Shown here piece after piece: positions 1 to 47,513 of a DNA stretch of 47,513 bases. Position 1 is the stretch's first letter. Every line of letters begins with the position of its first letter. Origin of the DNA: a virus; IMG/VR virus record IMGVR_UViG_3300020195_000041, positions 1 through 47,513 of that record, one strand, 5' to 3'. The notes beneath the pieces are model-generated. The model made no database searches and had not been told where the DNA came from. It worked only from the letters and a program-made list of their open reading frames with translations. Both the position numbers and the translations under genes were made by a program.

Positions 1-1688
1 AGAGTACGGGGCAGAGAAACCCCAGAATAGTAGTCGCGATTTTCATACATCCACTCGACAATGTCAGACCACTCCTCGTCCTTGTACGAAACAGTAAGAG
101 AAACATTGTGAGTATTAGGACCATAATTATGGGACGTCTTGATCCAATGTTGATAGATATGCTTCGTACGATTCAATAACTCTACAGAAGACTCTTTTTC
201 TCTAACAATAGCAGATTGTTTTGACACAGGTATCGTGACAACTATGTTTTCCGGATTGAAGGCATCTAGCTCGACGATATTACCAGATCCGGCAAGCTGA
301 ACACCGAATTCCTGCATCAGCCTCACAGCCAATGGGTCCGAGATGTCCATCCTAATGCGTCTAAGGTAAAAAGCAGCATGAGCGGCATGGATACCACTGC
401 TGGTTCCTAGCAGAGCGCTCGTGGAACCAGAAGGTTTCACACAACCGATTCGAGCAGCAGCCTTGATTCCAATTCTTGGTGCAAGCGCAGCGTTGACTTG
501 GCGCATAAGTAAAGAAGCTTGCTCTAGAAGTTGAGCATCTTCTAATAAGTCCCAGCGCTCGGCCTGGCCAGTCAAGGAAACACCCAATAGTGCTTCTGCC
601 TCACAGTTGATGCGGAACTTTTCCTGAACATACGAGAAGTCGGTATAGGCGGCCTGGAGAGTTCCGATGAACGTGGCTGCCCATGTAGCCTGAAGGAATT
701 CATAGGCATCCCGACACTGAGCAACGTTGATCTCTGTGAGGTTACAGAGCTGACCATCTTTTAAAGAGATTTCGCAACACGGATTGACTCCATATTCATA
801 GTCGTTTGTCAAGAAAATCCCTGGCTCACCTGCAAAAGAATCATAGCAGGCCTGCATAATGCGACGATAGTCTGCTTCAAATGTTGGCGAAGCCCTGTGC
901 AAGACCGCTGAGTTGTTTGCGCGACCGCGTTGAGGGTTCTCGACCCACCACTCACCTTTCTTGGAAGAAAGCATCAAAGTATCGTCACAGTCAAAAATAG
1001 AAATCAGCGCAGAGCGTCTAACTCCTCCACAAACTACGGCATCGGCTACATGACAAATAATGTCATGTGTCTCAATAGTAGACAGCTTTCGCTCGACTGC
1101 GCTTTCAAGAATCTTGCGAATCTTGCTGTGCGCCTCCAGAAGAGCGCCAGATCCGGAAGCCGTGCCTCCAGAAGAAAGTGGAGCTCCTTTAGGACGAATA
1201 ACAGAGTAGTCGAACTGAAGAGCAGGGTTTTCTAGCAACAATTCAAAGCTATCAGACCAGCCTTCACGGTTATCGGGTACCTGAAATACTTCTAACTCGC
1301 CAGAATAAATGACAGGCAACTGTGAAACATGCCTATTCTGAACCGAATATCCACAGCCAACTCCGTTCATAGAAAGGAAGGCGATGTCGGCGATGTCTTT
1401 AAATTTAGTGATGGCCGTAAATGAGCAGTTATAGAGCTTGATTGGGCTTTTCGCTATTGCCTGACCAGCAAACTGCATGCTCCTCATGGAAGGAACTACG
1501 TGTTTCGTTCTTACCCATGAAAAAGCTTTCTTGATTTCTGACTCAATGTAAGGGAATTTGGCCACATGCATTCCCTCGACTCGATCAACGGTCTCTAGAT
1601 ACGATTCTTTCTTGCCGTCTGGCTTAGTGCTGGCGTAGGTACGAAGAAAGACCAAGTTGGAAAGCAAATTGAGGCCAAAATCCTGCAT
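1..1688 (-). CDS. nrdJ: Class II (adenosylcobalamin-dependent) ribonucleotide reductase, 3' end outside window
   Basis: Reduces ribonucleotides to deoxyribonucleotides for phage DNA synthesis. About 562 residues are present and the frame runs off the left edge; the monomeric Lactobacillus-type enzyme is about 740 residues. Seen: an early conserved cysteine in LYNCSF (C88), the active-site block NPCCEI (N302, C304, E306) and a second redox cysteine (C315) eleven residues after C304. This matches the N406/C408/E410/C419 spacing of the L. leichmannii enzyme, with Cys where Gly usually stands in NPCGEI. PGIFLTND and NLTEIN motifs also fit the monomeric class II type. The ATG at 1688 directly follows an in-frame TAG and has a weak purine-rich ribosome site (GAGGG). 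It lies downstream of the helicase gene in the same direction. A class II enzyme works with or without oxygen if the host supplies B12. Family assignment is firm; symbol by family. Confidence 0.9.
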   Translation of the reverse strand, partial: MQDFGLNLLSNLVFLRTYASTKPDGKKESYLETVDRVEGMHVAKFPYIESEIKKAFSWVRTKHVVPSMRSMQFAGQAIAKSPIKLYNCSFTAITKFKDIADIAFLSMNGVGCGYSVQNRHVSQLPVIYSGELEVFQVPDNREGWSDSFELLLENPALQFDYSVIRPKGAPLSSGGTASGSGALLEAHSKIRKILESAVERKLSTIETHDIICHVADAVVCGGVRRSALISIFDCDDTLMLSSKKGEWWVENPQRGRANNSAVLHRASPTFEADYRRIMQACYDSFAGEPGIFLTNDYEYGVNPCCEISLKDGQLCNLTEINVAQCRDAYEFLQATWAATFIGTLQAAYTDFSYVQEKFRINCEAEALLGVSLTGQAERWDLLEDAQLLEQASLLMRQVNAALAPRIGIKAAARIGCVKPSGSTSALLGTSSGIHAAHAAFYLRRIRMDISDPLAVRLMQEFGVQLAGSGNIVELDAFNPENIVVTIPVSKQSAIVREKESSVELLNRTKHIYQHWIKTSHNYGPNTHNVSLTVSYKDEEWSDIVEWMYENRDYYSGVSLPRT

Positions 1689-1710
1689 AGAACCCTCTAC
1701 TATTAGGAAC

Positions 1711-1733
1711 TTAAAATGGGGTAGAAATCCCCA
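1711..1733 (-). other. Weak hairpin between helicase and ribonucleotide reductase genes
   Basis: TGGGG (1717-1721) pairs with CCCCA (1729-1733) over a 7-base loop, and reading leftward it is followed by TTTTAA. It could be a leaky terminator or an mRNA processing hairpin in the 103-bp gap. The stem is only 5 bp, so this is weak. Confidence 0.25.
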
Positions 1734-1791
1734 GGTTTTTGGGGGAAATATGATTATCCGTTATTTCAACTCCAGAAGCAACATCTATTAG

Positions 1792-3153
1792 CTAACCTAA
1801 TGAATCAAGGCGTAAAGCAGTCTCCATCACAAATCTAGCTTTGTCGAACTCGGTATCGACTTCGTATTTGTGCTCCGCACATCCTTCTCTTCCTTTAAGG
1901 ACATACAAGATACACTTATTGTCTTCTCGCTGTTTCGGAGAACGATTGATACTGAATATGGTATCAGCCACGAAACAAGCGTTATACGAGCCTGCAATCA
2001 TTGACATATCAATCAGCCCGTTGTCTCCAACCTTATTGGCTCCGGTACGGTTTACCTGAAAGTGGGTGATACCTGCCACATTATGCTTGAGGACAAAATC
2101 CTTAAAGTCGGCATTAGCTCTGTGTAGCTTCTCGTGCAGAGCATCTCCTGCGGCTAAGTGACCTACGTGCTGTAAGTAGTCGATCACTACGACTTCAAAC
2201 ATAGGCTTACCGTTAATGCGCTGACGATCCATGAGCTCACGTACACGCTCCAGAATGAATGTAGGGGAAACTCCATACATAAACTCAATCGTCACGTACT
2301 TTTCAAGGTCGATCTTAGCCTTTTCCATGCGCTTGCGATGCTCTGGAAGCATGTCGCACATACGCTTAATGGAGTTAATCGGTAAGCCGGTCATGGCTGC
2401 GTAGACACGCCTGAGAACAGTGCTCTTACGGTCCTCAAGGCAACAGAGGTAGATTTTCTTGCCCTGCTTAATGGCTTGCCTGATCATATGGACGCTCATC
2501 ATAGATTTACCCCCACCGGAAGTGGAGATGAACATGCTAAGCGATTGCTTCTCAAGGCCACCATTTTCATCAAAGTCATTCAGACCAATATGGAAGTTGC
2601 CATAGTTGGTCTTAGATTCTGTTTCTAAGAAGTCCAGAGACTCTTCCCAGTTCGCATCTTCGACGTTATCTAGAGTGATGGTCTTTAGCTTACCGATCAG
2701 CCCTTCAAGGGTGGTGTAGGCAGACTCAAAGTCGCCTTGGTCAAACTTTTGCTTAACCTTACGGTGCGACTCGATAAACGTATTGGATTTTAGATACTGT
2801 AAGAAGGATTCAAACACTTGGTCAGAACGAGCGTACTTGTAGAGCTGATCGTCCAGCTGGATTTCTCGAAGCATATTGATGGTGGCTTCACGTTCTTCCC
2901 CATCTGCTCCGTACATCTGAAGCCACCCAAACATAGCTTCAATAGAGACTGCACCAGTCTTAGACTTTTCAATCACTAGCGAAGCTAGACGCTTCATGGT
3001 CTGGTAATTATCCTGGATATCAAAGAGTTCTGGGTATAAGAAATCCTTGAACTTAGTAATCAGGTGAGGCTCTAGGATTAGACGCAACAGAGACGCCTTA
3101 AGGAATTTAGCGTCAAACCTGTTCTGAACTAATGAAGTTGTTTGTTGGGTCAC
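1792..3153 (-). CDS. DnaB/gp41-family replicative DNA helicase
   Basis: Hexameric 5'-3' helicase that unwinds DNA ahead of the replisome and normally partners a primase. It has 453 residues. The N-terminal helical domain spans about residues 1-160. The RecA-like ATPase follows, with Walker A STSGGGKS (210-217), Walker B VVVIDYLQ (321-328) and a downstream HFQVNR block typical of the family. The length fits phage gp41-type helicases. Translation probably starts at GTG 3153, which overlaps the stop of the preceding gene by 4 bases (coupled translation), with a GGAG about 12 bases upstream. It shares a leftward unit with the ribonucleotide reductase. The likely primase partner is the AEP-like protein at 8724-10994 (inference). 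Confidence 0.9.
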   Translation of the reverse strand: MTQQTTSLVQNRFDAKFLKASLLRLILEPHLITKFKDFLYPELFDIQDNYQTMKRLASLVIEKSKTGAVSIEAMFGWLQMYGADGEEREATINMLREIQLDDQLYKYARSDQVFESFLQYLKSNTFIESHRKVKQKFDQGDFESAYTTLEGLIGKLKTITLDNVEDANWEESLDFLETESKTNYGNFHIGLNDFDENGGLEKQSLSMFISTSGGGKSMMSVHMIRQAIKQGKKIYLCCLEDRKSTVLRRVYAAMTGLPINSIKRMCDMLPEHRKRMEKAKIDLEKYVTIEFMYGVSPTFILERVRELMDRQRINGKPMFEVVVIDYLQHVGHLAAGDALHEKLHRANADFKDFVLKHNVAGITHFQVNRTGANKVGDNGLIDMSMIAGSYNACFVADTIFSINRSPKQREDNKCILYVLKGREGCAEHKYEVDTEFDKARFVMETALRLDSLG

Positions 3154-3422
3154 GATTGTTCTTCTCTCCTGGCCTTTTCAAGCCTTTTAAACTCTTGATT
3201 AAGAGACTCTTCTTCTGCACTCTCGGCGACTGCTTCATCAATGGAGTCTATGCTGTCGTAAACGAATTCCACTGCCATCCCTGTGGTGATGTGAGCCTGC
3301 CTAACTATCGGGACCGCTCTCCATGAAGCCTCTGCTGGGCATGAACATGAAGCTGGAGCATCAAAGTCAACCACCTGTCGGTGGCAACCCAAGCACTGAA
3401 AACGTTGTAAGATATCTGGCAT
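3150..3422 (-). CDS. Small cysteine-rich hypothetical protein upstream of helicase
   Basis: A 90-residue protein of unknown function. The N-terminal half contains CLGC (10-13) followed by CSC near residue 28, which could bind zinc. The C-terminal third is highly acidic and then charged (AEEES...LEKARREEQS). It has a strong ribosome site (AAGGAGG, about 6 bases before ATG 3422) and its stop overlaps the helicase start by 4 bases, so the two are translationally coupled. It is the first gene after a terminator, so a promoter probably lies in 3423-3475; a clean consensus was not found there. A role with the helicase is only a guess from coupling. Confidence 0.65.
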   Translation of the reverse strand: MPDILQRFQCLGCHRQVVDFDAPASCSCPAEASWRAVPIVRQAHITTGMAVEFVYDSIDSIDEAVAESAEEESLNQEFKRLEKARREEQS

Positions 3423-3475
3423 AACAACCTCCTTGAATTACTTTAACCCACTATAAAACCCCTGACACTAGCATA

Positions 3476-3513
3476 TGGCAAAAATAAATCCCTGAAGTGG
3501 GAACTTCAGGGAT
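3476..3513 (-). terminator. Rho-independent terminator, leftward
   Basis: A perfect 10-bp stem (ATCCCTGAAG / CTTCAGGGAT, 3488-3513) with a 6-base loop is followed leftward by TTATTTTTG. It lies 25 bp past the stop of the 342-residue gene and separates the structural genes from the helicase unit. Confidence 0.9.
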
Positions 3514-3537
3514 AAACAGGAGAGGCGGGTGTGATCA

Positions 3538-4566
3538 TTAGGATGGAAGCTTAACTCCAAGTCTTTTCAGTTCAACGTAGAGTTCGTCTACTTGCTCTTC
3601 AGACTTACAGAGGTTGGCTTTACTGACTAGGCTAGATTTGATGCTCTTGTTACCCTTTTTCTGCTCGTCATAGAGATAAGCAGCGAGCTGTTCGCCCATG
3701 AGCTTGACTTCAGGAGCAGATCCTTCAGACTTCTGAAGCACCTTAACCTGAGGGTCAGCGTAGGTCGAAGCTGGAAGAGTATTTTCAGTAGCGGCGGGAG
3801 AGAGACTCTTTTCGAGAGTAGCAATCTTGCCTTTGAGCTGAGCAACTACTGTGTCACGGTCTTTAGCGGACTGTGTCTTGATAGACTCAACGCTCTTAGC
3901 GAGGTCAGAGATACTTTTTTGAAGTGCAGCCATGTCAGACTTCATCATCATTGCTTCAGGAGGCATTCCACCCATTTGGGGAGCAGATTGTGCGAGCGGA
4001 GCTCCAGGAGCAGAACCTTGAGCAGCCGAAACGGTACGCTTAGACTTTTCTTGTTCAAGCAAGGCAGCCAAGTTGCCGATTTCTTCGTCAGAGAGTTCCG
4101 AAACATGCGATTCTAAAGATTTAGCAGACGCATTAGGGTCCATTCCTGCATCAGCCATAGGATCCATACCAGCTTCTGGAGGCATCGCGCCTGCTTCAGC
4201 TGCCATTGGGTCCATTCCAGCTTCTGGAGGCATGGCGCCAGCTTCAGTGGGAGCTACCGATTGTCCTTCAGTAGGAGAGTCTTCGCCAACGCCACGTCCT
4301 TCAGCTTCAGCACTAAGTGCGCTCAACAACTCATAGAGTTCGTCGTCTGAAAGCTTCTTAGCGTAAGCGCCTAAGTCTTCAGAGCCTTCGTCCGCTGCGT
4401 GCATAGCATCGCCTTCTGCGTCAGAGGGGCCTTCTTTAGCTTCAGAAGAAGCTTCTGGCTTCTTTGTTTTTTCTTCGTAGCCAGCTTTTTCGTCAAATGA
4501 CTTTTTAAGCTCAAGGAGCTCGCTGACTTCTTTGTCAATCACCTTTAAGAGTTCGTTCTTGTCCAT
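3538..4566 (-). CDS. Acidic repeat-containing coiled-coil protein, probable virion or head-assembly protein
   Basis: A 342-residue, mostly hydrophilic protein. Visible parts: an N-terminal charged helix (1-35); a low-complexity acidic stretch (36-65); two related short helices, LSDDELYELLSAL (about 72-84) and LSDEEIGNLAALL (about 158-170); a Met/Pro/Ala repeat (108-144); a heptad-like coiled coil (about 205-255); and a C-terminal basic helical region. This composition is seen in phage scaffolding or head-assembly proteins, but no family could be recognised. It is last of four genes that look structural, and a strong terminator follows. Start is ATG 4566 with a GAGG ribosome site. Function is inferred from context only. 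Confidence 0.6.
   Translation of the reverse strand: MDKNELLKVIDKEVSELLELKKSFDEKAGYEEKTKKPEASSEAKEGPSDAEGDAMHAADEGSEDLGAYAKKLSDDELYELLSALSAEAEGRGVGEDSPTEGQSVAPTEAGAMPPEAGMDPMAAEAGAMPPEAGMDPMADAGMDPNASAKSLESHVSELSDEEIGNLAALLEQEKSKRTVSAAQGSAPGAPLAQSAPQMGGMPPEAMMMKSDMAALQKSISDLAKSVESIKTQSAKDRDTVVAQLKGKIATLEKSLSPAATENTLPASTYADPQVKVLQKSEGSAPEVKLMGEQLAAYLYDEQKKGNKSIKSSLVSKANLCKSEEQVDELYVELKRLGVKLPS
4135..4245 (-). repeat. In-frame 45-bp repeat encoding a Met/Pro-rich motif
   Basis: Within the 342-residue protein, EAGAMPPEAGMDPMA occurs twice in tandem, followed by a shortened third copy (DAGMDPN), residues 108-144. The DNA copies differ at some third positions, so the repeat is not a simple assembly artefact. 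Confidence 0.8.
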
Positions 4567-4578
4567 TTGTCACCTCAA

Positions 4579-5058
4579 TTATGGCAGGATATAAGAGACG
4601 TAAAAGGACACTTTTCCAGCCGTAAGTGCAGCCACGTCGATATCAAGTTTAAGTTCAAGCTTGCTAGCAGCCTTCATAGGAACTACTGTCAAAGCTTCGA
4701 TTGCTCCCAAAGACTTGCTTAAAGGATCTAGAGCAGCAACGATTAGGATAGTTCCAACTTTAAGGTCTACTGTGGCAGCGCCAGCGGAAGTAGGAGGAGT
4801 CGTCCATTCTGCGATAGCAGCTGTGACGATTGCTCCTGCTGGGATGAAAACGCCCAAGCCAAGGTCAGTGGAGATTCCACCTCCCAAAGCAGCGAAGTCA
4901 TAAGTGGCTTTAACGCTGACTGCGGACATAGCCAGTGAAAGCTGGTCGCCGATAGCAATGCCGGAAGATGCGTTAGGTTCGCCAGCTCTATTAAGAGCCG
5001 GTTGCGACTTTGATAAGTCGTTGAGCAGTTTCTTGTCTGCTGCGGAGAGCTGTGACAT
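4579..5058 (-). CDS. Probable phage structural protein, 159 residues
   Basis: Family not recognised. The protein is rich in Ala, Gly, Ser and Thr with alternating hydrophobic residues, suggesting a beta-sandwich such as a capsid decoration or fibre-head protein. An N-terminal helical tail (residues 1-25) precedes a beta-rich body with a Gly-rich turn (ALGGGISTDLGLG). No signal peptide is visible. The AGAGGT ribosome site sits 5-6 bases before ATG 5058. It lies between the 184-residue and the acidic repeat-protein genes, 60 bp after a terminator. Role inferred from composition and neighbours. Confidence 0.55.
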   Translation of the reverse strand: MSQLSAADKKLLNDLSKSQPALNRAGEPNASSGIAIGDQLSLAMSAVSVKATYDFAALGGGISTDLGLGVFIPAGAIVTAAIAEWTTPPTSAGAATVDLKVGTILIVAALDPLSKSLGAIEALTVVPMKAASKLELKLDIDVAALTAGKVSFYVSYILP

Positions 5059-5084
5059 TTATAACCTCTGAGAAGTATGAAGAA

Positions 5085-5113
5085 AGAAAAAGGGGGGAGC
5101 CTTGCGACTCCCC
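5085..5113 (-). terminator. Rho-independent terminator, leftward, inside the structural cluster
   Basis: GGGGAG (5094-5099) pairs with CTCCCC (5108-5113) over an 8-base loop, followed leftward by CCTTTTTC. It directly follows the 184-residue gene, suggesting that gene is transcribed at a higher level than the two beyond it. Confidence 0.75.
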
Positions 5114-5118
5114 TTTTA

Positions 5119-5673
5119 TCAACCTGGGAGAGTTCCAGGAGCAGCAACGCGACCGTAAGGAAGCAATACGCCGATCGAAGAACCGAGCGAATCAGAACCA
5201 GCGCCATTCACGCCATTAACAGAAGGAACAGATCCAGGAGCAGTGAGGTACAGACGTACCATTGCGCCATTTTGTCCACGGAGAATGTGAAGAATGTCTT
5301 CTTGGAACTTCATACGTGCGATAGCAGCAGCTGCGGTTGCGGCAGTTCCGGAGAACATACCAGCAGAGGCATCAGCAAGAGCAGCTTCCATGAAGATCTC
5401 TACCAAGGCAGGTCCTTCGATGAATTCGCCAGATGCGTGTGATTGTGTCTTCATGGAGTCTGGCCAAGCGTGACCAGCTACTTCCCAGGCCTTCATACGA
5501 ACGATAAACTGAATATCGCCAGTGGAAGAAGTGGTGTCGGTAAAGTTCATGTATCCGGCTGCATTGCTAGCGGCGTCGTTACCGAGCCATTTAGCTTTTG
5601 CCTTAGCATATCCAAGGTTGTAAAGACCCTCTTCAAGCTGTTTAATTACTTTATGAAAACGTGGTGCGCTCAT
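5119..5673 (-). CDS. Probable phage structural protein, 184 residues
   Basis: No family recognised. The N-terminus is helical and basic (residues 1-30). The middle carries an Ala-rich helix (about 105-125) and the C-terminal part is Gly/Pro/Val-rich (APGSVPSVNGVNGAG), typical of soluble virion proteins. It ends in APGTLPG. The ribosome site AAGGG precedes ATG 5673. A good terminator follows 6 bp after the stop, as for a highly expressed gene. It sits with three other small, probably structural genes in the same direction. A virion role is inference. Confidence 0.55.
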   Translation of the reverse strand: MSAPRFHKVIKQLEEGLYNLGYAKAKAKWLGNDAASNAAGYMNFTDTTSSTGDIQFIVRMKAWEVAGHAWPDSMKTQSHASGEFIEGPALVEIFMEAALADASAGMFSGTAATAAAAIARMKFQEDILHILRGQNGAMVRLYLTAPGSVPSVNGVNGAGSDSLGSSIGVLLPYGRVAAPGTLPG

Positions 5674-5727
5674 GATGTTATCCCTTCAAAGAAAAAGAGC
5701 GAAAGCTTATACTTCAGCGATTATATA

Positions 5728-6135
5728 TCAGTACCCTGGTGTGGCAATGATCTTTTTCACCAAATATGGTAAATTGTAGTTCTGAGCGTTACTTCCTGTC
5801 GTAATAACAAGCTGAACTCCTCCAGATATGATAGCCGTACTGTCCGCTGCGGTTAAGTCTACATAGTACATCGACTTATCGTCAGAAGATAGTGCCACTG
5901 CTGTCTTAGCTATAGTCTGAGCAGTCGAGCCAGTGGTAGCTGGTCTTGAACGTAAGAAGTTCAAGGATACAGCTGTTCCGGTAGACGGAATGTACCGCCT
6001 GGTGCCAAGGCTGTCTACCTTGGTTAAAACAAAGTAGATACGGAGCGTCGAGTTATGAACGACTTCCCAGGCACTCGCTGGCTTAAAGTCGTTTACATTG
6101 CCGAAGTACTCTATCGGTTGTAGGCTAAGAGACAT
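5728..6135 (-). CDS. Probable phage structural protein, 135 residues
   Basis: No family recognised. It is a Ser/Thr-rich, beta-predicted protein with a mid-region resembling an immunoglobulin-like fold (YYVDLTAADSTAIISGGVQLVIT, quoted in two parts: YYVDLTAADSTA and IISGGVQLVIT). This pattern is common in phage decoration and tail proteins. AGAGGA precedes ATG 6135. It is 54 bp upstream of the 184-residue gene in the same direction. Confidence 0.5.
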   Translation of the reverse strand: MSLSLQPIEYFGNVNDFKPASAWEVVHNSTLRIYFVLTKVDSLGTRRYIPSTGTAVSLNFLRSRPATTGSTAQTIAKTAVALSSDDKSMYYVDLTAADSTAIISGGVQLVITTGSNAQNYNLPYLVKKIIATPGY

Positions 6136-6147
6136 TTTGCGGTTCCT

Positions 6148-6411
6148 CTATTCTGTTTCTGCGTCTTCAAGAGCTTCTAGCAAGTCACTGTAGGCAGAAT
6201 CCTCAATTGAGAAGGTGGCGTACAAGCGCCCTCCATTCTCCACTGTCCACGGAAATGCTTCTGCATCTTCCACCCACACCGGCATCGCTAACTTTGCTTC
6301 ATTATTATCGCAAGAGTCAACGTATTCCAAGAGTTTCCGTAGAGCATCCTTGTACCCTCCTTGAAAATCCTCTGGCAATACAAACTGTGCGTGGAAATTG
6401 AAAAACTTCAT
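6148..6411 (-). CDS. Small acidic hypothetical protein downstream of the chaperonin
   Basis: An 87-residue acidic protein (many Asp and Glu; ends EALEDAETE) of unknown function. ATG 6411 begins 3 bases after the chaperonin stop, and its ribosome site (GGGGGGA) lies inside the last codons of the chaperonin, so translation is coupled. It does not look like a GroES co-chaperonin: there is no mobile-loop or beta-barrel pattern. A role with the chaperonin is possible only from coupling. Confidence 0.55.
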   Translation of the reverse strand: MKFFNFHAQFVLPEDFQGGYKDALRKLLEYVDSCDNNEAKLAMPVWVEDAEAFPWTVENGGRLYATFSIEDSAYSDLLEALEDAETE

Positions 6412-6414
6412 GTA

Positions 6415-8028
6415 TCAAGGTCCCCCCAGAACGTCTTTAATCAACCGAGCATTCTGAATCTGTTCATGGTCGGCTTCCAGACTGTACCCGCCAAGGTTTG
6501 CAATGATGGCAGCAAGCTCAAAACTGTTCTTGATCACTGCCTTGACAGTTTCGTAGCTGTCCGCTACACCCTGGCTCAGGAAGTCCTCTATAAGAGTGGA
6601 AGAATGTTCTCCGATGTAGCAGGATTGCCCTGGGCCAAATGCCAGGAATCGAGCATCTCCACAGTTTTCCATGATGTTGTCATGTATCGAGGAAAGGGCT
6701 TTTTGTACTGGAGCAGAAACACTGGCTAAAAGACCTGCACGGATATAGCTCGCCCCACATCCAGGCAATGCTCCTGAGCGCATACAAGCCTGAGCAGCCT
6801 TGATAGCATCCTCGGCCCTGTCCGCACGTTCTGGCAAGTCTCCAAAGAGACCTCCACCAATCACTAGCTTCACAAGCCCGCCAGTCAAGGAGGCGTTACG
6901 CGAGTTAATGATTTCTCGGTCCATTTGGCTAGGGGCTACACGAGCCGCTTCTTCGTTCTGAAGAGCACGTTCTGCGATCCACTGTTGAGCTCCTCTGCCC
7001 TGCAAGAAGGTCTTGGAGGTGCCGATCCTTGCAGATTGCACATTGCCTAAGTCTTCGAACCTAATAGAAGGAAGACTTGCAGCGTCAATGACTTGAGCCC
7101 CACTGAAAGCAGCAATGTCGTTCAACTGCTGGAATGCTCCGTTGATTTCTGCTGAACGGGTGGTCTTGGTTAAGAAGATCTTGATATCTGGGTTTTTACG
7201 GTTAATCTCGACTAACGAGTAACCCAGGTCTTCGGAAGATTCATAGCAAACCACTAAGAGTTTGAATGCTGGTCCCTTGTGCTTCACCAGAGCTTCTATA
7301 GCCGGAGACAGCTGAGCCCATTTAACGAGGTCGCCATTAAACGGAAGAACAAAGATATCTTTCATAAAGAATTCAGCATTGTTAGCAATCTTGTCGTTAA
7401 TGCTCATCGCTAGCGGAGCAAACCAGCTGTATCCCTGTCCTGCTTGATAGCCAATTTCCTTGTCGATCTTATAAGCTTCTCGACTATTAGGAGCCTTTTC
7501 TACTAGGATGCTTCCATAGGCAGAACCTTCGCTAATGGCTTCAAGAACAAATTTAGTCAGCTCTACATCTCCATTAGAGGAGGTGAGAGCCACACGTTCT
7601 TCGCATTCCTTGCCAAATCTAGCTTCTGCGCCAATAGCCTCAATCGCAGCACTGACTTCGTTCCTAAAAGAACGTATCGCTGCTTGGGGATTATTGTTCG
7701 AGTTAAACAGCATCTGCCCGGCAAACTCGGCAGCCATAACGATAGACGAAGTCGTCCCGTCTCCACTAGCAATCACTGAGTTAGCAGCAGCCTGTAAACA
7801 GAGCTTATGCACTGCGTCATAGACCGGGTCTGCGTAGTTAAGGGATTGCAAGACGTTAAAGCCGTCTTTTGTGTGAGAAGCACTAAGCTGATCTGCTGTA
7901 TTGCGCTTTGTGATCAACACTGGTCTCCCAGATGGTCCCAAGGTGCTTCCTACGATACAGGCAATGTCCTGTAAAGCCCTGACTGCTTCTTCTCTCGACG
8001 AATGTCCATAGTTAATCTTTTTACTCAT
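6415..8028 (-). CDS. Phage-encoded GroEL-like chaperonin
   Basis: ATP-driven protein-folding chamber subunit (group I chaperonin), presumably folding virion or replication proteins in the host cytoplasm. It has 537 residues, against about 548 for GroEL. Nucleotide-site blocks are preserved: GSTLGPSGRP (27-36), TKDGF (53-57), GDGTT (89-93, holding the Asp equivalent to GroEL D87), LTGGLVKLVIGGG in the second intermediate segment, and RAEDAIKAA with the Asp equivalent to D398. The apical domain (about 180-370) is strongly diverged and the C-terminal Gly-Gly-Met tail is absent (ends VLGGP). ATG 8028 overlaps the preceding stop. No GroES-like gene is visible in the window. Divergent phage GroELs are known, for example in Pseudomonas phage EL; whether this one acts alone cannot be told. 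Confidence 0.9.
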   Translation of the reverse strand: MSKKINYGHSSREEAVRALQDIACIVGSTLGPSGRPVLITKRNTADQLSASHTKDGFNVLQSLNYADPVYDAVHKLCLQAAANSVIASGDGTTSSIVMAAEFAGQMLFNSNNNPQAAIRSFRNEVSAAIEAIGAEARFGKECEERVALTSSNGDVELTKFVLEAISEGSAYGSILVEKAPNSREAYKIDKEIGYQAGQGYSWFAPLAMSINDKIANNAEFFMKDIFVLPFNGDLVKWAQLSPAIEALVKHKGPAFKLLVVCYESSEDLGYSLVEINRKNPDIKIFLTKTTRSAEINGAFQQLNDIAAFSGAQVIDAASLPSIRFEDLGNVQSARIGTSKTFLQGRGAQQWIAERALQNEEAARVAPSQMDREIINSRNASLTGGLVKLVIGGGLFGDLPERADRAEDAIKAAQACMRSGALPGCGASYIRAGLLASVSAPVQKALSSIHDNIMENCGDARFLAFGPGQSCYIGEHSSTLIEDFLSQGVADSYETVKAVIKNSFELAAIIANLGGYSLEADHEQIQNARLIKDVLGGP

Positions 8029-8720
8029 TTACGGGCGTCCTTTTCTGTGGTCTTTTCCAGGTATTTCTGATATTGCCGTATTACGCGTCTAGCTGATATT
8101 TCATCAGTGGAAATGCAATGCATATGCAGGTTCCAAGTGTAAGCAAATTCTGCCATAGCTGGTTCAGGGGTGCCAAGCACTAAAAATCTACGGCATACTA
8201 ATGGACTGCTCGCATTGGCCAGTAATATTCCTACTTCTGAACAGAAGTGCCTGCTGATTGATTTTTCTGCAAAGAACTCACCAGGCTGAGGACCTACGTC
8301 CCATACATTAGAGCAATCTCCGACATCTGGCCTAAACCAGCTGGTGGAGTCCTTCCTTACGTCATCCGACTTAGTAAAGAGGACACACGTCTCTCCCAAC
8401 TGAGTCAGGTTGCTGGGAATGCTCTTGTATTCTTCTGAAGACAGAATCGTAATGTGGTCATGATACTTGAAACCAGCTTCTTCCGCTTTAAGAGCATTGG
8501 CCGCTGCTTTCAGGCGCAGCCTCTTTGGCAATCTAAAGGATGCAAGGCAGACGTGATTACTACGCTGTGTCCTATATAGCTGCCTGAACATAGCTTCTGT
8601 CTCTACTGGGTCGATTGAGATATCGACCATTGAGAAATCTGCCTGAGGATAAACAGCATTTGTGGAAACGTTGTCTGTAAGTGTAATAACAATCCTATCA
8701 TCTTTCGACCGCAGTTCCAT
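8025..8720 (-). CDS. DNA methyltransferase-like fold protein lacking catalytic motifs (tentative)
   Basis: A 231-residue protein. The order of segments resembles beta-class amino-methyltransferases: an hhDISIDPVE segment (33-40) where the DPPY motif should be, a hydrophobic strand then helices ending EAGFKYHDHITI (81-92), a SNVWDVGPQ segment (137-145), a late strand FLVLGTPEP (179-187) where DPFxGSG would lie, and a final helix STDEISARRVIRQYQ (204-218). The catalytic DPPY and the SAM-binding glycine motif are both replaced, so it would be a pseudoenzyme if the resemblance is real. It overlaps the chaperonin start by 4 bases. Ribosome site TGGAG before ATG 8720. It could instead be an unrelated Rossmann-like protein. 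Confidence 0.4.
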   Translation of the reverse strand: MELRSKDDRIVITLTDNVSTNAVYPQADFSMVDISIDPVETEAMFRQLYRTQRSNHVCLASFRLPKRLRLKAAANALKAEEAGFKYHDHITILSSEEYKSIPSNLTQLGETCVLFTKSDDVRKDSTSWFRPDVGDCSNVWDVGPQPGEFFAEKSISRHFCSEVGILLANASSPLVCRRFLVLGTPEPAMAEFAYTWNLHMHCISTDEISARRVIRQYQKYLEKTTEKDARK

Positions 8721-8723
8721 ACT

Positions 8724-10994
8724 CTAAGCTCCATGAGCAATTTGTTCTGGTAGGTTCTGTTCCATGATTAAAACCAGAAACCTCTTTACGTCCTTTTGAC
8801 GTTGCTGCAAATCATTGACGTTTGCTAGCTCAAGAGCACGATACCAGACTTCCAAAGACTTTTGTAGCCCCAAACTGATCAACATAGGTTTTGAATATCG
8901 TTTAATGCTGTCCCAGGTACGTCCCTTGCCCAGGTGTCTAGCAAGCTCTTCAGGACGTTGAGGAGTCAAGTAGCGCTTGGTCTCTAGAGACGCATAGTGA
9001 TCAAGAATAAATAGGTTAATCCTGTAGGACTTCCTCTTAACGCAAGCTACGTAGTCAGAATTAGAGTGAGCCAGAGCGTTCATGAAGATTACTCTTAAAG
9101 CTCCGGCCTTACGGATATGCGTGCCAAAGAACCTCTCAAACTCGGCTACACCGATGGCAATTAGCTCTCCACGCTCCATTAAAGGCCGTAGCTTGCTAAG
9201 GTAGGCGAATAACTCCTGCACCCCCATCCTGAGCCTATCTGGCTCCTCTCTGTACATCCTAGCAATGCTCTGTAGGTTCGCTTTGTTTACGTCTTTGCCA
9301 AACTCAGCAATGTTGTCCACCAGGACGTAATCAATAAAGTTATCAACCTTATTAGGATCAAACAGCTGTACCTTGCCCATGGCTAGAGCCACTTCATCAT
9401 TGCTGAGTTTGTAGTTATCCCTTACTTCGATACCTTGTGCCTTAAGACATAGTCTCCAGATACGACTGGCGTTTTGGGCAAATTCAAGTAAGCTTCTTTC
9501 AACATTTGGCTGAGCTGATAAATAATTGCTCGCGTGTTTAAGCCATGATCCGTAGCTAGCCGATGAAGCACAGTAAGCTCCTTGGATCCTTGTGTCTGTA
9601 GCCATAGCCTGTCGCATGACTGTAAAGAAAAGTGCGATATCACATTCTTCTGCGAGGAGGCTCCAGTGTTGGTGGCTTCGTAAAACGTCCGTTGAAAGCT
9701 TAGAGCCCAGCTCCTTAAGACGGATACCGCTTCTCCTGACGCATAAACGGAGACTCTCCATAACGTCCAATACACTGCCTGAGCCGCTACCCAAGCAAAG
9801 TCCTGTTCCCGGCAATTGATCATCCCCGAGAGCACTCCCAGAGCCATGTCCGATGCCTGAGCCACTGTGTCCCTGTACGCCCACCTGTTCATCACAGACT
9901 TGATCTTGTCCATTTCCGTCTGTAAGTAGATCTTCTCCTGAGGAGTTATCTCTTTTAACCAGGAGTCCAAGAACTTCTGATAGTCCTGAAGTTCTGCAAA
10001 CTGCTTGGCAAGCATCGCTCTTGAGAAAGTTGTAGGCGGCTTCACATTGTTGACTTTGCGCTCGCTGGATATCTGCTTGTACGAGGTCCTGATCTGACTC
10101 GTGTCGTACGAGGAGTTCAGCCATGATTCCACAAAGTCTGACGGCACAACGGGCAGCGTCAACGTCTCGGTATTTGAGAGCACCTTGGCGTCGGCTTTTA
10201 TGCGCCTTGATTTTACGGGCTTTTCTGCTGGGGTCTTCTTCTGGCTCATTGTTATTCATGCTCCTTAATATGTGATTCAAATAGGCATTAGTCTTAGTTA
10301 TGTCGTAGGAGAGAGCCTCTACGCTGCGCTTCTCTATAGGCTCGCCAACGTCAAGAATGGCGCTGATTTCAGCAAAGGAAAGTTCAAGGTCCTCTGACCA
10401 GAATTTACGGTTTGGTCCCTGCTTCCCTAATGTCGGGTTCACGTAACCTTGTTCCACCCATTTAGCTAGATGCTGAGAGTGGAAGAAACCTCTTTCTGGA
10501 GAAAAGCTAGCAGAAGAGTCAACGTACTGTTTATAAGGTAAAAACCAACCTTGAATGACTGCTTCCTGTATCCTCCTAAACATCTGTTCCTTAGCTACGC
10601 CACCGGCAATGAACAGAACATGACGTCCAGTCCCACTGGGAGACTCCAGTAGCAGAGCTGCGTTACCGACATGCATATTGAATTCTTCAAACGCTTCAGT
10701 AAACCCAGCCATATCTTCAGGAGCTATTTTGTCAAAGTCAATTACGAAGGTTGTCTGCTTGGCTCTGTCCTGTGTTTTAGAGTAAACAGGCTTGTACCAA
10801 ACCTTTGCTCTTCCCTGTTGTGGGACATTCCTTGACTTATTCAAGTAGTTATAGTTGATGACGTATTGGTGTTGCTTGCCCTTAGTTTGTAAGGTTTGCA
10901 ACAGTTCTAACGAGGCCACTCCGATGAGATCTGTTTCCGGACTTTTACGCTTCCTGGCTACTATGGGAAATGTGAGGTTACGGATTTGACTCAA
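8724..10994 (-). CDS. AEP-family primase/polymerase-like protein (756-codon open frame)
   Basis: Candidate replication primase. The N-terminal part shows the three archaeo-eukaryotic primase motifs in order: VIDFD (84-88, metal-binding D86 and D88), SGTGRH (120-125) and YVDSS (157-161, D159). The last part (about 450-756) is helical and basic and looks like genuine protein. Between about residues 248 and 450 this frame is unusually rich in Gly, Ser and Cys and looks like out-of-frame sequence, while the +1 frame (9422-10249) looks better there. Two compensating indels, a true nested gene, or frameshifting could explain this. The start is probably TTG 10994 with GGAG 9 bases upstream. It heads the leftward chaperonin unit. 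The primase call is inference from motifs and the absence of another primase in the window. Confidence 0.55.
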   Translation of the reverse strand: MSQIRNLTFPIVARKRKSPETDLIGVASLELLQTLQTKGKQHQYVINYNYLNKSRNVPQQGRAKVWYKPVYSKTQDRAKQTTFVIDFDKIAPEDMAGFTEAFEEFNMHVGNAALLLESPSGTGRHVLFIAGGVAKEQMFRRIQEAVIQGWFLPYKQYVDSSASFSPERGFFHSQHLAKWVEQGYVNPTLGKQGPNRKFWSEDLELSFAEISAILDVGEPIEKRSVEALSYDITKTNAYLNHILRSMNNNEPEEDPSRKARKIKAHKSRRQGALKYRDVDAARCAVRLCGIMAELLVRHESDQDLVQADIQRAQSQQCEAAYNFLKSDACQAVCRTSGLSEVLGLLVKRDNSSGEDLLTDGNGQDQVCDEQVGVQGHSGSGIGHGSGSALGDDQLPGTGLCLGSGSGSVLDVMESLRLCVRRSGIRLKELGSKLSTDVLRSHQHWSLLAEECDIALFFTVMRQAMATDTRIQGAYCASSASYGSWLKHASNYLSAQPNVERSLLEFAQNASRIWRLCLKAQGIEVRDNYKLSNDEVALAMGKVQLFDPNKVDNFIDYVLVDNIAEFGKDVNKANLQSIARMYREEPDRLRMGVQELFAYLSKLRPLMERGELIAIGVAEFERFFGTHIRKAGALRVIFMNALAHSNSDYVACVKRKSYRINLFILDHYASLETKRYLTPQRPEELARHLGKGRTWDSIKRYSKPMLISLGLQKSLEVWYRALELANVNDLQQRQKDVKRFLVLIMEQNLPEQIAHGA
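9422..10249 (-). CDS. Nested +1-frame reading frame inside the primase-like gene
   Basis: A 275-residue frame wholly inside the primase-like gene, shifted +1. It has its own ATG (10249) with AAGGAG 11 bases upstream. The sequence from about residue 70 to 200 is convincing amphipathic helical protein (for example EKIYLQTEMDKIK and DFAWVAAQAVYWTLW), better than the outer frame there. Its final 70 residues overlap a part of the outer frame that also looks real. It may be a nested gene, or the true middle of the primase-like protein displaced by two indels. No family recognised. Confidence 0.45.
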   Translation of the reverse strand: MSQKKTPAEKPVKSRRIKADAKVLSNTETLTLPVVPSDFVESWLNSSYDTSQIRTSYKQISSERKVNNVKPPTTFSRAMLAKQFAELQDYQKFLDSWLKEITPQEKIYLQTEMDKIKSVMNRWAYRDTVAQASDMALGVLSGMINCREQDFAWVAAQAVYWTLWRVSVYASGEAVSVLRSWALSFQRTFYEATNTGASSQKNVISHFSLQSCDRLWLQTQGSKELTVLHRLATDHGLNTRAIIYQLSQMLKEAYLNLPKTPVVSGDYVLRHKVSK

Positions 10995-11029
10995 GGCGAC
11001 TTGCTCCAGCTTCAGTATGTTTAGGTAAA

Positions 11030-11058
11030 CTTAAGATACCTAGCAAACAGATCTTAAG
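11030..11058 (-). promoter_or_regulatory. Leader hairpin upstream of the primase-like gene
   Basis: CTTAAGAT (11030-11037) and ATCTTAAG (11051-11058) form a perfect 8-bp stem with a 13-base loop, about 35 bases before TTG 10994. A five-codon ATG reading frame (ATG at 11071, MFGLA then stop) overlaps its upstream arm. A role in leader regulation is possible but unproven. Confidence 0.35.
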
Positions 11059-11099
11059 CAAGGCCAAACATTCCAGCTACCCCCTGTTTTCTGTGAGTA

Positions 11100-11141
11100 T
11101 TACTCTCTTACGTATTTCAAAGGCAACTGTGAAAGAGTATT
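11100..11141 (-). promoter_or_regulatory. Copy 1 of the conserved 42-bp element, oriented leftward
   Basis: Read leftward, this is identical over 42 bp to 32990-33031 in front of the baseplate operon, and shares 34 bp with 32864-32897. It contains TTGCCTTTGA and imperfect flanking inverted arms (ACTCTTTC ... AAGAGAGT). It lies about 105 bp upstream of the primase-like gene and points at it. Probably a promoter or operator shared by two units; no ordinary -10 box is obvious. Confidence 0.7.
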
Positions 11142-11204
11142 GACCTAAAAACAGCCAAAACTCAAAAAGGTGTGAACTAACGGCATTGCGTTACTACTTA
11201 AATA

Positions 11205-11232
11205 GCGGTAACCTATAAACAGGAGGTTACGC
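11205..11232 (+). promoter_or_regulatory. Hairpin overlapping the ribosome binding site of the 97-residue gene
   Basis: GTAACCT (11208-11214) pairs with AGGTTAC (11224-11230), extended by GC/GC with one bulge. The Shine-Dalgarno AGGAGG (11221-11226) is partly in the loop and partly in the stem, directly before ATG 11235. This could limit translation of the membrane protein. Confidence 0.5.
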
Positions 11233-11234
11233 AA

Positions 11235-11528
11235 ATGTTAGTTACAGGTTTGTTCTTAGGGTCTATGATTTGGTTCACTACAGGAGTCTTAGCTGCCTTT
11301 TTGGAGAACTTAGCTTATAGCCGAATAATCACAATACTTGAATCAGGAGAATACGAATGGACAGATCCGACGATCTCGCAGGACGATCTACTCAAGGTTC
11401 AGAAACTAGCGTACCAGCACAGAACGAAGATCCTGGTAGTGGGGTTATCGGCACTCCAGATGCCTCTGACCGTTCTGTACGCATTCGTAGGATGGTGGTT
11501 CGTCGCAAGTCTCAAAAGAAAGCAGTAA
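11235..11528 (+). CDS. Small membrane protein with two transmembrane segments
   Basis: A 97-residue protein with hydrophobic segments at about residues 3-24 and 66-91 and a polar helical loop between them, ending in a basic tail (SLKRKQ). This suggests both ends lie on the same side of the inner membrane. It is the first gene of the rightward unit that leads to DnaE, with a very strong ribosome site (AGGAGG) held in a hairpin. Its second half overlaps the next gene in another frame. Function unknown; not an obvious holin, given distance from the lysis genes. Confidence 0.6.
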   Translation: MLVTGLFLGSMIWFTTGVLAAFLENLAYSRIITILESGEYEWTDPTISQDDLLKVQKLAYQHRTKILVVGLSALQMPLTVLYAFVGWWFVASLKRKQ

Positions 11529-11746
11529 GTTCCTTGCTGGCAATCGAAGATCTCTACGAGGCGACCAACACAGATTCATTAGAGGACTTCGCATTTGTCG
11601 TTTTCCAGGACCACTCTACGCAGAGCGTAAGACCGTCACACGGCACCCGTAGAGTTTGTGGTGTAGTCAACACCGGCCTACTTTGGAACAATAGACAATA
11701 CGGCTTAGTGCCTGGAACATCAGGAACACACCACTTAATCTCATAG
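11357..11746 (+). CDS. Hypothetical protein overlapping the membrane protein gene
   Basis: A 129-residue frame that ends 15 bases before the DnaE start. The portion after 11528 (residues about 58-129) does not overlap anything and looks real: LAIEDLYEATNTDSLEDFAF then a Gly/Arg-rich end. The start is uncertain. ATG 11357 has a good AGGAG 7 bases upstream but makes a 172-bp out-of-frame overlap with the membrane-protein gene; ATG 11492 would shorten the overlap to 37 bp but has a poor ribosome site. The overlapping N-terminal part is polar and probably disordered. No family recognised. Confidence 0.5.
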   Translation: MDRSDDLAGRSTQGSETSVPAQNEDPGSGVIGTPDASDRSVRIRRMVVRRKSQKKAVSSLLAIEDLYEATNTDSLEDFAFVVFQDHSTQSVRPSHGTRRVCGVVNTGLLWNNRQYGLVPGTSGTHHLIS

Positions 11747-11761
11747 TAAGCAGGAATCATA

Positions 11762-14605
11762 ATGGCTAGCCTCTTTGACTATACCGAACCCCCATACTCA
11801 AACAGATTTAAAGGGAAGTGTCTAGCATGTAACTTGCATTGCCATAGTGACCAGTCTCTAGACGGAGGCTCTACAGTCAAAGATTTAATGCGTAGAGCTC
11901 ACGAGCTAGAGTACACGCACTTTACACTCTCCGAGCATGGCAACGTCAATAGTGCAGCCAGTGTCTTTAGGTATGCAGAAGAGCTCAAGAAGAAGGAAGG
12001 GATTAACCTAAAGGTCTTCCACTCGGTAGAAGCTTATATCAGACACCCTAATGACCTAAAGTCAAGTCACATAACCATTGGATTTAAGACTCAAGCAGCG
12101 TTTGAATATTACTGTTCTATAACGCCACTGATCTACTCTCCTCCTTACATGGAAGTCAAGGGTGGAGACATCAAGCCTGTAATGACTTTACAGATGTTTG
12201 AAGAACTGGCTTCTAAGGGAATTACGGTCGGCACTGGTTGCGTGGGCTCGTTCTTCAATATGCCTATCCTGAAGTCAGGAGACTGGCGTGAGTCTAAGAA
12301 GAGACTTGACTGGGTGGTCAGCCTTGTCGGTCACTCAAACGTTTATGACGAGTGGATCATTGATGATCTGTCTAAGACATATAAGTCGGCAATGTACCAT
12401 AAAGAAACCAAGGTCCTGCTGAGGCCCGCTTACCTAGAAACTAATGAATGTATCCCCCACTTCGTTGATCTGGGCTACGACACTCCAGACGTAGGCAAGG
12501 CAGTCAACTACATTAGAAGGAAGTATGTTACTTCGCCAGCAAAGATCAAGCCTCTGGCTTCTCTGGATGCTCACTATGCCTATAAAAAGGACAAGATCGT
12601 CCAGGATGCTAAGCTATTCGGCAATGACTGGGTAATGAGTAGCTTCCAGCACTTGCGAGGAGCTGAAGAATACGCTCTAGATGCAATGAAAAACGAAGAC
12701 TTGCCAGAAAGGTTTATAGAAGCTCTTATAGATAACACGGCTGACTATGCCGAGCAGTTCGGTAGCTACAGATTCAGGACAGCTAAGGATGGCTGGTTGC
12801 TGCCAGAGTACCCTGACTCTAACCGTGAATATCTAATGAATATTGTGACAAAGCTTGGCAAGGTAGATGCCAGCGACCCTGTTATTGCAGAGCGCTTACA
12901 GTACGAGATGGACACCTTAAACCCAAGCCCAGAATTCGATGCTCTTTCATACATCCGTATGACTACAGACATCGTGGAACTGGCTCAGGATAACGGTATC
13001 CTTGTGAATGCCAGAGGGTCCGTAGGAGGCTCGCTGCTTGCCTATGCGACAGGCATTACAGTTACGGACCCATTGAAGTACGACTTACCGTTTGAGCGTT
13101 TCATTACAAAAGGACGTATCCAAGCTGGGGTGTTACCTGACGCAGACTTAGACTTTTCCGACAAAGACAAGATCATGGCGTTACTGCGTGAGAAGTACGG
13201 TGACCGGATGGCTTCTTTAAGTACAGACTCGCTATTGAAGCCACGTTCAGCTATTAAGGATGCCGAGAGAGCAATTTTAGGAGCTGTCCGCCAAGAAACT
13301 GAAATGTTGACCAAGAGTATGCCAATCGTTCCTCAGGGGACCGATGAAACAGGCTGGCTGTTTGGCTACGAGCTTGAGGGAGAACACATCAAAGGCTTCT
13401 TTGAGCAATCTAGGGAGCTCCAGGAATATGCCAAATATAACCCAGAAATATGGGACCTAGTTGTTCGTATGTGTGGTGTTCAGAGGCAGAAGTCAGTTCA
13501 CGCGTGTGGCCTCGTCATCTTACCTAAGCCCGTTGCTTCATACTTCCCTGTATATAGAGTGGGAGGCTCTGCAGGAGAATTGGCCACGGCCTACAATCCT
13601 AAAGACATAGAGTATGTCGGAGGCGTCAAGATAGACATCTTAGGCGTAAAGAAGATGATGACTGTTGACCTGGCAACCCGCTTGATTAAGGAACGCCATG
13701 GCGTGAGCATCCCATGGGGAGAATACCCTCATGACCCAGAAGTATATGAAAAGATTTATGCGCAAGGTAACACTAGTGCGACCTTTCAGACCAACACGGC
13801 TGGGATTTCCCAACTTGGAGTAGACACTCGGCCAGCAACGATAGAGGAAATCTCTATCAACATTGCCCTCTATCGTCCATCATGCCTTGACTGGGAGATC
13901 GTGGATCCAGCTCAGAACTTTAAGGGGAATGCGGTTGAATTTTACGTCCAATATCGTAAAGGGAACGTGGAGCCTCGGTATATTCACCCTTCTTTAGAGC
14001 CTATCTTAGGCTCCACTGCTGGGACGCCAATTTACCAAGAGCAACTGCTTAGGATATTCCGTGATATTGGCGATATGTCTTACGAGCAAGCAGAAATTGC
14101 GCGTAGAGCTATTGGTAAAAAGGACCAGGCAACCTTGCTAGCCGAAGCAGAAAAGCTGACCAACGCCTGTTTACGTAAAGGCTGGACTCCAGAACAAGGT
14201 AGGGAGCTGTTTGACATGGTGCTTGCGAGCTCAAGATACGGTTTTAACCGTGCACACTCAACAAGTTACGCCATTGTGTCATACAACACCGCTTACCTTA
14301 AGCACAAGTATCCTCTAGAGTTCTGGGCTGCTGAGCTTAGCTGTGAATACGACAATGAAGACAAACTCCGTAGCTACGCAGACGACCTAGGCGACCTGCT
14401 ATTACAGCCTGACGTAATGGTTTCACATCCAACTCAGTTTGTTATCAGTGGAGAAAAGCTTCAGGCTCCTCTCTGTGTGATTAAGGGGATAGGAGAAACC
14501 TTTGCCCAGGATCTCAGAGCTTTCATAGACTTAGACCTGGAGTCTTCTGGCTTGACCAAAAAGCCAGTAAAGGAAAAACCTGTAAAAAAGGTCAAAGAGA
14601 AATGA
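11762..14605 (+). CDS. dnaE: DNA polymerase III alpha (DnaE, C family), N-terminal and catalytic part
   Basis: Replicative DNA polymerase. PHP domain at the N-terminus (CNLHCHSDQS, 23-32; LSEHGN, 57-62). The palm has NARGSVGGS (416-424), catalytic PDADLDF (459-465) and the third aspartate in GVKIDILG (621-628). The fingers follow (NRAHSTSYAIVSYNTAYLKH). The protein stops at 947 residues, soon after VIKGIGE, where DnaE proteins normally continue into a helix-hairpin-helix, OB fold and C-terminal region; it ends in a Lys-rich tail. The missing continuation is found on the other strand at 28637-29374. No intein-like sequence is seen at the break. ATG 11762, ribosome site AGCAGGA. Its last 4 bases overlap the next gene. 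Confidence 0.95.
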   Translation: MASLFDYTEPPYSNRFKGKCLACNLHCHSDQSLDGGSTVKDLMRRAHELEYTHFTLSEHGNVNSAASVFRYAEELKKKEGINLKVFHSVEAYIRHPNDLKSSHITIGFKTQAAFEYYCSITPLIYSPPYMEVKGGDIKPVMTLQMFEELASKGITVGTGCVGSFFNMPILKSGDWRESKKRLDWVVSLVGHSNVYDEWIIDDLSKTYKSAMYHKETKVLLRPAYLETNECIPHFVDLGYDTPDVGKAVNYIRRKYVTSPAKIKPLASLDAHYAYKKDKIVQDAKLFGNDWVMSSFQHLRGAEEYALDAMKNEDLPERFIEALIDNTADYAEQFGSYRFRTAKDGWLLPEYPDSNREYLMNIVTKLGKVDASDPVIAERLQYEMDTLNPSPEFDALSYIRMTTDIVELAQDNGILVNARGSVGGSLLAYATGITVTDPLKYDLPFERFITKGRIQAGVLPDADLDFSDKDKIMALLREKYGDRMASLSTDSLLKPRSAIKDAERAILGAVRQETEMLTKSMPIVPQGTDETGWLFGYELEGEHIKGFFEQSRELQEYAKYNPEIWDLVVRMCGVQRQKSVHACGLVILPKPVASYFPVYRVGGSAGELATAYNPKDIEYVGGVKIDILGVKKMMTVDLATRLIKERHGVSIPWGEYPHDPEVYEKIYAQGNTSATFQTNTAGISQLGVDTRPATIEEISINIALYRPSCLDWEIVDPAQNFKGNAVEFYVQYRKGNVEPRYIHPSLEPILGSTAGTPIYQEQLLRIFRDIGDMSYEQAEIARRAIGKKDQATLLAEAEKLTNACLRKGWTPEQGRELFDMVLASSRYGFNRAHSTSYAIVSYNTAYLKHKYPLEFWAAELSCEYDNEDKLRSYADDLGDLLLQPDVMVSHPTQFVISGEKLQAPLCVIKGIGETFAQDLRAFIDLDLESSGLTKKPVKEKPVKKVKEK

Positions 14606-14925
14606 CGTTTTTCATCAGTGATAATCGAATGATCTTTAAGGTCATGGGGAATAAGGCTCGCTCGTTGTACGTCTTATGGTGGCGCGAGTATCTGCCTAAG
14701 TGGCCTGCAATCCTGAACGTCAAGATGCCAAAGAAGATCTATCCTCTTAAGGGAATAGGCTGGTCTACGAATAGAGTGACGGGCAGTCGTAAAGCGCCTA
14801 GCGAGGAAAATATGGAAAAGGTTGGATTCTTGTTTAAAACTGACTCAGAAGTGGAGTTGGTAGCCTATCTGTGTGCGAACGAATACCCGCAAGAGTTTAT
14901 TAACTTCTTTGTATCAAAGTGGTGA
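14602..14925 (+). CDS. Hypothetical basic protein coupled to dnaE-N
   Basis: A 107-residue protein whose ATG overlaps the dnaE-N stop by 4 bases. It is rich in aromatic and basic residues (LYVLWWREYLPKW), with no membrane segment or recognised domain. It is the last gene of the rightward polymerase unit and ends immediately against the convergent spanin-like gene, with no clear terminator between. Co-translation suggests a role in replication, but the function is unknown. Confidence 0.6.
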   Translation: MTFFISDNRMIFKVMGNKARSLYVLWWREYLPKWPAILNVKMPKKIYPLKGIGWSTNRVTGSRKAPSEENMEKVGFLFKTDSEVELVAYLCANEYPQEFINFFVSKW

Positions 14926-15480
14926 TTAGAACTCAATTCTGATACCGAGCCCAACGCTCTTCTGCTGATGATTGTACGAGCCAGTGATCCAGCTGGTGCC
15001 TAAGACTCTATAGCCCACCTCAGCTTCGTATTGCCAGCCTTCCTTAAGATCCACATCCCTAGCCACTTCGAGCCCTACAGAGTAATTAGGCAGAGGAGCA
15101 GGAGACTTAATAATCTTTATCTCTTCTTTAACTACTGTCTGGACTTCCTTCTTTATTACTTCCTTCTCGACAACCTGGATCTGTACTCTGGTTTCTACTT
15201 TGGTCTTGTCCACTACTTTAGTCTTGATGATTGTGCCATCTGGCTTGGTAGTCTCTGATTCTGAAGTGACGTCCTTTTGCTCAAGCTCTAGTTTTTCAAT
15301 AGCAGAGGCAATTGCACGTTCGGTCAGCTCTTTGTCTATTACCCGGACTTCCTTGACAACGGTCTCAGAGCTTGGCCGAGGAATTAGCTTATAGCCCAAG
15401 CCTAAGCCAGTGCCGATTCCTATGACGCCTATAGCAGCCATCTGAGCCCATTTATTTTGCAGTAGTTGTAGCCATGTCAT
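14926..15480 (-). CDS. Membrane-anchored coiled-coil protein of the lysis cassette, spanin-like
   Basis: A 184-residue protein: N-terminal transmembrane segment (about 13-31, Gly-rich), a long coiled coil with a Val/Lys/Glu pattern (about 38-125), then a Pro-containing linker (SPAPLPNYS) and a beta-rich C-terminus (VGLEVARD ... GIRIEF). The topology suits an inner-membrane spanin or similar envelope-spanning protein, but the beta-rich tail is unusual for Rz. The gene starts one base after the endolysin stop and is last in the cassette. A spanin role is inferred from topology and position. Confidence 0.5.
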   Translation of the reverse strand: MTWLQLLQNKWAQMAAIGVIGIGTGLGLGYKLIPRPSSETVVKEVRVIDKELTERAIASAIEKLELEQKDVTSESETTKPDGTIIKTKVVDKTKVETRVQIQVVEKEVIKKEVQTVVKEEIKIIKSPAPLPNYSVGLEVARDVDLKEGWQYEAEVGYRVLGTSWITGSYNHQQKSVGLGIRIEF

Positions 15481-15481
15481 A

Positions 15482-15916
15482 TTAAGTAACCTTTAAGAAG
15501 AGAGCCTTTTCTGCTTCACGACGCTTTGTGAGACCCGCCAACACGGATCCAGCAGCTTTGTTCCATTTTGAAAACTCAAGCGAAGCTTCTTTATATTTAC
15601 CAGAATTTAATAGTTTCAATAAAGTCGATGATTTAAGATTGGCAAGCCCGACATTGAAAGAAAAGCTCACGAGCGCCGCAAACTGGTTTTCTGTAAGAGA
15701 TACAGTCACGAGCTGATCCACGCCTTCTTCAAATCTTACTAAGTCTTTCATGAGTAGCTGCTCAGCTTGCTCTTGGGTGATGGCCATATTTTCCTTGACG
15801 TGCGTCCCGGTAGATCCCCACCCTATCGTGAGAACATTAGCTGCGCATCTGTAGCTTTTGAGACGTAAGCCTTCGTATTGTTTGATTAGATCTAATCCCG
15901 CTTTATTGATCTTCAT
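15482..15916 (-). CDS. GH24 (T4/P22-type) lysozyme endolysin
   Basis: Muramidase that cleaves peptidoglycan at the end of infection. It has 144 residues, the usual size. The catalytic pattern of the P22-type lysozymes, E-8aa-(D/C)-5aa-T, is present as E15, C24 and T30, with cysteine in the middle position; the KQYEG and TIGWGST blocks surround it. The C-terminal lobe has the typical NQFAALVSFSFNVG segment and a final KRREAEKALF. There is no signal peptide or SAR segment, so it needs a holin. ATG 15916 with GGGAG ribosome site. Between the two small membrane-protein genes and the spanin-like gene. Confidence 0.93.
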   Translation of the reverse strand: MKINKAGLDLIKQYEGLRLKSYRCAANVLTIGWGSTGTHVKENMAITQEQAEQLLMKDLVRFEEGVDQLVTVSLTENQFAALVSFSFNVGLANLKSSTLLKLLNSGKYKEASLEFSKWNKAAGSVLAGLTKRREAEKALFLKVT

Positions 15917-15918
15917 CG

Positions 15919-16146
15919 TCAGTTACTCCCGGTTACTTTGTCTATAGCTTCGCCTGTATCAGCCATAGGGTCGGCACTGGCTGCTTGGATGATTTTGGTG
16001 TTCTGGTAGGCCCTGGTTCCAGTAAATGCGGCAACGATACCGAGTACGGCCATCTGAACATCAAGTCCGCTCTTGAGGTGCATCGTGATTAACCCCAAGA
16101 TGCCAACTAAAGATAGTATGAATCCTAGTTTATCTCTTATCGCCAT
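15919..16146 (-). CDS. Holin-like small membrane protein
   Basis: A 75-residue protein with two hydrophobic segments (about 6-22 and 29-45) and a polar C-terminus. The size, topology and place two bases upstream of the endolysin make it the best holin candidate. Holins are too diverse to assign by sequence alone. Ribosome site GGAAG before ATG 16146. Confidence 0.6.
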   Translation of the reverse strand: MAIRDKLGFILSLVGILGLITMHLKSGLDVQMAVLGIVAAFTGTRAYQNTKIIQAASADPMADTGEAIDKVTGSN

Positions 16147-16148
16147 GG

Positions 16149-16475
16149 TTAAGGCTTCCCTGTCATTGCTTTATAGATTTGCCACAAGGCAGAAGCGATT
16201 GCCGCTATAGCGGAGCCGCCACCGATCCCCCAGCCAATCATCGCTTTAATTCCGCGACCTTGAGCTACGTACTCTCCAATGGTTGCCATGTTTGCTTCAA
16301 ATTTCTCTTGTCGTCCTTCTAGGAGCCTGGTTCTACGAATATGCTCTTCGAGATGGACTTCCTGCCTGGCTAAGGTGACATCTACACTGTCAAGTCGGGT
16401 GTCGAGCTTATCGACCTTGTACTCTATGCGGTGCAAGGCGTTATTGATATCTGGAGCTGGAATATGTTCTGACAT
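16149..16475 (-). CDS. XhlA-like coiled-coil protein with C-terminal membrane segment
   Basis: A 108-residue protein with an N-terminal amphipathic coiled coil (about 10-60, repeated KLDTRLDSVDVTL heptads), a short charged region, and a single C-terminal transmembrane segment (about 78-101, Gly/Ala/Ile-rich) ending TGKP. This is the layout of XhlA/hemolysin-type accessory lysis proteins that work with a holin. It is the first gene of the leftward lysis unit. ATG 16475 has GGAGA 8 bases upstream. A promoter must lie in 16476-16595, but none is clear. Confidence 0.6.
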   Translation of the reverse strand: MSEHIPAPDINNALHRIEYKVDKLDTRLDSVDVTLARQEVHLEEHIRRTRLLEGRQEKFEANMATIGEYVAQGRGIKAMIGWGIGGGSAIAAIASALWQIYKAMTGKP

Positions 16476-16595
16476 TGGGTTCTCTCCAATAATTCAAATG
16501 ATACGGATCTCGACATTCTAAAGCCGGTAGCCGTTGTCTGTTATGGTAAATGGTGCCATAATGGGGGGTGGAAATTATTAGCAGGAGGAGGACAT

Positions 16596-17150
16596 ATGCA
16601 GGCGACAGAAGTGGAAATTAGAAAAATGCTTCCAGAAGAAAAAGAGGAGGTAGTGGCTCTCGCTAAGACTTTGGGGAAATTCGTCAAAGACCTCGGTGCA
16701 ATCTGGACTCGCTGGCAAATGTGGGAGAAATCCCCTCCATTTGTCGCCATTAAGGGCGGCAAGATTGTAGGATTCAACGCTGTAACTTTCCTGAAGAAAG
16801 ACTACGTCTATACGATCTACATTGGGGTGTCGCCAGAGTGTCGTGGGCTAGGTATTGCTAAGAACCTGATGTGGTCGTCTATTGAAGAAGGCAAGAAGCT
16901 AGGCTTGACTCGTTACTCTGCCCTAGCCGACATTAAGGGAGACGGCTACACCTTCTACTCTGGCTTTGGCATGAAGCCGGTAGCAAGGCGTAAAACTGAG
17001 AACATGTTTGATTGTGAGTTTACAGGAGCGGCAAGTGTGCAGGAATTCAGACAATTGCTAAAGGAAGGGAAGGGACATACTCCCCCCTCAGCATCTAGAC
17101 ATAAGTTGTATACGAATAAGTATGAAGAAGTCTTTTACACGTCGGAGTGA
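16596..17150 (+). CDS. GNAT-family N-acetyltransferase
   Basis: Transfers an acetyl group from acetyl-CoA to an amine. It has 184 residues. The acetyl-CoA pyrophosphate loop is CRGLGIAKNLM (about residues 82-92), preceded by the strand IYIGVSP and followed by the YSGFGMKPVARR segment, typical of GNAT motif B. Very strong ribosome site (AGGAGGAGG) before ATG 16596. It is the only rightward gene here and its 3' end overlaps the convergent 83-residue gene by 16 bases. Given the hypermodification genes beside it, it may acetylate an amino-modified thymidine, as acetyltransferases do in the phage M6/ViI-type pathways; this is inference. A protein or small-molecule substrate is equally possible. 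Confidence 0.85.
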   Translation: MQATEVEIRKMLPEEKEEVVALAKTLGKFVKDLGAIWTRWQMWEKSPPFVAIKGGKIVGFNAVTFLKKDYVYTIYIGVSPECRGLGIAKNLMWSSIEEGKKLGLTRYSALADIKGDGYTFYSGFGMKPVARRKTENMFDCEFTGAASVQEFRQLLKEGKGHTPPSASRHKLYTNKYEEVFYTSE

Positions 17151-17386
17151 ATGGCTTTATTAGTTTGGGGTAAAAGCGAGGGAGCCTTAATTCCTACCGG
17201 CTTTGGCAATAGGCTCTTAATCTTAGGCAGGTCTATCTTGCCGATTTTATTCTTCTTAGGCGAAATGCTGTCCCTACCGCTTTGCAGCTTGTAGATCTTG
17301 TCCTGAACCTGTTCAGGAGCATCCGACTTCCTTAAGAGATTGTTCCGGCATAACTTCAAGAGCTCATCTAACTTTTTGGCTTCCAT
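17135..17386 (-). CDS. Small basic hypothetical protein
   Basis: An 83-residue Lys/Leu/Pro-rich protein (N-terminal helix EAKKLDELLKLCRNNLLRK, then a Pro-Lys linker). No family recognised. ATG 17386 lies inside the end of the dCMP deaminase gene (23-bp overlap) and its stop overlaps the convergent acetyltransferase gene. It is third in a leftward unit with the kinase and deaminase. Confidence 0.5.
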   Translation of the reverse strand: MEAKKLDELLKLCRNNLLRKSDAPEQVQDKIYKLQSGRDSISPKKNKIGKIDLPKIKSLLPKPVGIKAPSLLPQTNKAIHSDV

Positions 17387-17876
17387 TTTCTACTATCCAG
17401 TGTGGCGCAGAGAGCATTAATCCCTCTGAGTTTTGTTTATATAGGATATTACCGACGTACTTCTTTATTATAGCTTGTTCGTCCTGGTGTCGGTTATCCG
17501 TAAGCCACTCGACGTGCTGAACCCCTGCATTCAGAAGCATTTTCATACATTCCATACAAGGCTGCACTGACGTGTAGAGAGCGATATGGTCCATACGGTC
17601 TGCTGGTCCTTGGCCAATGCTCAGTAGCCAGTCAATTTCTGCATGCACCATTAAGAATTTCTTGTCGGGGTGAAGGTCTGTGGCTACTGTTTGCAGTGCT
17701 CCACGATGGCCGAGGAGTGGTTTTATTACCTTGTTAACCCCATAGCCTATAACGGCATTGTCACGTTTGTCCCAGGCAAGACACACTACAGGCTTGATAG
17801 GGTCTTGGGACTTTTCTTCAAGAGCAGCGAAGATCTCTGACGTGTGTAGGACCGGGTAAGTTCCGTAGATTCTCAT
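17364..17876 (-). CDS. dCMP deaminase-like zinc enzyme
   Basis: Cytidine/deoxycytidylate deaminase superfamily. It has 170 residues, with zinc ligands in HAE (78-80) and PCMEC (106-110), the catalytic Glu in HAE, and following helix MKMLLNAGVQHVEW. The usual phage role is dCMP to dUMP, feeding thymidylate or hydroxymethyl-dUMP synthesis. It lies 10 bp downstream of the P-loop kinase gene under the same promoter, which fits supply of precursors for modified thymidine. It could instead act on another cytosine compound; substrate is by family and context. Confidence 0.85.
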   Translation of the reverse strand: MRIYGTYPVLHTSEIFAALEEKSQDPIKPVVCLAWDKRDNAVIGYGVNKVIKPLLGHRGALQTVATDLHPDKKFLMVHAEIDWLLSIGQGPADRMDHIALYTSVQPCMECMKMLLNAGVQHVEWLTDNRHQDEQAIIKKYVGNILYKQNSEGLMLSAPHWIVENGSQKVR

Positions 17877-17886
17877 TTGATAGTCC

Positions 17887-18480
17887 TTACATTAGATTGA
17901 GAGCGTTATTGATGATTTCAGCAATTTGCTCTGGAGTATGGTTGTCCTGAATGGTTTCGTAAAACACCGGCTTCGTGCACTTAGTCTGGAAGTGAGCCAC
18001 AGTGTGCTTCGCCCTACGGATAAAGTCGTTACTGTTGTCTAAGGTCTTCTTTGGTAGCTCGGTTTCCACAATACCATTACGAGCCCTACGCTCCGAGAGC
18101 CTCCGAAGCGTCTCTGTAGGCGAGATATCAAAGTGTACACACAAGACCTTGATTTCTTCTTCGTAGTCGTTCACCATTTCAATCAGACGGGGGCTACCCA
18201 TGACACCGTCTATTACTACGAGATCGTTAAGTTCCAGGCACTTGAAAAAGGACATCCGAATAAGTCTTGGAGCAGTGTTTCCGTCTGTTCCAGTGCCGAT
18301 GTTACCAGCCAAGGCTGCATTGTCATAGAGCGTGTAGAAAAACGGCTTCTTCACTGGTCCCTTTGGGGTTTCTAGCATGACTTGAACACGATTCTGTTGA
18401 GGTGTTCCTGAGCACAAGGCAAGCCGAGCGGTAGTTTTGCCAGTTGCTCCAGCTCCTAATAAAAATACGGCCTTTTTCAT
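17887..18480 (-). CDS. P-loop kinase, candidate 5-hydroxymethyluracil DNA kinase
   Basis: A 197-residue P-loop protein. Walker A GAGATGKT (9-16) sits at the very N-terminus, a Walker B-like strand LNDLVVIDGVMG is near 84-95, and a lid-like Arg-rich segment (RRLSERRARNG) follows, as in deoxynucleotide kinases and the phage HMU-DNA kinase family. In thymidine-hypermodifying phages a kinase of this type phosphorylates 5-hydroxymethyluracil in DNA before amino-acid attachment. The nearby transferase-like and FAD genes favour that role; a free nucleotide kinase is the alternative. ATG 18480 with TAGGAG. First gene after a good sigma70-like promoter. Confidence 0.7.
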   Translation of the reverse strand: MKKAVFLLGAGATGKTTARLALCSGTPQQNRVQVMLETPKGPVKKPFFYTLYDNAALAGNIGTGTDGNTAPRLIRMSFFKCLELNDLVVIDGVMGSPRLIEMVNDYEEEIKVLCVHFDISPTETLRRLSERRARNGIVETELPKKTLDNSNDFIRRAKHTVAHFQTKCTKPVFYETIQDNHTPEQIAEIINNALNLM

Positions 18481-18505
18481 TTGTCTGTCTCCTATGGTTT
18501 ATTCG

Positions 18506-18534
18506 GTTATATCGAAATTAAGGTTTACAGACAA
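18506..18534 (-). promoter_or_regulatory. Sigma70-like promoter for the kinase-deaminase unit
   Basis: Read leftward: TTGTCT, a 17-base spacer, TATAAC, about 26 bases before the kinase ATG. It directly follows the terminator of the upstream unit. Good consensus and placement; points to host RNA polymerase. Confidence 0.65.
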
Positions 18535-18537
18535 GCG

Positions 18538-18575
18538 CAAAAAAAGCCCACATTCTCTTAATACGAGGTGTGGGC
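18538..18575 (-). terminator. Rho-independent terminator, leftward
   Basis: GCCCACA (18546-18552) pairs with TGTGGGC (18569-18575) with a long loop, followed leftward by seven T residues. It ends the unit of the 115-residue and zinc-finger genes, and sits 8 bp past the -1-frame stop of the zinc-finger gene. Confidence 0.85.
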
Positions 18576-18582
18576 GACGGTA

Positions 18583-18669
18583 TCAGTCCATTGTGCCTAC
18601 GGTGAGGTAGTTGTTGATCAGGTAGTTACATTTATCGCACACCCGGTTCCCTGATCTTGAGAGGAACCT
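18583..18669 (-). other. -1-frame extension completing the zinc finger of the 129-codon gene
   Basis: In the frame one base back from CAK of the upstream gene, the sequence reads RFLSRSGNRVCDKC and continues to a stop at 18583, for 28 residues. Joined to SCLRCAK it gives a complete C-x2-C ... C-x2-C zinc finger of the common CLxCGKxFxSxxxxNRxCxxC phage type. The switch point is the AAA at 18669-18671 (one extra A would restore the frame). The stop lies just before the terminator, as expected for the real end of the gene. Confidence 0.65.
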
Positions 18670-19007
18670 TTAGCGCAACGAAGGCAGCTGCGCTGTTTAG
18701 CTTCTGGCCTACCGTGTTCCTTGAAGAAGGCGATTTCTTCTGCCTTGTCCATAACGATTCGCCTCTTCTGGTTAGTTCGGCGCTTGATTCTGTAAACACG
18801 ACGGTACTCGGCAACCTTTTCAGCAATTTCGTCCATAGAAAGTCCATGTTTGGTTGTATATTCACGGATAAACTCAATTGGCCTGCTTGTGTCTTCTGGA
18901 ATGCCCACTCCTACTGCTCTGCAAAAGAAGAACAGGTTTATGAGCACATCATTGTGTCGCAAAGAGCGACCGTCGTAGCATTCTACGCCTTCTTCTGCGA
19001 GCTCCAT
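18618..19007 (-). CDS. Zinc-finger protein, apparently frameshifted near its C-terminus
   Basis: As read, 129 residues. It has a helical N-terminal region, a helix-turn-helix-like middle (GLSMDEIAEKVAEYRRVY, about 54-71), a basic stretch (RIKRRTNQKRR) and a C-terminal CLRC. The annotated frame ends with an unlikely tail (GSSQDQGTGCAINVTT), while the -1 frame supplies the second CxxC. The full protein is therefore probably about 142 residues, ending at 18583. Likely nucleic-acid binding, possibly a regulator, from the basic helix and zinc finger. ATG 19007 starts immediately after the 115-residue gene's stop. Confidence 0.6.
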   Translation of the reverse strand: MELAEEGVECYDGRSLRHNDVLINLFFFCRAVGVGIPEDTSRPIEFIREYTTKHGLSMDEIAEKVAEYRRVYRIKRRTNQKRRIVMDKAEEIAFFKEHGRPEAKQRSCLRCAKGSSQDQGTGCAINVTT

Positions 19008-19009
19008 GA

Positions 19010-19357
19010 TTATTCGCCTTCTACCGCGCCACAGTCAACTACTCCTTTTTGTTGAAGCAAGTAGATGGCCATCAGCTTTTTGGTATCGGCGTATTTCTTG
19101 ACTTCAGCTAAGCCTGCCCTGAAGTCTTTGATCACTTCCTGAGCTGCAATGAATGCTGGATTGGCCTCCACTTCTGAAACGCTTTTCATTACGTGAGCGG
19201 TACGCTCCGACACAATAGTCTTCAGCTGCTCGATGTCAGCCGAACGAAGGAGAGTAAGCTCTTCATCGCTGTAGTATTTTACGAATTTAGCTTCGTAAGG
19301 GTGGAGGCTGTCTTGGGGAGTATTAGAGTTACGGCTAGATCTGCTTCTTCGTGGCAT
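19010..19357 (-). CDS. Hypothetical helical protein
   Basis: A 115-residue protein with a basic Ser/Arg/Asn-rich N-terminus (RRSRSSRNSN) and a helical body (about 30-105) ending AVEGE. No family recognised. AAGAGG precedes ATG 19357. First gene after a likely promoter, cotranscribed with the zinc-finger gene. Confidence 0.6.
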   Translation of the reverse strand: MPRRSRSSRNSNTPQDSLHPYEAKFVKYYSDEELTLLRSADIEQLKTIVSERTAHVMKSVSEVEANPAFIAAQEVIKDFRAGLAEVKKYADTKKLMAIYLLQQKGVVDCGAVEGE

Positions 19358-19383
19358 AGAAACCTCTTTGTGTTATTGGCCTG

Positions 19384-19411
19384 TTATAAAGTAACATGGG
19401 CGAAAATCAAA
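19384..19411 (-). promoter_or_regulatory. Probable sigma70-like promoter
   Basis: Read leftward: TTGATT, a 16-base spacer, TATAAC, 27 bases before ATG 19357. The -35 region reads TTGCCTTTGA, a stretch also present in the conserved 42-bp element at 11.1 and 32.9-33.0 kb. Confidence 0.5.
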
Positions 19412-19428
19412 GGCAAATAGTTTAATTC

Positions 19429-20289
19429 TTATGTATTAGCCAGGATGCCATCACGCACATAAGCCTTTTTGAGCTTATTGACTTCTTTATGGTCAAGCTC
19501 TAAGTCCCAGAGAGCTGGGTCAAATTTACAGTTGTTCATGATTGCTGAATAGTCAGGCAAATGAGATTTCAGCAAGGAGAGCTCCCAGATGTCGTGACCA
19601 ACAAAGTAAGAGCCTTTCTTAAGAATCTTAGGGACCTTACACAAGCAAGTCTCCACTTCCGATAAGTCTGCATTCCAACGGGCCGCTAACGTATTCGCTA
19701 GAGCGTTCCATTCAGGAATAATGCTCCGGGTAAAAGTGTTGTCGATGCCATATAAGTACCGGAGCCCAAAGATTGGCCCCGTAGAGCTATTAGCATCGCC
19801 TTCGTTAATGCCAATGTCAGGTAGGTCTAAGCTGCTGTGTCCGAGTGCTCTTTGAAATACCTCACACATCTTATAGCTTGCCCATTCACCAAAGTAAGGC
19901 ACGCCCTTCATAGCTGCACGGAAGTGAGCTGGAGACTTAACTGCTTCAGAAAAGTTAATGCCTAGCCATGCTCTGCGAGCCTTGAGGAAGTTATTAAAGT
20001 CTCTTACTTGAGGAGTGCGCCCACGTTCCATTCCAAACTTCAGGCCAGTGAAAGTAGCCTTGAGTTCTTCTTCAGTGCCACAGGATAAAGAAGTCTTACG
20101 TAAGAAAGCGGTCATACTCTCTAATGAGTAGAAATACACATACAAGAAGCACGCTTCTGTCGGGTGAAACTTCTCAAAAGCAATGAGCTGCTTCAGGAAA
20201 GGGTAAACAGGGTCAGCATCGCCAGTCTTAATGAGCGCTAGAGAAGCCTTTTCAAAGTCTGCGAAGTTGTGTAGTTCAGAAAGATTCAT
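19429..20289 (-). CDS. Amino-acid:DNA transferase-like protein (alpha-glutamyl/putrescinyl thymine pyrophosphorylase family), tentative
   Basis: A 286-residue protein resembling the helix-hairpin-helix glycosylase-related family that attaches amino acids to phosphorylated 5-hydroxymethyluracil in phage DNA. Features seen: a helical N-terminus; VPYFGEWASYKMCEVFQRAL (130-149) in the helix-hairpin-helix position; DLPDIG with acidic residues 155 and 158; GPIFGLRYLYG (171-181), like the GPGxxxGLxxL segment of the family; and ETCLCKVPKILKKG in the C-terminal third. Recognition is by pattern, not by search. It follows the FAD-enzyme and 83-residue genes in one leftward run, near the P-loop kinase. 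ATG 20289, ribosome site GGAG. A plain DNA glycosylase is the main alternative. Confidence 0.6.
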   Translation of the reverse strand: MNLSELHNFADFEKASLALIKTGDADPVYPFLKQLIAFEKFHPTEACFLYVYFYSLESMTAFLRKTSLSCGTEEELKATFTGLKFGMERGRTPQVRDFNNFLKARRAWLGINFSEAVKSPAHFRAAMKGVPYFGEWASYKMCEVFQRALGHSSLDLPDIGINEGDANSSTGPIFGLRYLYGIDNTFTRSIIPEWNALANTLAARWNADLSEVETCLCKVPKILKKGSYFVGHDIWELSLLKSHLPDYSAIMNNCKFDPALWDLELDHKEVNKLKKAYVRDGILANT

Positions 20290-20298
20290 TGCGTTCTC

Positions 20299-20550
20299 CT
20301 AGATAGCACGTTGTACGAAAATACGCAGCTCTTCTTCTTGATTGATGAACTTGGTATCCTTGATAAACAAGATCACTTCTGTCACCGAGGCATCAGTCAG
20401 TAGCGCTTCGTTAAAATTCCTAGGAGAGAATTCTGAAAACTTGAATCTTTTAACACTGAATAACCCGTTCTCCTCTCTATGAATACTCAGATACCAATTC
20501 TTTGAATCTCCGGTATAACTTGATCCATGAGCGTTAAGTGGTGCCTCCAC
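20299..20550 (-). CDS. Small hypothetical protein between FAD enzyme and transferase-like genes
   Basis: An 83-residue frame of unknown function, with alternating charged and hydrophobic residues suggesting an alpha/beta fold (LSIHREENGLFSVKRFKFSE). The only upstream start in frame is GTG 20550, which gives a 64-bp overlap with the FAD-enzyme gene and no strong ribosome site, so the true start may be a nearer non-ATG codon. The non-overlapping part (20299-20486) is convincing. Confidence 0.5.
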   Translation of the reverse strand: MEAPLNAHGSSYTGDSKNWYLSIHREENGLFSVKRFKFSEFSPRNFNEALLTDASVTEVILFIKDTKFINQEEELRIFVQRAI

Positions 20551-21383
20551 CCGTTCGCCATTTGGGGCCTTAAAAATAACTCTCCTCCTTCTAATATGTA
20601 GGCAGGTCCTTCTTCTTCAAAAGCTGGACGCCAGCCAGTGACGACTGAACCTGGCACCACTTCCACCTCAAGAACAGAGCCCGCAACCTTCTGAATGTGA
20701 TTTAAGATGTACTCCGCTTTACCTTCCATGTTCAGGTCTTTAGCCTTACGTTGGAAGATGAAGTGAGTGCCAAGGTAATACTCATCGGAGCCAGGAACAG
20801 GGTATAAGTACGATGAATTAAAGCGCCCTTCCTTTAAGTTAAAGCACGTTCGCTTGTCTAAGATCAACCCAGGTTCCAGGATCGTAACCTTTGCTTTAGC
20901 GTGCCAGCCCCACCGATACGTCGTAGGACGTACAGCATGGAAGCCGTGTGCGTGGATAACAAAAGCCCCCTGAGGGGCTACAGGACTATTCCGATCAGCA
21001 AACCTAGCTCGAGTCTGGGCTACGAATTCTTGAGCGTTAATGTGGTAGCTGGGCTTATTTAATAGCTTACACCCATTAAAATCGCTGACAACCTGTAACC
21101 CGCTTCTGGGGGCGTCGTGCGGTATGCTTTTTTGGGTAAAGGCATAGTTGGCTACTTCGGTAAACTTGCTAATCCATGGGTGGCTTAAGACTTCCGCTGG
21201 GAACCTTTCGTAGTTGGCTTTGTCAACGGCTTCTCCGCTTGGGTAGCAACAGCCAGTTGAAGCTTTAAAAGCTTGTACTTTCTCGTCGCTATCAAACCAG
21301 GTAAAAGGTACGCCCAGGTCTTCCAGACGCACAGCAAGTAGACAACCAATAATTCCAAAACCCTGAATATAAATCTGTGCCAT
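20487..21383 (-). CDS. FAD-dependent oxidoreductase/lyase-like protein (DAO-type fold)
   Basis: Flavoenzyme of 298 residues. The dinucleotide-binding motif GFGIIG (8-13) lies at the end of the first strand, with acidic residues D31 and D33 at the end of strand two (FTWFDSDE), as for FAD. A second-half beta sheet and a C-terminal glycine-containing segment fit D-amino-acid-oxidase-like enzymes, although the family is usually longer (350-400). Flavin-dependent lyases remodel glycine-modified thymidine in phage M6-like pathways; placement beside the transferase-like gene suggests the same here (inference). Strong AAAAGGAG before ATG 21383. Confidence 0.7.
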   Translation of the reverse strand: MAQIYIQGFGIIGCLLAVRLEDLGVPFTWFDSDEKVQAFKASTGCCYPSGEAVDKANYERFPAEVLSHPWISKFTEVANYAFTQKSIPHDAPRSGLQVVSDFNGCKLLNKPSYHINAQEFVAQTRARFADRNSPVAPQGAFVIHAHGFHAVRPTTYRWGWHAKAKVTILEPGLILDKRTCFNLKEGRFNSSYLYPVPGSDEYYLGTHFIFQRKAKDLNMEGKAEYILNHIQKVAGSVLEVEVVPGSVVTGWRPAFEEEGPAYILEGGELFLRPQMANGWRHHLTLMDQVIPEIQRIGI

Positions 21384-21404
21384 AACGTCTCCTTTTTACT
21401 TTCC

Positions 21405-21893
21405 TTAGGCTCCCACCCATCCACCGCGACCAGATGGGTTGCGCCTGATCTGGGATGGCTTAGCCCTGTCCTCAAATCTGACTTGATTCTCGAACGCTGC
21501 ATCGAGGTCTTCAGGTTCCTCGTCATACTCTGTCCCATCAGAAGGTGGGGCTGGAGCAACAGGCTTAGCTGTCTGAGGAACCGGAGCAGCCGGAGCTTGT
21601 TGTGCGTGTCCTCCGAGCTTACTTTCCAGGCGTCTTAAGATGTCCATTACTTCAGACTTATTGATCTTGGTGAGAGTCTTTAAAAGCTGTGCCGATTGCA
21701 CTGAAGCTTCTTCGACCTTAGAGTCCTCACCATTGCCACTCAAGAGCTTTTCAAGCTCAGAGTTGAGGAACACGCCGATGCGTTCCCATAGGTAGTCTCC
21801 GCTTGCCTGCGTCTTGACGCTTGCCTGGAAGCTATCTGAATCTATGGCTGCTTGGATATCTGCCAAGAGCTTGATCTTGGTTTTCATGTCCAT
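21405..21893 (-). CDS. Hypothetical protein with Pro/Ala-rich linker
   Basis: About 162 residues. A helical N-terminal half (to about residue 95) is followed by a Pro/Ala linker (QQAPAAPVPQTAKPVAPAPP), an acidic stretch (EYDEEPEDLD) and a short basic C-terminus (RRNPSGRGGWVGA). The start at 21893 is preferred over the ATG at 21902 because it puts GAGG 9 bases upstream and avoids overlap with the metallophosphatase stop. Function unknown; it lies between the metallophosphatase and FAD-enzyme genes. Confidence 0.55.
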   Translation of the reverse strand: MDMKTKIKLLADIQAAIDSDSFQASVKTQASGDYLWERIGVFLNSELEKLLSGNGEDSKVEEASVQSAQLLKTLTKINKSEVMDILRRLESKLGGHAQQAPAAPVPQTAKPVAPAPPSDGTEYDEEPEDLDAAFENQVRFEDRAKPSQIRRNPSGRGGWVGA

Positions 21894-21894
21894 G

Positions 21895-23049
21895 TTATAC
21901 ATACCTCACGAATTCCGCTTGCATCTTGCCTCTAGCATCCACTTTCACTTTACCAAACCCTAGTTGAGTATTTTTCTTACTTGCTGCGTGAGCATAAGAA
22001 GCGGATATGGCCTCGGTATCCATTCCATGGCCGCAACTCATACAGAACTGTTCGTCAAAGTGAACGACTCCAGCTGAGTGTAAATGGCCGTGAGCGATGT
22101 GTCCGTTCGGCAGCTTGCGGAAGTGAGCTACACTCTGAGAGAGGTAGCCGTGCAGCACCTGTAATCGTTCTCCGCCTTCTACCTGGAAGATCAAGACGCA
22201 TTTATCGGAATCTACTGTATAGACGCCTGGGTGTGACACCAGAGCTTTAGGAGTAGGAATGTAACCCGAAAGGTTGACCCCCACCTTAGCGGCAAAGGCA
22301 GCGGAGCGAGCCTCGTGGTTGCCAATGAGCGCATACTTTTTACAAGATGAAGAAATTGAGTCCCAGAAATCTGCATATTGCTTGCGAGCCGTTGATATTT
22401 CAAGCTCTACACTGATATCCGCCTTTTTTTCATAACGGGATAGTGTATACAGGTCGAACGCATCGCCTAGCGCTACAACGTGGATCTCTTTTTCAGGATT
22501 CAGAGCCACTAGAGTGCGAATTTCCTGAAGCATCCAGATCAACCACTTCTGATTGACAAATGGTAAGTGCATATCAGGAACGCAGATGATGATTGAATTT
22601 GGAGTGATGGTAAATCTATGGTTTCTCGCCACATCAGGATATGAAGCCTGCTTTGCTAGTTCTTCAGGGATGTCAAATGACTTGAAGATAGGTGATTCGT
22701 ATATTGTAGATTGTCCGCCTCCCAACGACAGACCCACTTCTTCTGCTATTCCTTGGAACTGTAAGCGAGTCATCGTCTCTAATTCTTGTAAATATTCCTC
22801 GGTGTTTCCTTCCCATATAGACTGGGCCATTGTGCGAGCACCGTTGAAGCGTGATAGCTCAGCACCAACCTCGCGCTTTTTACCAAAGTGATTCTCAAAA
22901 CTCTTGTTCATGTACTTGATCTTGTATTTCTGCAGACCGTAAGCGTCGACTTCTTTTTCAGTCAGATCCTTAGGTTCTTTTTTATAGAAGTTTGCAGCTT
23001 CGATGACGAAGTCCGCCAACAGGTTCTTGTTCCATTTTTTCTTAGCCAT
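21895..23049 (-). CDS. Calcineurin-like metallophosphoesterase
   Basis: A 384-residue protein. The N-terminal 150 residues are helical and basic, perhaps DNA-binding. The phosphoesterase domain has all metal motifs in order: PDMHLP (D-x-H), LGDAFDL (GDxxD), GNHEAR (GNHE), LHGY and GHLHS (GHxH). It belongs to the same superfamily as SbcD/Mre11 but is a different protein from the SbcD-like gene at 31782-32750. It follows the recombinase gene by 5 bp in one leftward unit, so a DNA-processing role (nuclease or phosphatase) is plausible. Substrate unknown. Confidence 0.85.
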   Translation of the reverse strand: MAKKKWNKNLLADFVIEAANFYKKEPKDLTEKEVDAYGLQKYKIKYMNKSFENHFGKKREVGAELSRFNGARTMAQSIWEGNTEEYLQELETMTRLQFQGIAEEVGLSLGGGQSTIYESPIFKSFDIPEELAKQASYPDVARNHRFTITPNSIIICVPDMHLPFVNQKWLIWMLQEIRTLVALNPEKEIHVVALGDAFDLYTLSRYEKKADISVELEISTARKQYADFWDSISSSCKKYALIGNHEARSAAFAAKVGVNLSGYIPTPKALVSHPGVYTVDSDKCVLIFQVEGGERLQVLHGYLSQSVAHFRKLPNGHIAHGHLHSAGVVHFDEQFCMSCGHGMDTEAISASYAHAASKKNTQLGFGKVKVDARGKMQAEFVRYV

Positions 23050-23054
23050 TGGCC

Positions 23055-24164
23055 TTATCCCTCTATGTCAATGATGTCGAATGCTGAATCACTAGGAAGA
23101 TCTGTCTTGACTTTAACCGCTGCCACTTCGGCTAATACCTTAGCATATAACGCTTTGTCCCGAACAAGCAACTCAATAAATGCAGTTATGCTTCCGGCTT
23201 TGATGCCTCGTTCTTCTGGCCCAAAGTAAACCGTGTTTCCATTTTCCTTTTTAGTCAAAACACCTAAAGCTAGAGCTAAACGCCCGAGTTCGTTTTCCTT
23301 CTTCTCGAGCTCGCCCGTTTCCATATTCAAGTAGAACTCTGCCACCTTGCCTTCTACTGTCTGGCGCGTCTTGTTAACCTTGCAGCGAACCAGAGAACCA
23401 ACTTGCATCGCATTGCCTTGAGCGTCTAAGCGGCTTTCGTCTACCAGCTTGCTGTCTTTGCGAGACACCTTTTCCAAGAAAATGATGGTGGAGCAAAGGT
23501 GCTTAAGCCGTTGGCCTCCAGTGAGAACCCATGGCTGGTATTTAGAGGTCATGGTGTCCATATTTGCGTTGGCGTGGTTGCAAAGTATGGTGAGTATCTG
23601 GCATTCGTTGGCAAGCCTATTGAGGATGTTCAGAGCGGGGTTTACGCTCTTAGCAATACCCCCATAAGCATTCGCAGCGCTGCTCACATTGCCTTCTTCC
23701 ATTTGTCCTTGTTCGTTAATGCTCGTTAACGCTTTCACGGAATCTAGAACAATGGCGCAACAATCTTTGTTTTCAGCAATTGCTGCTTCCATCTTCGCTA
23801 AAGGAGCAATTGCTCCTTCAAACGTATTAGACCTGATGACTACTAGACGATCTACATCTACTCCTAGACTAGCAGCTCTAGTTGAACTGAAAGAGTACTC
23901 AGTGTCAATCCAGATGGCATATTTATTCGGGTATATCTTTTGCTCTTGTGCAATCATTTTAAGAGCCTGGAGACTCTTCCCAGATCCTGGTAGGCCCCAG
24001 AACATGACCATTTCCCCTACTGGGATACCGCCCCCTAAGCAGTAGTCCAGAGAAACAGAACCTGAAGAGCGTATGGCGTTGGCTTCATTTTTCATCATTT
24101 CTGATGCAACCTGAACTTTTTCAGATTTAAACAACGATGATAGATATTTGGGTAATTTTGACAT
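23055..24164 (-). CDS. RecA/UvsX-like recombinase
   Basis: Strand-exchange ATPase for recombination and replication restart. About 369 residues from the chosen start. Walker A GLPGSGKS (57-64) after a GGGIPVGEMVMFWG strand; Walker B CCAIVLDSVKAL; further on, ILCNHANANMD and WVLTGGQRLKHL match RecA/UvsX loop regions. The C-terminal part is acidic and ends IDIEG. An upstream in-frame ATG (24245) is rejected because the leader would include a perfect terminator hairpin at 24211-24235; ATG 24164 has GAGGA upstream. It heads a run with metallophosphatase and 162-residue genes. Confidence 0.88.
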   Translation of the reverse strand: MSKLPKYLSSLFKSEKVQVASEMMKNEANAIRSSGSVSLDYCLGGGIPVGEMVMFWGLPGSGKSLQALKMIAQEQKIYPNKYAIWIDTEYSFSSTRAASLGVDVDRLVVIRSNTFEGAIAPLAKMEAAIAENKDCCAIVLDSVKALTSINEQGQMEEGNVSSAANAYGGIAKSVNPALNILNRLANECQILTILCNHANANMDTMTSKYQPWVLTGGQRLKHLCSTIIFLEKVSRKDSKLVDESRLDAQGNAMQVGSLVRCKVNKTRQTVEGKVAEFYLNMETGELEKKENELGRLALALGVLTKKENGNTVYFGPEERGIKAGSITAFIELLVRDKALYAKVLAEVAAVKVKTDLPSDSAFDIIDIEG

Positions 24165-24200
24165 ATGGGCGTATTTCCTCGATAACGTGAGGTTTGCAGC

Positions 24201-24235
24201 AACAGAAAAAGGAGCAGGCGAGTTAGGCCTGCTCC
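24201..24235 (-). terminator. Rho-independent terminator, leftward
   Basis: GGAGCAGGC (24211-24219) pairs perfectly with GCCTGCTCC (24227-24235) over a 7-base loop, followed leftward by TTTTTC. It lies 7 bp past the stop of the 107-residue gene. Confidence 0.9.
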
Positions 24236-24241
24236 ACGAGA

Positions 24242-24565
24242 TCATACGTAGAATTGTGTGTCGGAGAAAGGGATGTAGCAGAAAATTCTTTCACTAGATT
24301 TCTCCTTAGACAGAGTGGCTAGGACTATTGCCTGCATGAGCTTAGCCTTCGACATAGTCACGCTGAATCCCGATGGGGTTTTAAATTGGATATGAGTGCA
24401 ATGCGCAAATGCGGAATCCATAATCCCAGAAGGACGAAATGAAGAGGTGTGACGATCCCATGATTGAATCTCGAGAAAATAGCGAAAGGTTCTATCGGCA
24501 ATGCCGTCTTCTACGATCAAGATAGGGCCGATAGTGGAGAAACGAGAAGCTTTGTGATTAGACAT
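24242..24565 (-). CDS. Hypothetical protein
   Basis: A 107-residue protein of mixed alpha/beta composition (ILIVEDGIADRTFRYFLEI; SKAKLMQAIVLATL). No domain recognised. ATG 24565 has no strong ribosome site, and two small hairpins lie just upstream, so its translation may be regulated. It ends at a strong terminator. Confidence 0.55.
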   Translation of the reverse strand: MSNHKASRFSTIGPILIVEDGIADRTFRYFLEIQSWDRHTSSFRPSGIMDSAFAHCTHIQFKTPSGFSVTMSKAKLMQAIVLATLSKEKSSERIFCYIPFSDTQFYV

Positions 24566-24573
24566 AAGAGCCC

Positions 24574-24621
24574 ACTGGGAGACCAGTTCTGAAACGAGCT
24601 CTAAGAGAAATTCCTAGAGCT
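24574..24621 (-). other. Two small hairpins upstream of the 107-residue gene
   Basis: ACTGG/CCAGT (24574-24578 with 24583-24587) has a four-base loop, and AGCTCTA/TAGAGCT (24597-24603 with 24615-24621) has an 11-base loop. Neither is followed by a T run. They occupy the 72-bp gap after the UvsY-like gene and may mark processing or translation control. Confidence 0.3.
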
Positions 24622-24637
24622 TAACGGACACATCTGG

Positions 24638-25102
24638 CTAAGCTGTAATAAATTGTCTATTCTGTAATTCAGACCGTGTGTATACGGTCTTTTTGACGTC
24701 ATCGTGCGTCATTACGAGAGCGTTCTTGACTGTTTGCAAGTAGACATACATTGCTTCCCAGTAAGCCTCTTCTTCTGCAGCCTTGATGACTTCAGGTCTA
24801 GAGGCAACAAACGCTGCTCGTTCTGCTTCTGTTCCTTTGCCCCCCTTCTCGACTAAGTATTCTTTGTAGCCTTCCAGGGCAGATATCGCTTCAATGCGTT
24901 TACGCTCTATGCGAGACATCGAAGCCTTATATCCAGTTTTAGCTAGCAAGTCGCCAGTCTTCATGATTCCATCGACGATCTGCTTCAAGAATACGGGAGC
25001 ATCCTGCTCCGTGATCATTGCCGCTTCCTTGCTTTTGGAGATGTAGTACACGAGTTCGTGGATCACACTTTCCGTAAGCTCTGTCCTAATCAGTTCATTC
25101 AT
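24638..25102 (-). CDS. Helical protein, possible UvsY-like recombination mediator
   Basis: A 154-residue, almost entirely helical, charged protein. The order of segments (RIERKRIEAISALEGYKEYL, a Gly-rich break, then EEEAYWEAMYVYLQTVKNAL) loosely recalls T4 UvsY, which loads UvsX onto SSB-coated DNA. Position between the recombinase and the SSB genes supports the idea, but sequence similarity is too weak to be sure. CGAGGA precedes ATG 25102; it starts 3 bp after the AAA ATPase gene. Confidence 0.35.
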   Translation of the reverse strand: MNELIRTELTESVIHELVYYISKSKEAAMITEQDAPVFLKQIVDGIMKTGDLLAKTGYKASMSRIERKRIEAISALEGYKEYLVEKGGKGTEAERAAFVASRPEVIKAAEEEAYWEAMYVYLQTVKNALVMTHDDVKKTVYTRSELQNRQFITA

Positions 25103-25104
25103 AA

Positions 25105-26124
25105 TTAATCCTCGTCTGCAAAGCCGAGATTGCGGCCTTTTTTGCGTTGATGAGTCTTGGTTCTGCTTGTAGTGCGCTGAGAGTTAAGCTGTTCCACCGC
25201 TTCTTCAAGGCTTATATCGTCGAGCATATGCCGAATTACACACTCGCGCAAGTAGGCTGGGGTAAATTGTTTTCCTGCAATTGCTTTACGTTCCGAAGCA
25301 GAGAGAGTGCGTTTGATGAAAGATTCAAGCAGGGTCATGCTTTCATCATCAGAAGGCGGATCTACTTGCAATACAAGGTCGAAGCGACCAGGGCGGTCAT
25401 TAAGTGTTTCGCCAAGCAGGTCCATGTAGTTGGTAGTCGCTACAATCAATGTAGGAATCTTAAATACATCGTCTTGTCCGTCAAGGAAATTGAGCAAGGT
25501 GCTGTCCACATTATGACGTCGATCAGTAAGGTCATTACCGCCTAAGTCTTCGATAATCAGTACGATGAAGTCGACTCCATCTCCAGGCTTTGCTTTACGA
25601 AACATTGTTTGCACAATTTCGTAATCTACGTCTTGGCTGTCAATGTACAGAACACACGCTTTATCTGCAGCGTCAATCTTGCTGGCGAAATAGTTGATTA
25701 GACTACTTTTCCCTACGCCCGGTATTGACCCAAGCAGCAATCCCCGTTTCTTGGTTTTTATGCCAAGTAGATCGTACACATGAAGCTTATTTTTGAAGGT
25801 ATTAAAGAACTTCACGAGCCTGCGTGTGGTTGCTGTCTCAAAATAAGCGTTATTCGCAAACTTCACTGACTGAAGTCCGAGTCTCGGCGTAACTCGCCAA
25901 GAGCCAGCCTGGATTTCATACCCACTATCTTCAGAGGGTTTTTCCTCGACGTCCATACTCACTAGCTGGATATTGCCGTCTGGACTAGAGCAAGCAAGAT
26001 GCCAGTCGCGCATGTTGACTTTAACGCCAGGAAGTAAAGTGGTCACTTCCCGTACAGTGGCCGTTTGACCGTCAAATTCTGATACAGTCGGAGCACTAAC
26101 CGATTCAACATTCTCTACACTCAT
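25105..26124 (-). CDS. AAA ATPase of the classic (FtsH/Cdc48/Bcs1-like) type
   Basis: A 339-residue ATPase. An N-terminal domain (1-95) without recognised motifs is followed by Walker A GSIPGVGKS (132-140), Walker B IVLIIED (187-193), sensor-1 ATTNY (229-233) and an arginine-finger block NDRPGRFD (242-249). That last block marks classic AAA proteins rather than clamp loaders. No protease domain or membrane segment is present; the C-terminus is basic then acidic (RKKGRNLGFADED). It lies in a row with the SSB and recombination genes, so it may remodel replication or recombination complexes. Precise role unknown. Confidence 0.82.
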   Translation of the reverse strand: MSVENVESVSAPTVSEFDGQTATVREVTTLLPGVKVNMRDWHLACSSPDGNIQLVSMDVEEKPSEDSGYEIQAGSWRVTPRLGLQSVKFANNAYFETATTRRLVKFFNTFKNKLHVYDLLGIKTKKRGLLLGSIPGVGKSSLINYFASKIDAADKACVLYIDSQDVDYEIVQTMFRKAKPGDGVDFIVLIIEDLGGNDLTDRRHNVDSTLLNFLDGQDDVFKIPTLIVATTNYMDLLGETLNDRPGRFDLVLQVDPPSDDESMTLLESFIKRTLSASERKAIAGKQFTPAYLRECVIRHMLDDISLEEAVEQLNSQRTTSRTKTHQRKKGRNLGFADED

Positions 26125-26127
26125 TTC

Positions 26128-26388
26128 TCAACACCCCATAGTTAAACGTGAATCAAATCGTTTCTTGTAGCCTTTGTTTCGGAATTTCTTGCCATTATCC
26201 AGATAATAGATATCAGCGCTCTTGACGTTCTTGGTTCGGCACCAATCAATAGGAAGATAGGTGCCGTTCTCAAAGTCATATGAAATCACAAACGGAGCAC
26301 TTGGGTGACCAAGTTCGTACCAAGCGGTTGGTTTCGGTTTGTGTTCAATCTGGAAATCACGTCGTTTCCTTATTGCCGCAACTGTCAT
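26128..26388 (-). CDS. Small basic hypothetical protein
   Basis: An 86-residue, basic, beta-predicted protein (ISYDFENGTYLPIDWCRT) with an Arg/Lys-rich N-terminus. No family recognised. AGAG precedes ATG 26388, and the stop is 3 bp before the AAA ATPase start. It begins just after the SSB terminator. Confidence 0.5.
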   Translation of the reverse strand: MTVAAIRKRRDFQIEHKPKPTAWYELGHPSAPFVISYDFENGTYLPIDWCRTKNVKSADIYYLDNGKKFRNKGYKKRFDSRLTMGC

Positions 26389-26398
26389 GTTCAGTTCT

Positions 26399-26436
26399 CT
26401 TGAAAAGAAAAGAGCCCATGGTTTATACGTGGGCTC
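26399..26436 (-). terminator. Rho-independent terminator, leftward, after SSB
   Basis: GAGCCCA (26412-26418) pairs with TGGGCTC (26430-26436), followed leftward by TTTTCTTTTC. It limits readthrough from the SSB gene. Confidence 0.85.
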
Positions 26437-26460
26437 TTGTTTATGGTGAAGTGAGGCTAA

Positions 26461-27429
26461 TTAAAACAAATCAAAGTCGTCTGTAACGAACGAGGTCGTC
26501 TCAATTGGCTCAATTGGCTCAATTGGCTCAATAGACTTAGCCGGTTTTGCTGCCTCACTGCTAGCAAAAGAGTCATCGGTCTTCTTGCTTTCACGGGGCT
26601 TCCTGAGAACACGCTCAGGAACTTGTGTCCCTGCTGATTCTACGTATGCATGAATTTCTTCTTCGGACCAGAGCTTGCTCATGATTGTTTCGTTGATCTT
26701 CAAGAGCTTGCTTGGATCCTTGAACTTCTCAATTAGAGACGGGTGAAGTTTTTCTTCAGTGAGCTCTTCGGACTTACGCTTGTTTTCAATCTTAGTAGTC
26801 AGAGTAGGAGAAGCCGCGTAAACGGTATCCAGTCCAATTCCGGTCTTACTGAGCTTCAGCCATCCAGTAGCTTCAAAGGGGTTGTAAACAGATACACCAA
26901 ACTCCTTGATCGCATCCACTGCTCCCTTAACGCCCTTCTTTTTGTCTCCAAAGATTGACTTAGTCAAAGAAGGTTTAGTTTCAAGCCAGCTGATTTTGTT
27001 ATCGCCACGAACTACAGCCAACATCGCATATCGTTGTTGTTGCTTGTACATCTTAGCAAGAGTAAAGTGACGCATGTATTCGCCATGAAGAGGATGGTTT
27101 TCAGATTTACCGCCCCGTGTTTCTAACTGAGTAGCCTGGTCGCGATGCGACCAATGTGCGTCACAGATCATACAGCTTTGACCTACGACGCGAGCACAAG
27201 GAACTCGGATATATTGCTCACCGATCATACATTCATGGAAATGGTTTTCATGGTAGGGTTTGGCTTCTGCAGAAGAGCTAGTATTGACTACCAGACGTAC
27301 ATCAAGAGGCCATGTGGTCTTGGCGTTACCAAGATAGTTGACGAGCTCGCCCTGGCCTTTGTTGCCAACAGAAAAGTCACCTTCTTCAATTGCGGAATAA
27401 TCAAAAGAAATTGGATCTAAGTTTTGCAT
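26461..27429 (-). CDS. gp32-like single-stranded DNA-binding protein
   Basis: Coats single-stranded DNA in replication and recombination. It has 322 residues (T4 gp32 is 301). The core holds a zinc-site pattern with histidines at 60, 63 and 65 and cysteines 67, 78, 86 and 89 (spacing C-x7-C-x2-C), close to H64/C77/C87/C90 of gp32, and a conserved RVPCARVVGQSC block. The tail is charged and flexible, with a tandem IEP repeat and an acidic tip TDDFDLF, as SSB tails that recruit partner proteins. Strong AAAAGGAG before ATG 27429 and its own terminator suggest high expression. Confidence 0.85.
   Translation of the reverse strand: MQNLDPISFDYSAIEEGDFSVGNKGQGELVNYLGNAKTTWPLDVRLVVNTSSSAEAKPYHENHFHECMIGEQYIRVPCARVVGQSCMICDAHWSHRDQATQLETRGGKSENHPLHGEYMRHFTLAKMYKQQQRYAMLAVVRGDNKISWLETKPSLTKSIFGDKKKGVKGAVDAIKEFGVSVYNPFEATGWLKLSKTGIGLDTVYAASPTLTTKIENKRKSEELTEEKLHPSLIEKFKDPSKLLKINETIMSKLWSEEEIHAYVESAGTQVPERVLRKPRESKKTDDSFASSEAAKPAKSIEPIEPIEPIETTSFVTDDFDLF
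26501..26533 (-). repeat. Tandem 9-bp repeat in the SSB tail
   Basis: TCAATTGGC occurs three times in perfect tandem, with a partial fourth (TCAATA), encoding IEPIEPIEPIE. It is likely to vary in copy number by slippage without changing frame. Confidence 0.85.
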
Positions 27430-27464
27430 GTGATGCTCCTTTTAATGGCTTCATGAGCCCTGGT

Positions 27465-28097
27465 TTATGAACGTGAACCGTAACGGAAAACATTTTCAAC
27501 AGATCGCTTGAATTCAGCTTCAAGCTCTTCTGTCTGCAGCTTGAACGCTTTTTCAATCTCAGCTTTAATAAACTCAACTCGCTCTTCTAGAGCTTTCTTG
27601 GACTGTGCCCTGGGGACCCTAACCACGTTACGACTTAGTCTTGAAGTTAGCGGCGTTGCCCTGGTTACGTAGTGTGGCACTGTACTTAAGTTACCAATGT
27701 CCCAAAACTGCGACAAGGTTATATTGTCTTGTTGTAGCGTTAAGGCGTCCACAATGCGGACATAATCCGATACGTCATTGACGCTTAAATCAATGCGACT
27801 TGCGTCTGGATCGCGATTAACTACGGCCTTTGGGTTGAACAGCTTCAAGCTACGTGCAAAAAGCTGATTAGCTTCTGGTCGCTTGAGAGTATTGGGCGAT
27901 TGGGCAAGATGTGGATAGCCGTGAGTAAGCATCGTGTTAACGGCAGGAAGAGTGAAGTCAGAAACGAACTTAATCATTTCTGCGCCAATTTCTTCCATGA
28001 ATGGAATCATGATTTCTTTATCTGATGGAGTGAGACCTGAGAGGTCAAGAATAATGGGAAGGTAAAATGGTTTATCGTAATATATGACTTGCGTCAT
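27465..28097 (-). CDS. Hypothetical protein with C-terminal coiled coil
   Basis: A 210-residue protein. The first 150 residues look globular (FYLPIILDLSGLTPSDKEI), and the last 45 form a charged coiled coil (KALEERVEFIKAEIEKAFKL). No family recognised. AAGGAG precedes ATG 28097. It lies between the HNH endonuclease and SSB genes in the same direction; a role in replication is possible from context only. Confidence 0.6.
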   Translation of the reverse strand: MTQVIYYDKPFYLPIILDLSGLTPSDKEIMIPFMEEIGAEMIKFVSDFTLPAVNTMLTHGYPHLAQSPNTLKRPEANQLFARSLKLFNPKAVVNRDPDASRIDLSVNDVSDYVRIVDALTLQQDNITLSQFWDIGNLSTVPHYVTRATPLTSRLSRNVVRVPRAQSKKALEERVEFIKAEIEKAFKLQTEELEAEFKRSVENVFRYGSRS

Positions 28098-28172
28098 TGG
28101 ATCTCCTTATGTCTAGTTAATTGCCCGCACAGTGGCCTTTTTGAGTATTACACGCTTTGTTTGTTAAAGCAA

Positions 28173-28604
28173 CTAGGAACGCTTCTTAGGTTTCTTGGCC
28201 GCTTTAGTCTTATTATCCTCTACCTTAGGCTTCTTCTTGGCACTTTCTTTACGTCTGAGAGAGTTTTCTGCCTTTGTCTTCACGAGGTGACAGGGCTTGC
28301 AGAGCGTCTGGAGCCCGCTAACGTCACAGTACAGTCTGGAGATATAGGTATTGTAGTCTTGGAACCCTTCTTTGACATCAACGACACTTTCGATATGGTC
28401 AACCTGCACTTCTTGCTTAGGATAGAACTTCTTACAGCCGTTACATTGGAAGTGGACCCTACGTGATTTATTCCCATTTTTACAGTTGACGTAGTACTCT
28501 CGTTTGGCGGCATTGAGGCATTCGTTGTAAGCATCCGATCGTCTAAAGTTGCGTCGTAGGCAGCCAATCACCGATGCCTGCAAGACCCATTTCTTCTTTG
28601 CCAT
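28173..28604 (-). CDS. HNH endonuclease, probably free-standing homing type
   Basis: A 143-residue nuclease. A zinc-binding CNGC, the VDHIESV histidine segment and LQTLCKPCHLVKT form a standard HNH motif, followed by a Lys-rich DNA-binding tail. The chosen start is ATG 28604, 5 bases after GGAGG; upstream in-frame codons overlap the dnaE-C stop and lack a ribosome site. The ribosome site is buried in a perfect hairpin (28605-28628), a control known for T4 homing endonucleases. It sits directly downstream of the C-terminal piece of the split dnaE, which points to a mobile element involved in the split (inference). Confidence 0.85.
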   Translation of the reverse strand: MAKKKWVLQASVIGCLRRNFRRSDAYNECLNAAKREYYVNCKNGNKSRRVHFQCNGCKKFYPKQEVQVDHIESVVDVKEGFQDYNTYISRLYCDVSGLQTLCKPCHLVKTKAENSLRRKESAKKKPKVEDNKTKAAKKPKKRS

Positions 28605-28628
28605 AAGATCCTCCATTAAGAGGATCTT
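28605..28628 (-). promoter_or_regulatory. Hairpin sequestering the HNH ribosome binding site
   Basis: AAGATCCTC (28605-28613) and GAGGATCTT (28620-28628) form a perfect 9-bp stem with a 6-base loop immediately before ATG 28604. On the mRNA the GGAGG ribosome site spans the loop and stem. Confidence 0.75.
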
Positions 28629-28636
28629 ATCTGTTC

Positions 28637-29374
28637 TTACAGGTCTAAAGCAATTAGTTCTTGCAGAGTGAATGTCTTGTAGCCTCTGTGATTGCCTGGC
28701 TTGCCAATGACTAAGCACACCTTGCGTCTGTAGTTGTACATTGCCTGAGTAAGCTTATTGTCAAACTCGTCATTGGTTCCATAGTTAGGCCACATCACTA
28801 CTTCAAACTCTTCAGAGCCGTCTGTGAACTTCAGCTTGCGAAGCTTTTTGCCTTCTCCCCAGGTCTTGGTCTCATAGCCAAGATACAGAGCAACAATGCC
28901 TGGCTTACTGACTGCACTCTTGCTCATATACGGCCTTAGGCAACGTTCATCGTAGACAGAACTATAGCTTGAGTGGATCCTGAGGTTCTCCTTCTTATAT
29001 GGGATGCTAGTTGCTCCAGTGGCCTTAAAGCCTAGAGCTGCTAGTGTGCTTGAATAGCGATCCGATATGCGGAACTGGAAGGTCGGATTAACACTAGAGA
29101 GCCAACGCATTCTGGTGAATTCTGAGTCTATTTCAGCTAGGCCGATAGCTCCCTTCTTACCTACTGCCAGGACAGCTTTAGAGCTAGCCACCTTCTTGAC
29201 TAGCTCTATCATCTTGAGCCTAGTGACGTAGTCTGGAGTAACTGTACACAGAGAGTCAAAAGCTCCCGCCATGATCAAAGTAGTGATCTGGGAGATGTTG
29301 ATGTTCAGCTGCTTTGTGGCGTATTGCGTTTTAAATAGCTTGAGCTTATCTAGAAATGCCTCAAATGTCTCCAA
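28637..29374 (-). CDS. dnaE: DNA polymerase III alpha (DnaE), C-terminal part: helix-hairpin-helix end and OB fold
   Basis: A 245-residue protein that continues DnaE where the 947-residue piece at 11762-14605 stops. It begins ETFEAFLDKLKLF and soon has ISQITTLIMAGAFDSL, the conserved LIxAGAFD block that normally follows IKGIGE by a few dozen residues. Later GIVALYLGYETKTWGEGKK and LKFTDGSEEFEVVMWP match the OB fold of DnaE. The two pieces total 1192 residues, near the usual 1160. There is no duplication between the pieces. The start is probably TTG 29374, with AGGTGA 6 bases upstream. Its 5' end lies in one copy of a duplicated sequence. Confidence 0.85.
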   Translation of the reverse strand: METFEAFLDKLKLFKTQYATKQLNINISQITTLIMAGAFDSLCTVTPDYVTRLKMIELVKKVASSKAVLAVGKKGAIGLAEIDSEFTRMRWLSSVNPTFQFRISDRYSSTLAALGFKATGATSIPYKKENLRIHSSYSSVYDERCLRPYMSKSAVSKPGIVALYLGYETKTWGEGKKLRKLKFTDGSEEFEVVMWPNYGTNDEFDNKLTQAMYNYRRKVCLVIGKPGNHRGYKTFTLQELIALDL

Positions 29375-29396
29375 GAGATATCACCTCATCATAATG
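29314..29396. repeat. Direct repeat copy A1 (remnant of the sbcC 3' end)
   Basis: 83 bp, about 80% identical to 29761-29839. Read leftward it encodes HYDEVISLGDI followed by a stop, the same C-terminus as SbcC, and then runs into dnaE-C. This suggests sbcC once ended here, overlapping the dnaE-C start. Confidence 0.8.
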
Positions 29397-29470
29397 GTGT
29401 GCCGTTGCTGCTCTCGCTTCTGGTGTGAGCTGTTTTTTTTGGGCTTCACGGCTGTTGCTGCTGTTGTCGT
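29381..29470 (-). pseudogene. Possible decayed copy of the 55-residue gene
   Basis: Downstream of GAAAGGAG lies ACGACAACAGC, which aligns with the ATGACAGC start of the 55-residue gene. The frame continues as a basic peptide (KPKKNSSHQKREQQRH) to a stop at 29381. There is no ATG in place, only ACG (29470) or a distant GTG (29449), so it is either decayed or weakly translated. Confidence 0.25.
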
Positions 29471-29565
29471 GCTATCTCCTTTCGTTCAAAGATGTGTGTG
29501 TGTGTTTTTCTATTTTAATAATAATAGTTACCCTGCTTTGCTGACTATGGTAAAAGAATCTTTAG

Positions 29566-29733
29566 TTACTCGTGTCTCGTCTGCTGCTGTTGCTGAAGCT
29601 TCCAATGCTCTTGGATTTTTGAAGATGTTACATGGCTGGGGACCATTGGAGCAGGTGGAAGTTCGACTGCGATAAAATTCTGCCTCTCTGTGACTTTTCG
29701 TGGAACCTGTTTTTTTTCCTTGTTTGCTGTCAT
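29566..29733 (-). CDS. Small basic Gln-rich protein in the dnaE-C/sbcC insertion
   Basis: A 55-residue protein starting MTANKEKKQVPRK and ending in QQQQQTRHE. The start at ATG 29733 has an excellent ribosome site (AAAGGAG, 7 bases away); an upstream in-frame extension overlaps sbcC and lacks one. It lies in the 365-bp segment between the two copies of the sbcC-end repeat. No family recognised; the surrounding DNA is low-complexity (GTGTGTGTGTG at about 29501-29513). Confidence 0.5.
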   Translation of the reverse strand: MTANKEKKQVPRKVTERQNFIAVELPPAPMVPSHVTSSKIQEHWKLQQQQQTRHE

Positions 29734-29760
29734 TTTGCTTCTCCTTTCAAGAGATGTTGT

Positions 29761-29839
29761 TGTTGTGGCGTATTGCGTTTTAAACAGCTTGAGCTCAAGA
29801 GGTAGTAATGTCGCCAAGAGAGATTACTTCATCATAATG
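29761..29839. repeat. Direct repeat copy A2 (present sbcC 3' end)
   Basis: 79 bp matching 29314-29396. It contains the functional last codons of sbcC (HYDEVISLGDITTS, stop) and the downstream TTTAAAACGCAATACGCC sequence that in copy A1 belongs to dnaE-C. Confidence 0.8.
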
Positions 29840-31825
29840 CTCAGCAGAGAAATGATGTTCAACCATAATAACAAGCCTACGCTCCGACACTAGCTTTATG
29901 GCTTCTAAGCAGTTCTCCATTGTCTCCAGATCACATCCAGAGAAAGATTCGTCTAGCATCAGGATGGGCGAGTCGTATAGGTCACAGAGAGCCAGCTGGA
30001 ATGCCAGCACCAGACGAGAGTACTGGCCTCCAGAGAGCTGCTCCTGTGGCTTGCTGAGGAGGTGTCCGTTGAAGCTAACTTCTAGGTTTAGTTTGTCTGA
30101 CATCTCTTCTTTTGACTTCAGTTTCTTTTCTGTTTTTAGGTCTGCGTCAATAACAATCCCGTCAAACAGAGCTTCAACCCAGAACTTAGCACGGAGGTTG
30201 ATTTCTGCAATTGCGCTCTCTATCATCTCCAGAGAGACTTTTTGGGCTAAGCAGCGCAGTGTTTCTGTCTGGGCTAACATTACAGAGTTTTGATTCTTTT
30301 GCGACACGGCGTCATCGACAATCTCAAGAACAGAATCCAGCTCAGCTTGAGTCCTTTCAAGCTTAGAAGAGAATTCTTGACACTTTTCATGGCGCTGGAT
30401 GTCATTTCTGAGATTTCCTGCTTCTTGTTCTGCCGTCCGTAATGCCTCAGCAGCTGGACGAGCACGTTCGTCGATACTACGGAACTCTTTATCTAGTTCT
30501 TCCTCAGAATAGAGAGCTGCTTTTTCTTTGAAAATCTTGTGAGCTGTCTGTTCTTTATTGACGAGGACTTCGATTTCTCTGAAGCTGTCCTCATGCTCTG
30601 TTAACTTCTTGGACAGACTGTCTATGTCTGACTGCTTAGAGGATTGGTCCGTTGTATTAGTTGCCAGCATTCTTCTTTGTAGAGCAATATTACGACTTAG
30701 AGCGTCTTTATTGTCTTTATTTGTGGCAATCCGAATGCTCTCGTACGTGGAAAGCCACGTTTCGGCGTCTATCTTAAGGTTGAGAGCTGAAGATTCTTCT
30801 ACTTCGTTATACTCTGACACAAAAGAGCAGTTGTCAATGAGCTGAACCTGGACCTTACCGAGAGTTTCTCGTAAACCTGCTACAGATTCTGATCGTTTCC
30901 ATTGTTCTTGCTGCCTGTTGAGTTCTGCTTCTATCTTGACATGTTCTACTTGTAGATCTTTAAGATCTTTTTTGAGTTCTGCTAGGCGCTCTGGGGCGTC
31001 TGAATCCTTTGGAAGGAGTTTACTCTGACAATTTGCTATCCTTTCTGGCAAAGCAGCCAGAAAAGCTTGAGCATTCTGAAAGTTCTTACGCGCTGGATGA
31101 TCTTTTTGCTTGTAAAGAGCTTCTTTTTGCTTATAAAGGTGCTCCAGCTCTCTGCTTTTGAGAGCAGAGACTTTGTCAGCGAGACGCAAGCGAGTGTCCA
31201 GATTATCTGGATCCGCCACCGTGAATTCCTGTTCCTGTTTCTCTAGGAAGACTGCCAATTCAGTCAAGCTGAGCTGCTTACCCCGGTAATGGTCCAACTT
31301 ACGGTCAATGGCTACCCTCTCTTGGCTTAAGAGAGTTAATTGCGTCTTAATCTTTTCGCGATAGAAATCGGGGTTGTTGCCTCCCCTGAAGGCCAAACTG
31401 TAAATCAGATCTAGTTGCTCTCCAGGAGAGAGATTTAAGAGACTGTTCTGCTGCTTCTGTTTTACGTAAGAACTGACTTCAAATTCTACCTTGTTCATGC
31501 CGAGAGTAGCATCAATGAGCTCTTGTGCCTGGTCGTTTGTCCAGCCATTACAGGTGAGCAGGTTAGGGTTACGAGTGCGCTTAATAGCTAATCCGAGTCC
31601 TTCTAGCTCCACCTCGGTCGTCGTCTGGTCCTTGCCCCAGCTTGAGACGTTATTGAGTTTGCCGTAAAGAGCGTACAAGATGGCGTGAAACAGAGTGCTC
31701 TTGCCTGTCCCGGACCTGCCGTCTAGCTTAATGAGACCTGTTGCTGGGAGTTCTACTGAGAAGTCTTGGTGGGAACGAAAGTTATTCAAAGATAGCTTTA
31801 TAGGCGTCCTGGATTTCTGCTTCAC
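29795..31825 (-). CDS. SbcC/Rad50-like (T4 gp46-like) recombination ATPase
   Basis: Partner of the SbcD-like nuclease; together they process double-strand ends for recombination. About 676 residues. Walker A GRSGTGKST lies in the N-terminal lobe, a long coiled coil occupies the middle (about 180-560), and the C-terminal lobe has the ABC signature LSGGQYSRL, Walker B ILMLDES and a final HH loop. No zinc-hook CxxC is obvious in the coiled coil. The start is probably GTG 31825 (AAGGA 8 bases upstream) rather than TTG 31852; either way it overlaps the sbcD end. Its 3' end is the source of the duplicated repeat. Confidence 0.9.
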   Translation of the reverse strand: MKQKSRTPIKLSLNNFRSHQDFSVELPATGLIKLDGRSGTGKSTLFHAILYALYGKLNNVSSWGKDQTTTEVELEGLGLAIKRTRNPNLLTCNGWTNDQAQELIDATLGMNKVEFEVSSYVKQKQQNSLLNLSPGEQLDLIYSLAFRGGNNPDFYREKIKTQLTLLSQERVAIDRKLDHYRGKQLSLTELAVFLEKQEQEFTVADPDNLDTRLRLADKVSALKSRELEHLYKQKEALYKQKDHPARKNFQNAQAFLAALPERIANCQSKLLPKDSDAPERLAELKKDLKDLQVEHVKIEAELNRQQEQWKRSESVAGLRETLGKVQVQLIDNCSFVSEYNEVEESSALNLKIDAETWLSTYESIRIATNKDNKDALSRNIALQRRMLATNTTDQSSKQSDIDSLSKKLTEHEDSFREIEVLVNKEQTAHKIFKEKAALYSEEELDKEFRSIDERARPAAEALRTAEQEAGNLRNDIQRHEKCQEFSSKLERTQAELDSVLEIVDDAVSQKNQNSVMLAQTETLRCLAQKVSLEMIESAIAEINLRAKFWVEALFDGIVIDADLKTEKKLKSKEEMSDKLNLEVSFNGHLLSKPQEQLSGGQYSRLVLAFQLALCDLYDSPILMLDESFSGCDLETMENCLEAIKLVSERRLVIMVEHHFSAEHYDEVISLGDITTS

Positions 31826-32750
31826 TTGAATATTCCTTAAGTCTCTGTTCAAATGTTTTTAGCCTAGTGTCTTGCGTAGCTACGTGAATCTGTTGGGCGA
31901 CAGGCTTCAGCTTAATCTTAGCAAGAGCAGTGAGGTCTTTATACGCTTGAGTTCTTTTGAATGCCATAAGAGTTGCTGCTTCATCTATAAGAACAACTCT
32001 GTAGATATCTTGCCCAGAAAGGTCTAGTTTGGCAACGCCCTCTACGTTAGTTTCGAAGGTTATGAATCTTTGAATATCCACCTTAAATCGTTCGATTACC
32101 TTGTAACTGCCGTCTTCCTTGACTTCAATCATGCTGTAGTTCTTACGCATTCCGTCACCAAACTGATGCTGGCATGGAGTGCCGGGGTACCACACTTTAC
32201 CGACACGCTGGTAGCCGTGAATGTGCCCAGAGATGACCCAATAAGCTTCAGGAAGCGGGTCTCCTACGGTACTACGGTGCGAAGCTGCCATTTCACAGCC
32301 TATGAACTCCTGATGCGCAAAGACGAGCTCTGGTTGAGCTGGCATTTCAGAGATTGCCCTAGCAAAGTAGCCAGGAGGAGTGTATGGCACGAATCCAATG
32401 TTGAGGCCACCGATGACTTGCAATATTGGCTTATCTACTACCAAGAAGTTAGGATGTTCTCTATATGCAGCGAGAGCGTGAGATTCTGGTAAGTATGTTC
32501 TACTGTCGTGCATGTCATGATTACCAACTATCCCTACAACCTTGCAGCTCACCGTTGATAGGAATTTCTCAAATATGGTACACAGATCCGAGTACATATT
32601 TCTATGATGATCGAATATGTCTCCTAACAGGACTATGAAATCTGGTTTAGAGATTGCTGCTTTGATTTTGATGTCGTCGAGCAGAGCCTCTGAACGTTGG
32701 GCGTAGCGTTTATTGAGATGTATATCACCGACAACCATGATCTTAGTCAC
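31782..32750 (-). CDS. SbcD/Mre11-like (T4 gp47-like) nuclease
   Basis: Mn-dependent exonuclease/endonuclease subunit. About 322 residues. Phosphoesterase motifs in order: GDIHLN, LGDIFDHH, GNHDMHD and GHIHG. The C-terminal 100 residues are the helical partner-binding region. GTG 32750 is chosen as start because GGAGG lies 5 bases upstream and the motif block begins at once (TKIMVVGDIH); a TTG at 32762 would lie within the ribosome site. First gene of the leftward recombination unit, divergent from the baseplate operon. Confidence 0.9.
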   Translation of the reverse strand: MTKIMVVGDIHLNKRYAQRSEALLDDIKIKAAISKPDFIVLLGDIFDHHRNMYSDLCTIFEKFLSTVSCKVVGIVGNHDMHDSRTYLPESHALAAYREHPNFLVVDKPILQVIGGLNIGFVPYTPPGYFARAISEMPAQPELVFAHQEFIGCEMAASHRSTVGDPLPEAYWVISGHIHGYQRVGKVWYPGTPCQHQFGDGMRKNYSMIEVKEDGSYKVIERFKVDIQRFITFETNVEGVAKLDLSGQDIYRVVLIDEAATLMAFKRTQAYKDLTALAKIKLKPVAQQIHVATQDTRLKTFEQRLKEYSSEAEIQDAYKAIFE

Positions 32751-32810
32751 GAAAACCTCCAAGAATACTCAACGATAGCTTATAAAATCTCTGAGAGACA
32801 TGCTCCTAAA

Positions 32811-32832
32811 TCATATGTTGATTATCATATGA
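32811..32832. repeat. Inverted repeat in the sbcD/baseplate divergent region
   Basis: TCATATG (32811-32817) and CATATGA (32826-32832) are perfect inverted arms. A perfect palindrome GTAACGTTAC (32854-32863) follows 21 bp on, abutting copy 2 of the conserved element. Both look like protein-binding sites. The rest of the 312-bp gap shows no gene. Confidence 0.45.
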
Positions 32833-32863
32833 GACTATGGGTGACAAAAATCTGTAACGTTAC

Positions 32864-32908
32864 TTCACAGTTGCCTTTGAAATACGTAAGAGAGTAAGAA
32901 GAACAAAA
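32864..32908 (+). promoter_or_regulatory. Copy 2 of the conserved element, oriented rightward
   Basis: 45 bp identical to 32998-33042, starting TTCACAGTTGCCTTTGA. It lies 134 bp upstream of copy 3, 155 bp before the first baseplate gene. Confidence 0.7.
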
Positions 32909-32989
32909 TCGACGATAGGACTCCTAGTCGCTAACCACTCCCTAGACGACAATGGAGAATACAGGAACATAAAGAGCCAAAATAAGCGC

Positions 32990-33042
32990 AATACTCTTTC
33001 ACAGTTGCCTTTGAAATACGTAAGAGAGTAAGAAGAACAAAA
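32990..33042 (+). promoter_or_regulatory. Copy 3 of the conserved element, oriented rightward
   Basis: Bases 32990-33031 are identical to copy 1 (11100-11141, opposite strand), and 32998-33042 are identical to copy 2. It ends 20 bp before ATG 33063. Downstream sequence (AAAACTAGGGAGCTG) also resembles that after copy 1 (AAAACAGGGGGTAGCTG). Confidence 0.75.
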
Positions 33043-33062
33043 AACTAGGGAGCTGAAGACGC

Positions 33063-34616
33063 ATGAACCACGAAGAATACTCAGACAAGACAACGGTCAC
33101 CCTAGACCTAAAACTTTTTCTTGCTCTAAAGAGTAGCTCACCTCTAGACCTGAGTATGTTTCCTAAGCTAGCCTCAGACCGCTGGCCATGGATGATAGCA
33201 AACTGGGAAAGCGCTCTGAAGCCTCTGCTGAAAGGTGTGGCAGGAGGAGACAGCTATCTTGAAGACGGCATTGAACAGATAGAGAACCACATTACAGGAT
33301 GGCGCTCTGGAAGTAGCATTAATCCATACAATTCAACCGAATTCTTCTCAAACACATCAGAGCTTTTAGAGTACATTCCATTAGACAGCTTAGGCTTAAC
33401 AGTCTCTGAGCAGGAATTTGTGAATACAGAGGCTAAGCGTATTTCTGAGTTCAATAGCTCAACCTTCCAGGCAATGCTCAGGTTCCTCAGAACACAAAGA
33501 GACTTGGCTTTTGACTTCATAGGCTTAGGTGATGCGACATACAACTCTTACAAGAAACGTACTTCTGGCGTCAAGCAGAGAGACTTCTTTATCAGCGACT
33601 TAGAGCAGATCGACCAGGCAGTGGAGCTTGAGCACTTTATCCTTGGCATCATATTAGATTTTAAGAACCTAAGAGAAGTGGAGCCGAATCTTCTGAGGTT
33701 TGCTAATAGGAATTTGACTTCTGATTCTGGAGCCTTCATTGAAGAAGACATCTACAAGAGCTACACGATAGTTCCTTTTGAGCAAACATTAGAGCAAATG
33801 GCTCAGGACTACTTAGGCACTAAGACCCGTTGGTTCGAGCTAGTGACTGTCAATAATCTCAAGCCTCCTTTTGTGGATTTAGCTGGAACGAAGATAGTTT
33901 TGACAGAAAATGCCTCCACCAACTCGTTGAGAGTGCCTATCCTTAATCAGGATAGGTTCAGAATAGGTGCAAATATCAAGATAGGCAGCCGAGTGGTGCC
34001 AGATGAAATCAGGCGTATAGAGCAGTTCACCGATAACCAAGACAGCACGGTCAGCCTATACCTGTCTGGAGCACAGGACCTCAGCAAACTTAAATTGAAT
34101 CACGCTGCTTTCATCAAGGTTTATAAGCCAGAGACAATTCAGGACTTCAGCTATGTGAAGATACCTGTCGCGTTGGATAGTCCGTATGCTCGCTTAGCTC
34201 CGCCTACTAGGTCCGATTTAAAGGCCCTAGATAAGGCTCTCTACGCATTTGGCGTGGACGTAGCCGTGGACACTACCAGCGCTGGCGACTTGGTGCTCTC
34301 GCCTACAGGAGACCTTAAACTCTCATTTGGGCTGGATAACGTGCGTCAGGCTATTAATAGCGTGATTGCAACCAGTAAAGGGGAATTGCCTTTACACGCT
34401 GATTATGGTATACCGAACATGATAGGTAACGCACTGGGCGGTGATGTTGCTAGTCAGATTGCAGTGGCTGTTCAGCAGGCAATCAGTAGAGACCCTCGTT
34501 ATACTCTTGTTCGAGTGGCTGGAATCACAATCAGTCCTGAAGGTAAGATATCTATGACGGTAGAAGTAAAGATTGCTGGTTCCGACCAGCTCATTCCCTT
34601 GGCGTATGTTGTGTAA
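33063..34616 (+). CDS. Baseplate wedge protein with LysM-like and gp25-like domains
   Basis: Contractile-tail baseplate component, 517 residues. The N-terminal 220 residues are helical and unassigned. A LysM-like segment follows (FEQTLEQMAQDYLGTKTRW ... NNLKPP, about 240-275), then a beta region. The C-terminus (about 405-517) matches the W/gp25 family: DLVLSPTGDLKLSFGLDNVR, SKGELPLHADYGI and a final strand-rich part. Such fusions occur in large phages. ATG 33063 with AGGGAG 10 bases upstream. First gene of the rightward tail operon, directly followed by the J-like gene, as in T4-like and P2-like baseplates. Confidence 0.85.
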   Translation: MNHEEYSDKTTVTLDLKLFLALKSSSPLDLSMFPKLASDRWPWMIANWESALKPLLKGVAGGDSYLEDGIEQIENHITGWRSGSSINPYNSTEFFSNTSELLEYIPLDSLGLTVSEQEFVNTEAKRISEFNSSTFQAMLRFLRTQRDLAFDFIGLGDATYNSYKKRTSGVKQRDFFISDLEQIDQAVELEHFILGIILDFKNLREVEPNLLRFANRNLTSDSGAFIEEDIYKSYTIVPFEQTLEQMAQDYLGTKTRWFELVTVNNLKPPFVDLAGTKIVLTENASTNSLRVPILNQDRFRIGANIKIGSRVVPDEIRRIEQFTDNQDSTVSLYLSGAQDLSKLKLNHAAFIKVYKPETIQDFSYVKIPVALDSPYARLAPPTRSDLKALDKALYAFGVDVAVDTTSAGDLVLSPTGDLKLSFGLDNVRQAINSVIATSKGELPLHADYGIPNMIGNALGGDVASQIAVAVQQAISRDPRYTLVRVAGITISPEGKISMTVEVKIAGSDQLIPLAYVV

Positions 34617-34627
34617 TAGAGGCATAA

Positions 34628-37600
34628 ATGGCAATCACAGTAAAATCCGTATCACAACTGCTAGCTGATAGCGTGAGACGTCTCTTGGCAGAGACTTCTG
34701 TCACAGACGTGACACCTGGTTCCGTAATTGGAACCATCTTGGAAGCAGCTGCGTTGGCGGACTTCCAGAACCAGGTGTCCTTGCTAAAGGTGCTTGAGAG
34801 CTCTAACCTTGAGAGCCTCGTAGGTTCAGATCTAGATTCAAAAGCAATTGAACTCGCCATTCCAGATGGAATTGGCGGCATTGGTCGAGTGCCTGCAAGG
34901 CGCTCTAGTGGAGCAATCCGCATTGGCAGCAACTTCAGTAAGTTGTCTTCCGCTCTTTATTTAGGCAAATCTGCTCCGTATATTGGAGCCTTAAGGGTCT
35001 ATGTCCAGAATGCATCTGGGTGGCCAGCTACTGGGCAGGTCTACATTGGACGTGGTTCTTTGAACGAAGAAGGACCTATCAACTATACTTCCATACAAAA
35101 CTTCACCACTTACTATGAACTGACACTGAGTGTGTCTACTCCTCTGGTAAAGAATCATGGGTTTAGCGAGACAGTGGTATTGGCTCAGGGAGGGACTCGT
35201 TCCATTCCAGCAGGTACTTCGGTCATTGCTCCTGCAAGTTCCGGCAACGTCTCTGTTCAGTTCTCGACTGACACTGCTGCCTTGCTGTTAGACGGAGAAG
35301 CTGAGGCATCCGTTCCTGTCACGAGTTCGACATTCGGTGAAGAAGGCAACGTAGCTTCGGGAGCAATCAAGACTTTCTCGAACATTCCGTTTGCCGGGGC
35401 AACAGTGACCAATGGCCTTGCTTTTAGCAATGGTGCTGGAGCTGAAACTGACGAAAATCTACGTGAACGTATCAAGAATCACTTCTCCACTCTTGGTCGT
35501 GGTACCAAGTCTGCTATTGCGTCTGCGCTCAGGGGACTAAGAGACCCTGTATCGGGTAAAGCCATTAGCTCGGTATCAATTATTGAACCAGCTCTTTTAG
35601 GTGACCCTGCAAGATGCTACATCGATGACGGCTCGGGTTTGGAGCCTACCTTAGATGGTCAGGATTTTGAAAACTTGCTCACTTCTGCTTCTGGTCAAGA
35701 ATTACTCTTTAGGACTGCTAGATATCCAGTTACTCCTCCTACTGTCATTGGAACCAACATCGGGCCATTCCAGTTAGAAGATAGCCATACTCTTTCCGTG
35801 TCCTTAGATGGAGTATCTGAGACTTTTAGGGTCTATGCATCAGATTACCAAGATATTACCTCGGCAGGGATGTCTGAAATCGTAAGAACCTTTAATGCCC
35901 AGGCAACTAGCATAGGATTCAGAACTGCAGAATCAGGCAAGTATCTTGTTGTGTTCGATCGCACTGGCAAAGCTGAAGTGATGCAAGTTACTTCTGGCGA
36001 CCTCCAGAAGCTATTAGGCTTTTCTACTGAAGAGATTCGACCTCTGTACCTCTACAAGAACAATCAACTCCAATCCTTTAAGGGAACCACCGCCACTCTG
36101 ACGACTGCCGTATACCCGTGGTCTGGCCTAGATACTTCAGACTTGGCGAGTAATATCGTAGTCGTAGATGGAGTCGAGCAGACAGTCACTATTACGAATG
36201 CGGACTTCACACGCTTTGGCACTACTATCGCCACTGCATCTTTGGCCCAGTGGGCTACAGTCTTGGCTACTAAGGTGGCTGGAGTCAAGTTCGCTGTTTC
36301 TGGAAATACTCTCGTTTGGACTTCATGGCAAACAAACTCTTCTTCTGGTTCTCTGGAGGTTAAGGCCACTAGAGCCGATAGCTCTGCTGCATCTTGGATT
36401 GGCTTGAACAAGCTATGGGCTTCTTCACAGGCTCTCTCTGATACTGGAGCCACTGCGGATTACGAGTTCAATAGGTTTTCTGGTCAGATTAAATTAAAGA
36501 ATAAGCTAGACTCTGGCTCAAACATTACTCTAGGCTCCAGATTAACTAGAGCAGAAGCTCAGTCTCTGAAGGCGGCTACCGGGCAGTTTGGTCTCGGAGC
36601 TAACTCCTTAGGCACCCCTAAGATCATTGTTGCAGCCGATGGCGAGTTTGCTGTACGTTCAGTGGCTCCACCTAATGGCTCTACGGTCGCTCCTACTGCG
36701 ATATCGGTAAACTCTAATCTAGTCAAGCTCACTACAGACGACCTAGAAATATTCAGAACCGTTGAGGTAGGCGACTTTATCTACCCAGTAAGGGATACAA
36801 CGTCTGTTAAGCCGTTTCCAACGAGAGCAGTGTTTCCTTTTATCGTAAAACGCAAGGGCTTGAATACACGCCTCAGTAACGCGACCTTTACGGGCGCAAC
36901 GTTCACTCTGCTAGCATCTTCTTCGCTCATCACTGTAACCACTACTTCAGCACATGAGCTCGTCCCTGGTGCCTCGATCACTATCAGTAACGCAGCGCTC
37001 ACAGGCGGTTCAGGCATTACCGCTAGTGACATCAATGGCAGTCGCACTGTCGTTTCAACACCTACGACCACTTCGTTTACTTTTAACGCAGACGCTACCG
37101 TCAGTTCCGCTGTTTCTCCTAACACCTTAGATGCTCTGCTTTACGCAGACTCTTTTGTGGAAATCGAGACTGCCGCAGATCAGAAAGATGCTCTATTGGG
37201 CGTATTTACTGATAAATCTGTCAGCGTTTCTCTCGGATCAGCTACCATCTCTGTAACGATGCCTCTACACGACTTTATAGTTGGCGATACTATCTCCGTT
37301 ACTTCGGTATCTACTGATCTAGCTTCGGTATTTGGTGGTTCTGGTAACATTACCGGCTCCCGTACAATCTCCGCAGTGACTTCGACTACGTTCTCGTTCT
37401 CTACTGCGACCACAGCTTCTTCGACTGTTGGGACGTTCACTCTTACAGGAGCACCATCGGCCAGCCCATATCCTTATGAGATGACTCTCTTCTCTTTGAG
37501 AGCATTCAAGAGCGATAAGGCTCAACCGCATGTGATTGACTTTGGCTCAGTAGGCACTGCATCTATAGACAGCTTAGTATCTACTATCAATGCCACAGCT

Positions 37601-40600
37601 ATCGGTTTCAGCGGCTATAAGATCTCACCTCGTCAGTTAGGGATCAGGTCGAACAACTTCGACTCAGTGAAATCTACTCTAGGAGTGTTGGCCGTAATCG
37701 GTACAGCAGTCAACTTCATTGAAACCTCGGCAAATAGCAGCATTCAGCCTCACGTAGCTTCAAGGACTTCTGGAGACATTGCCTCTGGCTTCCCTTATGT
37801 GACCTCTGTTACTCCCTTTTCCACACATGCAAACTTCTACGCAACACGTTCGTTCCTGAACATTGCTAAGACAAACACCCAGATCACGGATTACGCAACC
37901 AATCCTGCTATTTCGTCAACTGCTGGTTCGTATCCTCTAGGAACTCAGGAAATCTTTATTGCTGGGAAGAACCTCAACCTTATTGCTCGGTCATACCATA
38001 ACTCTTCCGCTTCTCCGTTTGCTGGATTCACTAGAGGCACGTCTACACAGAAGCCTGATACTCAGACGGTACCGGGTACCAACGTAGACAACTCCTCTTC
38101 TTCAATTAAGGCTCTAGACTTACCTTTCAGCGTAAACGACAAGTTAGTAATTGAAATGGACCAGGACGAAGTCAATAAGACCACGGCTATCCCTATGGCT
38201 AAGGCGGCGGAAATACTTTCAATGGTGCCTCTGGCAAATGGAGCAGTAGGAGCTCAGCTGGAATTCACTTTGCGGGATCCAGACGACAAGGATGCTACTT
38301 ATCCTCTAGGCAGGCCGTTCTTTGCGTCGAATAGCCAATTCAAAACATTCGATTTAACAGATTTCAACATCCTGGTACGCCCTAGTGCGATCCATGCCGT
38401 ATTCCCTTCTATTGCTCCGACTTCTCCATATGTTGGCTCTAACCCTGCCAATGCTCTGGTCATTAAATCGACGCAATATGGCCCTCAACACCGTATGAAG
38501 TTTTCCTTCATACTGCCAGACAGGTCCGGACAGCCAAATTTGGCCATTTCGCACAAGTCTCTAGATGATGGCGGAATCGTTAATCTGTTTTCATATTGCA
38601 CTCTGACTTCTGGTCCTACTATCAATGGTTCGCTTTGGGTGAACAGCTATACGCTTACTCCGTCTAACTTCACTTCTCCTACGGGAGCAGAAATCGTTAA
38701 GCTCACAATCGCTGCTGCTGGAATTAACTCTGGCGGGAAGTATGTAGTCGGCAATATCTTGAATATCACTGGCGCTTCTGACTATACTGGAAGCTATTTG
38801 ATTACGGAAACTCCTTCGGCTAACTCCGTTGTCGTGGCAGCCCCAGGAATCAGAGCTGGTTCGTACAGCGCTCTCTCTTTAGACGGCGCAGTAAATCCCG
38901 TTTCGTCGTTCTCTCTTCTTTCCAAGACTATTGACGATGTCATCGCAGCAGCAGTTCTCTACTTCCCTAACTCTCCTGTATTCACTGTAGAGAAAACGTC
39001 TGGCTCAGTCGGTTCTACTCCAGTAATTTACCCCTCGTACTTCACTCATGGTAATCTGACTGCAGATACATCTTTGACTACGATTTCTGACTCAATCGAC
39101 TACCATTCGCTTGGTGCTCCTTACGGCTGTATGGCTCATATCCACACGTATGACCCACTCTTGGGGCAAATCAAGGCTCTGGTTCAATATGCAGACCCAG
39201 TCCTGCCGACTTCTGCTCAGCTCGCTAGCACTGGCTACTCCTATATTGGAGAAAAGGTGTTTCTGCTTCCTGCAAACTCTAAGGCTTTAGAGAAATGGCT
39301 GAACTATACGGTTATCAGCCCATTGATGACACAGTCAGATGTGGTCAGAGTCAATAGCCAGCAAAATATCCAGATTAGTTCGTTAAATAGCGGCTCAGAT
39401 GGAGCCGTCCAGATCACTGGCGTTAATGCGAATGCCCAGATAGCTTCTTTGGAAGCTGGAGCTTCTCGTGAAGAGCAGTCTCTGCGCATGAAGACTAACG
39501 TAGCAGCTGCTCAGTCTATGCCACACGGCTCGATGGTATCTATAGAGAATGCTCAGACGACTTCGATCCTACGTTCCTACAGGACTACTCCTTCTGCTGC
39601 GAGTGGAGATTCTGTAATCACGGCGCATAACACCGCTGATATCGTTACCTACTTCCGTCCAACTACTGTCGCGACTTACACCCGCCATTCGGCTGATGTC
39701 GGTCGCTTCGAGTTTTCGGCTGCCAACTCTGGCCTTGTAGTTTCAGATACAGTGGACATCACTGTGACTGGTTCAATCGCCAGGATTAACCGAGCTTCTG
39801 GTACAGGAACCCTGAATGCTCGCGTCGGAGACATGCTGGTCATTAAGTCGACTTCCGCTTTTGCGACAGCCAATAAGTCTAATACTATTGCTTCAGACAC
39901 AGTGAACCAGTACATCGGTTATCCCGTAGTGCATGTTGCGTCAACTACAGAGATATACGTCGTTGCTCCTAACATGACGAGTGAATCCGGTGTGGTGATT
40001 GGTACAGTAAGCGACCTGATGTTTATTCCTGCTATCTTCAATGAGAAGAATATCAAGACTAACTATAAGGCTGGCGCTCGCTACTTAGATAAGATTTCAT
40101 CCACAGAAAAACTCTTCTACCGTATCAAGAAGCTTGGAGCCGGGTTCGTCTATTGCGAACTCTCTGCTACGTCCACTTCCGACATGCTCTTAGACGATTT
40201 ATCTGTATCGACAGATGACTTCATCCAGCTTGGAGAAGCCTTTGAATTTGTCAACAGAGGTAAGTTCAGGATTGTTGCTCATAACGGCACAAATGTGGTG
40301 ATTTTCCATAATCCCAACGCATTAGACGAAATCGTTGAACATAGCATAGTGGATGGTGTCTATGGCTCACAGCTCTGGATGCGTGGTCCCATTGGAGACT
40401 CAGATACTTCTGCTTCCGATAAGCGTCATGTTCGTATCTTTGATGCGGACTCCATTGCCATTGGAGATTCTCTGGTGATCACTTCTCCACAAGCGGGCGC
40501 TTCGTGGCTTGCGACTTCACTGATTGGCTCATGGCTTATAACAGAAATCGGAATCACCTCTAGCTATAGCGTGTATGTCAAGTGCACCGTCGCTGGCGCT

Positions 40601-41248
40601 CCTACTGGATCGCAGACAGTGACGCTCGGCACTTCTGTGTCTTCCATCTCTTTCAGAGAAGCCACTCCATACAAGGGGTTCAAGTTCTCCCTTGGATATG
40701 CACAGACTAACGCATTCGAAGAATTTGCTGACCTTTATCTTGCTCCTCCAACATCGGCGTACAAGATAGACCCTTCTCTTGGCGCTAAGCTCACTGCTAA
40801 ACATAAGGCCGCATTTGACACGGATGTAACGTATGGCATAGATGCTTATAAATACTACACAGAACTGATTGCTGAGGCTCACAAGGTAGTGGACGGTTCT
40901 TCTACTAACTCAATCTCATTCCCAGGCATTCGTGCTTCTGGGACGGCAGTAGAGATTTTAGCCCCGCTCATCAAGACGATTAACCTCAACTTGACCGTGG
41001 AATCTAAAGAAGGTGTGGGGCTTAACTCCATCAAGAACCCTGTACGTTCAGTGGTTTCTTCATACATCAATAGTCTTGGCGTTGGGAAGCCAGTGGTGCT
41101 GAGTGAGCTGACAAAGGCTATCCAAGTTGTTCCTGGGGTGAAGTCGGTGGTGATAAACTCTACCTTCCCCTCAGCTGATAATGGCTTCATTGCTATTGGT
41201 TCTGAAGAAATTGCCCGAGTGCAAAGGGCCGAAGACATCACGCTTTAA
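34628..41248 (+). CDS. Giant baseplate J-like (gp6/gpJ family) protein, 2206 residues
   Basis: Wedge protein that joins baseplate to sheath and fibres. The N-terminus has the baseplate-J signature (TPGSVIGTILEAAALADFQ, then SLVGSDLDSKA), followed by TDENLRERIKNHFSTLGRGT (about 275-294). The C-terminus (LNLTVESKEGVGLNSIKNPV ... YINSLGVGKPVVLSEL ... VPGVKSVVI) is the usual J-family end. Between them lie some 1700 extra residues of beta-rich insertions, including two related modules at about 750-830 and 858-942 with a H-x2-x2-G-x2-I/V core. J-like proteins are usually 300-700 residues. Such modules are typical of tail proteins and may form a surface decoration. Ribosome site AGAGG. Confidence 0.85.
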   Translation: MAITVKSVSQLLADSVRRLLAETSVTDVTPGSVIGTILEAAALADFQNQVSLLKVLESSNLESLVGSDLDSKAIELAIPDGIGGIGRVPARRSSGAIRIGSNFSKLSSALYLGKSAPYIGALRVYVQNASGWPATGQVYIGRGSLNEEGPINYTSIQNFTTYYELTLSVSTPLVKNHGFSETVVLAQGGTRSIPAGTSVIAPASSGNVSVQFSTDTAALLLDGEAEASVPVTSSTFGEEGNVASGAIKTFSNIPFAGATVTNGLAFSNGAGAETDENLRERIKNHFSTLGRGTKSAIASALRGLRDPVSGKAISSVSIIEPALLGDPARCYIDDGSGLEPTLDGQDFENLLTSASGQELLFRTARYPVTPPTVIGTNIGPFQLEDSHTLSVSLDGVSETFRVYASDYQDITSAGMSEIVRTFNAQATSIGFRTAESGKYLVVFDRTGKAEVMQVTSGDLQKLLGFSTEEIRPLYLYKNNQLQSFKGTTATLTTAVYPWSGLDTSDLASNIVVVDGVEQTVTITNADFTRFGTTIATASLAQWATVLATKVAGVKFAVSGNTLVWTSWQTNSSSGSLEVKATRADSSAASWIGLNKLWASSQALSDTGATADYEFNRFSGQIKLKNKLDSGSNITLGSRLTRAEAQSLKAATGQFGLGANSLGTPKIIVAADGEFAVRSVAPPNGSTVAPTAISVNSNLVKLTTDDLEIFRTVEVGDFIYPVRDTTSVKPFPTRAVFPFIVKRKGLNTRLSNATFTGATFTLLASSSLITVTTTSAHELVPGASITISNAALTGGSGITASDINGSRTVVSTPTTTSFTFNADATVSSAVSPNTLDALLYADSFVEIETAADQKDALLGVFTDKSVSVSLGSATISVTMPLHDFIVGDTISVTSVSTDLASVFGGSGNITGSRTISAVTSTTFSFSTATTASSTVGTFTLTGAPSASPYPYEMTLFSLRAFKSDKAQPHVIDFGSVGTASIDSLVSTINATAIGFSGYKISPRQLGIRSNNFDSVKSTLGVLAVIGTAVNFIETSANSSIQPHVASRTSGDIASGFPYVTSVTPFSTHANFYATRSFLNIAKTNTQITDYATNPAISSTAGSYPLGTQEIFIAGKNLNLIARSYHNSSASPFAGFTRGTSTQKPDTQTVPGTNVDNSSSSIKALDLPFSVNDKLVIEMDQDEVNKTTAIPMAKAAEILSMVPLANGAVGAQLEFTLRDPDDKDATYPLGRPFFASNSQFKTFDLTDFNILVRPSAIHAVFPSIAPTSPYVGSNPANALVIKSTQYGPQHRMKFSFILPDRSGQPNLAISHKSLDDGGIVNLFSYCTLTSGPTINGSLWVNSYTLTPSNFTSPTGAEIVKLTIAAAGINSGGKYVVGNILNITGASDYTGSYLITETPSANSVVVAAPGIRAGSYSALSLDGAVNPVSSFSLLSKTIDDVIAAAVLYFPNSPVFTVEKTSGSVGSTPVIYPSYFTHGNLTADTSLTTISDSIDYHSLGAPYGCMAHIHTYDPLLGQIKALVQYADPVLPTSAQLASTGYSYIGEKVFLLPANSKALEKWLNYTVISPLMTQSDVVRVNSQQNIQISSLNSGSDGAVQITGVNANAQIASLEAGASREEQSLRMKTNVAAAQSMPHGSMVSIENAQTTSILRSYRTTPSAASGDSVITAHNTADIVTYFRPTTVATYTRHSADVGRFEFSAANSGLVVSDTVDITVTGSIARINRASGTGTLNARVGDMLVIKSTSAFATANKSNTIASDTVNQYIGYPVVHVASTTEIYVVAPNMTSESGVVIGTVSDLMFIPAIFNEKNIKTNYKAGARYLDKISSTEKLFYRIKKLGAGFVYCELSATSTSDMLLDDLSVSTDDFIQLGEAFEFVNRGKFRIVAHNGTNVVIFHNPNALDEIVEHSIVDGVYGSQLWMRGPIGDSDTSASDKRHVRIFDADSIAIGDSLVITSPQAGASWLATSLIGSWLITEIGITSSYSVYVKCTVAGAPTGSQTVTLGTSVSSISFREATPYKGFKFSLGYAQTNAFEEFADLYLAPPTSAYKIDPSLGAKLTAKHKAAFDTDVTYGIDAYKYYTELIAEAHKVVDGSSTNSISFPGIRASGTAVEILAPLIKTINLNLTVESKEGVGLNSIKNPVRSVVSSYINSLGVGKPVVLSELTKAIQVVPGVKSVVINSTFPSADNGFIAIGSEEIARVQRAEDITL

Positions 41249-41266
41249 GAGACTGGATAAAAAGAC

Positions 41267-44200
41267 ATGATATTTGATTTTGTACCAGAAAAGTACAGGT
41301 CCAAGTCGCAGACACCATTACTCAATGGCGTCCTGAAGGCTATTGAAGTAGGTGATAGGCAAATCCTAGACTTACTTGAAGAGTCTCGTAAGCAGCTCTT
41401 CTTGACGACAGCCACTGGCTCATATTTAGTGAATCTGGCAGGCTCATTAGGGTTTTCAGTGCCTCAGAACTCTGGATTCGACACGGCTGGCTTCCGTAAG
41501 CTGGCTATTCCTGCTATTTTCTTGCCAAAACAGAGTCTGTCTACGTTCAATAGGATTGCGGAGGTATTTTACGCCTACTCTATCCTTCATCCATCTATGA
41601 TTTCAGAATCCTATGAGCCATTTGTGCTCGAGGACGACGACAATTTACGTGTCGAGACAGATGTAGGTATCGTGGAAGTGGTCTTCCAGTCTGATAAGTT
41701 TAGCGACATCACTGCGGTGACAGCTGCGGAGCTAGCCGGAGCCATAAACTCTCAGCAAAATCAGATATTCGCCGATGTCTTCCTGGATCGCTCCATTCAA
41801 GTAAATAGATTGCGCCTCACTACACGTTCTTTTGGTGCAAATGCCAAGATTCGGGTAGTTGGGGGGACTGCTCAGAATATAGTAAGATTTCCACAATTAA
41901 AAGAAACGGCAAACATTGCTGGAACAGTCTGGAATATCACTAAAATTGGTGGACAGGTCTATACTGACTTGACCAAGTTCCAGTGGAATGGCTCTGGAAC
42001 TAACCCTAAGACCTACTTACTAGATATCGAAGATGCCGTATCTATAAGAGGCCTTGAAGATGCAGGTGGGACGGCGTTTTCGAGACTTAACGGCTCTTAT
42101 GAGATATCCGATGCAGGTTTAGACTACTTTGTTCTCAGAAATATCGGTTTCCAATTCACTGGCGTTGCTCTTACTCAGCCTACAGAGACTAGCTTCTGTT
42201 TTACGTCCAAAGAATACCAGACGCTCTATACTAACCAGGAATATGCGTTCATTTCAGAGACCAGGGTAGGTGAAATTGATATCACCATCCCTGCCGTACC
42301 TCCCATTGTGCGTCGTGACCTTAGAGGCTCTTCTCACTTAAGAGGCGAGACATTAGATGTCTTAGATATTTCTCAGACGTCCATTACCGTTCAAGACATT
42401 AACGGCCTGCCAGCGACTGGCAAGTTTACGCTCCGTGGCACTGCCTTCATGCGCAGCTACGAAGAAGAAAACAGGATATTCCACTACGCCGGTAAGAGTA
42501 TTCCTTCTGGAGGAACACAAGACCTGCTATTAGAAGGATCTGGACACCAATTCCCGTTCCTTTCTGCTGCCACCGCTGCTTCTGCACTGACTGGCTTATC
42601 TAATCCTATATTCGCAGATTTAGGTGGTACAGAATTCGAGATACGCACTCCAGGAGTACGTCATTATTTTGAAAATAACCATGAATCCATCATCCAGGAT
42701 GCGACTCTTGACATCCCTCTGCTGTCTTCAAATAAATTAAAGGTAGTGACTGGAATCTTGTGTCCTACTGGGCAATCACAGGTAATCTTTGAGCATAACT
42801 TAAACTCTAGGCTCCTCTACATCCAATTCATCGACTCAGATACCAACGAGTTCATAGACTTGCCTTACATGCCAGACACCTCTCAGCCGTTCAATAGAAC
42901 CAAGGTGTTCTATGGGCCGACTTTAGAGGGAGGGACCATCAAGGCAGTGATATTCGTAATGAACGATGGCTTCTACTTGGGGGAAGTCACTCAAGCCACT
43001 CCATTCCAGACATTAACGTCTGGCGGTGGCACCACGACATTTACTCACGGAATAGGCTCTTCTGACGTCGCTTTCAAGATCGTAAACTCAGATTACTTGA
43101 CTATCCACGCCACACAGACTGTCATTGATTCTAATAGCGTCTCCATTACTTATGGTCCCGTAGGCGCTGGATTTGATGTCCGCTTATTTATTATAGATTT
43201 CCTGAATTCGTATCCAGACATCACCCGAACAGTGGTCTCCGGGGTCAGTCTCCCTCCTTCACCGTCGACCGTTACCGAAGTTGAAGTGATCCATAACTTG
43301 CTCTCCCGTAACTTGTTGGTAGAGGCATTAAACCCTCCAGACGTGGTCTTCCCGTTACGGATATTCATCGTCAATGAGACTAAGGTTAAGATCGCTTATT
43401 CAGGCAACACTTCAACCATCACCCTGGATTGCCTATTTGCGTCTGGAGGCGGAGTTTCTGTAGTTGAGTCTGTAGATGGCGGTCTAGCTCTGGAAGATCT
43501 TAATAAGGCTCACATCATTAGACGTGTCCCTAATTACACTTCCTATACATTCCAGATTCTAGGCACTGGCTATGGCACTCGTGGCTCAGGACTGATCACA
43601 TCAGTAGGGACCACAGTTAGCGGTACAGGCACGCTATTCACTAGCGAAGCAGCCATTGGAGAGCGCATCAAGACGCCTTCTGGCGAGATTCGTATGATTA
43701 CCGCCATTACTGACGACATCACTCTGACCGTTGATCAGGCATTCAGTACAAATATCGTATCTCCCCTTATTTATAAGATATTGGCAGTGGGAATCAATGA
43801 TGTCCCCGTAGGTCAGCCATTTAAGTATGAAGGATCGGTTGTTACGTCCTTTGACGTTGAGTTTATCGACAACGTATTTGGCGCTTACGACGTTAGGTTT
43901 GTTTTTCCAGATGTGAGTTCTAGGATCCTTGCTGGCTTCGTAGAAAACACCAAGGTGAAGATCGAAAACTCGGGTACCTTTAATCAGCCAGTAGCTGGGT
44001 ACGAGCTCTTGAAGCTTAACCTCAGCGTGCAGAGCCAGAGCGATAAATACGTGTATTTTAAGACTGGTGTCACAGGCACCGGATTGATCATTGGTGGCGC
44101 TCGTTGCCGCCGCGGAGGTTACTTTGGTGGCACAGGCTTTAAGCATTATTTCAATAAAAATTCAGACTGGAATAAGGGTAATTATCTTAAAGGCTTAACG

Positions 44201-44722
44201 ATGAGCACTGCAGAGTCTCTGGTAGATGCAAATCCCAATTATGTTGGCTCATTCTTATACGATCCAGAAGGTACCAACTATACGGTAGCTTCCCCTGCTT
44301 CTTCTCTAGTGTCTGCGATTCAGTCTTACTCTTCTCCTGGAATATTGGCAGTAGGAGATGTATCTGGGTTTGACCCAAGTGGTCATTTGTTCGTGGACTT
44401 TGGGAATGGCCTTGTAGAAGGGCCTATTAGATACTCATTCTTACAGGCTGGCTCTCCAAGTCAGATTATCATCGACCCTGCTTACGTGTTCCAGAGACAA
44501 CACCTTATTGGAGCAAATATTAGGATGGCTAGGTCTATTGTGCCGGTCGCCTTAACTGTAGACGGAAACCAGTATCCGACATATATTACCGGAGTGACAG
44601 TTGCCAGAGCAGCTCTTGAGAAGATATTAAAAGATTTATCTGCAGTGGGCGTGAAGGTATCCATCTCCACTTCGGTTCCTAATTTGAGATACGCAGAGCC
44701 TATTATTCCGCCCTTTGATTGA
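41267..44722 (+). CDS. Large tail/baseplate protein with repeated beta modules
   Basis: A 1151-residue protein. The helical N-terminus (residues 1-90) resembles baseplate-attachment regions (PLLNGVLKAIEVGDRQILDL). The rest is beta-rich. Three copies of a roughly 65-residue module with the pattern V-x-H-x-L-x-SR-x-L/V ... N-x-V-x-I-x-Y-x-G lie at about 503-565, 585-650 and 668-735 (for example VIFEHNLNSRLLYIQFID and VEVIHNLLSRNLLVEAL). Modules of this kind are common in phage tail fibres and adhesins. Its place right after the J-like gene suggests a wedge or fibre-connector role. Weak ribosome site before ATG 41267. Confidence 0.75.
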   Translation: MIFDFVPEKYRSKSQTPLLNGVLKAIEVGDRQILDLLEESRKQLFLTTATGSYLVNLAGSLGFSVPQNSGFDTAGFRKLAIPAIFLPKQSLSTFNRIAEVFYAYSILHPSMISESYEPFVLEDDDNLRVETDVGIVEVVFQSDKFSDITAVTAAELAGAINSQQNQIFADVFLDRSIQVNRLRLTTRSFGANAKIRVVGGTAQNIVRFPQLKETANIAGTVWNITKIGGQVYTDLTKFQWNGSGTNPKTYLLDIEDAVSIRGLEDAGGTAFSRLNGSYEISDAGLDYFVLRNIGFQFTGVALTQPTETSFCFTSKEYQTLYTNQEYAFISETRVGEIDITIPAVPPIVRRDLRGSSHLRGETLDVLDISQTSITVQDINGLPATGKFTLRGTAFMRSYEEENRIFHYAGKSIPSGGTQDLLLEGSGHQFPFLSAATAASALTGLSNPIFADLGGTEFEIRTPGVRHYFENNHESIIQDATLDIPLLSSNKLKVVTGILCPTGQSQVIFEHNLNSRLLYIQFIDSDTNEFIDLPYMPDTSQPFNRTKVFYGPTLEGGTIKAVIFVMNDGFYLGEVTQATPFQTLTSGGGTTTFTHGIGSSDVAFKIVNSDYLTIHATQTVIDSNSVSITYGPVGAGFDVRLFIIDFLNSYPDITRTVVSGVSLPPSPSTVTEVEVIHNLLSRNLLVEALNPPDVVFPLRIFIVNETKVKIAYSGNTSTITLDCLFASGGGVSVVESVDGGLALEDLNKAHIIRRVPNYTSYTFQILGTGYGTRGSGLITSVGTTVSGTGTLFTSEAAIGERIKTPSGEIRMITAITDDITLTVDQAFSTNIVSPLIYKILAVGINDVPVGQPFKYEGSVVTSFDVEFIDNVFGAYDVRFVFPDVSSRILAGFVENTKVKIENSGTFNQPVAGYELLKLNLSVQSQSDKYVYFKTGVTGTGLIIGGARCRRGGYFGGTGFKHYFNKNSDWNKGNYLKGLTMSTAESLVDANPNYVGSFLYDPEGTNYTVASPASSLVSAIQSYSSPGILAVGDVSGFDPSGHLFVDFGNGLVEGPIRYSFLQAGSPSQIIIDPAYVFQRQHLIGANIRMARSIVPVALTVDGNQYPTYITGVTVARAALEKILKDLSAVGVKVSISTSVPNLRYAEPIIPPFD

Positions 44723-44759
44723 TGTATGATTAGTAGGAACCCTGCATGGGAGCATAAAC

Positions 44760-46994
44760 ATGGCTGTATTGTCTAGAGTATCTTGGTCTTCTCAGCAACG
44801 CTTTGACCTCCAGCATGTGCTGGCGACAGAGTCGTTTTTCGCCGCTGATTTTAGACATTCATTAAAAATATTGAACGGACTAACTTCTAACTATGTCATT
44901 CGTGGTCTGGAGGTTTCCTCTACTTCCGCTCTCACCGTTAATGTCTCGGTTGCGGACTGTGTTATCTTGACTCCTCTTGATAACACTACGTCCTTCTATG
45001 TCGGCTTGTCTACTGATCCTGTAGAGCAGGTCTCTGTTCCAGCTTCATCTGCAGCAGTTTTTATAGAAGCTTTTTTTGAGCGTGATACTCGCACTCCAGT
45101 GACCACGGCTTTCTGGGATCCTGGGGCAATTGCTTCAGATACTCCTGCAGGAGCAGAATTTACAGCAGCTCTTGACTTTGAAAACACTCTTGTTCTCAAG
45201 TTCAGAGCTAATACGACTGGTTTCACTCCTGGTTCCATTCCAGTCACTCAGGTGGCGACGAACTCTTCTGGCGTCACTGCCATTGAAGATGCCAGAGACA
45301 TGTTCTTCCGCCTTGGTAGAGGTGGAGCTAACCCAGACCCATACTCCAAATTTGCTTGGTCTAATACCCGTGAAGAGCCGTTGATCTCTTCTAGCCCTTC
45401 TTACTTAGGGCAATCAACGACCAGCAACCCCTACTTTGCTCAAGACGGTGTGGGAGCCAAGAACGATAAAGCTATTACTTCGATGAAGTCATGGATGGAC
45501 GCCATCATGACGGCATTGGCGGAAATGAAGGGCACTTCCCTTTGGTACGCTTCAGTCGGCAACCAGACTACTCCTAACGTTCTATTCCATACTGGCAACG
45601 GCCACTCATTTGTCCCTTCCTCTGCCACCACTCTGCAATGGTCTAAAGCCTCTGATGGCAAGTTGCGCTCCGATGGCGCTGGTCCATTAAGTTGGGCGAG
45701 CTCCTTCGGCTCCGTAGTCTGGAACCTTGGTGGGACCTTCACTTCCTCGTTAAACAGGACATTCGCAACGAACCTTTTTGAAGTCGCTGTAACAGATGGC
45801 CGAAGTCTCTACTTAAGGGTAGAGCGCGAAGCCACTCCTCCTGGCAGCTCTGGGAATAACGTTGAATGGGGAAGCATCTCTGTAGGCGGCCAAGCGATCA
45901 ACCAGTCAATCTCTGGTCAAGCTAAGGACTTTACGGGTATTGCGATTGGCGACTATGTTCGCAAGCCTTCCGACTCATACTTCAAATACTACAAAGTAGT
46001 CGGTTTCTATGATTCCTCGTACGTTACGACAGCTGGCTTGATTGCCACAGATGCAGTAACTGGAATTGTAGTCTCTGGCACTCTGACGGCTTCTACTGAG
46101 CCCATTAAGTGGTTCCGTGAGAACTATCGTCAAACCGACTTATACGTAAGCTCTGCAGATGGCTTGACTGCTACGTCTTCAGATAGCTCGTCTACTCTCT
46201 CTGTAGACGACATCAACATGATCTGGCTAGGACGTAGATCTGGTACTCTCTTTAATATGAGAGACTACGGTATTCTGCAGGCCGGTGAGGAAGTTACGGC
46301 TATCAACGATAGCGACGACGCCAAGCAAGTGGGCGGATCTCAAGGCTTATACCTGAGACACAATTTGGGCGCAGCGATCGATATCTCTGGAGACTACGAT
46401 AGCTTGAACGCTAATTTGATTACTATCCAGAAGCGCAAGACAGACAATTATATTGATTCAGGCTCTAGTAACGTCAACGCATGGCTATCTTTTACAATCG
46501 ATTCAGCTACGTTGGCGTTCACTGCCGATGGCGATGGCTTATGGGCAAGATTGAGCGACTCCACTTCGGCGGCTCTTACTGCTGGAACGATATCTTCTGG
46601 TACAGCGAACGTGTATCAGATCATCTCTTCTACCAGTAATCCTTTAAGTAACTACGATAACAAAAACGTATATCTATTAGCTAGACGTGTGACTATCAAT
46701 GGGCAAATAGCTCTTCAGTTTCTGGATGGCTCGATAATCTCAGAAGATGGCTGGTTTATTCCTAAAGATGTTTCCTCGGTAGTGGTCGGCGTCACTACGT
46801 CTACTTCTGCTACTACGACTGTAAACCATGCGTTCTTAAGGAATAGCAATCGGTTTGTTTGGAACGCAGTGGAAACCTCCAGCACTCGGCACGTCGTAAT
46901 TGGAGCTCTACAGACGAGCACTGGTCTGACTCTAGATGCTACTCCTTCAGGAGCTGTGTCTTTGGATATCACCTTTGTCCGTCACGTCTCATGA
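44760..46994 (+). CDS. Tail fibre or baseplate-associated protein
   Basis: A 744-residue Ser/Thr-rich protein. The N-terminus (SSQQRFDLQHVLATESFFAA, then VIRGLEVSS) is of the type that begins many myovirus fibre and connector proteins, giving the attachment site. The remainder is beta-rich with many aromatic residues, as in receptor-contacting or fibre-shaft domains. No enzymatic motif seen. GGGAG precedes ATG 44760. It follows the 1151-residue gene and precedes a fibre gene. Function by composition and position. Confidence 0.7.
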   Translation: MAVLSRVSWSSQQRFDLQHVLATESFFAADFRHSLKILNGLTSNYVIRGLEVSSTSALTVNVSVADCVILTPLDNTTSFYVGLSTDPVEQVSVPASSAAVFIEAFFERDTRTPVTTAFWDPGAIASDTPAGAEFTAALDFENTLVLKFRANTTGFTPGSIPVTQVATNSSGVTAIEDARDMFFRLGRGGANPDPYSKFAWSNTREEPLISSSPSYLGQSTTSNPYFAQDGVGAKNDKAITSMKSWMDAIMTALAEMKGTSLWYASVGNQTTPNVLFHTGNGHSFVPSSATTLQWSKASDGKLRSDGAGPLSWASSFGSVVWNLGGTFTSSLNRTFATNLFEVAVTDGRSLYLRVEREATPPGSSGNNVEWGSISVGGQAINQSISGQAKDFTGIAIGDYVRKPSDSYFKYYKVVGFYDSSYVTTAGLIATDAVTGIVVSGTLTASTEPIKWFRENYRQTDLYVSSADGLTATSSDSSSTLSVDDINMIWLGRRSGTLFNMRDYGILQAGEEVTAINDSDDAKQVGGSQGLYLRHNLGAAIDISGDYDSLNANLITIQKRKTDNYIDSGSSNVNAWLSFTIDSATLAFTADGDGLWARLSDSTSAALTAGTISSGTANVYQIISSTSNPLSNYDNKNVYLLARRVTINGQIALQFLDGSIISEDGWFIPKDVSSVVVGVTTSTSATTTVNHAFLRNSNRFVWNAVETSSTRHVVIGALQTSTGLTLDATPSGAVSLDITFVRHVS

Positions 46995-47033
46995 TTTAGA
47001 ATGATTTAGCAAAAGCATTAAAGGAGAACGAAG

Positions 47034-47513
47034 TTGTCAAAGATTATTTCACGTTTAGGAGTCCTTAAAACTCCTTCTGTAACCCACGCTGCCGATATCG
47101 GTGGATCTGTGGGGATTGACGGTGACGTCACTCTCACTCAGACCGCTAACCTGATTAAAACAGACTCGGCAGATGCCAGTGACACGAAATCTGTCACCGT
47201 CACTGCTGCTTCGGCGGCGGCTGCGTCTCGTGGATCGTACGTCACTGTCCGTGGTAACGAAGTCGGCTCTGGTAGCCTCTCTTTAGTGGCTGGTGCCGCA
47301 GGAGCTGTAGAGCTTAAGTACGGAGCTTCTGAAACAGTAGGAGTAAATCTTTCAGATGCTGGTGTAATCAGCTTAGGCAGTTCTGGCTTTGCCGGTACTC
47401 ACGCTATCAATGGCTCAATGACTTTGACTGGGACGTTCACTCCCGGCAACATGTCGATCAATGCAGATACATTAGTTCTTAATGCCGATGCAGCTGGTTC
47501 AGGAACTGACTGG
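47034..47513 (+). CDS. Tail fibre protein, N-terminal part (cut by window edge)
   Basis: 160 codons from TTG 47034, preceded by AAAGGAG 7 bases upstream, open to the window end. The sequence begins SKIISRLGVLKTPSVTHAAD and continues with Gly/Ser/Ala/Thr-rich short strands (GDVTLTQTANLIKTD; GSMTLTGTFTPGNMSIN), typical of fibre shafts. No ATG is available nearby, so TTG is likely real, in keeping with other TTG starts here. Confidence 0.75.
   Translation, partial: MSKIISRLGVLKTPSVTHAADIGGSVGIDGDVTLTQTANLIKTDSADASDTKSVTVTAASAAAASRGSYVTVRGNEVGSGSLSLVAGAAGAVELKYGASETVGVNLSDAGVISLGSSGFAGTHAINGSMTLTGTFTPGNMSINADTLVLNADAAGSGTDW

Follow-up and report, generated by a model that had tools for sequence, protein, structure and literature searches.

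The window, the whole 47,513-nt stretch of IMG/VR record IMGVR_UViG_3300020195_000041, carries a compact group of genes for a putative amino acid:DNA transferase, an FAD-dependent enzyme, a P-loop kinase, a dCMP deaminase-like protein and a GNAT acetyltransferase (Table 1). All five had been named in a preliminary description of this DNA and were found at the coordinates and on the strands given there; its calls for the transferase, the FAD enzyme, the deaminase and the acetyltransferase were borne out by the searches described below. The genes form three units on two strands, and every reading frame is intact. A probable intrinsic terminator with a folding energy of -15.6 kcal/mol lies between the transferase and kinase units. 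The acetyltransferase gene, which has a ribosome-binding site of its own, runs towards the deaminase unit on the opposite strand, 2.3 kb from the transferase gene. The FAD gene lies two genes from the transferase gene; the single intervening 83-aa ORF shares 64 nt with the 3' end of the FAD gene and ends 9 nt short of the start of the transferase gene. No family was found in the Pfam and PHROG scans for this ORF or for the one downstream of the deaminase, and the two ORFs between transferase and kinase had no significant match in the family scans.

Table 1. Features of the region, with positions in the window and the basis of each assignment
Feature	Position	Strand	Basis
FAD-dependent enzyme with DAO fold, probably a lyase that trims the amino-acid adduct	20487..21383	-	tblastn, held-out profile, AlphaFold model
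Small ORF (83 aa) between FAD enzyme and transferase	20299..20550	-	ORF; GTG start codon falls within the FAD gene
Probable glycinyltransferase of the amino acid:DNA transferase family (ADDT, aGPT-Pplase2)	19429..20289	-	Pfam, tblastn, held-out profile
Small protein between transferase and kinase	19010..19357	-	ORF without significant family match
Small protein between transferase and kinase	18618..19007	-	ORF without significant family match
Probable intrinsic terminator (stem of 7 bp followed by T7)	18546..18575	-	Sequence reading and folding
P-loop kinase; candidate for the 5-hmdU DNA kinase or the P-loop subunit of one	17887..18480	-	Held-out profile, alignment, model fold
dCMP deaminase-like protein, candidate dUMP supplier	17364..17876	-	PF00383, phrog_174, PDB 2w4l
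Small ORF (83 aa) downstream of deaminase	17135..17386	-	ORF
GNAT acetyltransferase resembling PaMx11 gp48, putative pathway member	16596..17150	+	Pfam, gp48 match, island-GNAT profile

Family profiles from which the window sequence had been excluded scored 89 bits for the transferase (E = 3e-27, with the core of the family matched), 217 bits for the FAD enzyme, 38.5 bits for the kinase (E = 8e-12; next window ORF 6.8 bits) and 49.5-56 bits for the acetyltransferase, all far above the other window ORFs. The gene matches are far above chance, and the same gene types occur side by side in about 90 viral loci.

The transferase reached 23.2 bits (6.5e-5) against the Pfam model ADDT, 'Amino acid:DNA transferase', which is about 3 bits short of the curated cut-off of 26.2, and it matched annotated aGPT-Pplase2 proteins by tblastn at 2e-11. 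Searched against the PDB, its family profile retrieved 8z2m, Glycinyltransferase (1e-55), and 25qc (2e-64). The protein keeps 20 of the 25 columns that at least 90% of its relatives conserve, and D24, D26, Y29, Y54, R89, K140, E213 and C217 are invariant. It also sits on the longest branch of its family tree (3.7 changes per site) and carries R90G, R93P and L194W at residues kept by every other aligned member. Its sequence places it in the ADDT / aGPT-Pplase2 family, and it would probably transfer an amino acid, glycine being the likeliest, to phosphorylated 5-hydroxymethyl-dU (5-hmdU) in DNA.

The FAD enzyme matched, by tblastn at 8e-23, the gene that fills the FAD slot next to ADDT in phages of Gordonia and Rhodococcus. 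When genome_contigs was scanned with its family, a single locus came up, in a Tet-type island of Brevibacterium. Across 89 ADDT loci, the slot after ADDT holds a window-type FAD enzyme in 23 and a DAO enzyme of the type of phage PaMx11 gp47 in 53, and never both. The window-type profile misses PaMx11 gp47 itself (E = 0.02), and hhalign relates the two families at a probability of 84%, a distant relationship; these comparisons point to a second family that replaces the gp47 type in the same slot. No significant relative of the family was found in the PDB by sequence, and the fold search alone gave relatives: the AlphaFold model (pLDDT 87) matched D-amino-acid oxidase (DAAO), glycine oxidase (ThiO), MnmC and iminodiacetate oxidase at Z of about 20, so that the enzyme is predicted to adopt the DAO/glycine-oxidase fold. 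The match list contained no structure of the PaMx11 FAD enzyme and is uninformative on that point either way. In the family, 28 columns are still invariant, including GxGxxG, K-PH, WGW and GWRP, with G8, G10 and G13 as the invariant glycines of the FAD-binding GxGxxG. Like the transferase, the enzyme has the longest branch of its tree (2.7 changes per site), with H5Y, W39F, Y182N, A193L and W226I where all other aligned members agree.

The kinase has a Walker A motif and no significant Pfam family. Against a profile built from the PaMx11 gp49 type and Ploopntkinase3 it aligns over its full length and keeps the GxxxxGxD motif; of these two, the gp49 type is the nearer relative. The modelled structure shows an NMP-kinase fold (Z 13). 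We regard it on these grounds as a homologue, if a distant one, of the P-loop kinases of such islands. The earlier proposal of a 5-HMU DNA kinase is weakened by this remoteness and by the want of the usual helical partner: HMUDK_hel (PF18723) had no match on the 47.5-kb contig, probably a fragment, at E 10; Tet-type islands lack this subunit too. The deaminase matched Pfam PF00383 (2e-8; dCMP/cytidine-deaminase fold), phrog_174 dCMP deaminase (8e-8) and the PDB dCMP deaminase 2w4l (2e-6), and was recovered among the window ORFs by PaMx11 gp56 at 6e-5.

The acetyltransferase matched Pfam Acetyltransf_1 at 3e-11. When it was searched against 50,697 phage records, PaMx11 alone gave a match with an E of no more than 0.1, and it did so through gp48 (E = 0.03, from two records of that phage); gp48 in turn recovered it among the window ORFs at 3e-8. 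Its place in the pathway is putative. The GNAT fold is very common, most ADDT islands have no such gene (nine of 89 loci carry one), and this one lies on the opposite strand with a ribosome-binding site of its own; it may be a stand-alone phage or host-takeover acetyltransferase outside the real island, the product then being 5-aminomethyl-dU or another unacetylated base. We give this alternative appreciable weight but hold it to be the less probable, as the sole phage match is to gp48 and the island-GNAT profile outscores the general Pfam model by 56 to 44 bits.

The analysis shows four co-located enzymes homologous to island enzymes, conserved residues of their families, and predicted folds for the FAD enzyme and the kinase. 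We consider it probable that the region is an island for post-replicative thymidine hypermodification by amino-acid transfer, PaMx11-like and deeply diverged, belonging to a large tailed phage. We infer the identity of the amino acid, the order of steps, the acetylation and the protection as follows. The phage DNA would acquire 5-hmdU from a source that this fragment does not show, with the deaminase boosting the supply of dUMP. The P-loop kinase would add a phosphate to the hydroxymethyl group, which the ADDT transferase would replace with an amino acid joined through its alpha-amine; with glycine, the likeliest choice, this would give N-alpha-glycinyl-thymidine. The DAO-fold flavoenzyme would then oxidise the N-C bond in the manner of MnmC and release glyoxylate, leaving 5-aminomethyl-dU, whose amine the GNAT would probably acetylate. 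The modified base would probably shield the DNA from bacterial restriction enzymes.

Since the transferase and the FAD enzyme are both long-branch outliers, their substrate could have changed. With a different amino acid, or with flavin chemistry of another kind such as oxidative deamination, the base made would not be that of PaMx11, and the altered family residues in both proteins, like the position of the FAD enzyme outside the gp47 family, would fit such a shift. We think it unlikely, given the columns that remain invariant in the FAD family, the invariant residues listed above for the transferase, and the occupation of the gp47 slot by the window-type enzyme. Slimmer still is the chance that the diverged pair makes an undescribed thymine derivative or draws on a hydroxymethyl source of unknown kind.

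A dUMP hydroxymethyltransferase and a dUTPase had been suggested beforehand as genes to look for, and the contig showed no thymidylate-synthase-like hydroxymethylase, Tet/JBP oxygenase or dUTPase: Pfam models detected neither of the first two nor HMUDK_hel, and unfiltered profile searches for diverged Tet/JBP, thymidylate synthase (TS) and HMUDK_hel returned chance-level scores. These unseen genes count against the preferred reading when set beside the other ADDT loci, 84 of 89 of which have TET or TS nearby, as do the remoteness of the kinase, the GNAT on the other strand, the terminator that splits kinase and deaminase from transferase and FAD enzyme, the long branches of these last two, and PaMx11 gp47 being missed by the window-type FAD profile. 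This linear record is probably a fragment of the genome, so the missing pathway genes may lie elsewhere, and gene absences prove little. The same absences could be taken to mean that the two enzymes of the kinase unit are no more than an NMP kinase and a dCMP deaminase of the nucleotide pool, with no link to base modification, and that ADDT and FAD enzyme are left over from a partial or decaying system with no hydroxymethyl donor, and the adenylate kinase-like fold of the kinase, its lack of a Pfam family and its location behind the terminator would agree with this. Such a reading is improbable, as the kinase fits the island-kinase profile along its whole length with the family motifs retained, the reading frames are all intact, the transferase has kept most of its near-invariant residues, and an incomplete contig says little about absent genes. 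That a different base is modified, for example 5-hydroxymethylcytosine made by a hydroxymethylase encoded elsewhere in the genome, is very improbable: the deep branch, the unseen 5-hmdU source and the precedent of an amino acid attached to modified cytosine in another phage system (PMC12783734) would allow it, but nearly all recovered relatives adjoin thymidylate-synthase-type or Tet/JBP genes, and the dCMP deaminase suggests uracil rather than cytosine nucleotides.

The preliminary description had foreseen an aminomethyl- or N-acetyl-type thymidine, which the PaMx11-like gene set supports, and had suggested from the pairing of FAD enzyme and GNAT that its exact structure may be new. We reject that pairing as an indicator of a new base, because FAD enzyme and GNAT stand beside an ADDT-type transferase in PaMx11 and in eight or more further viral contigs. 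The type of machinery is known, and what is new is a deeply diverged member of the PaMx11-type systems. Searches of viral_contigs by transferase, GNAT or polymerase gave no close relative, and megablast of the 14-24 kb segment against phages gave no match; the island would place a PaMx11-type pathway in a phage lineage that encodes DnaE, SbcCD and GroEL and for which neither the IMG/VR scans nor the searched phage records gave a near relative. Nothing known is overturned. The second FAD-enzyme family in the gp47 slot offers biochemistry a clean pair of alternatives, and the transferase and the flavoenzyme, each diverging further than any other member sampled, may be of use in mapping the specificity for amino acids.

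Among known systems, MnmC acts on tRNA, where it cleaves carboxymethylaminomethyl-U to aminomethyl-U in a flavin-dependent reaction (PMC9626948), and this removal of an N-carboxymethyl group (cmnm5U to nm5U) is the chemistry that we propose for the FAD enzyme. The FAD domain of MnmC and iminodiacetate oxidase share its predicted DAO fold at Z 19.5-19.7 over about 280 residues; they differ in having 12-13% identity, tRNA or small-molecule substrates and no significant sequence-level relation. With phages M6 and ViI (5-NedU, 5-NeOmdU) the island would share the logic of a 5-hmdU kinase followed by amine transfer (PMC6449724), whereas it has an FAD enzyme and a GNAT in place of a radical-SAM isomerase or visible PLP enzyme: the RSAM profile had no match on the contig, and no PLP decarboxylase surfaced in general Pfam, PHROG and NCBIfam scans of those window proteins that were scanned. 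Actinophage islands (Rhodococcus Tonitrus, Gordonia LittleMunchkin) have ADDT with the same FAD family nearby, at about 30% identity, in the order ParB - Tet/JBP - ADDT - Ploopntkinase3 - FAD; unlike them, the window has no Tet/JBP or ParB, a kinase nearer the gp49 type, and a deaminase. Four loci (L005, L006, L008, L009) share the gene order ADDT - FAD - P-loop kinase - HMUDK_hel - TS. The closest parallel is PaMx11 (NC_028770), whose N-alpha-GlyT / 5-NmdU cluster comprises gp46-gp51 and gp56 and whose chemistry is credited to Wen et al. 2024, as cited in PMC11946847. The contig differs from it in having no gp50-type (aGPT-Pplase1/HMUDK helical) or gp51 (thymidylate-synthase-like) gene, an FAD enzyme of the other DAO family, three units on two strands and only distant similarity. 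The four enzyme types and the dCMP deaminase are nonetheless shared: the window matches the glycinyltransferase gp46 (family of PDB 8z2m), the acetyltransferase gp48, the kinase gp49 and the dCMP deaminase gp56 by sequence, and the FAD enzyme gp47 by slot and predicted fold.

All five open reading frames that the preliminary description had placed in a thymidine hypermodification island are confirmed at their positions (see the table). Head to tail run the FAD enzyme, an 83-aa ORF and the transferase, followed downstream by two small unknown genes, a clear stem-loop, the kinase, the deaminase and a small ORF. The island has a GC content of 46.2%, against 46.5% for the contig, and its composition therefore carries no sign of recent import.

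Island genes and other features of the contig
Feature	Coordinates	Strand	Observation
Phage GroEL-like chaperonin	6415-8028	-	537 aa; phrog_5725, 2e-57; far under NCBIfam GroEL cut-offs
DnaE-like polymerase gene	11762-14605	+	Strong match to positions 8-841 of 1146-position model
GNAT acetyltransferase	16596-17150	+	Convergent with deaminase unit
dCMP deaminase	17364-17876	-	Starts 10 nt past kinase gene
Candidate kinase	17887-18480	-	
Stem-loop and seven Ts	18575-18546	-	Between small unknown genes and kinase
ADDT transferase	19429-20289	-	
FAD enzyme	20487-21383	-	
UvsX/RecA-like recombinase	23055-24245		
AAA ATPase	25105-26124		
HNH endonuclease	28173-28718	-	
Possible polymerase C-terminal gene	28637-29374	-	245 aa; weak match (E 0.024) to 866-1024, the missing part
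Repeated 33-nt blocks	29314-29396, 29763-29839		Two blocks, each repeated about 445 nt apart, order kept
SbcC- and SbcD-like genes	29795-32762	-	
Baseplate-wedge-like gene	33063-34616		
2206-aa ORF	34628-41248	+	Probable tail protein; follows baseplate-wedge-like gene

The proposed amino acid:DNA transferase (ADDT, or aGPT-Pplase2) does match its family, and the objection that no such match might exist falls away. It matches the Pfam ADDT model at 6.5e-5 (23.2 bits, curated cut-off 26.2) and phrog_6364 at 2.6e-10, while tblastn recovers proteins annotated as aGPT-Pplase2 in Rhodococcus phage Tonitrus and in phages of Gordonia (best 2e-11). Relatives lie on 104 IMG/VR stretches, the best 80 of which were fetched. 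A held-out profile, built without the window protein, scores it at 89 bits (E 3e-27), the next window ORF reaching 3.6 bits, and 20 of the 25 near-invariant family residues are retained. Among proteins of solved structure, the family profile also picks up 8z2m, named ‘Glycinyltransferase’, at 1e-55, and 25qc, named ‘Amino acid:DNA transferase domain-containing protein’, at 2e-64.

The FAD enzyme scores 217 bits with its held-out profile, and tblastn places its matches two genes downstream of ADDT in Gordonia phages (8e-23) and likewise in Tonitrus. Its predicted structure (pLDDT 87) adopts a D-amino-acid-oxidase fold and matches DAAO, the glycine oxidase ThiO, iminodiacetate oxidase and MnmC at Z about 20; the bond change in the MnmC reaction on tRNA is that of N-alpha-glycinyl-thymidine to 5-aminomethyl-dU. 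This family is distinct from that of gp47, the FAD enzyme of Pseudomonas phage PaMx11 (E 0.02 with one profile, hhalign probability 84%). The slot just after ADDT holds the window-type family at 23 of 89 loci, the gp47 family at 53 and both together at none, which suggests interchangeable roles; a second, slot-exclusive FAD family is worth recording.

The kinase is the weakest assignment among the island enzymes. It has no significant match in Pfam, it is predicted to fold like an NMP kinase (Z 13), and judged by sequence it may be an ordinary nucleotide kinase. A profile of island P-loop kinases built without it matches over its full length at 38.5 bits (E 8e-12), and both its P-loop and a GxxxxGxD motif further downstream are retained. 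In PaMx11, the protein gp49 carries the annotation ‘terminase small subunit’ but reaches 186 bits with the same profile, which makes it a member of this P-loop kinase family. The adjacent deaminase belongs to the dCMP-deaminase family by Pfam, PHROG and PDB matches; PaMx11 likewise has one, gp56.

Searched against 50,697 phage records, the GNAT matched a single phage, PaMx11, present in two records (E 0.03), at its acetyltransferase gp48, directly after gp47; gp48 as query returned the GNAT among window ORFs at 3e-8. The GNAT scores 56 bits with its held-out profile and 44 with the general GNAT model of Pfam. Similar GNATs directly follow ADDT at six fetched loci (L029, L031, L044, L064, L082, L090), a sample biased by selection through the ADDT gene, whereas the phage-record search is unbiased. 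Because it lies on the opposite strand, convergent with the deaminase unit, its place in the pathway is only likely.

Reportedly, 5-hmdU in DNA is first phosphorylated and then receives an amino acid, attached via its amine by an ADDT enzyme; the adduct is trimmed by a flavoenzyme and can be capped by an acetyltransferase. Here, the kinase would phosphorylate 5-hmdU in phage DNA, the transferase install an amino acid through its amine, the FAD enzyme trim the adduct and the GNAT acetylate the trimmed base. The order of kinase before amine transfer, on 5-hmdU in DNA, is described (PMC6449724). All four steps have a counterpart in the window, by homology or by fold, but the making of 5-hmdU has none: Pfam models, and unfiltered profiles, found no thymidylate synthase homologue (TS), Tet/JBP oxygenase (TET), HMUDK_hel or dUTPase on the 47,513-nt contig, a linear IMG/VR record covered by the window in full, while 84 of 89 other ADDT loci carry TET or TS inside the fetched flank. 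The expected hydroxymethyltransferase was thus not seen, on an incomplete genome. Since no scanned window protein matches terminase, portal or capsid, the phage genome is probably larger than the record, and genes missing from the contig say little about the whole.

Elsewhere, two genes 14 kb apart on opposite strands may together encode a split DnaE-like alpha subunit of DNA polymerase III. The 33-nt repeats, a possible duplication or mobile-element trace, adjoin the start of its possible C-terminal gene, about 0.6 kb from the HNH endonuclease gene.

No near relatives of the phage lineage appeared in the collections searched, and the transferase and FAD enzyme form the longest branches in their trees, with unsure placement. 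Among other ADDT-bearing contigs, L023 and L025 each have a single island in which ADDT, FAD, GNAT and kinase genes are joined by two Tet/JBP genes and several for ParB, enlarging on the actinophage arrangement; a Brevibacterium genome contig (L092, 4501-9439) carries a ParB, Tet/JBP, ADDT, FAD and kinase island, probably a prophage. The type of system is already known, its pairing of FAD enzyme and GNAT included, and what is new here is a strongly diverged instance of it.
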